From: Desulfarculaceae bacterium | GTDB lineage: Bacteria; Desulfobacterota; Desulfarculia; Desulfarculales; Desulfarculaceae | Assembly (NCBI GenBank): GCA_021737645.1 | Contig: JAIPDO010000004.1 | Span: 1-64,000 of the forward strand | Reading direction: 5' to 3' | DNA: 64,000 nucleotides | In this document: in pieces, positions 1-64,000 of the stretch | Numbering within the stretch: the first letter of the stretch is position 1 | How the letters are laid out: each line of letters starts with the position of its first letter | The notes under the pieces: generated by a model | The model's input: the letters and a program-made list of their open reading frames with translations, nothing else | Database searches by the model: none | Told to the model about the DNA's origin: nothing | Program-made: the position numbers and the translations under genes

Positions 1-298
1 TCTGGTTTTCCTTGATCAAGCCCACGATGCTGCGGCTCACGCAGCCCTGGGCCACGATGGCCACCTTGCCCTTTTCACCCGCCGGGCGGCGGATCAAAAA
101 GTTGGCCAGGTTGTTGGTGCAAAACGGCGACCAGGTCAGATTCTCCGCCTCCTCGGGGGTGTAGGCGAAGTAGGGGTAATCGCGCATGGGCACCGTGCCC
201 GCCGCATAGCCGATAACGCAATCAACCGTGCCATCGGCAAGCAGCTTCTTGGCCGCCTCGCGTATCTGTTGAGCCGTGCTCTCGAATATCGAACCCAT
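1..298 (-). CDS. FrhB/FdhB-like iron-sulfur protein, N-terminal part only
   Basis: The reading frame starts at the ATG at 298-296 and runs off the left edge, so only about the first 99 residues are visible. They contain the run VDCVIGYAAGTVPMR and later PFCTNNLANFL and VAQGCVSRSIVGL. This pattern resembles the F420-hydrogenase beta-subunit-like proteins that sit next to HdrA and MvhD in anaerobes; I recognise it by pattern, not by a search. The start overlaps the MvhD stop by one base (TGATG), so translation is almost certainly coupled. The likely role is to feed electrons from a formate- or hydrogen-type donor, or from ferredoxin, into the HdrA flavin protein encoded upstream. The actual donor cannot be judged from this fragment. 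Confidence 0.6.
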   Translation of the reverse strand, partial: MGSIFESTAQQIREAAKKLLADGTVDCVIGYAAGTVPMRDYPYFAYTPEEAENLTWSPFCTNNLANFLIRRPAGEKGKVAIVAQGCVSRSIVGLIKENQ

Positions 299-738
299 CA
301 GGCCACCTTCCCGATGTCTTTGACCATGCGGGTAGCGGGCCCCAGGGCGCGCACCGACTCGATCACCTCGATGGCGGTCTGCTGAAACTTGGTGGCCTCG
401 GCCGATGATATCCAACTGAAGTGCAGGCGGTTCGGCTCGATGCCCACGTACTCCAGCAGGTTCTTGAGGATAGTGAAGCGGCGGCGGGCGTACATGTTGC
501 CAGCGATGTAGTGACAGTCGCCGGGGTGACAGCCGCTCACCCACACGCCGTCGGCCCCCTGGCGGAAGGCCTGCAAGATGAACTTGGGGCTCATGCGGCC
601 GGTGCAGGGAATGCGGATGGCCCGGAAGTTGGGCGGGTACTGCAAACGGCTCACCCCGGCCAGGTCCGCCCCCCCGTAGGTGCACCAGTTGCAGAAAAAG
701 GCCGCGATACGCGGCTGGAACTGATTTTCTTCACTCAT
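298..738 (-). CDS. mvhD: MvhD-family electron-transfer subunit (hydrogenase delta subunit)
   Basis: A protein of 146 residues with the MvhD cysteine pattern: CNWC near residues 16-19, IPCTGRM near 45, and GCHPGDC near 70-75. In methanogens MvhD carries a [2Fe-2S] cluster and passes electrons to HdrA. Homologues in sulfate reducers and in the Geobacter BamF protein do the same for HdrA-like partners. The frame also has an ATG four codons upstream (750), but the ATG at 738 has a GGAG at the right distance, so I chose it. It lies 31 bases downstream of hdrA and overlaps the next gene by one base, so the three genes form one operon. Confidence 0.88.
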   Translation of the reverse strand: MSEENQFQPRIAAFFCNWCTYGGADLAGVSRLQYPPNFRAIRIPCTGRMSPKFILQAFRQGADGVWVSGCHPGDCHYIAGNMYARRRFTILKNLLEYVGIEPNRLHFSWISSAEATKFQQTAIEVIESVRALGPATRMVKDIGKVA

Positions 739-769
739 GGCGTACTCCATAATGACAAGGCCTTAATTT

Positions 770-3700
770 TCAGCCCTGCAACATCACCGAAATCTGGGCC
801 AGCACGTCCTGGTTGCTGAAACCCCGCAAGTTTGGCGCGCCCGAGCGGCAGGAAGCCACGCAGGTGCCGCAGCCCTTGCACAGGGCCTCGTTGACCACGG
901 CCAAGCCGTTCTCGTCCTGGTCGATGGCCTGGTAGGGGCACACCGTCCAGCAGACCCCGCAGCCCACGCACTTGCGCTGGTCGATGAAGGCCACGGTGCC
1001 CGGCAGCATCATCTCGGTGCGCGAAAGCACCGTTGCCGCCCGGCTCACCGCCGCCTGGGCCTGAGACACCGCCTCTTCCAGGGGCTTGGGGTAGTGGGCC
1101 AGACCGGCCATGAACACGCCGTCAGTGGCGAAATCCACCGGCCTGAGCTTCACGTGGGCCTCCAGGAACCAACCGTCCTGATCCAAAGGAATCTTGAACA
1201 TCTGGGCCAGGTGCTCGTCCTGGTGGCTCACGATGGCCGTGGCCAGGCCCACCAAATCCGCCTCCAAAACTATGGTCCGCTGAAGGATGGGGTCCTGGGC
1301 CTTGACCAGCAGAGTGTCGCCCTCGGTGACCACTTCCGGCTTGGTGTCCGGGTCGTAGCGCACGAAGATCACGCCCTTGGAGCGGGCCTCTTGGTACAGG
1401 CGCTCGCGGTCGCCGTAGGTGCGCATGTCCCGGTAGATGATGGCCACTTGGGCCTCGGGGTTGGCCTCCTTGATGGCCAGGGCGCTTTCCACCGAGTGGG
1501 TGCAGCAGACCTTGGAGCAATAGGGGCGCTCCGGCTCGCGGGAACCCACGCACTGAATGAACACCGCCTTGTTGATTTTGCTCAGGTCCAGCTCGCCGCC
1601 CAGGATGGCCTGGTCGATCTCCAGGTGAGTCATCACCCGGGAATCCTGGCCATAGAGGTATTCGCTGGGCTTGTATTCACCGGCCCCGGTGCAGATCAGG
1701 GCCACGCCGTGCTCCAGAAGCTCCTCGCCGGAGTCCTTGGTCAGCGTAGTCTTGAAGTTGCCCACGAAGCCGTCCACGTTCTTGATCACCGTGCCCAGGT
1801 GGACGGTGATCAGCGGCTCGGCCTCCACCTTGGCGGTCAGCTCGCCCAGGTACTCCTGCACGTCCTCACCCAGGGCGGTGGTGCGCAGCATGCGGGCGTT
1901 GCCGCCCATGGCGTTGTCGCGCTCCACGATGTGGGTCTCATATCCCTGGGCCGCCAGGTTCAGCGCCGCGTTCATGCCCGACACCCCGCCGCCGATGACC
2001 ATGGCCTTGGGCAGAATGGAGAGCTTGGCCTCGGTCAGCGGCTCCAACAGGGAAGCCTTGGCCACGGCCATGCGCACCTGGTCTTTGGCCTTTTCGGTGG
2101 CCGCGGCCGGGTCGTCGGCGTGCACCCAGGAGTCCTGGTTGCGAATGTTGGCCAGGTCAAAGAGGTACTTGTTGATGCCCGCCGCCTGCAAGGTCTCCTG
2201 GAACAGGGGCTCGTGGGTGCGGGGCGAACAGGCGGCCACCACCATGCGGTTGAGGCCCTGCTCCTTGATCACCTCGGTCATTTTGTCCTGGGTGTCCTGG
2301 GAGCAGGTGAACAGGTTGTTCTCCACGTAGACCACGTTGGGCAGGGTGGCCGCGTAGTCCATCACCGCCTTGACGTCCACCACCCCGGCGATGTTGATGC
2401 CGCAGGAGCAGACGAACACGCCCACCCGGGGAGCCTCGCCGCGCACGTCGCGCTGAGGCACCTCCACCGGCTCGGTGATCAGGGTGCCCCGCCCGGCGGC
2501 CAGGCCCGAGGAGGCGGCGCAGGCGGCGGCAGAGGCCTCCATCACCGACAGGGGGATGTCCTTGGGACCGGCCAAGGCGCCGCACACATAGACCCCCGGA
2601 CGGCTGGTGGCTACCGGGGCAAAGGAATCGGTGGCCGCGAAGCGGCTCTCATTTTGCTCCACCCCCAGGCGGCGGCACAGGTCGGCCGCGTCGGGGCTCA
2701 TCTCCAGGCCCTGGGAGAGCACCACCATGTCGAAGTCTTCGCTCTTGGACTGGCCTTTTTCGGTGACATACTCCAGGCGCAGGCTGCCGCCCGGCAACTC
2801 GCTGATGGAGTGGATGCGGCTGCGCACGAAGCGCACCCCATGCTCCTGGGCCCCCACGTAGGTGCGCTCAAAGTCCTTGCCGTAAGTGCGCATGTCCATG
2901 AAGAAGATGGCCGCGTCCAGCTCGGCGTGGGAGTGCTCCTTGGCGATCACCGCTTCCTTGATGGCGTACATGCAGCACACGCTGGAACAGTAGGGGTGAT
3001 CGCAGTGGTTCAGGTCGCGGCTGCCCACACACTGCAACCAGGCGATCTTCTTGGGCTCGGCCTCGTCGCCGGGCCGCACCAGGTGGCCCATCCAGGGGCC
3101 CGAGGCGCTCAGAATGCGCTCGAACTCCAGGGCGGTGACCACGTTGGTAAAGTTGGCATAGGCGTATTGGGGGTAGGAGGTGGGGTCGTAGGGCTTGAAC
3201 CCGGCGGCCAGGATCACCGCGCCCACGTTGATCTCCAGTTCCTGGTCCTGCTGCTCGTAGTCGATGGCCCCGGCGGGACAGAACTTCTCACAGGCCCTGC
3301 ACTTGCCCTTTTGGAAGTAAATGCAGTTTTCCGCGTCGATAGCGTATTTGAGCGGCACCGCCTGGGGATACTTCACATGGGCGGCCTTGCGCTTGCCCAA
3401 CCCCTGGTTGAACTCGTCGGGGATGCGCTTGGGGCACTTGGCCGCGCAGGCTCCGCAGGCGATGCATTTGCCCAGGTCCACGTAACGTGCCTTTTGCAGC
3501 ACCTTGACCGTCAGGTCGCCCTCCATCCCCTGGACCTCCTGCACCTCGGCCAGGGTGATCAGCTCGATGTTGGGGTGACGGCCCGCCTCCACCAGCTTGG
3601 GGGAGAGGATGCACATGGAACAGTCGTTGGTGGGAAAGGTCTTGTCCAACTGGCTCATGACCCCGCCGATGGCCGAGCTCTTTTCCACCATGTAGACGTA

Positions 3701-3802
3701 GTAGCCCGAATCGGCCAGGTCCAGCGATGCCTGGATGGCGGCGATACCGCCACCCACCACCATCACCGCGCCCACGGGCCGGGAGGTAATTTTTTGCGTC
3801 AT
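770..3802 (-). CDS. hdrA: Tandem HdrA-like FAD/iron-sulfur protein
   Basis: This 1010-residue protein is about one and a half times the length of methanogen HdrA (about 650 residues) and contains two HdrA-like modules. The first has an FAD-binding VVGGGIAA near residue 15, CSMC at 61-64 and a CIACGACAAKC cluster motif at 113-123. The second starts near residue 460 with VGVFVCSCG, has a second flavin motif (VIGGGVSG) near residue 590, and ends with two [4Fe-4S] motifs, CVGCGVCWTVC and CKGCGTCVASC. HdrA is the flavin-bifurcating subunit of heterodisulfide-reductase-type complexes. Long two-module versions are known from anaerobic aromatic degraders (BamE-like). No hdrB or hdrC lies in the window. 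The RBS AAGGAG lies 9 bases before the ATG. Confidence 0.85.
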   Translation of the reverse strand: MTQKITSRPVGAVMVVGGGIAAIQASLDLADSGYYVYMVEKSSAIGGVMSQLDKTFPTNDCSMCILSPKLVEAGRHPNIELITLAEVQEVQGMEGDLTVKVLQKARYVDLGKCIACGACAAKCPKRIPDEFNQGLGKRKAAHVKYPQAVPLKYAIDAENCIYFQKGKCRACEKFCPAGAIDYEQQDQELEINVGAVILAAGFKPYDPTSYPQYAYANFTNVVTALEFERILSASGPWMGHLVRPGDEAEPKKIAWLQCVGSRDLNHCDHPYCSSVCCMYAIKEAVIAKEHSHAELDAAIFFMDMRTYGKDFERTYVGAQEHGVRFVRSRIHSISELPGGSLRLEYVTEKGQSKSEDFDMVVLSQGLEMSPDAADLCRRLGVEQNESRFAATDSFAPVATSRPGVYVCGALAGPKDIPLSVMEASAAACAASSGLAAGRGTLITEPVEVPQRDVRGEAPRVGVFVCSCGINIAGVVDVKAVMDYAATLPNVVYVENNLFTCSQDTQDKMTEVIKEQGLNRMVVAACSPRTHEPLFQETLQAAGINKYLFDLANIRNQDSWVHADDPAAATEKAKDQVRMAVAKASLLEPLTEAKLSILPKAMVIGGGVSGMNAALNLAAQGYETHIVERDNAMGGNARMLRTTALGEDVQEYLGELTAKVEAEPLITVHLGTVIKNVDGFVGNFKTTLTKDSGEELLEHGVALICTGAGEYKPSEYLYGQDSRVMTHLEIDQAILGGELDLSKINKAVFIQCVGSREPERPYCSKVCCTHSVESALAIKEANPEAQVAIIYRDMRTYGDRERLYQEARSKGVIFVRYDPDTKPEVVTEGDTLLVKAQDPILQRTIVLEADLVGLATAIVSHQDEHLAQMFKIPLDQDGWFLEAHVKLRPVDFATDGVFMAGLAHYPKPLEEAVSQAQAAVSRAATVLSRTEMMLPGTVAFIDQRKCVGCGVCWTVCPYQAIDQDENGLAVVNEALCKGCGTCVASCRSGAPNLRGFSNQDVLAQISVMLQG

Positions 3803-4416
3803 GCCCGAGTCTCCTTGCCGGGTGAAATACTCAAAAGGGCCGTAAACGGGCTATGGGCCATGGGCCCAAACGCGCCGTCTGCTTGGAGCGCCGGCCAGCC
3901 GTCTGGCGGCCCTGGCCCTCCGCTGCCCAGGGGATGCTTCGGCCCGGCCACCCCCGTGGCCGATCCGCCGCCGCTGCCCCCGCAGGTAAAGGTCTGCTGA
4001 CCATAGGGGATTTTAGGCGGCGACTGGATATCCCCCCCGCCACCCCCGCCGCGCCGCCTTGCCCGGTGCGTCTCCAGGCTCCGGCCTGGATCAGGCCGAA
4101 ATGGCGGCCCATTTAATCAGCCCTTAAAAACCTTTATAGAACTTAGGGCTATATCCTTGTCCGGCGGGCAAGTCAAACTGGTATTACCAATGATAACCGG
4201 GCCTTAATGTTGCCGTTTCCGATGAGGGGGTTTTTGCCGCTCCAAATGGGGCCCCACAATCCCAATGAAAGATGCGAGGTTTTTTTTGCCTTAGCGCCCC
4301 AGGCTTGCTAAGGTGCTATCGGCTCTGGGGTTACATTTGGGGAAATGTGATGGCCTGCCCATCAGGCGGGACCAACGTCAGAGTTCGGCATCGTAATAAG
4401 GTAGGGAGGATGTTTC
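3803..4416. other. 614-bp divergent intergenic region between hdrA and acetoacetyl-CoA synthetase
   Basis: This gap separates two divergent genes and must hold both promoters. The hdrA-proximal half is GC-rich and has open frames on both strands, but without a ribosome site or recognisable protein, so I treat them as chance. From about 4110 the sequence becomes AT-richer. It holds an imperfect palindrome near 4180-4200 (GGTATTACC ... GGTTATCA on the other strand), which could be an operator. No terminator, tRNA or confident promoter could be assigned. Confidence 0.5.
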
Positions 4417-6369
<1,953 letters not shown>

Positions 6370-6390
6370 GCCCCCAAAGGCACAACCACC

Positions 6391-6422
6391 GGGGCGGCGT
6401 CCATGGGCGCCGCCCCTTTTAT
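6391..6422 (+). terminator. Rho-independent terminator after acetoacetyl-CoA synthetase
   Basis: The arms GGGGCGGCG (6391-6399) and CGCCGCCCC (6408-6416) pair perfectly around an 8-base loop and are followed by TTTTATT. Confidence 0.9.
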
Positions 6423-6573
6423 TGCCATCACTTCTCCTCGCGTTGTTCACAGGGCTGTAACTCAACTATGGGCTAACTAGGGTAAATAAAACGTCTAATA
6501 AGGCACAGGTCTGGCCGGACCCGGCGCAAGGGTGCACCGGGGGCCAAGACGAGCCTTAAGGAGACGAACCCTA

Positions 6574-9018
6574 GTGAATCCCATTCCCCTGCATGGCTGG
6601 CCCTATCCCGGCACCCATAGCCCTGCTGAATTGCTGCGCCGGGCCGGGGTGGATGTGTCCACTCCCTCATCCCTGGCCGCCAGCCTGCCCTTTTCCCTGG
6701 GCGATGCCACCTGTGGCTGCGAAAACGAACTGCAAGCGGTGGTGCAAGGCCCCGCCGAGGCGGTGGACCTGCCCCGCTCCATTGTAGAGTCCAACTATTA
6801 CCGCAACATAGCCAAACGTGAGCGCTCCGGGGAGATGCCCCGGCGGGTGATCAACGACCTGGAGCAGTGGCTCCAGGGCAACTCCCGGGGCCTGTGGGAA
6901 AACTCCTGGGTGCGTCTGGACCCGGAGCTGCTCTCCCCCTTGGCCCGCCAGGCCTGGGAGCGGGACCTGTTGGCCGACAAGGACCAGCCCCAGGGCCCTC
7001 GCCGGGCCGACGCGGCGCGTTTCTCCTGCCCCGATGGCCGCTTGCGCCTGCCGATCAGCTACCTGCTAAAGCTGTCGTTGCTGGACGCCCTGGGCCGCCG
7101 GTCCGCCCTGCCCCCGGAGCTGCGGGCGCGGGGCCGGGCCATGGCCGAGCACTACCTCTCGGACAACACCTCGCCGGAGACCTACTCCTTCCACCTGAGC
7201 CGCCCCGACAGCCCCGGCGCCGGACGCCAGGCGGCGGAGGAGACCTGTCGGCGCTATCTGCTCACCCACCTGCTGGCCCGGCACGCCGAGACCAGCCTGG
7301 GCCTGGCCGAAAGCGGCCAAAAGGTGGATGTGTACTTTTCGCCCCATCCCCCGGTGCGCCAGAAGCAGCTCTCCGAGTGCATTTCCGACTCCTTTTACCG
7401 CGAGCTGTTCATGAATCCCTGCCTGTCGGGCTGGGCCAAGGGGGAAGAAAAACACCAGTACATGCACCTGTGCCACCAGGTGCTCTCCAGGGCCCAGTTC
7501 AACGGCTTGTCGCGCCTCAAGGAGGCGGGCATCGTCCTCAACAATCTGGTGACCCTGCCCAGCGCCTCCAACATCAGCCTGGCCAACAACGGCACCCACG
7601 TGAGCCTGGGCAGCCGCAAACTGAGCCGGGCCATGGCCGCGGGCGGCCTGGAACCGGCTCACGAAAAATACCTGGGCGATCTGGTCACCAAGTTCGTGGA
7701 GCACTTCCTGCCCATGTTCGTGGGCACCTACTCCGCCGCGCCCTATCGCCTGGCCTTTGGCGACTTCCACCCGGAAAAGGTGCTGAGCTTTTTGCCCTTT
7801 GAGCTGGACTACACCCACTTGCGCATGATCTGGCGGCGCTGGCGCAAAAAGGCCCACCTCAAGTTGCGGCCCCTGGGCCTCAGGCTCACCCCCTTCGGCC
7901 CACCCTGGCTTGACGAGCCCCTGGCCAAGATCTTCGGCCTCAGGGGCGACTGCCTGCCGGACTTCAGGCTAATGGACTACCTGGCGTGCCTGATGAGCAC
8001 CGGCCAGAGCCCGGCCCTGGACGGCCGCCTGGGCAACCATGAGCGGCTCAAGCAGGACCTGGCCTCCCTGGGGGTGTTCGATCCCTCCATGCCCCTGTAC
8101 CTGCTGCACCGCCAGCGGGAGATGGCCACCCACGGCTTCGCCGGTTTCGAAGGCCGCCACTACAGCCTGTTCTACAGCCTGCGCCGGGACCTGGCCGGGG
8201 CGGTGGACATGCAGCGCTTGCTCACGGTGCTGGCCTTTTCGCTCATCGCCAAGGGCCGCCTGAGCCACTCCCACATCCCGGATCATCCCGAGGTGGAGAG
8301 CGAGCGCCGCCAGATTTTCTTTGCCGCGGCCATCGGCTTGCCCACCTTTTTCGTGCGCCAGGACACCCCCAACCTGCTGCTGAAAAGCATTTTGGAGCGC
8401 ACCGCCGAGACCAGGCCCAGCCGCCGCTATCCCGGCTACCAGCGGGTGAAGCTCAGCCAATACTTTCTGGCCTGCCTGAGCCTGTTGGAGCAGGAAGGGA
8501 CCGATATCATCGATTGCCTGGGTATGGGGCCGGTGCTGGCCGAGTTGAAGGAACGCCTGGCCCAGCCGGGGCAGCGCTCGGCCCTGGGGCGGTTGACCCA
8601 CGGCATCCTGAGCGAACTGGGGGCCAGCGACCCGCTAAGGGCCGACGCCCGCCAGTTCAACCAGGCGGCGGAAGACTATTACCGCACCGGCCTCAGGCGC
8701 CGCCATCTTGGCGAAGCCTGGCAGGTGCTCAGCGAAGACCTCACCGGCGCGGGGCTGAAAGCCCTGGAAAACCACCCCACGGCCCGCCGGGCCTTGGGGC
8801 GGGTCTTGGCCGGCCGCGAGCCCCAGGCTCTTTTGGCCGAGTTGAAGGAGCCGGTGCTGGGCGGGCGGGCCGGGGGCGAGGACGTGTCCCTGCTCATAAA
8901 CCTGCTGTTAACGGTTATCGATTTTCAGGCGCGGCCGGACCAAGCACAATTGGCCGGCGGCCCGCCCATGGAGCAAAGCAATGAGTTTGACCACCCATCA
9001 ATACATAGACAGGCGTAG
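6574..9018 (+). CDS. Unrecognised 814-residue protein, first gene of a phospholipid operon
   Basis: I do not recognise this family. The frame is open from 6532, but the GTG at 6574 has AAGGAG ten bases upstream and is the likely start. The protein looks soluble and shows no signal peptide, membrane segment or cofactor motif that I can name. It is rich in Arg, Leu and Ala, has helical segments and several His-containing patches such as YFSPHPP, FGDFHPEK and LSHSHIPDHPE. Its 3' end overlaps the phosphatidylserine decarboxylase start by 38 bases, and an Lgt-like gene follows 17 bases later. The context therefore points to a role in phospholipid or lipoprotein modification. It could be an enzyme using the product of the decarboxylase, but this is inference from position only. 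Confidence 0.75.
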   Translation: MNPIPLHGWPYPGTHSPAELLRRAGVDVSTPSSLAASLPFSLGDATCGCENELQAVVQGPAEAVDLPRSIVESNYYRNIAKRERSGEMPRRVINDLEQWLQGNSRGLWENSWVRLDPELLSPLARQAWERDLLADKDQPQGPRRADAARFSCPDGRLRLPISYLLKLSLLDALGRRSALPPELRARGRAMAEHYLSDNTSPETYSFHLSRPDSPGAGRQAAEETCRRYLLTHLLARHAETSLGLAESGQKVDVYFSPHPPVRQKQLSECISDSFYRELFMNPCLSGWAKGEEKHQYMHLCHQVLSRAQFNGLSRLKEAGIVLNNLVTLPSASNISLANNGTHVSLGSRKLSRAMAAGGLEPAHEKYLGDLVTKFVEHFLPMFVGTYSAAPYRLAFGDFHPEKVLSFLPFELDYTHLRMIWRRWRKKAHLKLRPLGLRLTPFGPPWLDEPLAKIFGLRGDCLPDFRLMDYLACLMSTGQSPALDGRLGNHERLKQDLASLGVFDPSMPLYLLHRQREMATHGFAGFEGRHYSLFYSLRRDLAGAVDMQRLLTVLAFSLIAKGRLSHSHIPDHPEVESERRQIFFAAAIGLPTFFVRQDTPNLLLKSILERTAETRPSRRYPGYQRVKLSQYFLACLSLLEQEGTDIIDCLGMGPVLAELKERLAQPGQRSALGRLTHGILSELGASDPLRADARQFNQAAEDYYRTGLRRRHLGEAWQVLSEDLTGAGLKALENHPTARRALGRVLAGREPQALLAELKEPVLGGRAGGEDVSLLINLLLTVIDFQARPDQAQLAGGPPMEQSNEFDHPSIHRQA

Positions 9019-9997
9019 CGGCCAGGTGTGCACCGAGCGCCTCTTCGCCGACCGCTTGGTGAACTTCCTCTATTCCGAGGTGCGCGAAAAAACGCCCACC
9101 GTGTTCAAGGCCATCACCAGCGCCCGTGGCTCCAGCTTGCTGGGGCTACTCAACTTCGAGGCCATGCTGGGGGTGCGCCTCAAGGCCAGCGCCGAGGCGG
9201 TGCGCTCCTGGGGGGTGGATCTGAGCGAGTGCCTGGATGACCCGGACACCCTGGACACCCCGGCCAAGCTGTTCACCCGCAAGATCCGCTATTGGCAGAC
9301 TCGGCCCATGAACCCAGAGCCCGCCGCGGTGGTGGCCCCGGCCGACTCGCGGGTGCTGCTGGGCTCCTTCGGCCCCCACTCCCTGTTGTTCATCAAGGAA
9401 AAGTTCTTCGCCTTCCATGAACTTTTGGGCGACCTCAAAACCCGCTGGCTGGAGGCCTTCAAAGACGGCGACTACGCCCTGTGCCGCCTCACCCCGGACA
9501 AGTACCACTACGTGCACACCCCGGTGAGCGGCCGGGTGGTGGACTCCTACCCCATCGCCGGGCACTACCACTCCTGCAACCCCGGCGCGGTGGTGAGCCT
9601 GGTGGACCCCTACTCCAAAAACATGCGCATGGTCACCATCCTCGACACCGACGTGACCGGCGGCTCCCAGGTGGGTCTGGTGGCCGTGGTGGAGGTTGTG
9701 GCCCTGATGGTGGGGGAGATCAGCCAGCGCTACAGCCAAGAGTTTTACGACGACCCCCAGCCCATGACCCCCGGCCTGATGCTCAAAAAGGGCCGGCCCA
9801 AGAGCCTGTTCAAGCCCGGCTCATCCACCGTGGTGCTCTTGTTCCAGCCGGGGCGCTTGGACTTTGACCAGGACCTCATCGACAACCAAGCTTCGCCCAA
9901 AGCGGTCAGCCGTTTTTCCTGCGGTTTTGGCCAGCCTCTGGTGGAAACCGAGGTCAGGGTGCGCGAACAGATCGGCCGGGCCGCGGCCCGGGGCTAA
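8981..9997 (+). CDS. psd: Phosphatidylserine decarboxylase family proenzyme
   Basis: A 338-residue protein with the decarboxylase landmarks. APADSRV at 119-125 matches the SPADG motif, YHYVHTPVSG at 175-184 carries the catalytic histidine, and FKPGSSTVVLLF near 277-288 matches the processing site. In this family the chain cuts itself at the Gly-Ser bond of an (L/G)GST motif and the serine becomes the pyruvoyl cofactor; here the site reads G280-S281-S282-T283. The enzyme makes phosphatidylethanolamine from phosphatidylserine at the membrane. The start ATG has GGAG eight bases upstream inside the preceding gene. The approximately 110-residue N-terminal extension is typical of the long-form family. 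A related substrate cannot be excluded. Confidence 0.85.
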   Translation: MSLTTHQYIDRRSGQVCTERLFADRLVNFLYSEVREKTPTVFKAITSARGSSLLGLLNFEAMLGVRLKASAEAVRSWGVDLSECLDDPDTLDTPAKLFTRKIRYWQTRPMNPEPAAVVAPADSRVLLGSFGPHSLLFIKEKFFAFHELLGDLKTRWLEAFKDGDYALCRLTPDKYHYVHTPVSGRVVDSYPIAGHYHSCNPGAVVSLVDPYSKNMRMVTILDTDVTGGSQVGLVAVVEVVALMVGEISQRYSQEFYDDPQPMTPGLMLKKGRPKSLFKPGSSTVVLLFQPGRLDFDQDLIDNQASPKAVSRFSCGFGQPLVETEVRVREQIGRAAARG

Positions 9998-10014
9998 ACA
10001 GCCGGGAGATAGTA

Positions 10015-11067
10015 ATGGACAAGCTGATATTCACCGCCGGGCTGGGAGTGCTTTTCGCGGTGCTTCTGTGGTGGAGCCGACGTCTGCCCGGCGAACGCTG
10101 GCAGATCGCGGCGGCCATCCCGGTGGGCCGCTCGGACAACGGCCGCTGGCGCGGCGTCAACATCACCTTTTACGGCATGTTCACCGCCAACGCGGTGCTC
10201 ATGGCCTCGGCGCTCATGCTCATCATGCTGGGCTCGGTGGGGGTCAGCCCCTTTGAGGTGATGGTGGTGATGCTGCCGCTCATCTCCCTCAGCGCCCCGG
10301 CCGCCCGTTTGGTGGCCCGCTGGGTGGAGCACAAGCCGGCCACCCTCACCGTGGCCGGGGCGGGTTTCGCGGCCCTGTTCCTGGCCCCCTGGCTGACCCT
10401 GTTGGCACGGGCCTGCCTGGGCCAGGGCGCCGGGGAGCACCTCCAGGTGACCCCGGTGATGGCCGCCCTGGTGATCTGCTACACCCTGGGCGAGGGCCTG
10501 GGACGCCTGGCCTGCCTCAGCTTCGGCTGCTGCTATGGCCGGGCCCTGGTGGCCTGCCCCACCTGGGTGCAGACCGCCTTCAAGCACTGGCACCTGGTGT
10601 TCAGCGGCGACACCAAAAAAATATCCTATGAGAGCGGCCTGAACGGCTTGGCCGTGGTGCCGGTGCAGATGCTGACCCTCATCGTAAACGGCGCGTCCGG
10701 GCTGGCTTCCCTGTACCTGTTTTTAAACGGGGCCTTCACCCCGGCCCTGTGGCTGTGCCTGATAATAAGCGGCCTGTGGCGGGCGGTGTCCGAGATCCTC
10801 AGGGCCGACTACCGGGGCGGGGGCAGTCTGAGCGCCTACCAGATCATGGCCATGGTGGGTATCGTCTATGGCATGGTGATGAGCCTGGTCTTCCCGGTGG
10901 GCCCAGCCGTGGACTCGCCCTCCCTGGGCCTGGGCCTGGACACCCTGTGGAGCCCGGCGGTGGTGCTTTGCCTGCAAGGCCTATGGACCGCCACCCTGAT
11001 CTACTCCGGGGCCAGCAAGGTGACCGCGGCGACCATAGAGTTTCACGTGGTGCGCGAAAGGATATAA
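10015..11067 (+). CDS. Lgt-like (prolipoprotein diacylglyceryl transferase-related) membrane protein
   Basis: This 350-residue protein has about seven hydrophobic segments (residues 4-20, 52-72, 78-95, 112-132, 147-160, 215-238 and 285-345). A loop at 159-175 reads GEGLGRLACLSFGCCYG and matches the signature region of prolipoprotein diacylglyceryl transferase, which moves diacylglycerol from phosphatidylglycerol to a lipoprotein cysteine. It is longer than housekeeping Lgt (about 270-300 residues) and diverges outside the signature, so it may act on another acceptor. It follows psd by 17 bases with a GGGAGA ribosome site. The coupling to psd and the unknown 814-residue protein suggests that the three share a lipid pathway. 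I would not call it the cell's main Lgt. Confidence 0.72.
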   Translation: MDKLIFTAGLGVLFAVLLWWSRRLPGERWQIAAAIPVGRSDNGRWRGVNITFYGMFTANAVLMASALMLIMLGSVGVSPFEVMVVMLPLISLSAPAARLVARWVEHKPATLTVAGAGFAALFLAPWLTLLARACLGQGAGEHLQVTPVMAALVICYTLGEGLGRLACLSFGCCYGRALVACPTWVQTAFKHWHLVFSGDTKKISYESGLNGLAVVPVQMLTLIVNGASGLASLYLFLNGAFTPALWLCLIISGLWRAVSEILRADYRGGGSLSAYQIMAMVGIVYGMVMSLVFPVGPAVDSPSLGLGLDTLWSPAVVLCLQGLWTATLIYSGASKVTAATIEFHVVRERI

Positions 11068-11119
11068 AGCCAAGTCCATGGCCTTGGACAGAGGCTGGAT
11101 ATAAGGGCTTATTTTAGAG

Positions 11120-12187
11120 TTACATCAGGCCCCTTTTTTGGGCCATCTTCATCATTTGTTCCCCGGCGCTGGCCGGGGGCACCCGCAGCTGGTCCTCCGG
11201 CTTGGGCAAAAGCTCGATTGCTTCCGTGGGGCAGGCCACCACGCACAGGCCGCAGCCGATGCAGCGGTCCAATCTCACCTCGGCCAAGCCGTCGTCGTTC
11301 AAGACGATGGCATCCATCTGGCATCGTTCCAGGCAGGTTTCGCAACCGGTGCAATCATCCTGGGAAACTTGGGCGAACCAGTTACTGAACACCATCTGTG
11401 CCGGTTTGGGGTGCTTGCGTAGGGCCCCCAGCACACCGCAGCAATCGCCGCAGCAGTTGCACATTCCGCTTGGGTTGGTGGTGGTGGCCGGCTGGGTCAC
11501 CAGGCCGGCTTCGCGGCACTGCTCCAAAATCTTTATGCCTTCGTCAAGGCTGATTACCCGGCCCATGCCCCGGTCCAGGTAGTATTGGCCCATGGAGCCA
11601 AACATAAAGCAGGCTTCCAAAGGCTTGCCGCAGTCTCCGTCGGTCACCTGCTCCTTTTTGCGGCAGATGCAGTCGGTGATTACGATCTGGTCCTTGGATT
11701 TAAGAATCTCCACCGCGTCGTCAAAAACGGCCACATTGCGGGTGGTGTCCACGCTTCTGCCCACCGGGATGGTGCGCAGGAAATAGTCCGCCCCTTGCTG
11801 CATGGCCTTGTCAAAGGCCTCGTCGCTATATTGCTTGACCATGGCCGCAAGCTCAGGGGAAAGATCCTTCACTTGAAACTCGAACAGGCCATGCACAAAG
11901 GGAATGGCTCCAAACTTGGCGGCGTCCCCTTTTTTCAGGCGGAACAAAAGGCCACGCCCGGCCATGTCCTCAAGCCGCTGGGTAAGTTCCGCCTCGTCCT
12001 GCCCCAGCCGTGCCGCAATTGCCGCAGCCGGCTCCAGTCTGTGGGAGAGGGACAGGAAAAGCTCCGCGTCGTCCGGTGAAAAAAGATGCTCTAGGATTTT
12101 TATCTCAGTACCGGATTCCGTGGCCGGAAACCCCATAGAGAATTTGTCCAGCCTTTTCTGCAAGGCGCGGTAGATGTCATCGGGCAT
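11120..12187 (-). CDS. Two-[4Fe-4S] ferredoxin-type protein with N-terminal winged-helix-like region
   Basis: A 355-residue protein. The first 150 residues are predicted helical and resemble a DNA-binding-like or adaptor domain (segment AAAIAARLGQDEAELTQRLEDM). The middle carries clustered cysteines, CICRKK and CNCCGDCC. The C-terminal third has two classical ferredoxin motifs, CTGCETCLERC and CIGCGLCVVAC. Proteins with this layout are common in Desulfobacterota, but to my knowledge none has an assigned function; a redox sensor or electron adaptor is plausible. The start is the ATG at 12187 with AAGG nine bases upstream; the frame also opens with TTG at 12193. It is convergent with the lipid operon and divergent from the histidine kinase gene. 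Confidence 0.8.
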   Translation of the reverse strand: MPDDIYRALQKRLDKFSMGFPATESGTEIKILEHLFSPDDAELFLSLSHRLEPAAAIAARLGQDEAELTQRLEDMAGRGLLFRLKKGDAAKFGAIPFVHGLFEFQVKDLSPELAAMVKQYSDEAFDKAMQQGADYFLRTIPVGRSVDTTRNVAVFDDAVEILKSKDQIVITDCICRKKEQVTDGDCGKPLEACFMFGSMGQYYLDRGMGRVISLDEGIKILEQCREAGLVTQPATTTNPSGMCNCCGDCCGVLGALRKHPKPAQMVFSNWFAQVSQDDCTGCETCLERCQMDAIVLNDDGLAEVRLDRCIGCGLCVVACPTEAIELLPKPEDQLRVPPASAGEQMMKMAQKRGLM

Positions 12188-12408
12188 AATCAACGGCCTT
12201 TCTAAATTTATAGATGTAGCTGTTCAAATTCCCTGACTCAAAGCACGATAATCCAATGCCCTATCTGTCGTCAAACCTTCGCGGCACATCCGGCATAACC
12301 CACCCACCCATCGCCCATTTCCCCGCTTGATCTTGCAGCGGCAAAGTGAAACCATGTGAGGGGTGACGCCGGAGGGCGCCGCCCCTCCTCCACGTTGGAG
12401 CATGGTCC

Positions 12409-14628
12409 ATGTTCGCCTCGGGCGCAGCAAAACAGGCACCATCCGTGCCGGGCCGTTGGTGGCCCGGCGCTCTGCTGCGCCTGGTGCTGCCCTCAGTGCT
12501 CACCCTTCTGTTGTTCTCCGGCGCCCTGTTCGCGGTTATCCTGCCCTCGGTGGAAACCGCCTTCATGGACCGCAAGCGGGAGATGATCCGCGAGCTCACC
12601 CAGAGCGCCTGGGACGTCTTGGCCTATTACCACGCCCAGGAGAAAAAGGGCCTGCTCACCCCTGAACAGGCTCAACAAAAGGCCAAGCAGCAGCTAAGGG
12701 CCATGCGCTACGGCTCCGAAGGCAAGGACTACTTCTGGGTCAACGACCTGGAGCCCCGCATGGTCATGCACCCCTACCGGCCCGACCTGGAAGGAAAAAA
12801 CGTGGCCGGGTTCAGCGACCCCCACGGCAAACGCCTGTTCAGCGAAGTGGTGCGGGTGGTCAAGGGCCAGGGGGGCCAGGGCTACGTGGACTACATGTGG
12901 CAGTGGAAGGACGACCCGGCCCACGTGGTGCCCAAGGTCAGCTTTGTAAAGGAGTTCGCCCCCTGGGGCTGGGTGGTGGGCACCGGCATCTACGTGGAGG
13001 ACGTATCCCAGCAGATGGCGGTGATCACCGGGCGGCTCACCTGGGCCAGCCTGGGGATCGTGGGCATCGTGGCGGTCATCGAGTTCTACATCATCCTGCA
13101 AAGCCTGGCCGCCGAGCGCCGCCGCCGCCGAGCCGAGGTGGAGACCCAGCGCTCCCGGGGCATGTTGCGCCTGGTCATGGACAATATCCCTCAACTCATT
13201 TTCTGGAAGGACCGCCGGGGCGGCTACCTGGGCTGCAACCGGGCCTTCGCGGCCCATGTCAGCCTGTCCGACCCGGCCCAGATAAAGGGCCTGCACGACC
13301 ACGAGTTGCCTCGCCCCCCGGCCGAGGCCCCCCTGCTCCAGCGGGCCGAGCAGGAGGTCATGGCCACCGGCAAGGTGCAGCACCACGTCATCGAGCCCCA
13401 ACAGGGGCCGGGCGGCTCCACCCTGTGGATGGACGCCAACCGCATTCCCCTGCGCAGCCCCCATGGCCGGGTGGTGGGGGTGTTGTGCACCTACGAGGAC
13501 ATCACCCGCCGCCGGGAGATGGACCAGGCCCTGGCCGAAAGCGAGCGCCGCTTCCGCACCCTGGTGGAAAACGCCCAGGTGGGCATCGCCATCGTGCAGG
13601 ACGGCCGGGCGGTGTACTGCAACCCCGAGGCCAGGCGCATCCTGGGACCGACGGAGATACCCTTTGCCCTGGAGTCGCTGGGACCCAGGGGCGACCCCCG
13701 CCTGGCCAAGCTAATGGAGCTGGCCGAAGAGCCCAAGGAGCAAGGCGGCTCCGAGGCGCAAGAGGGCCAGGACCTGGACCTGGGCTTCTTGGCCGGCGAG
13801 GGCCATCCCGGCGGCGCGTCCCGCTGGGTGCATTGCCGGGCCGGAGGCATCGTGTACCAGAGCCGGGCGGCGCGCCTGATCATCATGCTGGACATCACCA
13901 AGGCCAGAGAGCTGGAGCGCCTGGTGAGCATCCAGGACAAGATGGCCTCCCTGGGCCGGGTGGCCGCGGGCATCGCCCACGAGATACGAAACCCCCTGTC
14001 GGGCATCAACCTCTACCTCAGCGCCCTGGGCGGCAAGACCCAGGGCATGGCCGAGGTGGAAGATATCGTGGGCAAGATGCAGGCGGCCAGCGCGCGCATC
14101 GAGGGGGTCGTCAAGCGGGTGCTGGACTTCAGCCGGCCCACCGCACCCAAGGTGTCGCTGATAAACCTGAACCAGGTGGTGACCAACGTGATGGAGCTTT
14201 CGGCGGTGACTCTGCGCAAGGCGGGTATCAGCCTGGAGGCCTCCCTGGCCGAGTCGCTGCCCCTGGCCCACGCTGACGGCCAGCTTTTGGAGCAGGTGCT
14301 CATGAACCTGATCACCAACGCGGTGCAGGCCTTGAGCGAGGTGACCGGCGAAAAAAAGATAAGCCTGGACTCGTCACTGGCAATGGACCGCATCGTCATC
14401 CGGGTGTCCGACTCCGGCCCCGGCATCCCCACGGCCCTCAGGGAAAAGGTGTTCGACCCCTTCTTCACCGGACGCCGCGAGGGCTCGGGCATAGGCCTGA
14501 GCCTGTGCCACCGCATCGTCAGCGACCACGGCGGCAAGCTCAGCGTAAGCCAGAGCCGTTGGGGCGGCGCCATGTTCACCATGGAGCTGCCCGCCTCGGC
14601 CTACTGGGGCTACGACTCCCACGGATAG
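12409..14628 (+). CDS. Membrane sensor histidine kinase with Cache and PAS domains
   Basis: A 739-residue kinase. Membrane segments near residues 25-46 and 205-228 flank an extracytoplasmic single-Cache domain (FWVNDLEPRMVMHPYRP, GWVVGTGIYVEDV), the kind that binds small organic ligands. Two PAS domains follow (about 250-370 and 375-500), then the phosphoacceptor box GIAHEIRNPLSGI and an ATPase domain with DSGPGIP and GSGIGLSLC. It should autophosphorylate when a small organic ligand is sensed and pass phosphate to the regulator encoded six bases downstream. GGAG lies eight bases before the ATG. The adjacent OFA-type transporter gene suggests that a carboxylate is the signal; this is inference. 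Confidence 0.9.
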   Translation: MFASGAAKQAPSVPGRWWPGALLRLVLPSVLTLLLFSGALFAVILPSVETAFMDRKREMIRELTQSAWDVLAYYHAQEKKGLLTPEQAQQKAKQQLRAMRYGSEGKDYFWVNDLEPRMVMHPYRPDLEGKNVAGFSDPHGKRLFSEVVRVVKGQGGQGYVDYMWQWKDDPAHVVPKVSFVKEFAPWGWVVGTGIYVEDVSQQMAVITGRLTWASLGIVGIVAVIEFYIILQSLAAERRRRRAEVETQRSRGMLRLVMDNIPQLIFWKDRRGGYLGCNRAFAAHVSLSDPAQIKGLHDHELPRPPAEAPLLQRAEQEVMATGKVQHHVIEPQQGPGGSTLWMDANRIPLRSPHGRVVGVLCTYEDITRRREMDQALAESERRFRTLVENAQVGIAIVQDGRAVYCNPEARRILGPTEIPFALESLGPRGDPRLAKLMELAEEPKEQGGSEAQEGQDLDLGFLAGEGHPGGASRWVHCRAGGIVYQSRAARLIIMLDITKARELERLVSIQDKMASLGRVAAGIAHEIRNPLSGINLYLSALGGKTQGMAEVEDIVGKMQAASARIEGVVKRVLDFSRPTAPKVSLINLNQVVTNVMELSAVTLRKAGISLEASLAESLPLAHADGQLLEQVLMNLITNAVQALSEVTGEKKISLDSSLAMDRIVIRVSDSGPGIPTALREKVFDPFFTGRREGSGIGLSLCHRIVSDHGGKLSVSQSRWGGAMFTMELPASAYWGYDSHG

Positions 14629-14634
14629 GAGACC

Positions 14635-16020
<1,386 letters not shown>

Positions 16021-16067
16021 AAAAACTTCCACTAATCTATAATTTTTTCTACTTTTAGGCCGTATTT

Positions 16068-16105
16068 CGCCGCGCCCGGGGCTATATTCCCGAGGCGGCG
16101 TTTTC
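16068..16105 (+). terminator. Probable terminator after the two-component operon
   Basis: The arms CGCCGC...CGGG and CCCG...GCGGCG (16068-16100) form a GC-rich stem with a small internal mismatch, followed by TTTTCATTT. Confidence 0.7.
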
Positions 16106-16151
16106 ATTTAATTATTCGATATTAATTGTCTAACCTCCAAATGCAGCGTTT

Positions 16152-16167
16152 TGGCCCGGAACTTGTA
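16152..16167 (+). promoter_or_regulatory. Candidate sigma-54 promoter for the OFA transporter gene
   Basis: TGGCCCG, four bases, then TTGTA matches the sigma-54 consensus TGGCACG-N4-TTGCA with correct spacing. The GG of the -24 element is intact, but the -12 GC is GT. Its position, between a sigma-54 activator gene and a transporter with no other obvious promoter, supports it. The expected transcript start is near 16178, giving a leader of about 45 bases. Confidence 0.5.
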
Positions 16168-16221
16168 ACCAAATACAAGCGACACTTAGCCAAGGGCGCG
16201 GCCCAAAGGGAGGAAAGAGGC

Positions 16222-17580
16222 ATGGAAAAGATCAAGAATCGCGGTTGGTCGGTGACCATGGCCGGAATCGGCATCAACCTGGCCTTGGGCATCCTCTATA
16301 CCTGGAGCATGTTCAAGATGGCCATCAAGGACTCCATCGTGGCCGGGGACGGCCGCTTTGAATGGAGCCTTTCCTCCCTCAATGACCCCTACGCCGTCTG
16401 CTGCCTGGCCTTTGCCTTCAGCATGATCTTGGCGGGCCGTCTGCAAGACAAATTCTCGCCGCGAATCACCGCGCTGATCGGCGGGGTGCTCACCGGCCTG
16501 GGCCTCATGTGGATCAGCCAGTCCTACTCCCTGTGGGTGTGGATTCTGGGCTTCGGGGTGCTCACCGGCACCGGCCTGGGCTTCGGCTACGCCTCGGCCA
16601 CCCCCCCGGCCATCAAGTGGTTCCCGGCGGCCAAAACCGGCCTCATCGCCGGGCTGGTGGTCTCGGGCTTCGGCCTAGCCTCGGTGTACATCGCCCCGCT
16701 GAGCAACTACCTGATCCACACGGTGGGGCTCAGCGCGGCCATGATGATCTTCGGAGGGGCCTTCATCGTGGTGGTCTGTGGGTTGTCCCAGTTTTTGGTC
16801 AACCCGCCCAAGAATTTCAGCCCCGAGGCCAAGACCGACGGCCAGGCGGCCCCCAAGCCCATGGGCCTGGACTTCTCCCCCTCGGCCATGCTGCGCACCA
16901 GGAGCTTCTACCTGTTGTGGTTCACCTACTTCGTGGGCGCCGGCGCCGGCCTGATGATCATCGGCAACGTGGCCGGCATGGCCAAGGCCAGCCTGGGCGA
17001 CATGGCCTGGGTGGTGGTGGCCCTGATGGCCGTGGGCAACGCGGGAGGCCGCATCGTGGCCGGCATCCTCTCCGACAAAATCGGGCGCACTCAGACCCTG
17101 GCCATCATGCTCTGCTTCCAATCCTTGCTGCTGTTCTCCCTGATGATGGTGGGCAAGGAGCAGGCCATCGTGATGGTCATGGCCGCCGCCCTGGTGGGCT
17201 TCAACTACGGCACCAACCTGTCGCTGTTCCCTTCGGCCACCAAGGACTACTTCGGGCTGAAAAACTTCGGGGTCAACTATGGCCTGGTCTTCACCGCCTG
17301 GGGCGCGGGCGGCTTCGTGCTGCCTAGGGTCTCCCAGATGATCGTGGCCGCCACCGGCTCATATGAGTCGGCCTACCTCACGGCAGCGGTGCTGCTGATC
17401 ATGGGCGCGGGCATGACCGTGGTCTTGGACAAGCCGGTCAGCGCCGAGGTTCCCGCTGCCCAGCACATCCCCGGCCTGCGTCCGGCGGGCGCCCTCACCT
17501 CCATGGTGCGGGCGGGCTCCCTGGCCACCGGCCGCCCCAACCTGGGCAGCAAGAACTCCTATCGCCAGATGCTCAAATAA
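16222..17580 (+). CDS. OFA-type MFS transporter (oxalate/formate antiporter family)
   Basis: A 452-residue, twelve-segment transporter. The opening run NRGWSVTMAGIGINLALG is typical of the OFA family, which exchanges or takes up small carboxylates such as oxalate, formate, lactate or acetate. The frame is open from 16126, but the ATG at 16222 has GGGAGG ten bases upstream and begins just before the family's conserved N-terminus. A DKIGR-type loop between segments appears as SDKIGRTQT. It sits directly downstream of a kinase/sigma-54 regulator pair and ends with a strong terminator. It is probably induced by its own substrate through that pair. The substrate is not readable from the sequence. 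Confidence 0.85.
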   Translation: MEKIKNRGWSVTMAGIGINLALGILYTWSMFKMAIKDSIVAGDGRFEWSLSSLNDPYAVCCLAFAFSMILAGRLQDKFSPRITALIGGVLTGLGLMWISQSYSLWVWILGFGVLTGTGLGFGYASATPPAIKWFPAAKTGLIAGLVVSGFGLASVYIAPLSNYLIHTVGLSAAMMIFGGAFIVVVCGLSQFLVNPPKNFSPEAKTDGQAAPKPMGLDFSPSAMLRTRSFYLLWFTYFVGAGAGLMIIGNVAGMAKASLGDMAWVVVALMAVGNAGGRIVAGILSDKIGRTQTLAIMLCFQSLLLFSLMMVGKEQAIVMVMAAALVGFNYGTNLSLFPSATKDYFGLKNFGVNYGLVFTAWGAGGFVLPRVSQMIVAATGSYESAYLTAAVLLIMGAGMTVVLDKPVSAEVPAAQHIPGLRPAGALTSMVRAGSLATGRPNLGSKNSYRQMLK

Positions 17581-17608
17581 ACACATAAGGGCCGCTTCCC
17601 TGGCCTGC

Positions 17609-17649
17609 AAAGGCCCGGACGCTCTCCAGAAGCGTCCGGGCCTTTTTTT
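17609..17649 (+). terminator. Strong Rho-independent terminator after the OFA transporter
   Basis: A 14-bp perfect stem (AAGGCCCGGACGCT with AGCGTCCGGGCCTT) around a 7-base loop runs directly into a T tract. Confidence 0.95.
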
Positions 17650-17720
17650 ACGGTTGGTTTAAAGAGACAAGCCTGCGGAGAACCGCCCGCAAAAAAGGTA
17701 TAAATTAATAGGGAATATGC

Positions 17721-17751
17721 TTGTATTTGGTCATCGTTCATAACGTATAAT
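17721..17751 (+). promoter_or_regulatory. Candidate sigma-70 promoter for the HD-GYP gene
   Basis: TTGTAT at 17721-17726 and a perfect TATAAT at 17746-17751 are spaced by 19 bases in an AT-rich stretch. The transcript would carry a leader of about 138 bases. I looked for a cyclic-di-GMP riboswitch in that leader and saw no convincing match. The rest of the 315-bp gap holds only the upstream terminator. Confidence 0.5.
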
Positions 17752-17895
17752 TATTACAGGTTATTTTACACAGCTTTAAGGCATTAAGAGCTGTCGGCTG
17801 TTGCCTGCCGTCCCGCATCGCCGACGAATATCGCCTCGCTTGGGGATCCTCCAGCAGCCGCGCCAAACCGGCAGACGCTCACGGGGGGTGCCGTC

Positions 17896-19146
17896 ATGCA
17901 GCGATCCTTTACGATCAATCTAGGCAACATCATTCTTTCCCTATCCAACGCCATGGACCTGGCCAATCCGGAGCTTTCCCAGCATCAACTGAGAACCGCC
18001 TTCATCGTCTGGGAAATGGGTCGGGTGGCGAATCTCAATCAGCAGAGTCTGGAGAACCTTTTCTCCGCCGCCGTGTTACACGACATCGGGGCCACTTCGG
18101 TGGAGGAAATGGAGGCCTTGCACCGCTTCGAGGAAAATGACGCCGGCGAGCATTGCGCAAGGGGGTGGCTGTTGTTCAAAAGCGTCCCCTGGTTGGCCAA
18201 GGAGGCCGACACGGTGCTCCATCACCATCGCCCCTGGACCGCCTGGGACGAGTCCATCGAAAACCCCACCGCGTTCAACTCCCAGGTGATCCTGCTGGCC
18301 GATCACGTGGAACGCTGGGTGGATCGCGGACAATACATCCTGCACCAGCACCAGAAGGTGATCCAAAAGGCCCGCGAGATGACGGGCCACACCATCCACC
18401 CCCAAGTGATGGAGCTATTCCAGGAGGCATCCAACCGCGAGGAGTTTTGGCTGGACTTGGCCGCGCCGCGCATGTATTCCCTACTGCTCAACCGTGGCCC
18501 CTACAAGAAAGCGGACGTGGGGCTGGATGTGGTGGAGGACACGGCAAAGCTGTTTTGCAACGTCATCGACTTCCGCTCCCGCTTTACCGCTACCCATTCA
18601 TCCGGCGTGGCCGCGGCGGCCAAGCTGATCGCCCAGTTGCACGGATTCACCCGCAACGAGGTCAGGCTCATGGAGATCGCGGGCAACCTACACGACATAG
18701 GAAAGATGGCCGTGCCCAACCGAATTTTGGAAAAACCCGGCAAGCTGGACGAGGCGGAAATGGCGGTAATGAAATCCCACACCTATCACTCCTATGAGGT
18801 GATCAACAGCATCAACGGCATGCAGCAGATCGCCGAATGGGCCGCCTTTCACCATGAAAAGCTCGACGGCACGGGCTATCCCTTTCATCACGACCGCGAC
18901 AGCCTGAACCTGGGATCGCGCATCATGTCCGTGGCCGACGTGTTCACCGCGCTGGCCGAGGAGCGGCCCTACCGCGAATCCCTGGGCAAGGACAAGGTGA
19001 TGTCCATTTTGGGTGGCATGGCCGAAAGGGATCACCTGGACCGGCAGTTCGTGGCCTTGGTGGGAGACAACTACAGCCAGATATCCCAGCAGGTGGTCAC
19101 CCAACAGGCCAAGGCCGGCGAGTTCTACCAGGACGAATTCTCCTAA
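17896..19146 (+). CDS. HD-GYP domain protein with an additional N-terminal HD-like domain
   Basis: A 416-residue cytoplasmic protein with two HD-type halves. The C-terminal half is a canonical HD-GYP domain, with HDIGK at 266-270 and HHEKLDGTGYP at 319-329, the signature of cyclic-di-GMP phosphodiesterases. The N-terminal half has HDIGA at 62-66 and HHHRPW at 109-114, suggesting a second, partly degenerate HD domain that may bind metal or serve as a sensor. There is no receiver or membrane domain, so the input is unknown. It is a single gene with its own promoter and terminator. The ribosome site before the ATG is weak (GGGGGTG). Confidence 0.87.
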   Translation: MQRSFTINLGNIILSLSNAMDLANPELSQHQLRTAFIVWEMGRVANLNQQSLENLFSAAVLHDIGATSVEEMEALHRFEENDAGEHCARGWLLFKSVPWLAKEADTVLHHHRPWTAWDESIENPTAFNSQVILLADHVERWVDRGQYILHQHQKVIQKAREMTGHTIHPQVMELFQEASNREEFWLDLAAPRMYSLLLNRGPYKKADVGLDVVEDTAKLFCNVIDFRSRFTATHSSGVAAAAKLIAQLHGFTRNEVRLMEIAGNLHDIGKMAVPNRILEKPGKLDEAEMAVMKSHTYHSYEVINSINGMQQIAEWAAFHHEKLDGTGYPFHHDRDSLNLGSRIMSVADVFTALAEERPYRESLGKDKVMSILGGMAERDHLDRQFVALVGDNYSQISQQVVTQQAKAGEFYQDEFS

Positions 19147-19170
19147 GGTTCCGCATGGGGGGAAAAGATG

Positions 19171-19205
19171 ACTCCCGCCGGAAAATTCGGCGGGAGTTCG
19201 TTTAT
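19171..19205 (+). terminator. Terminator after the HD-GYP gene, possibly bidirectional
   Basis: ACTCCCGCCG (19171-19180) pairs with CGGCGGGAGT (19188-19197) around a 7-base loop. A short T-rich tail follows. The convergent SDR gene ends 21 bases away, so it may serve both strands. Confidence 0.8.
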
Positions 19206-19225
19206 TCGCGCGGTGGTAGCCGGGC

Positions 19226-20011
19226 CTATCCCCGGGAGCCCAAACGCAGGCCGCCGTGGATGAAGTAAACCTCTCCGCTCAGCGCCTGGTTGCGGTACAG
19301 CTCACCCACCAGGGAGGCCACCTCCTCGGGCTCGATGAGCCGCCCGATGGGCACCTCATTCACGATCTTGTCCAGGGCCTTCTGGTTCATGCCCTTCACC
19401 ATGGCCGTGCCCACGTAGCCCGGAGCCACGGCCACGCAGCGGATGCGCCCGGACAGGCCCCGGCGCATGAACTCGCCGGTGATCACCTTGGGCATCACCG
19501 ACATGGCCGCCTTGGTGGAGGCGTAGTTTATTTGCCCGGCGGTGCCCAGGGAGCCGGTGGAGGAGATCAGGCAAATCAGGCCTTCGCAGCCATGATTGAC
19601 CATCTGCTCGCCGCACTCGCGCACGGTGAGGAACACCCCGGTGAGGTTCACCTTCACCACGCTCTCGAACTGCTCCAGGGGCATTTTGCGCAGCACCTGA
19701 TTGCCCTCGCGGTCCGGGGCCAGGAACAGGCCGTCCTTGATGATGCCCGCGAAGGGTGCCACCAGGTTGATGGCCCCAAAGGCCTCTATGGCTTCGGCGG
19801 CCAGGCGGGTGTTGTCCTCCTCTTTGGTCACATCGCAGGCCACGGTGCGCACCGGGCCCTCAAGCTGGGCCGCGGCCTGCTCCAAGGCTTCGGGGAACAG
19901 ATCGGCCAGCACCACCTTGCCCCCCTGGGACGACCAATACTGGGCCAGGGCCAGGCCGATGCCGCTGGCCCCGCCGGTTATCACCGCCACCGCGTCTTTT
20001 ATCTTCAACAT
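19226..20011 (-). CDS. Short-chain dehydrogenase/reductase
   Basis: A classical SDR of 261 residues with the nucleotide-binding TGGASGIG near residues 12-19, a catalytic serine at 150-151 and YASTK at 163-167. It oxidises a secondary hydroxyl with NAD(P). The neighbouring CoA-transferase of the acetoacetate type suggests that 3-hydroxybutyrate/acetoacetate or a 3-hydroxyacyl substrate is likely, but specificity cannot be read. The frame is open to 20080. The ATG at 20011, with GGAG in front and the standard SDR N-terminus behind, is the better start. It is divergent from the CoA-transferase across 179 bases that hold a sigma-54 promoter for the latter. Confidence 0.88.
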   Translation of the reverse strand: MLKIKDAVAVITGGASGIGLALAQYWSSQGGKVVLADLFPEALEQAAAQLEGPVRTVACDVTKEEDNTRLAAEAIEAFGAINLVAPFAGIIKDGLFLAPDREGNQVLRKMPLEQFESVVKVNLTGVFLTVRECGEQMVNHGCEGLICLISSTGSLGTAGQINYASTKAAMSVMPKVITGEFMRRGLSGRIRCVAVAPGYVGTAMVKGMNQKALDKIVNEVPIGRLIEPEEVASLVGELYRNQALSGEVYFIHGGLRLGSRG

Positions 20012-20115
20012 GTTTGTCTCCTCATGATAGCTGTCGCCGCCCCCAATCCGGGGCGGTCCATACCTTATCAGACCAAGCAAGTCCCATGCCGCCCCCAGGG
20101 CTCAAATCAGACTAA

Positions 20116-20131
20116 AGGCACCTTTTTTGCA
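20116..20131 (+). promoter_or_regulatory. Sigma-54 promoter of the CoA-transferase gene
   Basis: AGGCACC, four T, then TTGCA matches TGGCACG-N4-TTGCA with both invariant dinucleotides (GG at -24, GC at -12) and exact spacing. The transcript would start near 20143, about 48 bases before the coding start. A PAS/sigma-54 activator is encoded convergently right after this gene and is the natural regulator. Confidence 0.75.
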
Positions 20132-20190
20132 GTGTGAAATGCTCACGCCCCTTGGACGGCCTCCCCCACTCTCGCGAAGGAGACGAGCCC

Positions 20191-22197
20191 ATGAGCCAGG
20201 ACCAGAAGCCAACCCCGAGCAGCCACCCCATGCTTGGTGAACTTTCCCCTGTGGGCAGATCCAAGAACAAGGTGGTCACCCCCCAGGAGGCGGTGGCGCT
20301 GATCAAGGACGGTGACACCGTGGCCACCGGCGGCTTCGTGGGCATCGGCTTTGCCGAGGAGGTGGCCATAGCCCTGGAGGAGCGCTTTCTGGCCACCGGC
20401 ACGCCCAGGAATCTGACCCTGCTCTACGCTGCGGGCCAGGGCGACGGCAAGGACAAAGGCATGAACCACCTGGGCCACGAGGGCTTGGTGGGGCGGGTGG
20501 TGGGCGGCCACTGGGGCTTGGCCCCCAAGCTGCAAGTGCTTGCTTTGCAAAACAAAATACAGGCCTACAACCTGCCGCAGGGGGTGATAACCCACATGTA
20601 CCGGGACATCGCCGCCCACAAGCCGCGTACCATCACCACCGTGGGCCTGCACACCTTTGTGGACCCGCGCCTGGATGGCGGCAAGATAAATGCGGTCACC
20701 ACCGAGGACTTGGTGGAGCTTATCGAGTTCGACGGGTGCGAGTATCTGGCTTACAAGACCCTGCCCATCGATGTGGCCATAATCCGGGGGACCACTGCGG
20801 ACACCGACGGCAACCTGACCATGGAAAAGGAGGCTCTGACCCTGGAGAGCCTGGCCCTGGCCACGGCGGCCAAGAACTCCGGCGGCCTGGTCATCGCCCA
20901 GGTGGAACGCATCGCCGAAGGGGGCACCCTCAACGCCCGCCAGGTTAAGGTGCCGGGCATCCACGTGGACTGTGTGGTAAAGGCAAGGCCTGAAAATCAC
21001 TGGCAAACCTTCATCGAAGTGTACGACCCCTCCTTTAGCGGCGAGATCAAGGTGCCAAGCTCCGCCATCGCCCCCATGCCCCTGGGGCCGCGCAAAGTGA
21101 TCGCAAGGCGGGCGGCCCAGGAGCTTAGGCCCCACGACATCGTGAACCTGGGCATCGGCATGCCCGAAGGGGTGGCTAATGTGGCCAACGAAGAGAATAT
21201 ACTTGAAGCAATTACTCTAACTGCTGAGCCGGGGGTGGTGGGCGGGGTGCCCGCCGGAGGGCTGAACTTCGGGGCGGCCAGCAACACCGACGCGGTGGTG
21301 GACCAACCCTATCAGTTTGATTTTTATCACGGAGGCGGCCTGGACATAGCCTTCCTGGGGCTGGCCCAGGCCGACCGCAGGGGCAACCTCAACGTGAGCC
21401 GCTTCGGGCCCCGCCTGGCCGGGGCCGGCGGGTTCATAGATATCAGCCAAAATGCCAAAAGAGTGGTTTTCGTTGGCACCTTCACCGCCTGCGGCCTGCG
21501 GGTCAGGGTGCAAGATGGGGCCTTGGCCATCGAAAAGGAGGGCAGCGAGGTCAAGTTCGTGGAGCAGGTGGAGCACGTCACCTATTCCGGTGACTACGCC
21601 CAGCGCCTGGGCCAGACGGCCTTGTACGTGACCGAGCGCTGCGTGTTCACCCTGGGGCCAGCGGGCCTGGTGCTCAGCGAGATCGCCCCTGGGGTGGATC
21701 TGGAGCGCGACATCCTGGCCCACATGGGCTTCCGCCCGGCCATTTCCCCGGAGCTCAGGATCATGGACCACCGCCTGTTCCGTAACGAACCCATGGGTAT
21801 GAAAGAGGATGTCACCTCCGGCCTTAGCATGGCCCAACGCCTGAGCCACGATAAAATACAGAACATTTTATTTATTGATTTCGATGGCTTGATCATAAAG
21901 AGCAAAGAGGATATCGCTCAAATCCAGCAGACGGTGGTGTCGGTGGTGGGCCACCTGGGGCGCAGGGTGGACGTCATCGTCAACTACGACAACTTCTCCA
22001 TCGCCCCGGAGTTGGTGCCTCCCTACCTTGAAATGGTGAAGTATTTGGTTGAACGTTACTACGCCAAGGTGACCCGCTACTCGGCCAACGCCTTTTTGCG
22101 CATGCACCTAGGCGATGGTTTGCAAAAGCTCCGCCTGGAGCCGGGCATGCACCCCAGCGGGGAGCGGGCACGCCAGGCCTTGCGGGGCCACGACTAA
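20191..22197 (+). CDS. Fused-subunit acyl-CoA:carboxylate CoA-transferase with C-terminal extension
   Basis: A 668-residue class I CoA-transferase with alpha and beta halves in one chain, as in the acetoacetate/acetate CoA-transferases of the YdiF type (about 530 residues). The alpha half opens with [13 protein letters not shown]. The beta half carries the glutate-bearing TAEPGVVGG motif, expected to form the CoA thioester, and [10 protein letters not shown]. The last 130 residues (from LSMAQRL) are an addition with alternating hydrophobic strands ([21 protein letters not shown]) and no assignment from me. It moves CoA between a short-chain acyl-CoA and a free acid such as acetoacetate. The start has AAGGAG nine bases upstream; the gene has a sigma-54 promoter. 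Confidence 0.87.
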
Positions 22198-22210
22198 CCG
22201 AGAAGCAGGT

Positions 22211-22226
22211 GTATCAAATTTGATAC
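22211..22226. promoter_or_regulatory. 16-bp perfect palindrome GTATCAAATTTGATAC
   Basis: This perfect palindrome sits in the 38-base gap between the convergent stop codons of the CoA-transferase and the PAS/sigma-54 regulator genes. Its GTATCAA half-site is identical to the outer half-sites of the double palindrome in front of that regulator gene, which points to one binding protein for both. There is no T tract, so it is unlikely to be a terminator. Confidence 0.55.
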
Positions 22227-22235
22227 GCTTGCGTG

Positions 22236-23639
22236 CTAGGGCCGCAGGGGCAGACCGTACTTTTTCATCTTTTTATAGAGCAAGGTGCGGTGGATGCCCA
22301 AACGCCTGGCGGCCAGGGCCTTGTTGTAGCCCGCCTCCTTCAGGGCGATGCGGATGGCGTCCTGTTCGGCCTGGGCCTGGATGCTCTTGATGGTGGATCC
22401 GCCCTGCTCCCGGCTTTGGCCACCCTCCCGGTTCAGGTACAGGGGCAAATGGGAGGCGCGGATGGTGTCGCCCTCCAGGTTGAACACGGCGCGCTCCAAC
22501 ACATTGCTGAGCTCGCGCACGTTGCCCGGCCAGGCGAAGGACCGCAGCACCCGCTGGGCCTCGGGGTCCAGGTTGAGGCCCGGCAGGGCCATCTCCCCGG
22601 CCATCTGCTCCAAAAGGTGCCGGGCTATCTCCAGGATGTCCCCCCGCCGCTCCCGCAGGGGCGGTATGCGCAAAGGGATGACGCCCAGCCGGTAGAAAAG
22701 GTCGCTGCGGAAGGCGCGCCGGGCGATCATGTCTTCCAGGTTTTGGTTGGTGGCCGCCACCACCCGGAAGTCCGAGCGCAGCGGCGTGGTGCCCCCCACC
22801 CGCTCAAACTCCTTTTCCTCCAGCACCCTGAGTAGCTTGGGCTGCATCTCCAAAGGCAAGTCGCCGATCTCGTCCAGAAACAGGGTGCCCCGGTGGGCCA
22901 GTTCCAACTTGCCCGGCTTGCCCCCGGCGCGGGCTCCGGTGAAGGCTCCCTTTTCATAGCCGAACAGCTCCGACTCCAGCAGGTCCCTGGGGATGGTGGC
23001 GCAGTTGATGCGCACGAAGGGGTGCATCTTGCGAGGGCCGCCCTGGTGGATCGCCTGGGCGAAAAGCTCCTTGCCGGTGCCGCTCTCGCCGGTAATCAAG
23101 ACCGGCAGATCGTTGGCCGTGGCCTTTAGCGCCTCCTTCTTAAGGCCCCGGATGGCCGCGCCGTGCCCGATGATGCTCCGGAAGGTGTAGCGGGTGGAGC
23201 GCAGGTTGATCAGTTCCTGCTCATAGAGCTTTATCTTGGACTCCAGCAGGGAGAGCTTTTTGGCCAGCTTGCCCACGTCGCGCACGTCCTTGAACATCAC
23301 CTGGCCGTACACCGCGATCAGCTTGCCGTCTTGGCGGATGGGTATGCGCTGCACCACCATGCTCTGGCCCTTTATCTTCTGGGGGAAGTTGATCTCCGCC
23401 TTGCCGGTCTGGGCCACGATGTGCATGCGGGTGTTTTCCACCGTGCCGGTGCAGTGCTTGCCGATGTACTCCCTGGTGTCCAGGCCCAGAAAATCACCGT
23501 AAGGCTGGTTGAAATGGGTGATGCGCCCCTGGGTGTCGGTGACCATGGCCCCGTGATGGATGCTGTTGAAGATCAGCTCGTACATGCGCACGGCATCGCG
23601 CAGCCGGGCCAGCTCCTGCTCCCTGCTCTCCTGTCCCAT
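22236..23639 (-). CDS. PAS-domain sigma-54-dependent transcriptional activator
   Basis: A 467-residue activator with an N-terminal PAS domain (about 15-125), a AAA+ domain with GESGTGKE, an intact GAFTGA loop and WPGNVREL, and a C-terminal Fis-type helix-turn-helix ending in [14 protein letters not shown]. It has no receiver domain, so it is probably controlled by a ligand bound in the PAS domain. It lies between a CoA-transferase with a sigma-54 promoter and a molybdopterin oxidoreductase, both plausible targets. The start is the ATG at 23639 with AGGAG upstream. Immediately before it lies a concentric double palindrome that suggests autoregulation. Confidence 0.9.
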
Positions 23640-23649
23640 GGCCTCTCCT

Positions 23650-23687
23650 GTGTATCAAAGAGTATACATGTATACCCATTGATACAC
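23650..23687. promoter_or_regulatory. Concentric double palindrome in the promoter of the sigma-54 activator
   Basis: The outer arms GTGTATCAA (23650-23658) and TTGATACAC (23679-23687) form a perfect 9-bp inverted repeat. Inside it lies a second perfect palindrome, GTATACATGTATAC (23662-23675), with the same centre at 23668.5. The element ends 11 bases before the activator start codon. It looks like a double operator and shares its GTATCAA half-site with 22211-22226. A structured 5' leader is the other possibility. Confidence 0.65.
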
Positions 23688-23733
23688 TTTTTCGAGCCGC
23701 CAAGTCCAGCTTTTTGGGCTAGTCGGATGGTTT

Positions 23734-25764
23734 TCAGGGCGCGGGAGCCACCTCCACCTGGTTGCAGTGGAAGGCGCTGGAGCCGCCCAGGTCGGCCAGG
23801 GCCTGGGAAGTGAGGTGGTTGGCACCCTTGCCGCCGGGGGTGTGGGCTCCCCAGTAGAGGCCCTCGGCCACGGTGACCCCAGGCAGCACCGCGTCGCTCA
23901 CCTGGGCCTTGAGCAGGCACTCGCCCCGGCCGTTGAACACCCGCACCAGGCCGCCGTCCACGATGCCCCGAGCCGCCGCGTCCACCGGGTGCAAAATAAG
24001 GTTTGCCTCCCCGGCCCGCTCCCGCTGGGCCGCCACCTCGTTGAAGGTGGAGTTCAAAAACTGCTTGCACGGCGGGGTGATCAGTTGCAGGGGATAGGCC
24101 CCGCCATGATCGTCGTCCCGGCTGGGCTCGCCGTCCGGCAGGGGGTCCAGGCCCAGGGCGGCCATGGACTCGGAGTAGAACTCCACCTTTCCCGAAGGGG
24201 TGAGGAAGCCGCGAGAATAGGGATTGGCCGGGATGTTGGCTTTTAAGGGGCGGCAGGCGGACAGGCTCTGAAGGGTGATGCCCTCCAAACAGGGCGAGCC
24301 GCTGCCCAGCAGCCAGGAGATGTGCTGCTCCTCGTCAGCCGCGAACACCTCCTCGCTGAAACCCATGCGCCCGGCCATCTCCTGAAACACCGACAGCAAC
24401 GAGCGGCACTGGCCCACCGGGTCGATCACCGGCCGGGCCATCTGCACATAGCGGTGGCCATAGGCGGTGTAGAGGTCGGTGATCTCCAGGGAGCTTGCCC
24501 CCGGCAACACCAGGTCGGCCCAGCGGGCGGTCTCGGTGATAAACATCTCCTGGCACACCAGGAACAGGTCCTCCCGGGCCAGGCCTCTGAGCACCGCCGA
24601 GGTGTCCGGGGCCACCACCGCCGGGTTGGACAGATACACCCACAGCAGGTTGATGGGCCGGGGGGCCTCCGGGGCCAGGGCCGCGCCCAGTTCCACCATG
24701 TTCACCGTGGGGGTGCCCTCCGGGCAAAGCTCCTCGGCGTTGAGGCGGGTGGGGTCCAGGCAGGAGCCCGCCCCGGTGGAGCGGATGATTCCCCCGCCGG
24801 GGCGCTCGAAGGCCCCCACCAGGGCGGGCAACAGGGCGATGGTACGCATGGCCATGCCGCCCCGGAGCTGGCGGGCCGGTCCCCAGCCGGTGCGGATAAA
24901 AGGGGCCTTGGCCTGGCCATAGGCCCGGCCCAGCTCCACGATCTCATCGGCGGGCACCCCGGTGATCTGGGACACCCGCTCCGGTGGGTACTGGGCGGCC
25001 CGCTGTTCCAACTCGGCGAAACCCAGGGTGAAAGCCCGGATGAATTCCCGGTCCAGCATGTCCTCGCTGATCAGCACCTGCATCAGGCCCAGGGCCAGGG
25101 CCGCATCGCTGCCAGGGCGCAGTTTGATATGCAGGTCGGCCTTGGCCGCGGTGGGGTTGGCATAGGGGTCGATGACCACCAGGCGAGCCCCCCGCTTTTG
25201 GGCCTCCTGAAAATAGGGCCAGGCGTGCAGGTTGGTGCTCAGGGTGTTGCTGCCCCAGATGATAATCAGGTCGGCGTGGCGGCTTTGGCCAAGGTCGGTG
25301 CTGGGGCCGGTGCCCAAGCTGTAGGCATAGCCCGCCGAAGCGGTGGCGCTGCATATGGTGCGCCCCAGCTTGCCGGCCCCCAGCTTGTGGAAAAAGGCGT
25401 TCCCCGCGCTACGGTGCACGTGGCCCATGTGCCCGGCATAGGAATAAGGAAGAATGGAGGATAGCCCGTTCGCTTGCGCTGTTTCGCCCAGCTTCCCGGC
25501 AGCCAGGCTCAGGGCCTGGTCCCAGGATATTTCCTTGAACTGCCCCGAGCCTTTGGGGCCGGTACGCACCAGCGGCGCGGTGAGCCGCTGGGGATGATGC
25601 ACCCTGGCGGGGTATTGGGCCATCTTTTGGCAGATGAAGCCCTGGGTGAAGGGGTGATCCGGGTCGCCCTTCACCGCGGTGGCCCAGCCCCCCTCCACCC
25701 GCACCAAAAGGCCGCAGGTGTCGGGGCAATCAAAGGGGCATACGCTGGGTCGCCAAGTATCCAT
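23734..25764 (-). CDS. Single-subunit molybdopterin oxidoreductase (DMSO-reductase superfamily)
   Basis: A 676-residue protein opening with CPFDCPDTCG and a fourth cysteine in GFICQK, the N-terminal [4Fe-4S] ligand set of the molybdopterin-guanine-dinucleotide enzymes. Later motifs include LIIIWGSNTLSTN, VVIDPYANPTAAKADLHI and WADLVLPGASSLEITD, all typical of the family. There is no Tat signal, so it should be cytoplasmic, and no partner subunit gene adjoins it. The closest named relatives I can recall are uncharacterised oxidoreductases with the CPHDCPDTCG start. Substrate is unknown. It may belong to the regulon of the neighbouring sigma-54 activator, as a possible sigma-54 element lies upstream at 25903-25918. 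Confidence 0.85.
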   Translation of the reverse strand: MDTWRPSVCPFDCPDTCGLLVRVEGGWATAVKGDPDHPFTQGFICQKMAQYPARVHHPQRLTAPLVRTGPKGSGQFKEISWDQALSLAAGKLGETAQANGLSSILPYSYAGHMGHVHRSAGNAFFHKLGAGKLGRTICSATASAGYAYSLGTGPSTDLGQSRHADLIIIWGSNTLSTNLHAWPYFQEAQKRGARLVVIDPYANPTAAKADLHIKLRPGSDAALALGLMQVLISEDMLDREFIRAFTLGFAELEQRAAQYPPERVSQITGVPADEIVELGRAYGQAKAPFIRTGWGPARQLRGGMAMRTIALLPALVGAFERPGGGIIRSTGAGSCLDPTRLNAEELCPEGTPTVNMVELGAALAPEAPRPINLLWVYLSNPAVVAPDTSAVLRGLAREDLFLVCQEMFITETARWADLVLPGASSLEITDLYTAYGHRYVQMARPVIDPVGQCRSLLSVFQEMAGRMGFSEEVFAADEEQHISWLLGSGSPCLEGITLQSLSACRPLKANIPANPYSRGFLTPSGKVEFYSESMAALGLDPLPDGEPSRDDDHGGAYPLQLITPPCKQFLNSTFNEVAAQRERAGEANLILHPVDAAARGIVDGGLVRVFNGRGECLLKAQVSDAVLPGVTVAEGLYWGAHTPGGKGANHLTSQALADLGGSSAFHCNQVEVAPAP

Positions 25765-25902
25765 CCCTGAATCCTTTCGCCACCAAATTACCTTTAGGTT
25801 CAGCCTCTACGGCCCAGTCACCAATATAACCCACCGGGCTGGTCCGAAACAAAACCAACCCACGGCCCGCCTGGGTAAACGCCGCCGGTTTTGTCGGAAA
25901 AA

Positions 25903-25918
25903 TGCAATCTGCCCTCCA
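25903..25918 (-). promoter_or_regulatory. Possible sigma-54 promoter for the molybdopterin oxidoreductase
   Basis: On the minus strand the sequence TGGAGGG-CAGA-TTGCA has the right spacing, an intact -24 GG and a perfect TTGCA. Three bases in the -24 box differ from consensus. The leader to the start codon at 25764 would be about 130 bases. Confidence 0.4.
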
Positions 25919-26020
25919 TCCAATCGTCATATCACCGGCCTAGAAATAACTAACCCATGGTGGGGTCCGCGAGGGCCCACCCTTGCGATGTAAACAACGC
26001 CCAGCCTGGAGGAAATCCCC

Positions 26021-27847
26021 ATGTCACCAACCAGCGCGGAAGGTATTTTCCGGCCTGCCTTCAATTGGCCCCGGCCCGTGCCCGCACCCATGGCCGACAA
26101 GATGGGAGCGGCCATCAGCCGCCTGTTTTACCTGGCCCGCCTGGAATCCATTTATCGCCAAGTGGGCCACACCCAGGAGGGCCAGCTGGCCTTCATCGAC
26201 GCGCTGTTGAAGCAAATGGGAGTGGGCTGGCGGATCTCTCCCCTGGATTTGGAGCGCGTGCCGTCCCAAGGCCCGCTGGTGGTGGTGGCCAACCATCCCT
26301 ACGGCGCTTTGGAAGGCCTTATCCTGGCCCGCCTGCTCTTGGCGGTGCGCCCGGACGTAAAGGTGATGGCCAACTACATGCTCAGCCGGGTGCCCGAGCT
26401 GCGCGACCTCTTTTTGCTGGTGGACCCCTTCTCGTCCAACCGGGCGGTGGAGCAAAACTTCCGCCCCCTGCGCGACGCGGTGCGCTGGCTGGAGCAGGGC
26501 GGCGTGTTGGTGGTGTTCCCGGCCGGTGAGGTCTCCAGCTTAGCCTGGGGCCGCTGGCGGGTGGAAGACCCCTCCTGGAGCCCCATGGCCGCGGGCATGG
26601 CCCGCCGGGCCAAGGCCAAGGTCTTGCCGGTGTACTTCCCGGGGCGCAACAGCATGCTGTTCCAACTGGCCGGTCTGGCCCACCCCCGCCTGCGCACCGC
26701 CCTGTTGCCCCGGGAGCTGGTCAACAAGATCGGCAGCGAGATAACCCTGCGCATCGGCTCGCCCATCGCCTACAAGCGCCTGGCCGCCCGGGGCAGCGCC
26801 AGAGAGGCCACCGCTTATCTACGGCGGCGGGTCTATCTTTTGGGCGCGGTCAAAGGCCCCCGGCCCGACGACCCGCCCGAGCCTCCCGCCGGGCTCATGC
26901 CCCGCCCGGCCCTGGCCAAACGCTGGTCCGCCGCCGCCGAAGTGGAGCGCCTGCCCCAGCGGCAAAAGCTCATCACCAGCGGCGAGTTCACCGTGCTCTA
27001 TGCCCGTGGCCGCCAAGCCCCCCACCTGCTGGACGAGGTGGGCCGGGTGCGCGAGCTCAGTTTCCGCCAAGTGGGCGAGGGAACCGGCCAGGAGCGGGAT
27101 CTGGACCGCTACGACGACTACTATCTGCACCTTTGCCTGTGGAATCACCAGGAGCAGGAGCTGGCCGGAGGTTACCGCCTGGGGCTGGTGGACGAAATAC
27201 TGGCCACCCAGGGTGTCAGAGGGCTCTACACCAGCACCCTGTTCGACTACGACTCCGAGTTCTTCGCCCGTTGCGACCCGGCCATGGAGTTGGGGCGTTC
27301 CTTCCTGGACCCCAAGTACCAGCGCTCCTATTCCGGGTTGCTGTTGCTGTGGAAAGGCATCGGCCGCCTCGTCGCCGCCATGCCCCGCTACCGCTACATT
27401 TTGGGGCCGGTGAGCGTGTCCAATCGCTACAGCCCCCTGTCCCGCCGCCTGATCCAGGAGTTCATGGACCACCGCTTCGCATCCCCCCTGGCCGGGCTGG
27501 CTACGCCCCGCCGCCCGCCTGAGTGGCCCCGCCCGGCCGCCAAACTCCCCCAGGAGGTGTTAACCGGAGTGCGGGAACTGGACGAGCTTTCGGAGATGAT
27601 CAGCGACATCGAGCCCAGCGGTTGGGGCCTGCCCATCCTGCTCAAGCAATACACCAAGCTGGCGGCCAAGGCCGTGGCCTGGAACGTGGACCCTGGCTTT
27701 GGCGACGCCCTGGACTGCCTCATGGCCGCCGATCTGCTGGAGGCCGACCGCAAGTACCTGGCCCGCTACCTGGGAACCGAGGGCGAGGCGGCCTATCACC
27801 AGAGGCACCAAACTCAACAGTTCCAGGCCTTGTCCCGCTGCGCCTGA
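26021..27847 (+). CDS. olsF: PlsC-like acyltransferase fused to OlsB-like GNAT acyltransferase
   Basis: A 608-residue two-domain protein. The N-terminal half is a lysophospholipid acyltransferase with VVVANHPYGALEG (near residues 85-97) and VVFPAGEVSS, the counterparts of the HX4D and FPEGT blocks. The C-terminal half (from about residue 300) resembles the hemolysin/OlsB-type N-acyltransferases (VRELSFRQVGEG, DRYDDYYLHLCLWN, LGRSFLDPKYQRS). The fusion matches bifunctional OlsF, which makes ornithine lipid by N- and then O-acylation. The amino acid acceptor here could be ornithine, lysine or glycine. A clear GGAGG precedes the ATG. The gene stands alone and is divergent from the oxidoreductase. 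Confidence 0.78.
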   Translation: MSPTSAEGIFRPAFNWPRPVPAPMADKMGAAISRLFYLARLESIYRQVGHTQEGQLAFIDALLKQMGVGWRISPLDLERVPSQGPLVVVANHPYGALEGLILARLLLAVRPDVKVMANYMLSRVPELRDLFLLVDPFSSNRAVEQNFRPLRDAVRWLEQGGVLVVFPAGEVSSLAWGRWRVEDPSWSPMAAGMARRAKAKVLPVYFPGRNSMLFQLAGLAHPRLRTALLPRELVNKIGSEITLRIGSPIAYKRLAARGSAREATAYLRRRVYLLGAVKGPRPDDPPEPPAGLMPRPALAKRWSAAAEVERLPQRQKLITSGEFTVLYARGRQAPHLLDEVGRVRELSFRQVGEGTGQERDLDRYDDYYLHLCLWNHQEQELAGGYRLGLVDEILATQGVRGLYTSTLFDYDSEFFARCDPAMELGRSFLDPKYQRSYSGLLLLWKGIGRLVAAMPRYRYILGPVSVSNRYSPLSRRLIQEFMDHRFASPLAGLATPRRPPEWPRPAAKLPQEVLTGVRELDELSEMISDIEPSGWGLPILLKQYTKLAAKAVAWNVDPGFGDALDCLMAADLLEADRKYLARYLGTEGEAAYHQRHQTQQFQALSRCA

Positions 27848-27885
27848 GAACCACCCCGCCCGGCCCCGGCAAGCCCCCTCATTGA

Positions 27886-27909
27886 CGCCACCAAACCCAT
27901 CTGGTGGCG
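27886..27909 (+). terminator. Hairpin after the acyltransferase gene, no T tract
   Basis: CGCCACCA (27886-27893) pairs perfectly with TGGTGGCG (27902-27909). The bases after it (GCGTAACTTT) are not a T run, so its terminator role is uncertain. Confidence 0.4.
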
Positions 27910-27923
27910 GCGTAACTTTGGCC

Positions 27924-27974
27924 TTGACACAAATGGCGTCACTTTATTATCATAATTTAAGAAACGTTAGTTTC
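27924..27974 (+). promoter_or_regulatory. Sigma-70 promoter and inverted-repeat operator for the liv operon
   Basis: TTGACA at 27924-27929 is followed after 18 bases by TATCAT at 27948-27953. Immediately downstream, across the expected transcript start, is GAAAC-GTTA-GTTTC (27961-27974), a perfect 5-bp inverted repeat well placed for a repressor. The transcript would have a leader of about 455 bases before livH. Confidence 0.55.
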
Positions 27975-28194
27975 GCATAATGAACCTAAACAAGGGCAGT
28001 TAAACTACTACTTGCTTTCGCGTGCTCTGCTGGCGCCATTTAATTAACTCATCCAGACTTCGCCGGCTTTCTACCTCGCTCTACGCTGCTTTTCCTCATT
28101 GCCCTCGGGGTTCGCTGCCTGTGCGGCGCATCTCGGCGACTGTGCCTGCTCGATAAAAAGAACCGCGATATTCACAAGGTGAATGCGCGTTACG

Positions 28195-28350
28195 CACTTA
28201 GTTTTTTGGCGGCAAAACCGCCGGGACCGGCGGGCCTGCCCCTACTAGGTCACAAGCCGTATAGGGAGACACGCCACCCTGAGCGATGCTCCGTTCACTG
28301 CCTTGTGAGGCCTCCCGGCCCTTTGCGGGCACGGAGATGCGGCTGGGAAT
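28195..28350 (+). ncRNA. Possible structured leader RNA upstream of livH
   Basis: The gap 27848-28419 contains no convincing gene but has nested complementarity. TCACAAG (28250-28256) pairs with CTTGTGA (28302-28308). It encloses a GAGC-GAT-GCTC hairpin (28281-28291) and is itself enclosed by GGGCC (28232-28236) with GGCCC (28317-28321). A GGCGG-CAAAA-CCGCC hairpin lies at 28208-28222. The set could be a regulatory leader or a small RNA. I could not match it to 6S RNA, tmRNA, RNase P or a known riboswitch. The limits given are approximate. Confidence 0.3.
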
Positions 28351-28419
28351 TTTAAGGAGGCGGCCGGCGGCAATTTCGGCGCCCGGCCCAAGCGACACCT
28401 TTAGACTGCGGCGGCATTG

Positions 28420-29286
28420 ATGGATTTTTCAACTCTGATTACAACCATTTTGCACGGCCTGACCCTGGGCATGGTCCTCATGCTGGTGGCGGGCGGCCTG
28501 ACCGTCATCTTCGGCATGCTGGAAGTTCTCAACTTCGCCCACGGCTCGCTGTACATGTTGGGCGCCTACTTCGGCTACTCGGTGGTGGCCTTTACCGGCA
28601 ACTTCTGGCTGGGCCTTTTGGCCGCGCCCATCGCGGTGGGAGTGGTGGCCTTTGTCATCGAGTTTTTCTCCCTGCGGCCCCTTTATGGCAGGCCGCCCCT
28701 GCACCACCTTTTACTAACCTTCGGCATCAGCCTCATCGTGCAAAACGCCATCAAGTTCATCTGGGGCAACGACATCTATTCTATAGAGATGCCCGGCTTC
28801 CTGGCCGGAGCCACCAACCTTTTAGGCGTCTACTACCCCACCTACCGCCTGTTCGTGCTGGTTTTCAGCGTCATCCTGGCCATCGCCATCTGGCTGTTGA
28901 TCTCTAAGACCCGCTGGGGCGTGGTGGTGCGGGCGGGCACCGAAGACATCGAGACCCTGGAGGCCCACGGCATAGACACCCGCAAGGTGTTCACCGTGGT
29001 GTTCGTGGTCTGCGCCGCCTTCGCCGCGGTGGGCGGGGCGGTGGTGGCCCCCATGCGCACCGTCTATCCCCAGATGGGGGTGGACATCATCATCGACGCC
29101 TTCATCGTGGTCATCGTGGGCGGCCTGGGCAGCATACGCGGGGCGGTGATCGGGGCCTTGATCATCGGCCAGGCGGTCCAGCTGGGAGCGGTGTTCCTCA
29201 CCGGATTCGCCGACGCCGCCATCTACATAGTTATGGCCGCCATTCTTCTGTTCCGCCCCTCCGGCCTAGTGCCGGCGACGGAGTAG
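28420..29286 (+). CDS. livH: LivH-type ABC transporter permease
   Basis: A 288-residue inner-membrane permease of the branched-chain amino acid type. It shows eight hydrophobic segments, the early run LNFAHGSLYMLGAY and the cytoplasmic loop VVRAGTEDIETLEAHGI that contacts the ATPase. It forms the channel with LivM. The ATG at 28420 follows an alternative TTG at 28417; neither has a good ribosome site. First gene of a five-gene operon (permeases, ATPases and binding protein). In catabolic clusters of anaerobes such systems often import aromatic or other carboxylates instead of amino acids, so the name marks the family only. Confidence 0.9.
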   Translation: MDFSTLITTILHGLTLGMVLMLVAGGLTVIFGMLEVLNFAHGSLYMLGAYFGYSVVAFTGNFWLGLLAAPIAVGVVAFVIEFFSLRPLYGRPPLHHLLLTFGISLIVQNAIKFIWGNDIYSIEMPGFLAGATNLLGVYYPTYRLFVLVFSVILAIAIWLLISKTRWGVVVRAGTEDIETLEAHGIDTRKVFTVVFVVCAAFAAVGGAVVAPMRTVYPQMGVDIIIDAFIVVIVGGLGSIRGAVIGALIIGQAVQLGAVFLTGFADAAIYIVMAAILLFRPSGLVPATE

Positions 29287-29329
29287 CGGTCATGGATATC
29301 ACCGTGCGGGTTGCAATGAGGCTGAAGCA

Positions 29330-30289
29330 ATGATGTTGGGCGCAAAACGAATCTACCTTTTGGCGGTGCTGCTGCTGTTGGTGCTGCTGCCCCTGGGCTC
29401 TCCGGCCCTTTTTTCCGACTACTACCTGGACCTGTTCACCAAGGTCCTCATCTTCGGAATCATGCTCCTGGGTTTCGACATCCTGGCCGGGTACACCGGC
29501 CTGGTCAGCCTGGGCCATGCCCTGTTTTTCGGCCTGGGTGGCTACGCCGCCGCCTTCACCATCAATAACCTGAGCACCAATCTGGCTCCGGTGCTGTTGG
29601 TGGCCCTGGCCGCCGCGCTCATCGTGGGCCTGTTCGTGGGCTTTTTCTCCACCCAGACCAAGGACATCTTCTTCGTCTTCCTCACCCTGGCCTTTGCCCA
29701 GTTCTTCTATCTGGCCGCCTTCAACATGACCACCATCACCGGCGGGGACAACGGCATCAGCATCGCCAAGGCCACCATCGGCATCCCCGGCCTGTGGATA
29801 GCCGAGGTGGCCCGGCCCTACGGATTCTACTACCTGGTGCTGGGCTTCTTCGTGGCCTCCTACTTCGTCTGTAGGCGGGTCATCGCCAGCCCCTTCGGCA
29901 AGGTGCTGGTGGCCATCCGCGAAAACGACGAGCGGGTGAGCTACCTGGGCTACAACATCCGCAAGATGAAGATCAAGAGCTACATGATCTCGGTGTGCCT
30001 GGCCACGGTGGCCGGGGTGCTCTTCGGCGCCTACCAGGACTTCGTGTCCCCGGGCATGCTGCACTGGAGCCTGTCCGGCGACCTCATCCTCATGTCCGTG
30101 CTGGGAGGCATGGGCACCCTGGTGGGGCCGGTGCTGGGCGGGGCCATCATCATTCTTCTGGGCGACGAACTCAGTTCGCTCACCGAAAACTGGATGATCT
30201 TCATCGGCTTCTTCTTCGTGCTCATGATCATCTTCGCGCCCAGCGGCGTCATGGGCATCGCCTCCAAAATCCGGTGGCGGAGGAAATAA
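29330..30289 (+). CDS. livM: LivM-type ABC transporter permease
   Basis: A 319-residue permease with about nine hydrophobic segments. It has the family run DILAGYTGLVSLGHALFFGLGGY and the conserved C-terminal block LGGMGTLVGPVLGGAIII. It pairs with LivH to form the transmembrane path. It follows livH by 43 bases, with GAGG before tandem ATG codons at 29330. The ATPase gene starts two bases after its stop. Confidence 0.9.
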   Translation: MMLGAKRIYLLAVLLLLVLLPLGSPALFSDYYLDLFTKVLIFGIMLLGFDILAGYTGLVSLGHALFFGLGGYAAAFTINNLSTNLAPVLLVALAAALIVGLFVGFFSTQTKDIFFVFLTLAFAQFFYLAAFNMTTITGGDNGISIAKATIGIPGLWIAEVARPYGFYYLVLGFFVASYFVCRRVIASPFGKVLVAIRENDERVSYLGYNIRKMKIKSYMISVCLATVAGVLFGAYQDFVSPGMLHWSLSGDLILMSVLGGMGTLVGPVLGGAIIILLGDELSSLTENWMIFIGFFFVLMIIFAPSGVMGIASKIRWRRK

Positions 30290-30291
30290 CC

Positions 30292-31026
30292 ATGCTCAAC
30301 GTGCAGGACCTCAGCAAAAGCTTCAGCCAGTTGCGCATCCTCAACAACCTCAACTTCCAGGTGCGGCGCGGCGAACTAAAGGCCATCATCGGCCCCAATG
30401 GGGCGGGCAAGACCACCCTGTTCAACGTCATCACCGGGCGCTTCCCTCCCGACGCGGGCAAGGTGACCTTCCAGGACAAAGACATTACCGGAGCCAAGCC
30501 CCACCAGCTCTCGCGCCTGGGGTTGGCCCGCTCCTTCCAGATCAACAACTTTTTCCTCAAGCTCAGCGTGCGCCAAAACCTGGAACTGGCCGTGCAGTCT
30601 CGCCTGGAGCGCGGCTCCAGCATCTGGCGGGGTTTCTCCCCGGCCGACCGACTGGTCGAAAAGACCGACGAGGTGCTGGAATGGACCGGCCTGGCCGAGC
30701 ACCACGGGCGCCTGGCCCAGGAGCTTTCCTACGGCGACCAGCGCAAGCTGGAGATCGGGCTGGCCCTGGCCACCGATCCGGCATTGCTTATGCTGGACGA
30801 ACCCACCTCGGGCATGAGCCGTTTTGAAAGCATGTCCATGATCGAGCTGATCCAAAAGCTAGCGGAGCGGGTGACCATAATCCTCATCGAGCACGACATC
30901 GAGTTCGTGATGAAGGTGTCCGACAGCATCCTGGTCATCCACTACGGAGAGAAGATCGCCGAGGGGCCGCCCAAGGAAATCGAAGCCAACCAAGAGGTCC
31001 AGCGCGTGTATCTGGGGGGTCTGTAA
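30292..31026 (+). CDS. livG: LivG-type ABC transporter ATPase
   Basis: A 244-residue ATPase with Walker A GPNGAGKTT near residues 34-42, the signature region LSYGDQRKLEIGLAL and Walker B LLMLDEPTSGM. The open frame extends far upstream through livM, but the ATG at 30292 with GGAGG in front gives the family's exact N-terminus. It powers transport together with LivF. The gene starts two bases after livM and ends four bases before livF. Confidence 0.92.
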   Translation: MLNVQDLSKSFSQLRILNNLNFQVRRGELKAIIGPNGAGKTTLFNVITGRFPPDAGKVTFQDKDITGAKPHQLSRLGLARSFQINNFFLKLSVRQNLELAVQSRLERGSSIWRGFSPADRLVEKTDEVLEWTGLAEHHGRLAQELSYGDQRKLEIGLALATDPALLMLDEPTSGMSRFESMSMIELIQKLAERVTIILIEHDIEFVMKVSDSILVIHYGEKIAEGPPKEIEANQEVQRVYLGGL

Positions 31027-31029
31027 GCC

Positions 31030-31767
31030 ATGCTGCAACTAAATGATGTGCACACCTACTACGGCCCCAGCCATGTACTGCACGGCGTGAACATGAGCCT
31101 GGCCAAAGGCGAGGCGGTTTCGCTCATCGGGCGCAACGGGGCGGGCAAGACCACCCTCATGCGCTCGGTCATGCAACTCACCCCGCCCCGCAGCGGCTCC
31201 ATCCTGGTAAACGACGAGGTTGAGCTGACCAAGCTCAAACCCCACGGCGTGTTCCGTCACGGAGTGCGCCTGTGCCCCCAGGGGCGCGGGGTGTTCCCCA
31301 AGCTCACAGTGGAGGAAAATCTGCGCTTGGCCCTGGTGGCCCAGCGGGGCCAGGACGCCAATGTCCAGATACAAAAGGCCTATGACCGCTTCTCCATGCT
31401 GGGGGAAAAGCGCCATCAAAAGGTGCGGGGCCTCAGCGGCGGGCAACGGCAGCTATTGGCCATCGCCCGGGCCCTGTTGGGCGACACCTCCATATTGCTC
31501 ATGGACGAGCCCAGCGAGGGCCTGGCCCCCTTGGTGGTGCAGGAGCTCAGAGACCTGATCCTGGACATCAAAACCACGGGCATCACCATCCTGTTGTCCG
31601 AGCAAAACGTGAAGATGGCCTTAAGCGCCTGCGACCGGCACTACATCCTGGAAAAGGGCGAGATCCGCTTCAGCGGCACCACCGAAGAGCTGGCCTGCAA
31701 CGAAGACATTTTGATTCAAACCCTGGGCGTGTCCACCTCGGTGGCCGAGTGCGAGGCTCCCGCATAG
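31030..31767 (+). CDS. livF: LivF-type ABC transporter ATPase
   Basis: A 245-residue ATPase with Walker A GRNGAGKTT, signature LSGGQRQLLAIARAL and Walker B ILLMDEPSEGLAPL, the last being characteristic of LivF. It forms the second nucleotide-binding subunit. Translation follows livG closely, with GGGGGT before the ATG. The binding-protein gene follows about 96 bases later. Confidence 0.92.
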   Translation: MLQLNDVHTYYGPSHVLHGVNMSLAKGEAVSLIGRNGAGKTTLMRSVMQLTPPRSGSILVNDEVELTKLKPHGVFRHGVRLCPQGRGVFPKLTVEENLRLALVAQRGQDANVQIQKAYDRFSMLGEKRHQKVRGLSGGQRQLLAIARALLGDTSILLMDEPSEGLAPLVVQELRDLILDIKTTGITILLSEQNVKMALSACDRHYILEKGEIRFSGTTEELACNEDILIQTLGVSTSVAECEAPA

Positions 31768-31863
31768 GAGCGCATCAAAGTATGGCAAATTCCCCCGGAG
31801 CTTTTGCCCTGGCAGGAGGCATCCCCGGGGGCCGATTATTACGCAATTAAAAAGGAGGGTATC

Positions 31864-33141
31864 GTGGACGAAAAGAAAAAAGACGTCACCAGAAGAAGCT
31901 TTCTGAAAAAGTCGGCCACCGTGGCCGGGGCCGCGGCTATCAGCGGCATTGCCGGCAACCTCTTGAGCGGCGCCCCCGCCTATGCCGCCAAGGGCTCGGG
32001 CCCCATCAAAGTCGGGGTGATCCTGCCTTTCTCCAGGGCCTACAAGGTCATCGGGGACCGGGTTGTGGCCGGCCTGGAGCTGGCGCTAAACCAGGCGGGC
32101 GGGGCCTACAAGGGCCGCAAGTTCGAGGTCATCAAGGAAGACTCGGAAATGAAACCCAACGTGGGCCTGACCAAGACCCGCAAGTTGGTGGACAAGGACA
32201 AGGTGGACTTCCTGGTGGGGCCGGTGAGCAGCGCGGTGTGCGTGGCCATGCGCAACTACGCCAATGAGAAAAAGGTCCCCATGATCATCCCCACCGCGGG
32301 CAACGTGGAGCTGGCCGGCAACCTCTACAGCCCCTACGTGTTCCGTTCCTCCATCAGCCACTGGATCTTCGCCCACCCCACGGGCCTGTGGGTCAAGGAC
32401 AACCTGGGCGAAGAGTGCTTTGTGGGCGGCGCCAACTATGCGGCCGGACACCACGAGGTGTGGGCCTTCACCATGGCCTTCCGGGGCAAGGGCGGCAAGA
32501 TCGTGGGCTCGGCCTATCCGCCGCTCAACGAAAAAGACTACGCCCCCTACCTGACCAAGCTGTCCAAGTCCGGCGCACCCGTCTACTTCGGCTGGTTCGC
32601 GGGCAACGACGCGGTGAACTACTGCCGCCAGGCGGCCCAGTTCGGCCTGAACAAAAAGGTCAAGATGACCACCACCGGCTGGTTCTTTGAACGCAACCTG
32701 CTCATGGCCCAAAAGGACGCGGCCCTGGGCTGGCACTGCGGCTTCAACTGGGCCATCACCCTGGACAACCCGGTGAACAAGGAGTTCGTCAAGGCCTACG
32801 ACAAGTTCACCAAAAACGACGCCAACGTGTCGGTGTCCATGAGCTCGGTGCATGGCTACGACGCCGGGCAGATGATCCTCAAGGCGGTGAAAACCACCGG
32901 CGGCGACACCGACTCGGCCAAGATCGTCAAGGCTCTGGAATACATGAAGCTCGACAGCCCGCGCGGTCCGGTGGAGCTGGACGTCAACCACGACTTGGTG
33001 CAGCCCATGTATATTGGCAAGATCGTCAAGAACGGCTCCAGTGTGGAGCCCGACATCATCGCCGACCTGGGCCGTTGGACCACCCCCTACCTGGGCGCCC
33101 GCGGCATCAACAGCGTGGGCCAACCCTTCCTGGTCAAGTAA
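31864..33141 (+). CDS. Tat-exported LivK-type substrate-binding protein
   Basis: A 425-residue periplasmic binding protein of the Leu/Ile/Val family (IKVGVILPFSRAYKVIGDR, TRKLVDKDKVDFLVGP, HGYDAGQMILKAV). The start is the GTG at 31864, preceded by AAGGAGG; an upstream in-frame ATG at 31804 lacks a site. The N-terminus has TRRSFLKK followed by a hydrophobic stretch and an AYA cleavage site near residue 40. It is therefore exported folded through the Tat route, which is unusual for this family in general but common in Desulfobacterota. It delivers the ligand to the LivHMGF channel. The ligand is unknown. Confidence 0.9.
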   Translation: MDEKKKDVTRRSFLKKSATVAGAAAISGIAGNLLSGAPAYAAKGSGPIKVGVILPFSRAYKVIGDRVVAGLELALNQAGGAYKGRKFEVIKEDSEMKPNVGLTKTRKLVDKDKVDFLVGPVSSAVCVAMRNYANEKKVPMIIPTAGNVELAGNLYSPYVFRSSISHWIFAHPTGLWVKDNLGEECFVGGANYAAGHHEVWAFTMAFRGKGGKIVGSAYPPLNEKDYAPYLTKLSKSGAPVYFGWFAGNDAVNYCRQAAQFGLNKKVKMTTTGWFFERNLLMAQKDAALGWHCGFNWAITLDNPVNKEFVKAYDKFTKNDANVSVSMSSVHGYDAGQMILKAVKTTGGDTDSAKIVKALEYMKLDSPRGPVELDVNHDLVQPMYIGKIVKNGSSVEPDIIADLGRWTTPYLGARGINSVGQPFLVK

Positions 33142-33146
33142 CCCCT

Positions 33147-33188
33147 CGCCGCCGCGGTGTCCCGGCCCTGGGCCGGGGCGCCGCGGCG
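33147..33188. repeat. Long GC-rich inverted repeat between the liv operon and the LarA-like gene
   Basis: CGCCGCGG...CCCGGCCC pairs with GGGCCGGG...CCGCGGCG over about 19 base pairs with few mismatches and a tiny loop. No T tract follows, so it is not a standard terminator. It starts just after the binding-protein stop codon and may stabilise or attenuate the transcript. Confidence 0.55.
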
Positions 33189-33256
33189 ACTTCGCGCTCC
33201 TGGACAAGGAACGGACCCGGTGGAGAAAAAATCGCCTGCCCTCCCGGATTTGAGGG

Positions 33257-33298
33257 TTTGGCGCGATCGGCTATTTGATAGTATAAAAATATCAATAG
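33257..33298 (+). promoter_or_regulatory. Promoter and inverted repeat before the LarA-like gene
   Basis: An AT island in GC-rich DNA holds TTTGGC-N16-TAGTAT (33257-33284). Over its -10 region lies an inverted repeat, CTATTTGATA at 33271-33280 against TATCAATAG at 33290-33298, with one bulged base. This is the layout of a repressor-controlled promoter. Confidence 0.45.
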
Positions 33299-33368
33299 CG
33301 GACGCGCTACGCGGCGCCGGTCAAGAAGGCGGGCGCCCGTTGAACCTCAAGAACATGGAGCACAGCAC

Positions 33369-34649
33369 ATGGCCCTAATTAAAGTACCGTATGAAACGGC
33401 CGAGGAACTCGGAGTAGTTCTAGAGCTAGAAGTTCCAGACCAAAACCTGATCACATATGAGGCTCAGGAGCCCCCGGCTCTGGACGATCCCATCGCCACT
33501 CTGCGCCAGGCCCTGGAAAACCCGGTGGGAGGCAAGAAGCTCTCCCAGGTGCTGACCCAGGGCTGCAAGGTTTGCATCATCACCGAAAACCAGTTCCGCG
33601 CCGCCCAGGCCAAGCTTTTCCTGCCCGCCCTGTTGGAAATGGTGGAAGCGGTGGAAGGCAGCGCCAGCATCGCCATCGGCTGCGGCAAGGTGCCCCCCCT
33701 GTCGCCCGAGGAGATCGCCGACAAGCTGGGCCCGGAGATCATGTCCAAGGGCGTGCCGGTTCAGTGCAACGACGTAAGCAACCCCGACAACTACGTGTAC
33801 ATGGGCACCACCTCGGCGGGCACCCCCCTGTGGGTGCTCAAATCGGTGGCCGAGGCCGACGTGGTCATCACCATCAGCACCACCCAGGCCACCCTGTGGG
33901 GCTATGGCGGCTCGGGCATGATAATCCCGGCGGTGTCGGGCAACGACACCATCGAGATCAACCACGTGATGAGCATGGCCCCGGACTGCCTGCCCGGCAA
34001 CAACTACTGCCGCATGCAGCAGGACAAGTACGAGGCCCTGGACATCGTGGGCGTGGATGTGGGCATCAACGTGGTGGTGGCCAACAACTGGGACATCATC
34101 TACGTAAACGCCGGAGACCCGGTGGAGTCGCACATGGCGGCGGTGTCCTTTTATGACGGCATCTATAAGTTCGAACCCGACGAGCAGCCGGACATCGTGA
34201 TCGCCGGCTCCACCGCGCCCACCAACCACCTTTTCTTCCACACCAACTGGGCCATCGTCAACGTCCTGCCCCTGACCCATGACGACAGCAGCATCATTTT
34301 CTGCAGCCCCTGCCCCGGCTACGGCGACTGGCCCGGCTTCGCCCTCATGGACCTGATGCAGGAATACATGCCCGCCACCGAGGAAAACCACGTCAAGGCC
34401 CTTGAGGCCCTGGTCAAGGGCGAGCGGGAGCTGTGGGCCGGATGCATCTGGTATCCCCTGTACCGAGCCCTGATGCATCGCGACGTGCATGTGGTAACCA
34501 TGGAAGAAAACCTGGAAATGGCCAAGGGCGTGGGCCTCAATGTCGGCGCCGATCTGCAGGAAGCCTTTGACAAGGCCATGAAAAAACACGGCCCCGACGC
34601 CAAGGTAGCTTTTGTGCCCTACGGCCGCTACACGGTGTTCCCCAGCTAG
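33369..34649 (+). CDS. LarA-related (DUF2088) protein lacking nickel-pincer ligands
   Basis: A 426-residue protein related to the nickel-pincer lactate racemase LarA (425 residues in Lactiplantibacillus). It keeps the overall length and blocks such as NDVSNPDNYVYMGTTSAGTP and DIIYVNAGD. The LarA residues that hold or act with the pincer cofactor are changed: the GLHRP-type motif reads GCGKVPPLS (104-112), and the PHxxxGYSGGxK block reads ATLWGYGGSGM (174-184), so the cofactor-binding lysine is methionine. No larB, larC or larE is present. It may be a racemase with another mechanism, a 2-hydroxyacid-binding protein or a different enzyme. RBS GGAG precedes the ATG; own promoter and terminator. 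Confidence 0.75.
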   Translation: MALIKVPYETAEELGVVLELEVPDQNLITYEAQEPPALDDPIATLRQALENPVGGKKLSQVLTQGCKVCIITENQFRAAQAKLFLPALLEMVEAVEGSASIAIGCGKVPPLSPEEIADKLGPEIMSKGVPVQCNDVSNPDNYVYMGTTSAGTPLWVLKSVAEADVVITISTTQATLWGYGGSGMIIPAVSGNDTIEINHVMSMAPDCLPGNNYCRMQQDKYEALDIVGVDVGINVVVANNWDIIYVNAGDPVESHMAAVSFYDGIYKFEPDEQPDIVIAGSTAPTNHLFFHTNWAIVNVLPLTHDDSSIIFCSPCPGYGDWPGFALMDLMQEYMPATEENHVKALEALVKGERELWAGCIWYPLYRALMHRDVHVVTMEENLEMAKGVGLNVGADLQEAFDKAMKKHGPDAKVAFVPYGRYTVFPS

Positions 34650-34676
34650 CCAGATCGCTTTTTTTCTAGATATTTC

Positions 34677-34707
34677 GGGCCGTCCCACCAGGGGCGGCCT
34701 TTTTTTA
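34677..34707 (+). terminator. Terminator after the LarA-like gene
   Basis: GGCCGTCCC (34678-34686) pairs with GGGGCGGCC (34691-34699, one wobble) and runs into seven T. Confidence 0.9.
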
Positions 34708-34723
34708 TGCCTCGTCGAGGCAT
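34707..34723. repeat. Perfect inverted repeat ATGCCTCG-T-CGAGGCAT
   Basis: Arms of 8 bp around a single base, directly after the T tract of the preceding terminator and about 80 bases upstream of the GntR gene promoter. It could be an operator or part of a tandem terminator. Confidence 0.45.
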
Positions 34724-34767
34724 CAAATCGTTCCAAAAAACCTACCAAACTATTACAATATTGCTTA

Positions 34768-34819
34768 TTGACCCAAAGGCCGACTCTAACCTAATCTATA
34801 AAAACCTAATATTAGGTTT
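34768..34819 (+). promoter_or_regulatory. GntR-operon promoter with 18-bp perfect palindromic operator
   Basis: TTGACC (34768-34773) and TAATCT (34792-34797) are spaced by 18 bases. At 34802-34819, over the expected transcript start, lies AAACCTAATATTAGGTTT, a perfect 18-bp palindrome. An extra half-site AACCTAAT occurs at 34788-34795, within the -10 region. The geometry fits repression by the GntR/FadR-type regulator encoded immediately downstream. Confidence 0.7.
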
Positions 34820-34897
34820 ATCCTCTAATCACTATATCCGGCGCTTGGTGTGCACCGCTTAAGAACAGGCGACGGCTATAAGGAACGGGATGAGACA

Positions 34898-35599
34898 TTG
34901 ACCGCCAATATATCTTTGGAAAGCGTCAAACAGGGCCGGGTTTCCGACGGCGTTCGGGAACAGATCACCAACCTGATCCTGGCCGGGGAACTGAAAGTGG
35001 GCGACCGTTTGCCCACGGAAAACGAACTGGCCCGGCAGTTGGGGGTTAGCAAGGTGCCGGTGCGCGAGGCCATGATCAGCTTGCAGCAGATGGGCCTCTT
35101 GACCAGCCGGCGGGGGGCCGGAGGTGGGGTGTTCGTCTGTGAGCCCAGCCCCAAGCCGGTGGGCGAGGCGCTCACCCTTATGCTGCGCCTGGGCCAGGCC
35201 AGCATCGCCGACCTGACCCAGGCCCGCCTGATCATAGAGCCCCACGTGGCCCGCCAGGCCGCCCAGTTGGCCACGGCCCAGGACGTGGCCCGCCTGGAAG
35301 AGACCATCATCAAATACCAGGAAGTGGTGGAGCAGGACCAGCCGCGCAGTATCCGCGACCTGGACTTCCACCTGGCCCTGGCCGATGCATGCGGCAACCC
35401 AGTGCTCAATTTGATATCGCGGGCCCTGGTCCCCCTGCTCTACACCAACGTGCGCGGGCGCCGCCTGCCCCCTGAACGCCGCAACCTGGGCATCGAAGGA
35501 CACCGTGAAATATTCGAGGCGGTGCGCCGCAAGAACCCGGAGGCGGCCCAGGAGGCCATGGTCCGCCACGTAACCCAGATGGCCACCTTCTGGAAATAA
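34898..35599 (+). CDS. GntR-family (FadR-type) transcriptional regulator
   Basis: A regulator of about 234 residues. The N-terminal winged helix includes LPTENELARQLGVSKVPVREAMISLQQMGLL, the standard GntR recognition block. The C-terminal FCD-type ligand domain has DLDFHLALADACGN and REIFEAVRRKNPEAAQEAM. FadR-type regulators usually bind an organic acid and release a repressed catabolic operon. The TTG at 34898 gives the usual N-terminus, but its ribosome site is distant; a GTG at 34850 is the alternative start. The gene begins the UbiD/Mo-hydroxylase/TRAP operon, and its promoter contains a perfect palindrome. Confidence 0.88.
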   Translation: MTANISLESVKQGRVSDGVREQITNLILAGELKVGDRLPTENELARQLGVSKVPVREAMISLQQMGLLTSRRGAGGGVFVCEPSPKPVGEALTLMLRLGQASIADLTQARLIIEPHVARQAAQLATAQDVARLEETIIKYQEVVEQDQPRSIRDLDFHLALADACGNPVLNLISRALVPLLYTNVRGRRLPPERRNLGIEGHREIFEAVRRKNPEAAQEAMVRHVTQMATFWK

Positions 35600-35615
35600 G
35601 GAAAGCTTTAACCCA

Positions 35616-37004
35616 ATGGCAATGAATCTTGCATCCTGGTTGGATCGGCTGGCCGCCGAAGCGCCTGAGGAATTGGTGACGGTGCGCCGCCCGGTGGAGC
35701 CCGCCGCCTTTGAAAGCGCCGCGGTGGTGGACGCCCTGGAGCACCAGAAGCGTTACCCGGCGGTGCTCTTCGAGCAGGTGCGCGACCTTGAGGGCCGCCC
35801 CACCGACTGCCGCATCCTCAACAACACCTTTGGCACCTTCAAAAAAATCGCCCTGGCCCTGGGAATGGACACCGACCAGCGCATGCCGATCATGGAGCGC
35901 ATGCTGGAGCTTTCAGGCCGTAGCCTGGAGCCGGTGATCACAGACCCGGCCCAGGCCCCGGTGCGCCATTGGGCCCAGCAAGGCGACGACGTGGACCTCA
36001 CCCGCCTGCCCCTGATCCGCCACACCGAGTTGGACGGCGGGCCCTACCTCACTCCCATCGTGGTGAGCCGCACCCCCCAGGGGCGCTACAACGTCTCCTG
36101 GAACCGCATGCAGTATTTGGACCCCACCCACCTGGCCATTTACATGTCCCCGCGCCACCTGTCGTCGTATTTCGCCGAGGCAGAGGCCGCCGGGCGCGAC
36201 CTGCCCATCGCGGTGGTGCTGGGCCATCACCCGGCCTTCCACCTTACCGGAGCCCTACTCACCCCCCTGGACGCCGACGAATACGCCGTGGCCGGCGCGG
36301 TCATGGGCCAGCCTCTGGAGCTTATCCCTTCGCTGAGCTTCGGCCAGGAGCTTCTGATCCCCGCCCAGGCCGAGCTGGTGTTGGAGGGCCGCATCCTGGC
36401 GGGCAAACGCTGCGTGGAAGGCCCCTTCGGCGAGTTCACCGGCTACGCCGGGCCCCAGCGCCTGTCCTGGGTGGTGGAGATAAGCGCGGTGTACGGCAAA
36501 GCGTGCCCCACGATCATCGACATCTTCCCCTGCTACACCGAGCATATAAACGCCCACCTGCCCATCGAGGCCAGCATCTACCAGCGGGCCAAGCAGGCGG
36601 TGCCCGGCGTGGTCAAGACCTGCTGGGTGGGCTCGGGCGGGCCCTTCAACCTGATCATAAGCCTGACCAAAAAGACCGAGGGCGAGCCCATGCGCGCCGC
36701 CATGGCCGCCATAAGCGCCAGCAACTTCATCAAGCACGTGATCGTGGTGGACGACGACGTGGACCCCGAGGACCTCACCCAGGTGATGTGGGCCTTTTCC
36801 AGCCGGGTGCAGGCCGACCAGGACCTGAGCATCCTCAGAAACCTCCAGGGCCAGGTGTTGGACCCCAGCCTGCGCCACGAGATCAAGACCTCGGGCATGG
36901 TCATCGACGCCACCCGGCCCTTGGACCGCCCCTTCCCCCGCCGGGGAGAGGTGCCCGAACAGTTGCGCCAAAACCTGAACCTCGACGATTATTTGGAGGG
37001 TTGA
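35616..37004 (+). CDS. UbiD-family prenylated-FMN-dependent decarboxylase
   Basis: A 462-residue UbiD-family enzyme. The catalytic Arg-Glu-Glu set is in place: R164 in VSWNRMQ and E268/E273 in EGPFGEF, with the same spacing as R173, E277 and E282 of fungal Fdc1. These enzymes use prenylated FMN, made by UbiX, to decarboxylate or carboxylate aromatic, heteroaromatic or alpha,beta-unsaturated acids. No ubiX is visible in the window. It follows the GntR gene by 16 bases and is coupled to the next gene. Its place in an operon with a carboxylate-type TRAP transporter and a Mo hydroxylase subunit argues for catabolism and not ubiquinone synthesis. Confidence 0.9.
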   Translation: MAMNLASWLDRLAAEAPEELVTVRRPVEPAAFESAAVVDALEHQKRYPAVLFEQVRDLEGRPTDCRILNNTFGTFKKIALALGMDTDQRMPIMERMLELSGRSLEPVITDPAQAPVRHWAQQGDDVDLTRLPLIRHTELDGGPYLTPIVVSRTPQGRYNVSWNRMQYLDPTHLAIYMSPRHLSSYFAEAEAAGRDLPIAVVLGHHPAFHLTGALLTPLDADEYAVAGAVMGQPLELIPSLSFGQELLIPAQAELVLEGRILAGKRCVEGPFGEFTGYAGPQRLSWVVEISAVYGKACPTIIDIFPCYTEHINAHLPIEASIYQRAKQAVPGVVKTCWVGSGGPFNLIISLTKKTEGEPMRAAMAAISASNFIKHVIVVDDDVDPEDLTQVMWAFSSRVQADQDLSILRNLQGQVLDPSLRHEIKTSGMVIDATRPLDRPFPRRGEVPEQLRQNLNLDDYLEG

Positions 37005-37005
37005 G

Positions 37006-37233
37006 ATGGACATCTTCAGCGTAACCTGTCCCTCCTGTGGCCGCGAGTATTACGCGGACATGCTGCTTTACTCCCTGCCCGTAGAGCTGCACTGCCCCTT
37101 TTGCGGTGTGTACTTCTATAAAGAGAACAGCCCCCTGGTGATAACCGGCAGCGCCGGCTCCGCGGCGGTGGCCAAGGTTCCCGGCGGCCTGAAAAAGGAA
37201 ACCATCTATCGCCCAGGCGAGGAGAAAAACTGA
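37006..37233 (+). CDS. Small four-cysteine zinc-ribbon or rubredoxin-like protein
   Basis: A 75-residue protein with CPSCG at residues 8-12 and CPFCG at 30-34, two CxxCG knuckles 18 residues apart. This ligand set binds one Zn or Fe. The spacing is shorter than in rubredoxin (about 29) and near that of zinc ribbons and desulforedoxin. It begins one base after the ubiD stop, with GGAGG in front, and its stop overlaps the Mo-subunit start (TGATG). So strict coupling on both sides suggests stoichiometric production with these enzymes. It may be a small subunit of the decarboxylase, an electron carrier for the Mo subunit, or a structural adaptor. I cannot choose between these. Confidence 0.8.
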   Translation: MDIFSVTCPSCGREYYADMLLYSLPVELHCPFCGVYFYKENSPLVITGSAGSAAVAKVPGGLKKETIYRPGEEKN

Positions 37234-39491
37234 TGGCCGTGGACAGCATCGGCCGCTCAGTGCTCAAACCAGATGCCTGGGACAAGGTGACCGGCAAGGT
37301 CCGCTACGCTGGGGACCATCAGCCCGAGGGCGCCCTGCACTTGGCCGTGGCTCGCTCCCGCGAGCCCCACGCCGAGCTCAGGGGCATCGACACCACCCAA
37401 GCCAAGGCCGCGCCGGGGGTGGTGGGGGTGTGGACCGCCGCCGACATTCCCGGCGAGCTGCTGGTGGGCCCGCGCCTCAAGGATGAGCCGGTGATGTGCT
37501 TTGACAAGGTGCGCCGGGTGGGCGACCCCCTGGCCCTGGTGGCCGCCGAAACCCTGCACGAAGCCCAGGCCGCCGCCGAGCTGATCAAGCTGGACTTGGT
37601 GAGGCTGCCCGGCATCTTCGCCCCCGAAGACTCCCTGGAGCCGGACGCGCCGATTATCAACGGCGAGGGCAACTTGGTGTTCGAGCGCAGCCTGCTCAAG
37701 GGGGAAGGGGCCCTCGCCCTGGAGGGCTGCCCCATCGTCATCGAGCGCACCTACCGTACCCAGATGATGGAGCACGCCTACCTGGAGCCCGAGGCCGGGC
37801 TGTCCTGGTGGGAGGGCGAGGTGCTGGTGGTCAAGCTGCCCACCAAACACGCCCACTTCGAGCAGGGTGAGCTGGGCCGGGTGCTGGGCCTGCCCCCGGA
37901 GCGCCTGCGCATCATCTGCGCCACCATGGGCGGCTACTTCGGGGACAAGCAGTGCCTCTCGCCCGGCTACTACTGCGCCATGGCCACCTATCTCACCGGC
38001 CGCCCGGCGCGCATGACCTACAGCCGCGAGGAGTCCTTCCAGGTAAGCACCAAGCGCCACCCCATGGTGGTAACCATGACCACCGGGGCCACGGCCGATG
38101 GCCGCCTAGTGGCGGTCAAGACCGAGATATTGGCCGACACCGGCTGCTACGCCTCCTACGGCCCCTCCATCATCACCCGGGCGGTGGTGCACTGCGCCGG
38201 GCCCTACGACGTGCCCAACGTTGAGGTGCACGCCCGCCTGGCCTACACCAACAACCCGGTGTGCGGGGCCATGCGCGGCTTCGGGGTACCCCAGGTGGCC
38301 ATCGCCCACGAATGCCAGATGGACTTGGTGGCCGCCGCCTGCGGCATCAGCCCGGCCGAGGTCCGGCGCATCAACTTCCTCACTCCCGGCGCGCACACCG
38401 CCGCCGGTCAAAAACTGGTCGCCTCCGTGGGGATGGGCAAATGCCTGGAACAAATCGTGGAAGCTCAACAAAGTCTGCCCCCCCATCCCCGCGAGAGCGA
38501 CCCTGACTGGCTGGTGGCCTGGGGCATGGGAGCCACCCACTACGGCATAGGCCTCACCGGCCTGCCCAACCCCGGCGTGGCCCGCCTGCTCCTTGGCCCC
38601 GACGGCTCGGTGAGCCTCCGGGTGGGCACCGGCGACGGCGGCCAGGGGGCCTCCACCACCATGGCCATGATCGCGGCCCAGGAACTGGGCCTGGAGCCCA
38701 CCCAGGTGGAGATATTGGCCGGGGACACGGCGGCCTGCCCCAACAGCGGCACCTCCACCGCCAGCCGCCTGACCTACGTGGTGGGTAGCGCGGTAAAGCT
38801 GGCCGGCGCCCAGATGCGCGAGCGCCTGATGCAACTGGCCAAAGAGGCCACGGGCTCCGAAGGCGTGAGTTGGCAAGACGGCTGCCTCAACGTGGACGGC
38901 GAGAGTCTGGATCTGGCCCAGGCGGCGGGGCGTTTTTTGTCCCAGCCCCTGGAGGTGGAGGGCGTGTTCGACCCGCCCACCCACAAGCTGGACCCGGTGA
39001 CCGGCCAGGGCGCGCCCTATGCCACCTACGCCTTCGCGGTGCACGCGGCCCAAGTGGCGGTGGAAAAGCTCACCGGGCGGTTGGAGGTGTTGCGCCTGGT
39101 GGCCTCCCACGACGTGGGCAAGGTGATCCACCCGGTGAACCTGGCCGCCCAGATCCAGGGCGCGGCCATGATGGGCCTGGGCTACGCGCTCAGTGAAGAG
39201 GTGCTCCTGGACAAGGGGCGCATTACCAACCCCCACTTCCTGGACTACAAGCTTCCCCACGCCTGGCCCGCCCCCGAAGTGGTGGTGCGCCTGGTGGAGG
39301 AGCCCGAGCCCACCGGGCCCTACGGGGCCAAGGGGGTGGCCGAGCCCGCCCTGTTGCCCACCGCCCCTGCGGTGCACAACGCGGTGGCCGCCGCCCTGGG
39401 CGAGTACACCTATCACAACCCGGTTTCCACCGAAACGCTTTGGCAGATACTAAACCGCCGGCGGCGGCAGCAAAGGGATGGCAACGCGTGA
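37233..39491 (+). CDS. Xanthine-dehydrogenase-family molybdenum-binding subunit, without partner subunits
   Basis: A 752-residue molybdopterin-binding subunit of the Mo hydroxylase family. Visible motifs are GGYFGDK (canonical GGxFGxK), CGAMRGFGVPQ, VGTGDGGQGASTTMAMIAAQELG and the active-site glutamate E704 in GAKGVAEPA. Such subunits hydroxylate heteroaromatic or aldehyde carbons with water. They normally work with a two-[2Fe-2S] subunit and often a FAD subunit, genes for which are usually adjacent. None is found here; instead there is the 75-residue four-cysteine protein. The gene overlaps its neighbours on both sides (TGATG and GTGA). Partners encoded elsewhere, or an unusual partner, must be assumed. 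Confidence 0.88.
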   Translation: MAVDSIGRSVLKPDAWDKVTGKVRYAGDHQPEGALHLAVARSREPHAELRGIDTTQAKAAPGVVGVWTAADIPGELLVGPRLKDEPVMCFDKVRRVGDPLALVAAETLHEAQAAAELIKLDLVRLPGIFAPEDSLEPDAPIINGEGNLVFERSLLKGEGALALEGCPIVIERTYRTQMMEHAYLEPEAGLSWWEGEVLVVKLPTKHAHFEQGELGRVLGLPPERLRIICATMGGYFGDKQCLSPGYYCAMATYLTGRPARMTYSREESFQVSTKRHPMVVTMTTGATADGRLVAVKTEILADTGCYASYGPSIITRAVVHCAGPYDVPNVEVHARLAYTNNPVCGAMRGFGVPQVAIAHECQMDLVAAACGISPAEVRRINFLTPGAHTAAGQKLVASVGMGKCLEQIVEAQQSLPPHPRESDPDWLVAWGMGATHYGIGLTGLPNPGVARLLLGPDGSVSLRVGTGDGGQGASTTMAMIAAQELGLEPTQVEILAGDTAACPNSGTSTASRLTYVVGSAVKLAGAQMRERLMQLAKEATGSEGVSWQDGCLNVDGESLDLAQAAGRFLSQPLEVEGVFDPPTHKLDPVTGQGAPYATYAFAVHAAQVAVEKLTGRLEVLRLVASHDVGKVIHPVNLAAQIQGAAMMGLGYALSEEVLLDKGRITNPHFLDYKLPHAWPAPEVVVRLVEEPEPTGPYGAKGVAEPALLPTAPAVHNAVAAALGEYTYHNPVSTETLWQILNRRRRQQRDGNA

Positions 39492-41398
39492 GCGAGCAGC
39501 GCAAAAGCTGGCGGGAATATTGGGGTGCCAAAAGCTGGCAGGCCAAATGCGCCACCATGGTGGCCTTGGTGCTGGCGGTGTTTCAGATATACACCGCCCT
39601 GTTCGGCTCCTTTGACGCCATCATTCAGCGGGCGATTCACCTGGGCCTGGGCCTCATCCTGCTGTTCTTGGTGCGCCCCGGCCTGATCCTCAAAAAAGGC
39701 AAGACCGGCCCTTCCTGGCTGGACTGGGTGTTCCTGGCCTTTTCCGGAGCGGCCACGGCCTATCTGATTGTCAATTACGATTGGGTAACCGAGGAGCGCT
39801 TCCCGCTGATCACCAAACTCTCGGCCTGGGAGATGATCCTGGGCATCGGCATGGTGCTCATCGTGCTGGAAGCCACCCGGCGCATGTTCAACAAGGGGCT
39901 GTTCTTCGTGGTGCTGGCCTTTCTCATCTACCCCTTTGTGGGGCCCTATCTATGGGGAGCTTTTCACACCTCGCCGCTGACCTTCAGCGACATGGTGGAC
40001 TTCAACTACCTCTCCCTGGGCGGCATCTTCGGCATTCCCCTGGGGGTGTCGGCCACGGAGATCGCCCTTTTCGTCATCTTCGGCGCGGTGCTTTTGCACA
40101 GCGGGGGGGCCAAGTTGTTCAGCAACCTGGCCACCACCCTCACCGGCAACATGGTGGGCGGCCCGGCCAAGGTGGCGGTGGTGGCCAGCTCGCTCATGGG
40201 CACCATCACCGGCAGCGGCGCGGCCAACGTGGCCACAACCGGGGTGGTGACCATACCCATGATGAAAAAGGCCGGTTACCGCCCCGAGTTCGCCGGGGCG
40301 GTGGAGGCGGTGGCTTCCTGCGGCGGGCAGCTCATGCCCCCGGTCATGGGCGCGGCAGCCTTTGTCATGAGCGCCTTTTCGGGCATCCCCTACTCCACCA
40401 TCATCTACTACGCCCTGTTCCCGGCGGTGCTCTACTTCATCAGCGTGTTCATCACCGTGGACCTGGAGGCCCGCAAGCATCGCCTGCCCGGGCTCAAGGT
40501 GGACATCACCCCCGGCCAGACCATGCGCGACTACGGCCACATGCTCATACCCTTGGGGATGCTGGTCTACATGCTGGTGGGGGGCTACAGCCCCAGCCTG
40601 GCCGGTGGGGTGGGCGTGATCTCGGCCCTGGTGATCTGCCAGTTTCGCGAAACCACCCGCCTAAACCCGGCGGGAATCCTTAACGCCCTGGAGGCGGGTT
40701 GCAAGGGCATGCTCATCGTGACCATATCCACCGCCGCCGCGGGCATCATCGTGGGCAGCGTGGACCTCACCGGCCTGGGCAACCGCCTGGGCACCGTGTT
40801 CGTGGACCTGGCCGGAGGGCACTTGTTGCTGGGCCTGTTCATGGCCATGATCATCGCCTTGGTTCTGGGGGCGGGCATGCCCACCACCCCTGCCTATATC
40901 GTGCAGGTGGCCACGGTTATCCCCGCCCTGATGGCCCTGGGCCTGCCGGCTCATGTGGCCCATTTGTTCGCCTTCTACTTTTCCTGCCTGTCGCTGATAT
41001 CCCCGCCGGTGGCCGCCGCCGCCTTCACCGCGGCGGCCATAGCCGATGCCGACGGGTGGAAAACAGGCTGGGCCGCCACCCGCATAGGCATCGTGGCTTT
41101 TGTGGTGCCCTTCATGTTCGCCTATGAGCAAAGCCTATTATTGGAAGGCCCCATCGGCAAAATGGTCCTGGACATGAGCACCGCCATCCTGGGCGCGGGC
41201 TGCTTCGCGGTGGCCGGGGTGGGCTATCTGCTGGGCAAGCTCAATACCCTTGAGCGCGGCCTGGCCTTTATCATCGGTATTTTATTGATCATGCCGGTAA
41301 AGGCCTACAGTTTGGCCGGGCTGGCCCTGTTGGTCCTGCTGGTTCTTTGGCAGCTTTACCGGAGAAAAAAATCCCCTTTAACCGTTATTCCTCAATAG
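39488..41398 (+). CDS. Fused TRAP transporter permease (4TM-12TM, TAXI type)
   Basis: A 636-residue membrane protein joining the small (DctQ-like) and large (DctM-like) TRAP subunits, as is normal for TAXI-type systems. The large domain contains SSLMGTITGSGAANVATTGVVTIPMMKKAGY and LGAGMPTTPAYI, typical of the family. The start is GTG at 39488, overlapping the previous stop as GTGA and preceded by an AAGGGATGG-type site; the frame itself is open from 39440. It uses a sodium or proton gradient to import a carboxylate brought by the TAXI binding protein encoded next. Probably brings in the substrate of the UbiD/Mo enzymes. Confidence 0.92.
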   Translation: MSEQRKSWREYWGAKSWQAKCATMVALVLAVFQIYTALFGSFDAIIQRAIHLGLGLILLFLVRPGLILKKGKTGPSWLDWVFLAFSGAATAYLIVNYDWVTEERFPLITKLSAWEMILGIGMVLIVLEATRRMFNKGLFFVVLAFLIYPFVGPYLWGAFHTSPLTFSDMVDFNYLSLGGIFGIPLGVSATEIALFVIFGAVLLHSGGAKLFSNLATTLTGNMVGGPAKVAVVASSLMGTITGSGAANVATTGVVTIPMMKKAGYRPEFAGAVEAVASCGGQLMPPVMGAAAFVMSAFSGIPYSTIIYYALFPAVLYFISVFITVDLEARKHRLPGLKVDITPGQTMRDYGHMLIPLGMLVYMLVGGYSPSLAGGVGVISALVICQFRETTRLNPAGILNALEAGCKGMLIVTISTAAAGIIVGSVDLTGLGNRLGTVFVDLAGGHLLLGLFMAMIIALVLGAGMPTTPAYIVQVATVIPALMALGLPAHVAHLFAFYFSCLSLISPPVAAAAFTAAAIADADGWKTGWAATRIGIVAFVVPFMFAYEQSLLLEGPIGKMVLDMSTAILGAGCFAVAGVGYLLGKLNTLERGLAFIIGILLIMPVKAYSLAGLALLVLLVLWQLYRRKKSPLTVIPQ

Positions 41399-41412
41399 TA
41401 AGGAGGCCCGTC

Positions 41413-42387
41413 ATGGCAGCTAAAAAATGGTTGGCGACTTGCCTGGCTTTGAGCTTGCTCCTGGCCATGGGTATATTCAGCTTCGGAGCGCAGAGCGCAG
41501 AGGCCTATGACATCCGTTGGGGCACCGCCCCGGCCGGAGGCGTGTGGCAGGCTTTGGGCACGGCCATGGTGGAAGACACCATAAAGGCCAACCCCAAGCT
41601 CAAAGGCTCCACCATGCCCATCGGCGGGGCGGCCAACGTTATCGCCACCAACGCCGGCAAAATCAACGCCGCTTTCAGTTTTTCCACCACCGCCGCCGAA
41701 GCCTGGCAGGGCACCGAATACTTCAAGAAGCAAGGCAAGCTCACCAACATCCGTGAGCTGGCGGTCATCTTCCCCGAGCCCACTCAGATCGTGGTGCGGG
41801 CCGACTCAGGCATCGACACCATCGCCCAGCTCAAGGGCAAGAAAGTCACTCCCGGCCCCAAGGGCAGCGCCATCGCGGTGGTCTCGCGCTACGTACTGGA
41901 AGCTTACGGCCTGAGCTTCAAGGACATCGACACCCGCTTTTTGAGCTTCGCCGAGGCGGGCAAGCAGTTCATCGACGGCCACATCGACGCCATCTTCTAC
42001 GGCGCCATGGCCTACCCCGCCCCGCCCATCGTCAATGCGGGCAGCCAACGTAAGATCAAGATGCTGCCTCTTTCCAAGGAAGTTATCGCCCAGCTGGTCA
42101 AGAAGCACAAGGGCCTGGAGCCCTACACCCTGCCCAAGGGATGCTACCCGGGCATCGATCAGGAAATGCCCGGCATCATCGCCAACGTGACGGTCATCGC
42201 CAGCAAGGACATGCCCGACGAGGTGGCCTACGCCATCGTCAAGAGCATCGACCAAAACTTCGACCGCTACGGCAAGATGATCAGGGCCATGCGTTTGGGC
42301 AAGCGCCAGGACATGGCCAAGGACGTGGGCATCCCCATGCATCCGGGCGCCATCAAGTACTACAAGGAAAAGGGCTGGATCAAGTAG
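41413..42387 (+). CDS. TAXI-family TRAP substrate-binding protein
   Basis: A 324-residue periplasmic protein with a Sec signal peptide (lysines at 4-5, a hydrophobic run to residue 25, cleavage after AEA near 31). The mature part has IRWGTAPAGGVWQALGTAMVE and INAAFSFSTTAAEAWQG, typical of TAXI proteins. The start is the ATG at 41413 with AAGGAGG in front. It lies 14 bases after the fused permease gene. TAXI ligands known elsewhere include glutamate and other carboxylates; the ligand here is unknown, but the operon suggests an unsaturated or aromatic acid. Confidence 0.92.
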   Translation: MAAKKWLATCLALSLLLAMGIFSFGAQSAEAYDIRWGTAPAGGVWQALGTAMVEDTIKANPKLKGSTMPIGGAANVIATNAGKINAAFSFSTTAAEAWQGTEYFKKQGKLTNIRELAVIFPEPTQIVVRADSGIDTIAQLKGKKVTPGPKGSAIAVVSRYVLEAYGLSFKDIDTRFLSFAEAGKQFIDGHIDAIFYGAMAYPAPPIVNAGSQRKIKMLPLSKEVIAQLVKKHKGLEPYTLPKGCYPGIDQEMPGIIANVTVIASKDMPDEVAYAIVKSIDQNFDRYGKMIRAMRLGKRQDMAKDVGIPMHPGAIKYYKEKGWIK

Positions 42388-42463
42388 CCCTGTATAAGCC
42401 GCACCAAACCGGGGCGGGCCTGGCCGGTCCAGGCCCGCCCCGATCCTTGCAGGGAGAAACACC

Positions 42464-43387
42464 ATGCCAGCCGAGCAAGCGGTACGCCTGAGCTTCACCG
42501 TGGTGGTGGACAACAACGTGGACGTCTTTCTGCCCAGCCAAGGGCCCCTGCACTACCCCCAGCCCGGACCCAAGTCCATGCTGCTGGCCGCCCAGGGGTT
42601 TTCCTCCTGGCTGGAGGTGGAGGGCCCCGGCGGCGAAACCACCCGCATACTCTATGACTTCGGCCGGGGCGGCACCATCCTGCCCCACAACCTTGAGCTG
42701 CTGGGCATCGACCCCACCCAGGCCGACTACCTGGTGCTCAGCCACGGCCACATCGATCACTACGGCGGCCTGTCTTACCTGGCCGCCAAGTACGACCTGC
42801 GCTCTCCTCTGGTCACCCATCCCCGATCCTTTGGCGAACGGGGAGTGCGCCAGGCCGGTGGCGGGGTGGCCGGGCCCTGGCTCCTGGAACAGGAGGAAAC
42901 CGCCACTTGGCTGGGCAATGCTCCTATCCTGGCCGACAAGCCCACACAGTTGGGGCCCGGCCTGTGGGTAAGCGGGGGCATACCCCACCAGAGCGAGCGC
43001 GACGTGCTGTGGCCCGGCGGCCTGCGCCGGGAAGACGGGCAATGGCAGCCCGATGCCCTGGAGGACGATCAGGCCCTGGTGATAAACCTGGCTGGTCGGG
43101 GCTTGGTGGTCATCACCGGCTGCTGCCATGCCGGGGTGTTCAATACCATCGACGCGGCCCGGGCCATCTGCCCCGGAGTGCCCCTGTACGCCCTGGCGGG
43201 CGGGTTGCATCTAAATTTCCTGGACACCGAGCAGCTTGAGGGCGTGGTGTCTGGCCTGGTGGACGAGAATCCGGGCCTGGTGCTGCCCATGCATTGCACC
43301 GGGGCCTTGGCCCAGCAGGTGCTGCGCAACCGCCTGGGCGCGCGTTGCCCTTTCACCACCGTGGGCCTCACCCTGGCCCTGGACTAA
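42464..43387 (+). CDS. Metallo-beta-lactamase-fold hydrolase, MptA/dihydropterin-synthase-like family
   Basis: A 307-residue protein with the metal motif SHGHIDHYGG (near residues 90-99) and TGCCHAGVFNT (near 222). The order and spacing match the family often annotated as 7,8-dihydropterin-6-yl-methyl-4-(beta-D-ribofuranosyl)aminobenzene 5'-phosphate synthase-like, whose members are mostly uncharacterised hydrolases. It is the last gene of the GntR-UbiD-Mo-TRAP operon, 76 bases after the TAXI gene and just before a strong hairpin. It could open a lactone or ring formed by the upstream enzymes. A second member of this family is encoded at the right edge of the window. Confidence 0.82.
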   Translation: MPAEQAVRLSFTVVVDNNVDVFLPSQGPLHYPQPGPKSMLLAAQGFSSWLEVEGPGGETTRILYDFGRGGTILPHNLELLGIDPTQADYLVLSHGHIDHYGGLSYLAAKYDLRSPLVTHPRSFGERGVRQAGGGVAGPWLLEQEETATWLGNAPILADKPTQLGPGLWVSGGIPHQSERDVLWPGGLRREDGQWQPDALEDDQALVINLAGRGLVVITGCCHAGVFNTIDAARAICPGVPLYALAGGLHLNFLDTEQLEGVVSGLVDENPGLVLPMHCTGALAQQVLRNRLGARCPFTTVGLTLALD

Positions 43388-43400
43388 ATGCGACAAAAAC

Positions 43401-43434
43401 GCGCCCGCGGGAGGCACATGCTCCCCGCGGGCGC
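43401..43434. terminator. Strong hairpin between convergent genes
   Basis: GCGCCCGCGGGGAG-type arms (43401-43414 and 43421-43434) pair over 13-14 bp. The downstream T content is modest. It separates the convergent MBL-fold and MaoC-like genes and probably stops both. Confidence 0.7.
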
Positions 43435-43482
43435 TCTTGTCCAAGGCTGATTTGGGCTCTCGCCCAGGCCGCTCAAATACCC

Positions 43483-43908
43483 CTATTCCGGCACCGGCGG
43501 CAACACCACGGCGGTTCCCACCGCCACTTTTTCACCCCTCTGATTGGCAACTTCCACAGACAATACCAGCCTATTCTTATCTTTAATAATCTCTTTTACT
43601 TCAAGTTTTATCGTTAACATATCGTCGATAAATACCGGGAGTATAAACTTTATTTCCTGAGAAAGATAAATCGTTCCAAAGCCTGGAAACTCCGTGCCCA
43701 ATATGCCGCCGATAATGCCGCCGGTGAGCATACCGTGGGCCACTCTTTGGCCGAAACGGGTGCCCCGGGCGAACTCATCATCCAGGTGCAAAGGGTTGGT
43801 GTCCCCGCTGGCCCTGGCGAACAACTCCACCCTTTCCCCGGTAATCACCACATCCTTGCTATACGCTTGCCCTACCTTTAAGTGGTGGATGTCGGTTCCA
43901 GATTCCAA
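43483..43908 (-). CDS. MaoC-like hot-dog hydratase ((R)-enoyl-CoA hydratase type)
   Basis: A hot-dog-fold protein with the MaoC motif FARASGDTNPLHLDDEFARGTRFGQRVAHG, where the Asp and His of the hydratase dyad are visible as D-x4-H in ASGDTNPLH. It adds or removes water from an enoyl-CoA. The frame reaches back to 43998, but the TTG at 43908 has a perfect AGGAGG six bases upstream and gives 141 residues, the family's usual length. It is divergent from the AbfD-type dehydratase gene and could act on the same CoA-thioester pathway. Confidence 0.83.
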   Translation of the reverse strand: MESGTDIHHLKVGQAYSKDVVITGERVELFARASGDTNPLHLDDEFARGTRFGQRVAHGMLTGGIIGGILGTEFPGFGTIYLSQEIKFILPVFIDDMLTIKLEVKEIIKDKNRLVLSVEVANQRGEKVAVGTAVVLPPVPE

Positions 43909-44360
43909 TTCGATCCTCCTGGGGCCGCCGGGGCCGCCATTTGCCCGCATCTTGGGTGGGAGCTTGCTTATTATCGCGGATATCCGGCGCAAGCCCATTC
44001 CCGCAGCCGGTGTTTTGTTCCGTCATTTGAAAAGATACGACCTGGACGTTTTATGGAGCTATTTGGAACTAGCTGCTCGCCAATAAAGTAATCCAAACCA
44101 TCTCGTAAAACCCTAAAAAAACGCTTCGCAAAAGTCAATTGATTGTTGTCCTTTCTTGGCCTCGGGGCTAAGATTGACTCACAAGCAATAAACCGACTAA
44201 TCACCGGTTGGCCCAAGTAGCGGCATGGCGGACAAACCGTTGAAGCCGCTGTCGCGCCGCATAGAGCGCGAGCCGATGTGAATGCCCGGCAAACGCCGCG
44301 CATCATCTGGTACCCAGCCGGTGTGGACCCAGAAAACCAGGGGGGAACCGAGGAGTACTC
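43909..44360. promoter_or_regulatory. Divergent promoter region between the MaoC-like and AbfD-type genes
   Basis: This 452-bp gap has a plus-strand promoter candidate TTGACT-N18-TAATCA at 44174-44203. On the minus strand there is TTGACT-N17-TAGGGT at 44138-44110. The two -35 elements lie about 35 bases apart, so one regulator could control both directions. No gene or RNA is seen in the remainder. Confidence 0.45.
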
Positions 44361-45806
44361 ATGGCTTTGAAGACAGGCGACGAATACCTGAAGTCCGTGG
44401 AGGATCTAAAGCTGGAGGCCCACATGATGGGCCGCAAATCCGGCGACTTGGGAGAGCACGGCCTGGTCAAGCCTTCTCAAAAGGCGGTGGCCTTCACCTA
44501 TGACGCGGCCCACGACCCCGCCACCCGGGAGCTGTTTTGCGTGGAGTCCTCCTTGTGCAAGCAGGAGATCAACCGCTTCACTCACCTGCACCAGAGCACC
44601 GACGACCTGGTGAACAAGGTAAAGATGCAGCGCTACTGCGGCATCAGCACCGCCTGCTGCTTTCAGCGCTGCGTGGGCCTGGACGCGGCCAACGCCATAT
44701 TCAGCACCACCTACGACTGCGACCAGGCCCACGGCACCGACTATCACCAACGCTTCAAGGACTACTGGGCCTGGGTGCAGACCAACGACCTGGTGGTGGA
44801 CGGAGCCATGACCGACCCCAAGGGCGACCGGGGCAAGCGGCCCAAGGATCAGGTGGACCCGGACCTGTTCCTCAGGGTCAAGGAACGGCGCGAGGGCGGC
44901 ATCGTCATCAGCGGGGCCAAACTGCACCAGACCGGCATGCTCAACTCCCACGAGATATTGGTGATGCCCACCCTGACCATGCGGCCGGGCGAAGAGGCCT
45001 GGGCGGTGTGCTGCGCGGTGCCCACCAATGAAAAGGGCGTGCGCTATATCTACGGCCGCCAGGCCAGCGACACCCGCAAGCTGGAAGCCGACCCCCTGGA
45101 CGTGGGCAACAGCTTCGGCGGCCAGGAGGTGATGACCGTCTTCGAGGACGTGTTCGTGCCCAATGAGCGGGTGTTTTTGGACGGCGAGGTGGATTTCTCC
45201 GGCACCCTGGTGGAGCGCTTCGCCTCCTACCACCGCCAGAGCTACGGCGGCTGCAAGGTGGGGGTGGGCGACGCCCTCATCGGAGCCACCGCGCTGATCG
45301 CCCAGATGAACGGAGTGGCAAAGGCCAGCCACATCCGGGAAAAGATCGTGGACATGATCCACCTCAACGAGACCATCTTTTCCTGCGGCATCGCCTGCTC
45401 GGCCATGGGTGCGGCCACTGCCTCGGGCAACTACCTGGTCAACCTCTTGCTTGCCAACGTGTGCAAGCTCAACGTGACCCGCTTCCCCTACGAGCTGGCC
45501 CGTCTGGCCACCGACGTGGCGGGCGGCCTGTTGGGCACCATGCCCTCGGCGGCGGATCTAAACGACCCGGTGACCGGCCCCTATATAAAGAAGTACCTGG
45601 CCGCCAACCCCGACTATCCAGTGTTGGACCGCATGAAGGTGTTGCGCCTTATCGAAAACCTGGTAGTGGGAGCCGGCGCGGTGGGCTACCTGGTGGAGTC
45701 CATGCACGGAGCCGGGCCGCCCACCGCCCAGCGCATCATGATCGGCCGCCAGGCCAACCTGGAGCAAAAGGTGGACCGGGTCAAAAACATGCTGAACATC
45801 GCCTAG
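44361..45806 (+). CDS. abfD: 4-hydroxybutyryl-CoA dehydratase / vinylacetyl-CoA isomerase family enzyme
   Basis: A 481-residue FAD and [4Fe-4S] dehydratase of the AbfD family. All four cluster ligands of the clostridial enzyme (C99, C103, H292, C299) have counterparts at C100 and C104 (CFQRC) and H291 and C298 (HRQSYGGC). This separates it from the related flavin monooxygenases, which lack them. AbfD dehydrates 4-hydroxybutyryl-CoA to crotonyl-CoA through a ketyl radical and isomerises vinylacetyl-CoA. The strict substrate here is unproven. GGGGGAACCGAGGAG-like ribosome site before the ATG. IlvD/Edd follows by 21 bases in the same operon. Confidence 0.87.
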   Translation: MALKTGDEYLKSVEDLKLEAHMMGRKSGDLGEHGLVKPSQKAVAFTYDAAHDPATRELFCVESSLCKQEINRFTHLHQSTDDLVNKVKMQRYCGISTACCFQRCVGLDAANAIFSTTYDCDQAHGTDYHQRFKDYWAWVQTNDLVVDGAMTDPKGDRGKRPKDQVDPDLFLRVKERREGGIVISGAKLHQTGMLNSHEILVMPTLTMRPGEEAWAVCCAVPTNEKGVRYIYGRQASDTRKLEADPLDVGNSFGGQEVMTVFEDVFVPNERVFLDGEVDFSGTLVERFASYHRQSYGGCKVGVGDALIGATALIAQMNGVAKASHIREKIVDMIHLNETIFSCGIACSAMGAATASGNYLVNLLLANVCKLNVTRFPYELARLATDVAGGLLGTMPSAADLNDPVTGPYIKKYLAANPDYPVLDRMKVLRLIENLVVGAGAVGYLVESMHGAGPPTAQRIMIGRQANLEQKVDRVKNMLNIA

Positions 45807-45827
45807 GGCCAGCGGGAGCGACACACT

Positions 45828-47501
45828 ATGAAACGGCGTAGCCAAAAAATTCTGGAACGGCCCGAGTGGGCCATGAACCGTTCACTGTACAAATCCATGG
45901 GCTACAGCGACTACGACCTGGAGCGCCCCATGATCGGGGTGGCCAACTCCTGGAACCGGGTGGTGCCGGGCCACTACAACCTCAGGCAGGTGTCGGAGTA
46001 CGTGCAGCAGGGCATCCGCCAGGCCGGGGGCACCCCGGTGGAGTTCGGAGTCATCGCCGCCTGCGACGGCATCGCCAACGGCAACCAGGGTATGCACTAC
46101 ATCCTGCCCAGCCGCGATCTGATCGCCAACGACGTGGAGGTGATGATCCAGGCCCACCGCCTGGACGCGGTGGTGCTGCTTTGCTCCTGCGACAAGATTG
46201 TGCCGGGCATGCTCATGGCCGCCGCCCGCCTGGACCTGCCGGCCATCATGGTGGTGGGGGGGCCCATGGCCGGAGGCTGTGAGTTCGACGGCCGCCCCAG
46301 CGACATCACCTCCCTCACCGAGGGCCTGGCCATGCTCAGCGACGGCAAGATCACCGAGGAGGATTACCGCCGCCTGGAAGATTGCGCCGGTCCCACCTGC
46401 GGGTCCTGCTCCTTCCTGGGCACGGCCAACACCATGTGCTGCCTGGCCGAGGCCTTGGGCATGTCTTTGCCGGGCACCGCCACCATACCGGCCTTTTTCG
46501 CCGATCGCCTGCGCGCGGCCCAGGATTCCGGACGGCGTATCGTGGAGATGGTGGAGGAGGAACTCACCGCCCGCAAGATCATCACCCCGGCCAGCCTGGC
46601 CAACGCGGTGCGGGTGAACAACGCCATCGGCGGCTCCACCAACGCGGTGCTGCACCTTCCGGCCGTGGCCTACGAGGCGGGCTACGAGCTGAGCATGGAC
46701 CAGATCGAGCTGCTCTCCAAGGAAACCCCCCACGTGGCCAAAATGAACCCGGCCGCCCCGGACAACGTGCCCGACTTTCACCAAGCGGGCGGGGTGCCCG
46801 CAGTGATGAAACAGATACTACCCTTGCTGGACGGCGCGGCCCTTACGGTAAGCGGCAAGAGCGTGGCCGAAAACGTGGCCACCGCCCAGGTGAAAAACCC
46901 GGCCATGATCCGCACCATGGAAGACCCCTGGGGCGTGGGCGGCGGCCTGGCCGTATTGCGGGGCAACCTGGCCCCCAACACCGGCATCACCAAACCGGCG
47001 GCCATCAAGCCGGAGATGCGGGTGTTTACGGGTAAGGCCCACTGCTTTGATTCCGAGGAGGCGGCCAACCAGGCCATCCTGGATAACCAGGTGAAGCCCG
47101 GCGAGGTGGTGGTGATCCGCTACGAAGGGCCCAAGGGCGGGCCGGGCATGCGCGAGATGTACAAGGCCATGAAGCTCCTTTACGGCAAGGGCCTGGCCCT
47201 GAACACGGCGGTGGTCACCGACGGCCGTTTTTCGGGCACCAACAACGGCTGTTTCGTGGGCCACGTCTCTCCCGAGGCGGCCGAGGGCGGCCCCTTGGCC
47301 CTGGTGGCCGATGGCGACGAAATACTCATCGACATCCCGGCGGGCAAGCTGCAACTACAGGTGAGCGACGAGGAGTTGGCCAAACGCAAGGCCGTCTGGA
47401 AAGCCCCGGCCCCCAAGTTCACCAGCGGCTACCTGGCCCTTTACGCCCGCCTGGCCGAGTCGGCGGACAAGGGCGCCATCATCCGCCACCGCTCCCAATA
47501 G
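45828..47501 (+). CDS. ilvD: IlvD/Edd-family dehydratase (dihydroxy-acid dehydratase type)
   Basis: A 557-residue dehydratase with CSCDKIVPG (cluster cysteine C121) and CAGPTCGSC (C191/C194). The first position, cysteine in [2Fe-2S] members, is ANSWNRVVPGH here, as in the [4Fe-4S] type of Escherichia coli IlvD, so an oxygen-labile [4Fe-4S] cluster is likely. IlvD makes 2-keto acids from 2,3-dihydroxy acids in valine/isoleucine synthesis; family members also dehydrate sugar acids. The operon partner is an AbfD-type dehydratase, not other ilv genes, so a catabolic hydroxy-acid role is possible. The operon ends with a terminator. Confidence 0.87.
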   Translation: MKRRSQKILERPEWAMNRSLYKSMGYSDYDLERPMIGVANSWNRVVPGHYNLRQVSEYVQQGIRQAGGTPVEFGVIAACDGIANGNQGMHYILPSRDLIANDVEVMIQAHRLDAVVLLCSCDKIVPGMLMAAARLDLPAIMVVGGPMAGGCEFDGRPSDITSLTEGLAMLSDGKITEEDYRRLEDCAGPTCGSCSFLGTANTMCCLAEALGMSLPGTATIPAFFADRLRAAQDSGRRIVEMVEEELTARKIITPASLANAVRVNNAIGGSTNAVLHLPAVAYEAGYELSMDQIELLSKETPHVAKMNPAAPDNVPDFHQAGGVPAVMKQILPLLDGAALTVSGKSVAENVATAQVKNPAMIRTMEDPWGVGGGLAVLRGNLAPNTGITKPAAIKPEMRVFTGKAHCFDSEEAANQAILDNQVKPGEVVVIRYEGPKGGPGMREMYKAMKLLYGKGLALNTAVVTDGRFSGTNNGCFVGHVSPEAAEGGPLALVADGDEILIDIPAGKLQLQVSDEELAKRKAVWKAPAPKFTSGYLALYARLAESADKGAIIRHRSQ

Positions 47502-47523
47502 CGCACGATCTTTAAACACACGA

Positions 47524-47558
47524 CGGCCCCTGCTTCGGCGGGGGCCGCTTATTTTTTT
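47524..47558 (+). terminator. Terminator after the AbfD/IlvD operon
   Basis: CGGCCCC (47524-47530) pairs with GGGGCCG (47541-47547) around a short loop, followed by CTTATTTTTTT. It overlaps the stop of the convergent MFS gene. Confidence 0.88.
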
Positions 47559-48702
47559 AGCGCAGGTTTTTCAGGGCGTATTGGCCGGGGATGAGCACCA
47601 CCAGGCTGATGGCGGCCAAGGCCAAAAAGCCCCAGGAGAAATCACCGGCATAATCCTTGAGCATGCCGAAGAACAGGATCATCAGCCCGGCCCCCAGGTT
47701 GGCCAAAAAATTGATGGAGCCGATGAGCCCGCCCAGGCGCTCCGGCGGGGCGATCTTTCCGGCCAGTTGAAACAGCGAGCCGAAGTTCAAGGCCCCGCAG
47801 CCGGTGGCCGCCAAAGCCAGGCCCAGGGTGACTGCGGGCGGAAGGCCGCCCAGGCTCAGCCCCAAGAACAGCAGGCACAGCAGGCCGATGGTGCCTCCGG
47901 CCAGCCAATAGGCGGACAGGCGAAACAGCACCAGCCCGCCGGTCAAGCGCCCCGCGAAGCTCAGCCCCATGATCAGGGCTCCGCTCCAGGCCAGTTGAGC
48001 GGCGGTCTTGCCGGGTAAAACGTCGGCCAGCAGGGTGGGCACCCAGATGGCCATGGTGATGCCCGAACCGAAAGACAGGGCCAGGTAGATGCCCAGCACC
48101 CACACCCGGGCGTCCCGGGCTATGCCGCCCAACTCCAGGCGGCGCTGCGGGGCGGCCTCCCGGCGGGGCAGTTTCAGGACGGGCACCGCGGCCAGCAGTG
48201 GCAACCAACAAAGGGCCGCCACCACGAATGCCCACTGCCAGCCATACGGCATTAGGGCGGGGACGACCAAATAAGCCAGCACGCTGCCCACCGGCACCAG
48301 TGCGCCGTAAAAGGCCTGGAAGGTTCCGGCCCGTCCCGGCGGGGCGTAAAGGGCCATCATTTTCATGGGGGTTACGAACACCAAGCCCGCTCCCATGCCG
48401 GTGAGCAGGCGGCCCACCACGGCCAAGCCCCAACTGGGGTAGAGGGCGGGCAGCAGGTCGGCCACCACCAGGGTGCACAGGCAGATGAGTAGGGTGCGCT
48501 TCAGGCCCAGGCGGTCCAGGATCAGGCCGCCGGGCACCTGCATCAGGGTGTAGGCCCAAAACAGGGCGCTGACGATAACCGAGAACCCGGTGTAGGAGCA
48601 GCCATAAACCGCGATGAGCGGCTCCATGGCCGGAGGCAGGTTCATGAAGATTATGCCCAGGGTGGGGCCCATACCCAGGGCGAAGGCGACGTAGCGGTTC
48701 AT
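47557..48702 (-). CDS. MFS transporter
   Basis: A 381-residue transporter with about twelve membrane segments and the loop motifs GGLILDRLGLKR and GRLLTGMGAG of the major facilitator superfamily. The close relatives are nitrate/nitrite-porter-like or anion:cation symporters; direction and substrate are unclear. It is the last gene of the long minus-strand operon that starts with the 2-oxoacid:ferredoxin oxidoreductase, 45 bases after the previous gene. It may move the substrate or an end product of that pathway. Confidence 0.85.
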   Translation of the reverse strand: MNRYVAFALGMGPTLGIIFMNLPPAMEPLIAVYGCSYTGFSVIVSALFWAYTLMQVPGGLILDRLGLKRTLLICLCTLVVADLLPALYPSWGLAVVGRLLTGMGAGLVFVTPMKMMALYAPPGRAGTFQAFYGALVPVGSVLAYLVVPALMPYGWQWAFVVAALCWLPLLAAVPVLKLPRREAAPQRRLELGGIARDARVWVLGIYLALSFGSGITMAIWVPTLLADVLPGKTAAQLAWSGALIMGLSFAGRLTGGLVLFRLSAYWLAGGTIGLLCLLFLGLSLGGLPPAVTLGLALAATGCGALNFGSLFQLAGKIAPPERLGGLIGSINFLANLGAGLMILFFGMLKDYAGDFSWGFLALAAISLVVLIPGQYALKNLR

Positions 48703-48747
48703 GGGGCCACTCGCGCGGGCACTAGACTAAAAGCCATGGGCCGGGCA

Positions 48748-49617
48748 CTAGATGCCCTTCTTCACGTTGTCGGCATATAGGAAATTGTGCAGGGCGCAGG
48801 GGGCCCACTTGTGCTCGGCGCAGACCGACGGCTCGGTGGTCAGCCCCTCGAAGCGGGTGTCCTGGCGCAGAGCCTTGTAAATTTCGATGGTGCGCTCCAC
48901 CTGGTCGCGTTCGCCCTTGGCCAGAAGCACCACCGAGCCCTCGGCCCCGGCCGAGCCACCCGATGCGGCGTGAAACACCTGCACCCCGGTGAGTTGATGC
49001 AGAGCCTCGATCTCGCTGAAGCGCGCCCCGGCCACGGGCACCAGGCCCACGGGCATGCCGGTGGTGAAGTCCACCCGACGGGTGCCCATCTCCCTGGCAG
49101 TGTCCATGATGGAGCCCATGACCGTCTTCTCCAGGCCGCCGGGCAAAATGCAGTGGATGCCCCGGGCCATGACGTAGCCCAAGGCCTTGCCCATGAGCCC
49201 GCCGGTCTCCACGCCCAAGAGCACCCCCACGTTGCCGTGGTTATCCAGGGCGTTGGCCCCCTTGATGAGCACGTCCTCGGCGCCCATGGTTCCCAGCACC
49301 TCGTCCATGTCGTTCACCGGCTTGAGCTCACCCTTTTCGAAAAACCAAAAGGCGGCGTGCCCCTGCTTGGCCAGGATCTGGCTCATGGCCTTGCCCACGC
49401 AGGTGCCTTTGGGCGAGATCATGCCGCAGGCCAAGGCCCCGCCGGTCCAGGCGCCAGTAAGCTCCACAAAGATGTGGGCCCCGGTGGTGCCGCTGGAAAG
49501 CAGCACCCGGCCCTTTTCAAAGGCCCTTTGCACCTGGGGCAAGGCGGCCACGCCCTTGGCTATGAGCCGGCGGGAAAGGGAGGGGGTGAAGCAAAGCATG
49601 GCGCGGGTGGTGGACAT
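48748..49617 (-). CDS. Unassigned protein with NagB/IF2B/LUD-like pattern
   Basis: A 289-residue protein that I cannot assign. The blocks RVLLSSGTTGAHIFVELTG, EDVLIKGANALDNHGNVGVLLG and KALGYVMARGIHCILPGG resemble the NagB/RpiA/CoA-transferase superfamily. There, a GANAV-x-DG-x-V segment lies near the active site, as in LUD and eIF2B-like proteins. This resemblance is my reading by eye. The frame extends to 49734, but the ATG at 49617 has AGGAG in front. It lies 29 bases downstream of the comB-like gene and before the MFS gene. It is a candidate isomerase, transferase or regulator of the pathway. Confidence 0.72.
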   Translation of the reverse strand: MSTTRAMLCFTPSLSRRLIAKGVAALPQVQRAFEKGRVLLSSGTTGAHIFVELTGAWTGGALACGMISPKGTCVGKAMSQILAKQGHAAFWFFEKGELKPVNDMDEVLGTMGAEDVLIKGANALDNHGNVGVLLGVETGGLMGKALGYVMARGIHCILPGGLEKTVMGSIMDTAREMGTRRVDFTTGMPVGLVPVAGARFSEIEALHQLTGVQVFHAASGGSAGAEGSVVLLAKGERDQVERTIEIYKALRQDTRFEGLTTEPSVCAEHKWAPCALHNFLYADNVKKGI

Positions 49618-49646
49618 GGGTTTTCTCCTGCCGGGGACGCCCGGCG

Positions 49647-50327
49647 CTACAGGGCTTGGGTCCAGGGCCGGGCCACGGGGTGCGGCTCCCGGCTGATCAG
49701 GGGCACCACTCGGCTGTAGTCCGGGCGGGCGCAAATTTCCAGGTCATTGGCCTGGCACATGGGGCGCAGTTTGTGTTGGGCGGCCAGTTCCAGAAGATGA
49801 GCCCCCAGGGCGGCGGCGTCGGGCCGCTCCCCGGCCAGCATGGCGGCCAGATGCTCGGCCACCAGCCAGTCCTCCGGCGCACCGTAGGGATGCTCGGTTC
49901 CCACGGCCAACAGGCTCACCTGTTCGAAGTCGCGGCGGAGGATGGCCTCCACCAGTGCGGCGGAGTTGCCCAGGGAACCCACCAGCACGGTGTCGGCCTT
50001 GGTCAGGCGCTTGGGCAGTTGGCTGCCGTTGCTGGTGGTGAGCACCACCGTCTTGCCGCTCAGGGGCTGGGCCATGGCCTGAGCCGGTGAATTGTCACCG
50101 TCAAACCCGGCCAGTTGCACCCCTTCCCGCTCGCCCCAGGCCAGCCAATCGGGGTGGCGGCGCTTGCGGGCCAGTGCCTCCTGGAGTTCGGCCACCAAGT
50201 GGACCTCCTCGGCCCCGGAGGTAAGAGCAGCGATCACCGTGTTGCTGGCCCGGATCACGTCCAGCACCACCACGCAGCCGGTGACCCGCTCCAAGTCGTC
50301 TTGGCGGGTGAGGATGTCTACGCGCAC
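49647..50327 (-). CDS. comB: ComB-like 2-phosphosulfolactate phosphatase family protein
   Basis: A 226-residue protein with the ComB landmarks [17 protein letters not shown] (residues 18-34), [19 protein letters not shown] and VVLTTSNGS. ComB dephosphorylates (R)-2-phospho-3-sulfolactate to 3-sulfolactate in coenzyme M synthesis. Many bacterial homologues have other, unknown phosphate substrates. The start is a GTG at 50327; the ribosome site is weak. It lies 22 bases after the aldolase gene. No comA, comC or sulfolactate-degradation gene is in the window, so a non-coenzyme-M role is likely, with the true substrate a phosphorylated 2-hydroxy acid. Confidence 0.85.
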
Positions 50328-50349
50328 TAGGCTGCCCCCCGCTTGGCCA

Positions 50350-50952
50350 CTATTTATGGCCGTCCAGGGGGATGGTGCGCAGCAGGCCGCTCAACAGGGC
50401 CACGCGGGCGCACTCCTCCACCAGCTCAGCCAGGTTCTGGGCCCGACGCAGGTCGTCGCCCACCGCTATGATGCCGTGCTCGGCCAACAAGGCGGCCTTG
50501 ACCTCGGGCGCGGCGAAAGTCTGGCCCACCGCTTGGGCCAACTCTTCACTGCCCTCGCCCACCGCCTCCACCAGGGGCACCCGCCCCAGAATGCGCTTGG
50601 CGTGCACCGTCAGCAGGGGAATCTCCCGGCGGCTCACTGCATAGGCGGTGGCGTGGGGCGGATGGTAGTGCACCACCGCGCCCACCTCGGGCCTGGCCTG
50701 GTATATGGCCAGGTGGGAGAGCAGCTCCTTGGTGGGCTTGCCCTCGCCTTGCACAACTTTCCCCTGACCGTCGCACACCAGCAGATGGTCCGGCTCCAAC
50801 TCGCACAGGGAAAGGCCGCTGGGCTTTACCAGCAGGTAACCGGTGTTCAGGCGCAGGCTGATGTTGCCGCCGGTGCTCATCTGCAGGCCCAGGTTGAAGG
50901 CCCGCCGGCAGGCGTCCACGAAATCCCGGCGCGGTTTCTCGGGCATGCTCAT
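50350..50952 (-). CDS. Class II aldolase/adducin-family protein
   Basis: A 200-residue protein of the FucA/AraD type. It has the zinc ligands of HYHPPHA near residues 94-100, a third histidine in AEHG near 157 and the catalytic-acid region KPTKE near 72. These enzymes cleave a phosphorylated or free hydroxy-keto compound to an aldehyde and a dihydroxyacetone-like product, or act as epimerases. It follows the lactonase-like gene by only three bases. Its product aldehyde could go to an aldehyde:ferredoxin oxidoreductase such as the one at 58.3-60.2 kb. Confidence 0.87.
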
Positions 50953-50955
50953 GGC

Positions 50956-51708
50956 CTAGGGCCACACCTTTTGGTCGTAGACCCCGGTGCCGTGGCTGGT
51001 GAGCACTATGTCGCCACGCGCCAGAATCTTTTCCATGCTGTCGTAGAGGTCGAAGATGTTCACGAAGCGGCCCATGGGGGTGAAGGCCAGGCCCCGCTTG
51101 GGGTCGGGCTCCATGTTCTCGTCGGCGAACACCGCGTCGCCGGCCACCACCACCGTGCCGCCGTCGGTCTCGATGGCCACCGACTGGTGACCGGGGCAGT
51201 GGCCCGGGGTGGGGAACATGGAGATGCTGGGGCTGAACTGGTACTCGCCGTCCACGGTGTGGAAATCCACGCCCTTGAAGGGAGCCTCCACGCCCAGCTT
51301 CTCGGAGTCGTAGGACTTGTAGTAGAGGATGTGGGGGTCCAGGGCAAAGGCCAGCTCGGTGGCGTGCACCCAGAACTCCGCGCTGGTGAACATCTTCATG
51401 TTGGCGCAGTGGTCCCAGTGCAGGTGGGTGAAGATCACCGCGTCGATCTCCTCCGGCTTCACCCCCAGCTCGGCCAGGCGCTGGTCGATGCGATAACCGT
51501 CGGGCTGGTAGGATCCGGGGTGGTGCCAATCGGCCTTTTTGGTCTCGGACATGCCGGTGTCCACCAGGACCTTCTTGCCGTCGGCCAGCACCAAAAAGGC
51601 GTTGGTGGGCACCTCCACCTCTTGGTCATAGCCGTGGCCGCCGGTGATGTAAACGCCCTTGTTCAGGCTGATCATGCCGGTGTTCATGGGATAGACTTTA
51701 TTGCTCAT
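50956..51708 (-). CDS. Metallo-beta-lactamase-fold lactonase (AHL-lactonase-like)
   Basis: A 250-residue protein with THLHWDHCAN, PGHCPGHQ and AGDAVF, the full dinuclear metal set HxHxDH...H...D of the AiiA/AttM group. These enzymes hydrolyse lactone rings; in catabolic clusters many act on sugar or hydroxy-acid lactones, not on quorum signals. It lies between the Tm-1-like and aldolase genes in a compact operon, which favours a metabolic lactone. Confidence 0.87.
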   Translation of the reverse strand: MSNKVYPMNTGMISLNKGVYITGGHGYDQEVEVPTNAFLVLADGKKVLVDTGMSETKKADWHHPGSYQPDGYRIDQRLAELGVKPEEIDAVIFTHLHWDHCANMKMFTSAEFWVHATELAFALDPHILYYKSYDSEKLGVEAPFKGVDFHTVDGEYQFSPSISMFPTPGHCPGHQSVAIETDGGTVVVAGDAVFADENMEPDPKRGLAFTPMGRFVNIFDLYDSMEKILARGDIVLTSHGTGVYDQKVWP

Positions 51709-51726
51709 CGGCGATGCGCCTCCCTT

Positions 51727-52956
51727 TCAGGCTGTGGCCTCCGCGGCCAGCATGGCCCGCATTTCCTTGGCGGCCTCGGCCACGAACTCGTCGCTGTTTA
51801 TGTGAGAATTCAACTTAATGATAGCAATGTGCCCGGCCAACTGCCGCTCCAAAGCTTCCAGGAACTGCGCGTCCGCCTCGGGGTCGTAGAACTGCTTGCC
51901 CTTGGCGTTGGGCTCGGAGAAGCCCCGTAGCGGCACCATCACCTTGACCGGCCCCAGGGCCTGGTTGAGCTTGGCGGCCAGGAATCCGGCTGCGCCCACC
52001 ATCTCCTCGGCATTGGCCCTGACCAGGGTGATGTTGCGGTTGTGCACGATGTAGTTGCGCCCCTTCTTCCATTCCTCGTCCAGCTCCAGGTGGGGCCCCA
52101 TGCAGAAATAGTCCACCGCGCCCATGCTCACCAGGCAGGGAAGGCGCTTTTGGGCCAGCACGTCCAAATGCTCGGGCCGGGCCTGAAAGATGCCCCCGCC
52201 CATGATCTCGGTGATCTCATGGGTGGACCAATGCAGGATAGCGTCGAAGGCCCCCTGGGCGGTCAGTTCGTCCAGGGCCGCCCCGCCCATGCCGTTGGCG
52301 TGGAAAAAGGCCATCTCCAGCTCGGGCCCCACCAGCAACTTGCGCAGCTTGAGGAGCCCGGCGGTGACCACCCCGAAAGCAGTGGCCCCGATGACCACGC
52401 CGGGGGCGCGGTCGGTGGGGCCTGGTTGCAAAACCATGGCCGCCAGGGACAGAGCCGCGTTGTACAGGGTGCGGCGCAAGATGAAGTTCATGCCCAGGAT
52501 GTCGGCCACCGAGGGGAACACCGCGATGTCCTTGGTGCCCAGGAAGGGGCGCATGTTGCCTGCGGCCAGGGTGGTGGCCATCACCTTGGGAAAGCCCAGG
52601 GGCAGCGACTGCATGGCGCCGGTTCCCATGGCCGTGCCCTGACCTCCGCCCAGGCCGATGACTCCTTGCAGCTCACCGACCTGGTGCATGTCCTCCACAA
52701 TGAGCGACAAGCCCCGGCCCATGGTGCCGATGATATGGCCCTTGTCGCCGGTGGCCACTAGGTCCGCCAGTTCCACCCCGGCCCGGCGGGCCACCTCTTG
52801 ACGGGTGATGTCCGCCACCGGGGGAGGCGTGCCCAGGCTGCCGCAATCGATGATCAGGGCCTTGAGTCCTTGCGCCTGAAGCACCTCGCGGACGTAGAGG
52901 GTTTCTTCGTCCTTGGTGTCCAGGGTGGCCATGATCAAAACTTGGGGCCTAGCCAT
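51727..52956 (-). CDS. Tm-1-like ATP-binding / UPF0261 family protein
   Basis: A 409-residue protein of the UPF0261 family. It has IMATLDTKDEETLYVREVL at the N-terminus, a GLGGGQGTAMG glycine-rich block near residue 103 and GATAFGVVT near 190. The plant member Tm-1 binds ATP and blocks a viral replicase; bacterial members are uncharacterised and often sit in carbon-catabolic operons. The gene lies between the oxidoreductase beta-subunit gene, which ends 15 bases before it, and the lactonase gene. The role is probably enzymatic on a phosphorylated or carboxylated intermediate. Confidence 0.85.
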   Translation of the reverse strand: MARPQVLIMATLDTKDEETLYVREVLQAQGLKALIIDCGSLGTPPPVADITRQEVARRAGVELADLVATGDKGHIIGTMGRGLSLIVEDMHQVGELQGVIGLGGGQGTAMGTGAMQSLPLGFPKVMATTLAAGNMRPFLGTKDIAVFPSVADILGMNFILRRTLYNAALSLAAMVLQPGPTDRAPGVVIGATAFGVVTAGLLKLRKLLVGPELEMAFFHANGMGGAALDELTAQGAFDAILHWSTHEITEIMGGGIFQARPEHLDVLAQKRLPCLVSMGAVDYFCMGPHLELDEEWKKGRNYIVHNRNITLVRANAEEMVGAAGFLAAKLNQALGPVKVMVPLRGFSEPNAKGKQFYDPEADAQFLEALERQLAGHIAIIKLNSHINSDEFVAEAAKEMRAMLAAEATA

Positions 52957-52971
52957 GGGTCTACCTCGCCT

Positions 52972-53859
52972 TTAAGCCGCCGGGTTGTCGCCGCACTTTT
53001 CGCTCAGGCGCGCCCAGTCCTCGTCCACCCAGTTTTGGAACACCTCGCGCTGGGGCGCGGACATGGCCTTGAAGCGGCCCTGCATGTTCAGGTAGTCGGT
53101 CACCGGGGTCTTGGCGGCCATGGGAGTCAGGGACCAGCGCACCCCGTCCCACACCTCGTACAAGGGGAAGGCGCGGCACTCAACCGCCTTGCGGGCCACT
53201 TCCATGGTCAGCTCGGTGTCGTGGCGCCAACCGGTGGGGCAGGAGGCCAGGATGTGCAAAAAGCGGGTGCCCTTGAGTCCCTTGGCCTTTTCCACCTTGT
53301 CCATGAGGTCGCGGGGATAGCCCACCGAGGCCGTAGCCACATAGGGGATGCGGTGGGCGGCCATGATCTCCACGATGTTTTTCTTGGGCTCCAGCTTGGG
53401 GGCCGAGGCCGGGGTGGTGGTGGTCCAGCAGCCCGGCGGGGTGGCCGAGGAGCGCTGGATGCCGGTGTTCATGTAGGCCTCGTTGTCGTAGCACACATAG
53501 ATGATATCGGTGTTTTTTTCCGCCGCGCCGCTAAGGGCCTGCAAGCCGATATCAAAGGTGCCGCCGTCCCCGGCCCAGGCCAGGACGTTGGTTTCGCCTT
53601 TGCCCTGGCGGTCCAGGGAAGCGCGCACTCCGGCGGCGGCCATGGCGGTAGTGGCAAAGGGCACCGACATCACCGGCACCCTGAGGCAAGTGCTGGGATA
53701 AAGGCCCACGAAGGTGGGCCAGCAACCGGCGGGCATCACCACCATGGTTTTGGGGCCCAGCACCTCCAGAACGTAACGCATCACCAGCGAGGCCCCGCAG
53801 CCGGGACAGCCCATGTGCCCTGGCGCCAGGAGTTCCTGCTTCAATATTTTATTGTTCAT
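52972..53859 (-). CDS. porB: 2-oxoacid:ferredoxin oxidoreductase, beta (TPP) subunit
   Basis: A 295-residue thiamine-diphosphate subunit. It begins LLAPGHMGCPGCGASLVMRYV, a cysteine pattern for the proximal [4Fe-4S] cluster. It has AWAGDGGTFDIGLQAL with the TPP-binding GDG, and YDNEAYMNTGIQRS. With the alpha, gamma and delta subunits it decarboxylates a 2-oxo acid with CoA to acyl-CoA, reducing ferredoxin. Pyruvate is the default, but 2-oxoisovalerate or another oxo acid is possible. The start is the ATG at 53859, overlapping the alpha-subunit stop as ATGA. Confidence 0.9.
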   Translation of the reverse strand: MNNKILKQELLAPGHMGCPGCGASLVMRYVLEVLGPKTMVVMPAGCWPTFVGLYPSTCLRVPVMSVPFATTAMAAAGVRASLDRQGKGETNVLAWAGDGGTFDIGLQALSGAAEKNTDIIYVCYDNEAYMNTGIQRSSATPPGCWTTTTPASAPKLEPKKNIVEIMAAHRIPYVATASVGYPRDLMDKVEKAKGLKGTRFLHILASCPTGWRHDTELTMEVARKAVECRAFPLYEVWDGVRWSLTPMAAKTPVTDYLNMQGRFKAMSAPQREVFQNWVDEDWARLSEKCGDNPAA

Positions 53860-55016
53860 GGCAGCACCTTGATCCAGATAGAGTCGCCCAGTTCCAGGCC
53901 TTGCTTTTGGCCGCCCAAGGACTCGCGGGCCATGTCGGCCAGGATTTCCTCGGTGATGTCCATGCCGCCCACTCCGGCGATGTAGCAATGCACCTGGGCC
54001 GAGCTTTTGCCGTACAGGCAGGACTTTACTTCCTGGGCCACGATTCCCTCTGCCCCAAAGGACACGTCACGGTCCAGCACCACCAAGTGCTTGGCTCCGC
54101 TCACCGCCCGGCGGAAGGACTCATAGGGGAAGGGGCGCACCATGGCCAGGTTCAGGCTGCCCGCGGCCACGCCTTCTTCGCGCAGGGCGTCGGCGGCCAG
54201 CTGGGCCGCGCCGCCGGCGGTGCCGATGGTCACGATGACCACCTCGGCGTCGTCCAGGTTATGGCCCTGCACCGGGGCGTGGGAGCGGCCGAACTGGGCG
54301 GCGAACTCGTCGGAAGCCTCCTGCCAGGCCTGCTCCACGGCCAGGGTTTCCATCTGGCGGCGATACTTGAGCGAGGAGAACAGGTCGGCCCCGCACACGC
54401 AACCGTAGGTGGAGGGGTTGTCCACATCCACCTTGTCCGCCGGGTCGTAGGGCGGCAGGTAGCGGTCCACCTCCTCCTGGTCGGGAACGTCGATGACCTC
54501 GGAGGTGTGGGTGAGGTAGAAGCCGTCCAGGTTGATCATCACCGGCAGCATCACCTTCTCGGCCACGCGGTAGGCGATGAAGGTGCTGTCCATGACGTCC
54601 TGCACGTCGCAGCAATAGTACTGAATCCAACCGGTGTCCCGCTGAGACAGGGAATCGGTGTGGTCGCAGTACAGGTTCCAGGGCGGGCTCAGGGCCCGGT
54701 TGGCGTTGAGCATCACGATGGGCAGGCGTCCGCCTGCCGCGTGGTGCAGCATCTCGTGCATCAGGGCCAAGCCCTGGCTGGAGGTGGCGGTGAAGGTCCG
54801 CGAGCCGGTGGCCGAGGCCCCCACGCAGGCGGCCATGGCCGAGTGCTCCGACTCCACGGTTATATAGGCGGCATCCAACTCACCCTTGCCGATGTAGTCG
54901 GACAGTTCCTCCACGGTCACCGTCTGGGGGGTAATGGGATAGGCCGCCACCACCTGCACGCGGGCCAGGACCGCGGCCAGGGCCGCCGTCTCCGTGCCCA
55001 TGATTACTCTTTTCAT
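53856..55016 (-). CDS. porA: 2-oxoacid:ferredoxin oxidoreductase, alpha subunit
   Basis: A 386-residue alpha subunit with VQVVAAYPITPQT, VESEHSAMAACVGASATGSRTFTATSSQGLALM and GTAGGAAQLAADALREEG, all typical of PorA. It forms the catalytic core with PorB. The ATG at 55016 overlaps the stop of the delta/flavin gene (ATGA) and has GGAG upstream; the longer frame to 55052 is not needed. Confidence 0.92.
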   Translation of the reverse strand: MKRVIMGTETAALAAVLARVQVVAAYPITPQTVTVEELSDYIGKGELDAAYITVESEHSAMAACVGASATGSRTFTATSSQGLALMHEMLHHAAGGRLPIVMLNANRALSPPWNLYCDHTDSLSQRDTGWIQYYCCDVQDVMDSTFIAYRVAEKVMLPVMINLDGFYLTHTSEVIDVPDQEEVDRYLPPYDPADKVDVDNPSTYGCVCGADLFSSLKYRRQMETLAVEQAWQEASDEFAAQFGRSHAPVQGHNLDDAEVVIVTIGTAGGAAQLAADALREEGVAAGSLNLAMVRPFPYESFRRAVSGAKHLVVLDRDVSFGAEGIVAQEVKSCLYGKSSAQVHCYIAGVGGMDITEEILADMARESLGGQKQGLELGDSIWIKVLP

Positions 55017-56122
55017 GGCATATTCTCCATGACCAAAGCTCCGCGCGGGCACTCATAGGAGCATATTCCGCAGCCCTTGCAATGGTACAGATCAATCTCG
55101 ATGGTCCCGCCGGCTTCGTCAAGGTTGCAGCAGGCGTCGGGACAGGACAGGGCGCATTGTTGACACAAATTGCAGGTGCCGCAGGAGAGGCAACGGGCCG
55201 CCTCCTCCCGGGCCTGTTCCGAGGCCTCGGCCGGAGCGAAGAAGCCCAAGCTCAGGTCTTCTGCCGTGGCCACCGGGCCCAGTTCCGGCTGGGCGAAGAT
55301 GGCCGTCAGCCCCAGGGCCGCCTGAGCCTGATTGGCCGTCTCACGGCCCAGGGCCAGGGCGTGGGCCACCTGGGATGCCTTAAAACCTCCCTCGGCGCTC
55401 AGCACCAGAGGCTCTGGGCCGCCCTTGACCAACGCCAGCACCGCCTTGGCCTCGGCGGAGTCAGGGGCATAGGCGCTCTCATCCACCAGCACCAGGTCCA
55501 TTCCCGCCAGGAAGTTGGGCGCGGCCTGGGTCTTTATCTGAACCCCGGCCACCTGGGCCAGGCGCTCTACCTCCTTGGCAAGCACCTCGGGGGGCAGTTG
55601 CCCGGCCTTGGCCTGGGTGAGGAAGCCGCCGGCGGTTCGGCCCGGCTCCAGCACGGTCACGCTGTTGCCGGCCAGGCCCAGGAAATAGGCGGCGGCCAGC
55701 CCGGCCGGGCCGGAGCCGCACACCGCCACCAGCTTGCCCGTGTCTGCCTGGCGCTCCAATACGGGAGCGCCGTCGGCCTCGGAGGCGCTTTTCTCCAGGC
55801 TCTGGATGGCGATGCCCTGGTCCAACTCCTTGCGCAGGCACTTGGCCTGGCAGGGGTGGTAGCACAAACGGCCGGTCACGCCGGGCATGGGGTTATAGGC
55901 CATCAAGAGAGCCAACCCGGCGGCCGGGTCTCCCAGGGCCAGTTGGTGGATCATCTGGGGGTCCGGCTGCCCCAGGGGGCAGGCCGCGCGGCAGGGGGCC
56001 GTCTTGTCCTGCTGCACCGGGGTGAGCAGCCGCCAGGTCCCGGTCTTGTTCCAAGTCATGTCTTCGATGGTCAGGGGCATCACCGGCAGTTGCATGACCG
56101 AATCTATTTGCTTCTTGGCCAT
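55013..56122 (-). CDS. porD: Fused GltD-like flavoprotein and PorD ferredoxin subunit
   Basis: A 369-residue fusion. The N-terminus has the GltD/DPYD-type cysteines CRAACP and CYHPCQAKC, followed by the nucleotide-binding GSGPAGLAAAYFLGL near residue 135. A second redox nucleotide-binding domain seems shortened. The C-terminus (last 60 residues) is a PorD-type ferredoxin with CLSCGTCNLCQQCALSCPDAC and CKGCGICSYEC. PorD normally carries only the ferredoxin part. The fusion may link the oxidoreductase to NAD(P)H, but the short flavin half may be only structural. It overlaps the gamma gene (TGATG) and porA (ATGA). Confidence 0.82.
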   Translation of the reverse strand: MAKKQIDSVMQLPVMPLTIEDMTWNKTGTWRLLTPVQQDKTAPCRAACPLGQPDPQMIHQLALGDPAAGLALLMAYNPMPGVTGRLCYHPCQAKCLRKELDQGIAIQSLEKSASEADGAPVLERQADTGKLVAVCGSGPAGLAAAYFLGLAGNSVTVLEPGRTAGGFLTQAKAGQLPPEVLAKEVERLAQVAGVQIKTQAAPNFLAGMDLVLVDESAYAPDSAEAKAVLALVKGGPEPLVLSAEGGFKASQVAHALALGRETANQAQAALGLTAIFAQPELGPVATAEDLSLGFFAPAEASEQAREEAARCLSCGTCNLCQQCALSCPDACCNLDEAGGTIEIDLYHCKGCGICSYECPRGALVMENMP

Positions 56123-56688
56123 CAGCTTTTCTCCAAGACCCTGACCCGTTCGTAGGCCTCACGGGCGGCGGCGGCGTTCTCCTGCTTTTTGGCGGGCACG
56201 CCTTCTTCGATGGCCTGGAAAAGGGTCTCCGGCTTCAACGGCGGATCTTGAACCACCTTGAGGTAGGCTCCCAGCACCACGGTGTTGATAATCGGGGCCA
56301 GACGCGAGCCCAGCCGATGATTGATCGCTATCTGGTTGGCGTCAATAAGGGCCAAGGTGAAGCGGCCCGCCAAATCCTGGGGAACCTGGCCATCGGCGTA
56401 GTTGAGGACAATGGGGACTCCCGAAGCCAGGCCGGCGGTCACGTCCACCATCTCCAAGAGCTTGGGGTCCAAAACCACGCACACGTCAGGGTTGACTATC
56501 TCCCCTCGAGCCAGGGCCGGGGAAGAGTCCACCCGTACGTATGCCGCCACCGCCGCTCCGCGGCGCTCCATGCCGAAAGCCGGGAAGGCCTGAACGAACA
56601 GCCCTTCCTTGAAATAAGCCTTGGCCAATATTTTGGAGGCGACCACGGCTCCCTGTCCGCCTCTGCCGTGCATGCGAATGCCTAACAC
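56122..56688 (-). CDS. porC: 2-oxoacid:ferredoxin oxidoreductase, gamma subunit
   Basis: A 188-residue gamma subunit with IRMHGRGGQGAVVASKILA at the start and FPAFGMERRGAAVAAYVR, the canonical PorC blocks. The gene heads the minus-strand operon: gamma, delta, alpha, beta, UPF0261, lactonase, aldolase, ComB-like, NagB-like and MFS. The gene spacing is small or negative throughout, suggesting one transcript of about 9 kb. Confidence 0.92.
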   Translation of the reverse strand: MLGIRMHGRGGQGAVVASKILAKAYFKEGLFVQAFPAFGMERRGAAVAAYVRVDSSPALARGEIVNPDVCVVLDPKLLEMVDVTAGLASGVPIVLNYADGQVPQDLAGRFTLALIDANQIAINHRLGSRLAPIINTVVLGAYLKVVQDPPLKPETLFQAIEEGVPAKKQENAAAAREAYERVRVLEKS

Positions 56689-56770
56689 TGAAAATTCCTC
56701 CCCCGTTGCGGCCCGTGGCCGTGCAGGGATTTTGGAGCAACTCCGCTTGATCCGGAGATGCCGGACCCTG

Positions 56771-56817
56771 CTCCGGGTGCGCCGCGCGGCACACCCGGAG
56801 GGGTCTTTATTTTTTGA
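56771..56817. terminator. Long inverted repeat after the UlaG-like gene
   Basis: CTCCGGGTG (56771-56779) pairs with CACCCGGAG (56792-56800), and the loop between itself holds the palindrome GCCGCGCGGC. A T tract lies on its plus-strand side (56808-56815). It lies between the UlaG-like gene and the porC gene. On the minus strand the T tract would precede the stem, so it is a poor standard terminator for the minus-strand gene. Confidence 0.5.
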
Positions 56818-56828
56818 GGCGCCCGGCT

Positions 56829-57908
56829 CTAGTCCGCGTCCGGACCGTACTCCTTGCTCTTGCGCCAGTTCATCAATTCCCGGTTGTCCGGGTAGCAGTA
56901 AAGGCCCATGTCCTGGTCGTTTGGGTGCACGTAGCGGCCACCGGGCAGCATGGAAACCACCTTCATCTTGTGGTGGCGGGGCTCCTTGTTCTTGCGCTCC
57001 ACGATGTCCACCAGATATCCGGGGTCCTCGTAGCAGTTGGCCCAGTTGTCATGGTGCATGGGCAGGATCACCTCGGCGTTGAGCGCCTCGGCCACCCGCC
57101 ACAGATCCCAGGGAGACATCTTGTCGGTGTAGCCTGGAGCGTTGTTGCCCATGGCCATGGACACCACGTCCACCTTGTACTTCTCGCCCACCATGCGGTA
57201 GCCGTTGTGATACAGCGAGTCTCCCAGGAAGCCGATGTTGCCGCCCTCGGTGTTGAAGATGTAGGCCACGGCCACTTCCTCGTAGGGCACCGGGGTGTCG
57301 AAGCCGGTCTTGGTGGCGATGATGTCGTAGTTGGGCGCGAAGTCGATCTTCATGTCCTTGATCTGCACGCTCTTGCCCACCTCGGCCACGATGAGCCGAT
57401 CATCAGGCACGCCCATATTGGCCTTCATGCGCCGGGCCGCCTCGGGCGGAGCGATGAACTTGCAGTCAGAGGTCTGCAAGGCGGCGCTGATGGTGTAGAA
57501 GTCCATGTGGTCTTGGTGATGGTGGGTAATGCACACCGCGTCGATGCGTTTGAACTTCCAGGGGTCGATCACCATGGGGTGGGTGCGCATCCACCACAGC
57601 TTTTCCGCGCCGCTGGTGCGGCACACGCCGCAATAGGAGTAGTCGGTGAACAGGCTGGGGCCTGCATAGTTGTCGATAAGGAACACCGCGCCTTCCTGGC
57701 TTTTGATGGCGCAGGACATGGCACCGAAGTACCACAGAGCGCCGGTGCCGGGCTTTACCTGGAACTTATCGATCTCGTAGTTGAGGTAGGAGCCCCACTC
57801 GGGGAAGACTTCCTTGAGCCAGATGTCGCGGCTCATCTCGCGGGGCAGACCAATGGTCCCGCCGTCCATGACTCCCTTTTCATCATACTTGACAACGCTG
57901 TCGCCCAT
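56829..57908 (-). CDS. UlaG-like metallo-beta-lactamase-fold lactonase
   Basis: A 359-residue protein with ITHHHQDHMDF, GDSLYHNGYR and LPMHHDNWAN, the ligand set of the UlaG branch (L-ascorbate-6-phosphate lactonase). UlaG in Escherichia coli opens a phosphorylated lactone. Here there are no other ula genes, so the substrate is probably another cyclic ester. The start is the ATG at 57908 with AAGGAGG in front; the frame runs to 57935. The gene stands between a MoaD-like gene and the por operon. Confidence 0.85.
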   Translation of the reverse strand: MGDSVVKYDEKGVMDGGTIGLPREMSRDIWLKEVFPEWGSYLNYEIDKFQVKPGTGALWYFGAMSCAIKSQEGAVFLIDNYAGPSLFTDYSYCGVCRTSGAEKLWWMRTHPMVIDPWKFKRIDAVCITHHHQDHMDFYTISAALQTSDCKFIAPPEAARRMKANMGVPDDRLIVAEVGKSVQIKDMKIDFAPNYDIIATKTGFDTPVPYEEVAVAYIFNTEGGNIGFLGDSLYHNGYRMVGEKYKVDVVSMAMGNNAPGYTDKMSPWDLWRVAEALNAEVILPMHHDNWANCYEDPGYLVDIVERKNKEPRHHKMKVVSMLPGGRYVHPNDQDMGLYCYPDNRELMNWRKSKEYGPDAD

Positions 57909-58015
57909 ATTTGGCCTCCTTTTGCAAAGCCTCAAGCCTTGCCGTTTTAACTGCTTCTCCGAGCCCGGTGGGCCCGGCCCGCCCCCCGGCGGTGTAATTC
58001 CTGTTTAGTCCGGGC

Positions 58016-58309
58016 CTACCAAAAGGTCAGGACGTCTCCGTCTTTCAACGCCACTTGGGGGTCCACGATGCTGAAGCTGGGCTGTCCCCCGCGCCGGCAA
58101 ATAATGGCCGTGGTCAGATTGAACACTCCCCCCGGCGGGTCGAACACCGGCCGGAACCCCGGATAGCGCTCTTCCATAACATTCAACAAATGGTCCGCGT
58201 TGGCTGGCTCGCTCAGAGGTATGGACTCGCGCACCCGCCCGGTCATCACCGCGATGCGGCCCACGTATTTCACGAAAACGTGGATGGGCGCTGCTTCGAG
58301 GCTATTCAT
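58016..58309 (-). CDS. MoaD/ThiS-like protein without the terminal Gly-Gly
   Basis: A 97-residue beta-grasp protein starting MNSLEAAPIHVFVKYVGR and having VALKDGDVLTFW at its end. The fold pattern is that of MoaD, the sulfur carrier of molybdopterin synthesis, and such genes often follow AOR genes. MoaD needs a C-terminal Gly-Gly; this chain stops at Trp after DVLTF, and no Gly-Gly appears in the bases beyond the stop. It may be a structural or cofactor-binding partner of AOR instead. Its start overlaps the AOR stop by eight bases. Confidence 0.78.
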   Translation of the reverse strand: MNSLEAAPIHVFVKYVGRIAVMTGRVRESIPLSEPANADHLLNVMEERYPGFRPVFDPPGGVFNLTTAIICRRGGQPSFSIVDPQVALKDGDVLTFW

Positions 58310-60227
58310 CGCCGCCCTCCCCCCTGGTTTCCCAGATGCCCCGGCGCTTGAAGTCCTCCACCACGTTGTCCAGGCCCAGGCCCCGCAAAGTCTCTTCGGT
58401 GGGTATGGCGGTCTGTTTGTCCCACCCACGCACCTGGTAGTAGTCGTCCTTCATGATCTCCAGGTTGTCACCGATGGGAGGGATGTTGTGCTCCTTCACC
58501 GGCTCTTCCAGCATGCGCCTGGGGATGGTGTCGTCGGCGCGCCTGAAGCCCTCGCGCACTATGTAGGAACGCTCCAGGTTGACGATGCGCGTACCCTTTT
58601 GGATGAAATCGTCCAGGTCGCCGTTTTCGCCGGTGCAGGAGTTGAACAACTCCAGCCAAGGGTGGAAGTCGATGCCCAACAGGGCCCGGATCATGTACAC
58701 GCAGCTGGGCAGGCTCTCCACGATGGCCCGACTGTCGTAGAGCCAGCGAACCAGGCGGCCCTTGTCGTCGGGCGAGCGGGTCTGGAAGGCCTTGAAGGGA
58801 TCGAAAGGCAAATCCATGCCCTCGGGTATGGTCTTGGGGTTGGGCGGATATGGAGGATACCAGCGGGTGTGGTCCGGCCCGCCTTCGCTCACCGCCAGGC
58901 CCAGGGCCATTTGGTAGCCGTTGCGCTGGGGCATGCGCTCCAGCTCCTTGCCCTTGATGCTCAGGGCGAAGCGCTCCGAGCCCTTGCCGATGCGCTTGGC
59001 CGCATCGGCCACGCCCAAGGCCAGGATGTCGCCGAAGCCCTCGCGGCGGATGATCTTGTCGGTCATGGTGAGGAAGGCGTCGGCGTCGCCGAAGCGTAGC
59101 TCCATGCCGTCGGTGTCGGTGCGGTTGATGATCCCGCGCTCGTAGCATTCCATGGCCCAGGCGATGGAGTACATGGCTTGGTCCTCGTCCAGCCCGGCCC
59201 GGTTGCACATGTCGCGGAACTTGATGACGTGGGGGTAGGAGTGGATGCCCACTATGGGCGCGGCCTGGGCAAAGCCCACCTCGCGCTCGTCCCCGGCGAT
59301 TCCCGCGAACAGCCCCTCTTTTATCTCGTAGCGCCGGCCGCAGGCGGGCAGGGGGCAGCAGAAGCTGGATTCCGGGCGCACCACGTACTTGTCCATGTAC
59401 TCGACGTCGTTGAGCATGGGCTCGAACAGGCCCATCTGGGCGTTGTGGGCGTGCACCCAGCCGTTTTCGTTGAACAGCTCCAGGAGCATGTTGGCGCTGT
59501 TGAAAGACCAGGAGGGCACGAAGGCGTCGCGGGTGGTGTTGAGGTCGAAAGTCTTGTGGAAGTTGCGGTAGGCCGCCAGGAACCGGTCGCCGTGGGCCAC
59601 CGTGACCATGCCCGAGCCCTTCACCGCCACGGCGGCCAGCTTCTTGTCGCCCATGATGGTGCCGCAGCCCTTGCCCCCGGAGTGGTCCAGGGTGAACTGC
59701 ACCTTGGCGTTGGCCACCAGGTTTTCCCCGGCCATGCCCACCGAGGCAACGTGGATGCCGGCGATGCCGGTTTCCTCGTGGATGATGGCGTGTTTTTCCT
59801 TGGTATCGTAGCCCCAGAGGTGGGAGGCGTCGCGCAGTTCCACCTTGTCGTCCACGATGAGCAGCCACACCGGGCGTTCGGCCTTGTTTTCCACGATGAG
59901 CAGGTCGTAGCCCGCGAACTTGAGCTCGGCGGACCAATGCCCGCCCGCCCCGCCCTCGCCCAGAAAACGGTTGGGGTGTTTGGTGAGGATGGACACCCGG
60001 CCCATGCCGATGGGGGTCCCCTCCAGGGGGCCCGCCCCGAAGATGAGCTTGTTGCCCTGGTCAAAGGGCCCCACCTCCGGACCCACCTCGTCGTAGAGGT
60101 AGGCCACGTTCAGCCCCCGGCAACCAATGAAGTCCCGCGCCTTTTGGTAGGACAGCTCTTCGGTGCTTATGCGCCCGGTGGCCAAGTCCACCCTGAGGAC
60201 GCGTCCGGCCCAACCATGCCAGCTCAT
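58302..60227 (-). CDS. aor: Aldehyde:ferredoxin oxidoreductase family protein (tungsten type)
   Basis: A 641-residue AOR-family enzyme. The N-terminal block GRVLRVDLATGRI and CRGLNVAYLYDEV, SAELKFAGYDLLIVENKA and DHSGGKGCGTIMGDKKLAAVAV are all standard. The cluster motif normally reads CxxCxxxC; here it is C290-C291-x4-C296 (FCCPLPACG), with the distant ligand at C509 (SLPSC). Two tungstopterins bind the metal. The enzyme oxidises an aldehyde to a carboxylic acid and reduces ferredoxin. Start ATG at 60227 has GAGGGA; it overlaps the ferredoxin stop (ATGA). Aldehyde could be the product of the class II aldolase. Confidence 0.9.
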   Translation of the reverse strand: MSWHGWAGRVLRVDLATGRISTEELSYQKARDFIGCRGLNVAYLYDEVGPEVGPFDQGNKLIFGAGPLEGTPIGMGRVSILTKHPNRFLGEGGAGGHWSAELKFAGYDLLIVENKAERPVWLLIVDDKVELRDASHLWGYDTKEKHAIIHEETGIAGIHVASVGMAGENLVANAKVQFTLDHSGGKGCGTIMGDKKLAAVAVKGSGMVTVAHGDRFLAAYRNFHKTFDLNTTRDAFVPSWSFNSANMLLELFNENGWVHAHNAQMGLFEPMLNDVEYMDKYVVRPESSFCCPLPACGRRYEIKEGLFAGIAGDEREVGFAQAAPIVGIHSYPHVIKFRDMCNRAGLDEDQAMYSIAWAMECYERGIINRTDTDGMELRFGDADAFLTMTDKIIRREGFGDILALGVADAAKRIGKGSERFALSIKGKELERMPQRNGYQMALGLAVSEGGPDHTRWYPPYPPNPKTIPEGMDLPFDPFKAFQTRSPDDKGRLVRWLYDSRAIVESLPSCVYMIRALLGIDFHPWLELFNSCTGENGDLDDFIQKGTRIVNLERSYIVREGFRRADDTIPRRMLEEPVKEHNIPPIGDNLEIMKDDYYQVRGWDKQTAIPTEETLRGLGLDNVVEDFKRRGIWETRGEGGDE

Positions 60228-60607
60228 AGCTCGTCCCTCTTCAGCGGCCGCCAGGGATAGGGGTATTTCCAGGGCACGATGAGGCGGAACAGGGGCTGGT
60301 CCTGGCGGGCCTGCTCCCACAGGGCGCGCTTGCTCTCCAGGTCCTCGTCATCGGTATAGATCAGGCAGCCGGTGGGGCACATCTCCACACAGATAGGATC
60401 GCCCTCGTGCTTGAGCTGGCATTCCTCCAGGCAATTTATGTGGGGGATGTTGAGCACTCCCTGAGGGTCGGTTTCAATGTGAATGCGCGATTCCTCCGGG
60501 CGAAACCCATGCCCCTTTGCCAAGACAAAGGAACACCATGTCTCGCAGCTGCGGCAACCGCTGCACAGGTCGGCGGAAACAACCGCAATTTTGATGAGTG
60601 CGCTCAA
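60224..60607 (-). CDS. AOR-associated polyferredoxin subunit
   Basis: A 127-residue ferredoxin-like protein with CSGCRSCETWC at 15-25, then NCLEEC and CVEMCPTGC. The arrangement matches the iron-sulfur partner of AOR and of related oxidoreductases. It should pass electrons from AOR to ferredoxin or to a flavin complex. It is translationally coupled to AOR and follows IorB by 23 bases. Confidence 0.87.
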   Translation of the reverse strand: MSALIKIAVVSADLCSGCRSCETWCSFVLAKGHGFRPEESRIHIETDPQGVLNIPHINCLEECQLKHEGDPICVEMCPTGCLIYTDDEDLESKRALWEQARQDQPLFRLIVPWKYPYPWRPLKRDEL

Positions 60608-60630
60608 GGGATTCCTCTTTCTCCCCCCCC

Positions 60631-61245
60631 TTAGGCTCCGGCCACGGCTTCCATGCCCCTACGGTACGCGGTCAGGTTCAGCTCTGCCAAGTGGGGCGGC
60701 ACCGAAGCCTTGACCTCGTCGGCCACCTCGTCGGCATCCAGGGGCAGGGCGCCGGTGGCCACCAGGCCACCCAGCATGACGATGTTCACCGCTATGGGCG
60801 CGTCCAACTCCAGGGCGATTTTGGTGGCATTGAACAGCCAGGCCTGGTCGGTGGCCTTGTGGATTGCCGCGCTCATGGCCTCGTCATCGGGGTAGTCGGC
60901 CTTTTGGGATAGCACCGCCACCGGGTGGATGCCCTCGCTGTTTACCAAGGCCTTCACGCCGGGGTTGCCGTACCCGCTGATCATGCGCAGGGCCTCCAGG
61001 GGCTCCAAGCTGATGATCATGCTGCCCGCGCCCTGGGGCACGATGGGCCCGTAGAGGCGCTTGCTGGAGATGCGCACCCCGGAAAAGACCCCGCCGCCCC
61101 GCTGGGCCGCGCCAAAGGTCTCGCCGATGCTGACTTGATAGCCGGCCCGGAACATGAGGCGCCCCACCAGCCGGGAAAGCAGGATGTTTCCCTGGCCGCC
61201 GATGCCGGAGATGATCAGGTTGTAGGGATCAGGTGACAGCGGCAT
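60631..61245 (-). CDS. iorB: Indolepyruvate ferredoxin oxidoreductase, beta subunit
   Basis: A 204-residue protein with the start LIISGIGGQGNILLSRLVGRLM and GAAQRGGGVFSGVR, typical of IorB. With IorA it decarboxylates aryl 2-oxo acids to aryl-CoA and reduces ferredoxin. The frame extends to 61413, but the ATG at 61245, with AGGAG upstream and overlapping the iorA stop by one base, is clearly the start. Confidence 0.92.
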   Translation of the reverse strand: MPLSPDPYNLIISGIGGQGNILLSRLVGRLMFRAGYQVSIGETFGAAQRGGGVFSGVRISSKRLYGPIVPQGAGSMIISLEPLEALRMISGYGNPGVKALVNSEGIHPVAVLSQKADYPDDEAMSAAIHKATDQAWLFNATKIALELDAPIAVNIVMLGGLVATGALPLDADEVADEVKASVPPHLAELNLTAYRRGMEAVAGA

Positions 61246-63152
61246 TAGTCGTTCTCCTGCTTGCTGATGGCCTTGAAGGGGCAGATGGCGACGCATACCC
61301 CGCAGCCCGAACAAATCTGCTCCTTGAAGGCGGTCTTGCCGGTGGCCGGGTCCAGATACAGGGCCGGGCAACGGAAGTCCCGGCTGCACACGGCGCACTC
61401 GGCGCCCTTGCATTTCTCCTGGTCGATTTCGATGCGGAAGGGGTGGGACTTGGCGGCCTTCATGCGCACCAGTTCACAGGGGCGCCGAAGGATGAGCACC
61501 TGCACCCCGGGCTTGCCCATGAGTTCACGCATCACCTTGGTGGTGGCGCGCACCTCAAAGGGATCGGCGATAGTGACCTCGCAACCGATGGACGCGCACA
61601 CCTTGGCCACGTCCAGGCGCGGGGCCGGGGCGCTCTCGGCGGTCACCCCGGTGCCGGGGTGGGGCTGGAAACCGGTCATGGCCGTGGCCGAGTTGTCCAG
61701 GATGATCTGGAGCATGTCGGCCTGGTTGTACACCGCGTTTATCAGGCGCGGGACGCTGCTGTGGAAGAAGGAAGAGTCGCCGCACACCGCCACCACCGGC
61801 TGCGTATAGCCGAAGGGCCCCAGCTGCCCCAGGCCGGCGGCCGTGCCGGTGCCCGAGCCCATGGAGTGAAGCAGTTTGATCTGCGCCTTGCCCTCGGGGA
61901 ACACGTCCAAGGTGGAACAGCCGATCTCGCCGGTCACATAGGCGTCGCGGCCGTCGGCCTTGATGGCCTTGTCCAGGGCCCAGAAGCTGGCCCGGTGGGG
62001 GCAACCGGCGCACCAGGAAAGCCCCCGGCTGATCACCAGCGGGGCCACTTCGTCCTGAATGATGCGCTCGTAGGCCTCGTCCCGGGCCGGGGCCTTCATA
62101 TCAAAAATGCGGGCCAGGGCGGTGAGGGCGCGGTCCGGGGTCATCTCCCCGGTCATGGGGATGTGCCCGCTGCCCTTGCCGTACACGGCGACAGCGCCCA
62201 GGCCGTTGTCCACCAAGGCCTCCTTCACGGCGGTTTCCATGAAGGGATCCACCTCCTCCAGCACCAGCAGCTGGGAGGTGTTTTTGAGGTGCCCGCTCAC
62301 CCAGGCGGTGGGCAGGGGCCAGATGGTGGCCAGGCTCAAAAGCCCCACCCGCTCCTCCAGGCCCAGGGTTTCCAGGGCTTCGGCCGCGGCCAAGTGGCCC
62401 GCGCCACTGGCCACCACCACCAGCTCGGGCTTTTTGGGCCCCTGGTAGGTGTTAAATGGGCAATCCTCGAACTCGGCCTGGATGGCCTCCATCTTGGCCA
62501 AGAGGTCCTGGTGCTTGTCGATGGACAGGTAGGGGTTCAGGCTCACCGAGTTGTCCGAGGACGCCTTGGGCGCGTCCTGGGGCAACGGCCCCATGGTGAT
62601 GGGGTTGCTGGCGTGAGACAGCCGAGTGTAGCCCCGGTAGAACACAAAGGCACTGTGCTTTTGGGAGATGTCAAAGGCGTACTTGACCAGTTCCACCGCC
62701 TGCTGCCCGGTCATGGGCTCCACCATGGGCGCGGTGGCAAAACGGGCCAGCCAGCGCGAGTCGGTCTCGTCGCCGCTGGAGTGGCCGTGGGGGTCGTCGC
62801 ACACCACCATCAGGCAGGCCCCGCCCTTGGGGCCCAGGCCGGTGTAGCTCAGGTGGGTTATGAAATCCAGCGCCAGGCTCAGGCCCGCGTTCTTCATGGC
62901 CGACAGGCTCAGCAACCCGGCTGTGGCCGCGGCTGCGGCACCCTCCACGGCGGCCAGTTCGTTGGTGGACCACTCCGCGTGCAACTTGCCCTTTTGGGTG
63001 CACTGGGCCAGGGCCGGCACGATCTCCGAGGAGGGGGTGCCGGGATAGCCGGTAACGAAGTTGACTCCCCGCTCCAGTGCGCCGCGAGCTATGGCCTCGT
63101 TGCCCAGCAGAAAGTGGGAGGTCCCTGGTTCATATTTATCGATGGCCGCCAC
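61245..63152 (-). CDS. iorA: Indolepyruvate ferredoxin oxidoreductase, alpha subunit
   Basis: A 635-residue subunit with VTGYPGTPSSEIVP at the start, the TPP region CGDSSFFHSSVPRL, and a C-terminal ferredoxin with CSGCGVCVAICP, the normal IorA layout. It acts on aromatic 2-oxo acids, such as indolepyruvate and phenylpyruvate, in the cytoplasm. The start is a GTG at 63152 with AAGGAG ten bases upstream. The clear operon with iorB, ferredoxin, AOR and the MoaD-like gene suggests that aldehydes leaking from this enzyme are dealt with by AOR. Confidence 0.92.
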   Translation of the reverse strand: MAAIDKYEPGTSHFLLGNEAIARGALERGVNFVTGYPGTPSSEIVPALAQCTQKGKLHAEWSTNELAAVEGAAAAATAGLLSLSAMKNAGLSLALDFITHLSYTGLGPKGGACLMVVCDDPHGHSSGDETDSRWLARFATAPMVEPMTGQQAVELVKYAFDISQKHSAFVFYRGYTRLSHASNPITMGPLPQDAPKASSDNSVSLNPYLSIDKHQDLLAKMEAIQAEFEDCPFNTYQGPKKPELVVVASGAGHLAAAEALETLGLEERVGLLSLATIWPLPTAWVSGHLKNTSQLLVLEEVDPFMETAVKEALVDNGLGAVAVYGKGSGHIPMTGEMTPDRALTALARIFDMKAPARDEAYERIIQDEVAPLVISRGLSWCAGCPHRASFWALDKAIKADGRDAYVTGEIGCSTLDVFPEGKAQIKLLHSMGSGTGTAAGLGQLGPFGYTQPVVAVCGDSSFFHSSVPRLINAVYNQADMLQIILDNSATAMTGFQPHPGTGVTAESAPAPRLDVAKVCASIGCEVTIADPFEVRATTKVMRELMGKPGVQVLILRRPCELVRMKAAKSHPFRIEIDQEKCKGAECAVCSRDFRCPALYLDPATGKTAFKEQICSGCGVCVAICPFKAISKQEND

Positions 63153-63232
63153 GTTTACTCCTTATTGCTGATCCTGCTGGCCTAAAAAATCGCCTTCTCA
63201 CCGTCCAGACCGCCGGGCGGCGAACCCGCGGC

Positions 63233-64000
63233 CTACTCCCAAATCAACTCCAGGCCCACTCCGGCCTCTTCCACGTTGGAAACAGTGGAAAGGGCGATGC
63301 GCGACTTGAAGTCGCAGCAATGGCAGGCGTAGAAGGTGTCGATTTGTTCATCCTGCACAAAGTCCATGGTGGCCTGCATCAGATCCTTGGGGGGAGCCTG
63401 CAAATGCAAACCGCCGATTGCCGTGTTTATCTTGTCCGCCTTGGTCACCTGCTTGGCATAGGCCATGATATTGCAAATGCCGTTGTGGGAGCATCCGGTG
63501 ATGACACTTACCTGATTGTCGCCATGTAGAAAGGCCAGCTGGGTGTCCTCGTCCACCAGGTCTTCCACCCACTCTCCGCCCACCTTTTTCTTGGCCACCT
63601 GGGGCAAGCGACACTCAAAATCATTGTCGCGGGCCACCTTGCCCAGGTAATAGAGCCGAGAGGTGAGCTTTTCCACCTCCTCGCTCATCTGGATGTCGAA
63701 GTATTGCTCCAGGGTTTGAATGTCCACATCGGTGCCCTGGTCCTCATCGATCTCAAAGTTGTACTTGGGCAGCAGCAACACCTCGCTGGTGAACTTGAGC
63801 ACCGGTTTGCGAGTTAGGTGCCGCGACTTGTAATAGTCGATCAGGTGCTTTAGCCCGCCGGTGTGGTCGTAGTGGCCGTGGGACAGGATCAGGTAGTCGA
63901 TGGCGGTGAGGTCAAAGCCCATCTTCTCGGCGTTGAGGATGAAGGCATTGGAATAACCGGTGTCGTAGAGGATGGTCTTGCCCTCGTCCTCGATGAAAGC
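63233..64000 (-). CDS. Metallo-beta-lactamase-fold hydrolase, MptA-like family (5' end outside window)
   Basis: The frame continues through the right edge; 255 residues are visible and the start lies outside. SHGHYDHTGGLKHL carries the metal motif and TGCSHNGICNI the second histidine. It is of the same family as the hydrolase at 42464-43387, but only moderately similar by eye. The stop is 81 bases downstream of the iorA start, on the same strand, so both may share a transcript. The function is unknown; annotations in this family (dihydropterin-type synthase) are not to be trusted without context. Confidence 0.8.
   Translation of the reverse strand, partial: AFIEDEGKTILYDTGYSNAFILNAEKMGFDLTAIDYLILSHGHYDHTGGLKHLIDYYKSRHLTRKPVLKFTSEVLLLPKYNFEIDEDQGTDVDIQTLEQYFDIQMSEEVEKLTSRLYYLGKVARDNDFECRLPQVAKKKVGGEWVEDLVDEDTQLAFLHGDNQVSVITGCSHNGICNIMAYAKQVTKADKINTAIGGLHLQAPPKDLMQATMDFVQDEQIDTFYACHCCDFKSRIALSTVSNVEEAGVGLELIWE

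Follow-up and report, generated by a model that had tools for sequence, protein, structure and literature searches.

A conserved seven-gene operon with a UbiD-family decarboxylase, a TAXI-TRAP importer and a partnerless molybdenum subunit, a probable system for aromatic or heteroaromatic carboxylate catabolism

Within the 64,000-nt stretch of DNA that was analysed as a whole (the window), seven genes run in a single direction between positions 34768 and 43387 (Table 1). The intergenic gaps amount to 16, 1, -1, -4, 14 and 76 bases, values that assume the GTG at 39488 as the start of the TRAP permease gene; with this start, the seven co-directional genes and the six gap sizes given in the original prediction were recovered from the open reading frame coordinates. 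The start of the regulator gene, a TTG, was picked by eye from its relatives; a GTG at 34850 is also possible, and the searches used 34895-35596.

Table 1. Features of the operon and of its two ends
Feature	Position	Strand	Support
Operator-like perfect 18-bp palindrome AAACCTAATATTAGGTTT	34802..34819	.	upstream of regulator gene
GntR family regulator, FCD type	34898..35599	+	PF00392 and PF07729 above cut-off
UbiD-family prFMN decarboxylase, 462 aa	35616..37004	+	TIGR00148 269 bits, cut-off 245
Cys4, 75 aa, two CPxC knuckles, proposed UbiD zinc-ribbon partner	37006..37233	+	no family above cut-off
MoL, XDH-family Mo subunit without adjoining FeS/FAD gene	37233..39491	+	PF01315, PF02738, PF20256 above cut-off
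TAXI-TRAP fused permease	39488..41398	+	TIGR02123 609 bits, cut-off 321
TAXI solute-binding protein	41413..42387	+	TIGR02122 236 bits, cut-off 84
MBL-fold hydrolase	42464..43387	+	PF00753 above cut-off
Hairpin past last gene, possible terminator	43401..43434	+	-36.4 kcal/mol, z -4.4 for 43388-43450

The idea of a dedicated system presupposed that the neighbouring genes are co-conserved, and this is what was found: the same seven genes, with their order kept and their spacing tight, occur in six genomes of one genus of anaerobic-type bacteria. Each of them shows a dN/dS below 0.6 across all five comparisons. The flanks vary, since among the stretches read LarA/LivJ adjoin the operon only in G000, G045 and G048, and HpaB/IlvD do so in just two of these, G000 and G045. 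Judged from the sequences, by gene order and tight spacing in the six genomes, the seven-gene operon is real. In G050, which belongs to the same genus, UbiD and MoL orthologs were not found, and in G051 only the GntR, UbiD and Cys4 genes are seen before the available sequence ends. No RNA element reached the Rfam gathering threshold in 28000-48000. A published operon of this UbiD/Mo-subunit/TRAP make-up was not found in the literature searched, judging by title among the matches listed.

The regulator has orthologs at the same location in six other genomes (54-89% identical). Considering the site and the protein family, this GntR/FCD protein would act at the palindrome at 34802 to control the operon that encodes it. 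The 16-bp core of the palindrome has, allowing up to three mismatches, an expected count of 0.03 for the window, where it was found once, as an exact copy. The palindrome is exact over 18 bp in G000, G047 and G048 and over 16 bp in G045; G049, G046 and G051 carry imperfect related sites only. The exact 16-mer is present once per genome, always at the operon, in all four genomes searched, and a wider regulon, which could have pointed to a partner for MoL, was rejected because the exact operator-like site is found only there. With up to three mismatches, forward and reversed-control counts of the site were 3/3, 5/5, 6/3 and 9/9, that is, equal in three of the four genomes. Of the regulatory elements first described, one promoter with a perfect 18-bp palindrome and a hairpin at the end, the palindrome and the hairpin (43388-43450) stood, and the single promoter is unproven, since no sigma-70-like site close to 34768 emerged from the promoter scan. 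No clear T-run follows the hairpin on the + strand, and the only overlapping site in the terminator scan lies on the - strand (43419-43399).

The decarboxylase retains the E-R-E catalytic residues, with R164, E268 and E273 invariant across seven orthologs. Its best PDB sequence matches are 6h6v and 6h6x (6h6v at E 5e-66), followed by 7ae4, and according to PMC8988006 these are HmfF (6h6v) and VdcC (7ae4). Judged by sequence, the protein is not a housekeeping quinone or menaquinone enzyme, a possibility that had been raised at the outset, as it falls far under the cut-offs of TIGR03701 (menaquinone, 164 versus 496 bits) and PRK10922 (ubiquinone, 106 versus 788 bits). HmfF, a 2,5-furandicarboxylate decarboxylase, acts in a pathway together with an XDH-family Mo enzyme, the 2-furoyl-CoA dehydrogenase route; unlike that route, the operon contains neither FeS/FAD partners nor a CoA ligase, and it contains Cys4. 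A second point of comparison is provided by o-phthalate catabolism, in which TAXI-TRAP genes lie close to a UbiD-family decarboxylase gene, as described in PMC13040137. The original suggestion that the operon imports an acid is supported by this precedent for uptake of an aromatic acid through TAXI-TRAP. Unlike phthalate-type clusters, no CoA transferase or ligase is found among the seven genes, and the similarity of UbiD to phthaloyl-CoA decarboxylase is weak (8oz5, E 2e-13). Relatives found on plasmids, 417 records for UbiD and 414 for the TAXI protein, all show less than 60% identity and give no substrate hint. It is improbable that the operon runs in the carboxylating direction or acts on an unsaturated aliphatic rather than an aromatic acid: UbiD enzymes work reversibly and acrylic acids are among the substrates of the family, but the importer encoded in the same operon fits acid uptake, and UbiD scores 227 bits against HmfF and 155 bits against VdcC compared with at most 88 bits against Fdc1.

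The seven-gene operon contains no UbiX gene. UbiX was located in a second UbiD-Cys4-TAXI-TRAP operon in G000, G045 and G048, the genomes of the six in which it was sought; this second operon is on the same contig as the first one in G000, adjoins it in G048 and lies about 3.6 kb away in G045. Among the UbiD matches of G047 and G049, none belongs to the second group.

Immediately after UbiD is encoded Cys4, both CPxC motifs of which are invariant in 14 aligned proteins. Cys4-type genes repeatedly adjoin UbiD genes in many genomes of the phylum, and for this reason Cys4 is best read, by analogy, as a VdcD-like zinc-ribbon partner of UbiD, a role that we propose here. In a count covering 30 UbiD loci out of 44 places, Cys4 adjoins UbiD in 12 of the 12 genes of the genus's two UbiD groups and in none of the 18 further UbiD loci examined in the class; of the latter, L088 had just 45 bases downstream and L086 showed an upstream pattern match that was taken as chance. 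The Cys4 profile was built from 14 proteins picked beside UbiD and its recovery of such proteins is thus circular, these proteins making up 11 of the best 18 matches. According to PMC8379154, VdcC activity requires VdcD, which binds zinc via two CXXC knuckles. The gene pairing is observed, and Cys4 would bind and activate UbiD in the manner of VdcD. The system shares with the non-oxidative VdcCD/BsdCD hydroxyarylic acid decarboxylase (VdcC: PDB 7AE4, 7AE5, 7AE7) a catalytic subunit of the UbiD type, a small two-CxxC protein encoded after it, the conserved catalytic residues and a separately supplied UbiX. It differs in that UbiD reaches 261.6 bits against a cut-off of 650 for the VdcC model NF041204, in that Cys4 has no sequence match to VdcD and in that the operon, lacking UbiX, includes an importer and a Mo subunit. 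Homology of Cys4 to VdcD by sequence was rejected, neither PDB nor NCBIfam having yielded a VdcD match up to E 10, and a weak AlphaFold (AF2) model of Cys4 (mean pLDDT 66) gave no Foldseek match at E 0.001. The recurrent Cys4-UbiD pairing in Desulfobacterota suggests that VdcD-like zinc-ribbon partners extend past the described VdcD family, a point relevant to the difficulty, noted in PMC10865409, of obtaining certain UbiD enzymes in active form.

MoL has its best PDB sequence match in 3hrd_A (nicotinate dehydrogenase, E 3e-109) and displays the same three Mo-subunit domains as this enzyme and related XDH-family hydroxylases; unlike them, it has no adjoining FeS/FAD gene, it carries Lys in place of the Mo-oxo Gln, and it has accumulated 22 fixed shifts. 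XDH-family Mo enzymes normally include electron carriers of the FeS and flavin type. For MoL, neither the window nor the next 50 kb of the contig yielded an FeS- or FAD-like match, none was detected in any of the eight MoL loci of six genomes, and an FeS domain is absent within 5 kb of MoL in all six; related Mo subunits examined for contrast have an FeS- or FAD-like gene in 50 of 52 loci. The absence of FeS/FAD Mo partners noted in the original prediction was thereby confirmed for the surroundings of the gene. The claim that the whole combination is not a known one needs to be narrowed, as pairs of this type, UbiD plus a tiny four-cysteine protein, are already known (VdcCD, described in PMC8379154) and UbiD genes near TAXI-TRAP or Mo-hydroxylase genes are also found in other genomes of the phylum.

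The 22 fixed shifts of MoL affect sites conserved in 43 relatives, compared with 0-3 in control clades, and the changed residues of the Mo site are K205, Y235 and A703. K205, aligned to the Mo-oxo Gln Q197 of R. capsulatus XDH, is present in 6/6 MoL proteins versus Q in 43/43 nearest relatives, a set that contains near-copies (L007/L008 alike, L119/L121 nearly alike) and that excluded eight distant rows (G057, G043b, G050b, G040, G041, G044, G058 and G053), all of which carry Q; locus L098 is the MoL of G049 and was counted once. The Mo-oxo Gln is not universal, being absent in the aldehyde oxidoreductases 1sij and 1dgj and replaced also in G253 L156b (K) and G425 (M). Recoded stop codons in the relatives L117, L119 and L121 were considered and rejected, a stop appearing only at the end of the L117 match and none in the other two. 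Because no electron-passing partner gene lies alongside and the active site is altered, the chemistry of MoL may be unusual, and its assignment as an ordinary hydroxylase in the original prediction is unsupported. It is very unlikely that MoL is a degenerate or structural leftover and an enzyme no more: its neighbours are missing and Mo-site residues are altered, but the protein is full length with an open frame in six genomes, its dN/dS of 0.20-0.51 indicates purifying selection, and several cofactor motifs are kept.

Both a borrowed partner and a redox-neutral reaction fit the evidence on MoL. With slightly less than even likelihood, MoL is an ordinary Mo hydroxylase that borrows the FeS and FAD subunits of a paralogous complete enzyme in the cell. 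Five to eight FeS proteins are encoded in each genome, and in G046 the convergent neighbour run, which ends about 0.1 kb past the operon, holds a complete FeS-FAD-Mo enzyme whose FeS gene lies 9.8 kb from MoL. In line with a working hydroxylase, MoL retains the GQG and RGFG motifs and E704, invariant in six orthologs, the position of which we take to be that of the catalytic C-terminal glutamate of XDH-family Mo hydroxylases. Moreover, the change from Gln to Lys need not alter the chemistry, because 1sij and 1dgj, which lack the Gln too, are working hydroxylases. Against such borrowing, 36 of the 38 FeS genes that the six genomes contain have their own Mo gene within 5 kb (of the two unpaired ones, G000:C65 has a Mo gene truncated where the contig ends and the other is in the fragmented G048), no further exact operator copy is available to co-regulate a partner gene, and the fixed shifts far exceed those of the control clades. 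That MoL is a stand-alone Mo enzyme converting the decarboxylated product in a redox-neutral step (transhydroxylation, hydration or isomerisation) is unlikely. This reading would agree with the absence of a partner gene beside MoL in six genomes at identities down to 63%, with purifying selection and with fixed shifts of which several fall within Mo-site motifs, but the long stem of MoL in the tree (0.85) accounts for part of these shifts, and we know of no redox-neutral Mo enzyme in the XDH family. In the conversion of gallate to pyrogallol and then to phloroglucinol, a Mo transhydroxylase acts after a decarboxylase, and it belongs to another Mo family. That MoL has abandoned electron transfer and, standing alone, carries out transhydroxylation or hydration of the UbiD-Cys4 product as the XDH-family counterpart of that route is less likely still. 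A lineage in which the Mo subunit is kept in a conserved operon with no adjoining carrier genes and with a remodelled Mo site would be a test of whether the XDH fold works without its usual electron chain.

The operon probably serves the catabolism of an aromatic or heteroaromatic carboxylate, including import, decarboxylation by UbiD-Cys4 and subsequent steps by MoL and the MBL-fold hydrolase. According to their families, the TAXI protein and the fused permease would import the acid. UbiD would then decarboxylate the free acid, using prFMN made by the UbiX encoded elsewhere, and the product would pass to MoL, with its remodelled Mo site and no adjoining partner genes, and to the MBL-fold hydrolase. 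MoL may oxidise the product with electron carriers that it borrows, or act on it in a redox-neutral manner. A ring-opening role had been attributed to the MBL-fold enzyme, and none of the tests run supports it; its nearest solved sequences are 7dck, 3h3e (Tm1679) and 2p4z.

The operon joins ordinary parts, namely GntR control, a TAXI-TRAP transporter and a UbiD decarboxylase, to an XDH-family molybdenum subunit (MoL), and it is this partnerless, altered subunit that sets it apart. Family searches bore out the families originally predicted for all seven genes, and the intergenic spacing given with them is correct. The suspected co-conservation of the neighbours also held, since the same seven genes are found in identical order in six genomes of one genus, the own genome (G000; 4.05 Mb in 114 contigs) and G045, G046, G047, G048 and G049. 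When 63 genomes of the class were searched, these six alone yielded MoL orthologs (at 64-100% identity; next best match 44%), and the same six plus G051 yielded UbiD orthologs (73-100%; next best 35%). In G051, the GntR, UbiD and Cys4 (four-cysteine protein) genes are present up to the end of the sequence read; the class-wide search of the 63 genomes found neither a MoL nor a UbiD ortholog in G050, of the same genus. A MoL profile run on 395 phylum genomes gave 1435-1607 bits for the four genus members sampled and 796 or less for all others. The junctions between genes are likewise maintained: the single-base overlap between Cys4 and MoL recurs in 5/5 relatives, UbiD and Cys4 are 1-3 bases apart, and the 4-base overlap of MoL with the fused TRAP permease gene is kept in four of the five, the figure in G046 being 20 bases with the start codon that we chose. 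Values of dN/dS lie below 0.6 for all seven genes against all five relatives (0.20-0.51 for MoL). The flanking genes vary from genome to genome. A LarA-like gene, over the cut-off of Pfam Lar_N and below all NCBIfam cut-offs, adjoins the operon upstream in G000 and, among the stretches read, otherwise only in G045 and G048; in G000 and G045 the operon is followed by genes for an HpaB-family protein (PF11794, PF03241) and for an IlvD dehydratase.

Coordinates of the operon and associated features (window positions unless a contig is named; the window is G000:C43:1-64000)
Feature	Position	Strand or location	Basis
LarA-like gene	33369-34649	upstream of operon	Pfam Lar_N
Palindrome AAACCTAATATTAGGTTT	34802-34819	ahead of GntR gene	sequence
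Seven-gene operon	about 34898 to 43387	+	window gene reading
HpaB-family and IlvD genes	44361-47501	after operon	PF11794, PF03241 (HpaB family)
Second operon	G000:C43, about 72.9-80.8 kb (L048)	outside window
UbiX	C43:74036-74539	second operon of G000:C43	flavoprotein-family search

The isolation of MoL is manifested in the gene counts of the six genomes. Domains of Mo and FeS subunits number 8/7 in G045 (one contig), 6/5 in G049, 9/8 in G046, 6/5 in G047, 7/6 in G048 and 7/7 in G000. No FeS domain lies within 5 kb of MoL in any of the six, and no FeS- or FAD-like match was obtained at the eight MoL loci read from them, whereas for other Mo subunits such a match was present in the available flank at 50 of 52 loci, the two exceptions being about 3.1 kb long. 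MoL might borrow its partners from another enzyme, and the best case for this is G046, in which a convergent neighbouring run encodes a complete FeS-FAD-Mo enzyme whose FeS domain is 9.8 kb from MoL. Across the six genomes, 36 of the 38 FeS genes are paired with a Mo gene other than MoL, so that two are left unpaired: one in G048, which also has an unpaired Mo gene on a separate contig, and one in G000, on a 5.4-kb contig whose end truncates a Mo gene.

MoL is also altered in sequence. In the tree, drawn with midpoint rooting for display only, it forms one group (support 100/100, stem 0.85) adjoining its 43 nearest relatives (99/98). At 196 columns conserved in these relatives, MoL carries 22 fixed different residues, and four control clades carry 1, 3, 2 and 0; the stems of the control clades are shorter, so branch length explains part of the excess. 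The fixed changes include K205, H206, Y235, G467, A473, S505, T509 and A703, which lie in putative Mo-site motifs. K205 aligns with Q197 of the R. capsulatus XDH, a position occupied by Lys in 6/6 MoL sequences and by Gln in 43/43 relatives. According to an excerpt of one study, Q197 makes a hydrogen-bonding or electrostatic contact to the terminal oxo ligand (PMC10673323); in an excerpt of another, Mo-product bonding is unchanged in the Q197A variant (PMC9370002), so this position alone need not decide the chemistry. Gln is not universal there, being absent from 1sij and 1dgj, and nine distant Mo subunits encoded near UbiD genes have Gln (7/9), Lys (1/9) or Met (1/9). Lys at this position is combined with an altered GQG motif in a further unusual Mo subunit (L156:17638-19914; G253:C112), which is encoded close to UbiD-Cys4-Mo genes.

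The UbiD protein scores over the general UbiD model and far under the cut-offs for ubiquinone, menaquinone, phenylphosphate and VdcC enzymes. An Arg and two Glu that we take, from family motifs, to be catalytic are invariant in seven orthologs. Its best PDB sequence matches are 6h6v, named as PtHmfF in an excerpt of PMC8988006, and then 7ae4 (VdcC). A heteroaromatic substrate would be weakly favoured because the nearest solved relatives are HmfF for UbiD and nicotinate dehydrogenase for MoL. The flavoprotein-family search of the own genome gave two places, UbiX and a 498-aa frame on contig C24. The second operon, in which UbiX lies, comprises TAXI, TRAP fused permease, UbiD, Cys4, MFS, UbiX, RidA and GntR genes. 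The two operons converge in G048 with about 0.2 kb between them and are about 3.6 kb apart in G045, with IlvD and HpaB-like genes in between.

At the regulation level, the palindrome is exact in G000, G047 and G048, exact over 16 bp in G045 and no more than imperfect in G049, G046 and G051. Each of the four genomes searched has a single exact copy of the 16-mer, in every case preceding this GntR gene, which points to a dedicated candidate operator. A consensus scan found no promoter for the operon. The hairpin predicted at the operon end is indeed present and strong, with no clear T-run on the + strand.

The Cys4 protein directly follows UbiD in 12/12 genes of two UbiD groups of the class (seven orthologs of the operon UbiD and five of the second group); no such neighbour was seen at the other 18 UbiD loci, of which 17 allowed a judgement. 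A 14-row profile matched 61 of 395 phylum genomes at E 0.001. Of its best 18 matches (E 4e-8 or better), 17 adjoin a UbiD gene, 11 being profile rows chosen for that very adjacency; six of the remaining seven do so too. Weaker matches are mixed, several lying inside longer frames. UbiD with a four-Cys neighbour was present in seven of ten stretches fetched around further matches and not in L205, L207 or L210. The one exception among the best 18 is in L205 (1087-3432; G253:C69), where the 6 kb read gave no UbiD match and the Cys4-like gene has FAD and FeS genes of a Mo hydroxylase nearby. The VdcD protein is described, in an excerpt of PMC8379154, as a zinc-ribbon protein bearing a pair of CXXC knuckles that binds VdcC, also through a proline-rich tail, and is required for activity. 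Cys4 probably works like VdcD; it is not assigned as a VdcD member because neither sequence nor fold searches linked the two. Its pairing with UbiD is a new form of a known kind of association. The operon Cys4 has a C-terminal (I/L)Y.P tail, as do the Cys4 proteins from three UbiD clusters found beyond the genus (UbiD identity 51-52%).

In the wider phylum, the UbiD-Cys4 module repeatedly occurs together with TAXI-TRAP and also with Mo hydroxylases, as reflected in the layouts UbiD-Cys4, a RidA-like gene (by eye) and Mo-FAD-FeS (G180), UbiD-Cys4-TAXI-TRAP (G276), GntR-UbiD-Cys4, an amidohydrolase-like gene (by eye) and TAXI-TRAP (G355), UbiD-Cys4-Mo (G253) and TAXI-TRAP-UbiD-Cys4 (G096:C66). 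A Mo-hydroxylase subunit match was found in 9 of 20 stretches around UbiD genes (19 from one UbiD list covering nine genomes and one from the class-wide UbiD search), a count taken without control and in which stretches of the same genome are not independent. Near the G276 genes, two proteins (L153:17008-18817; G276:C153) resemble, by eye, the maturation factors YqeB and XdhC of Mo hydroxylases. G096 and G253 each carry five or more UbiD-Cys4 pairs, suggesting a wide use of the module.
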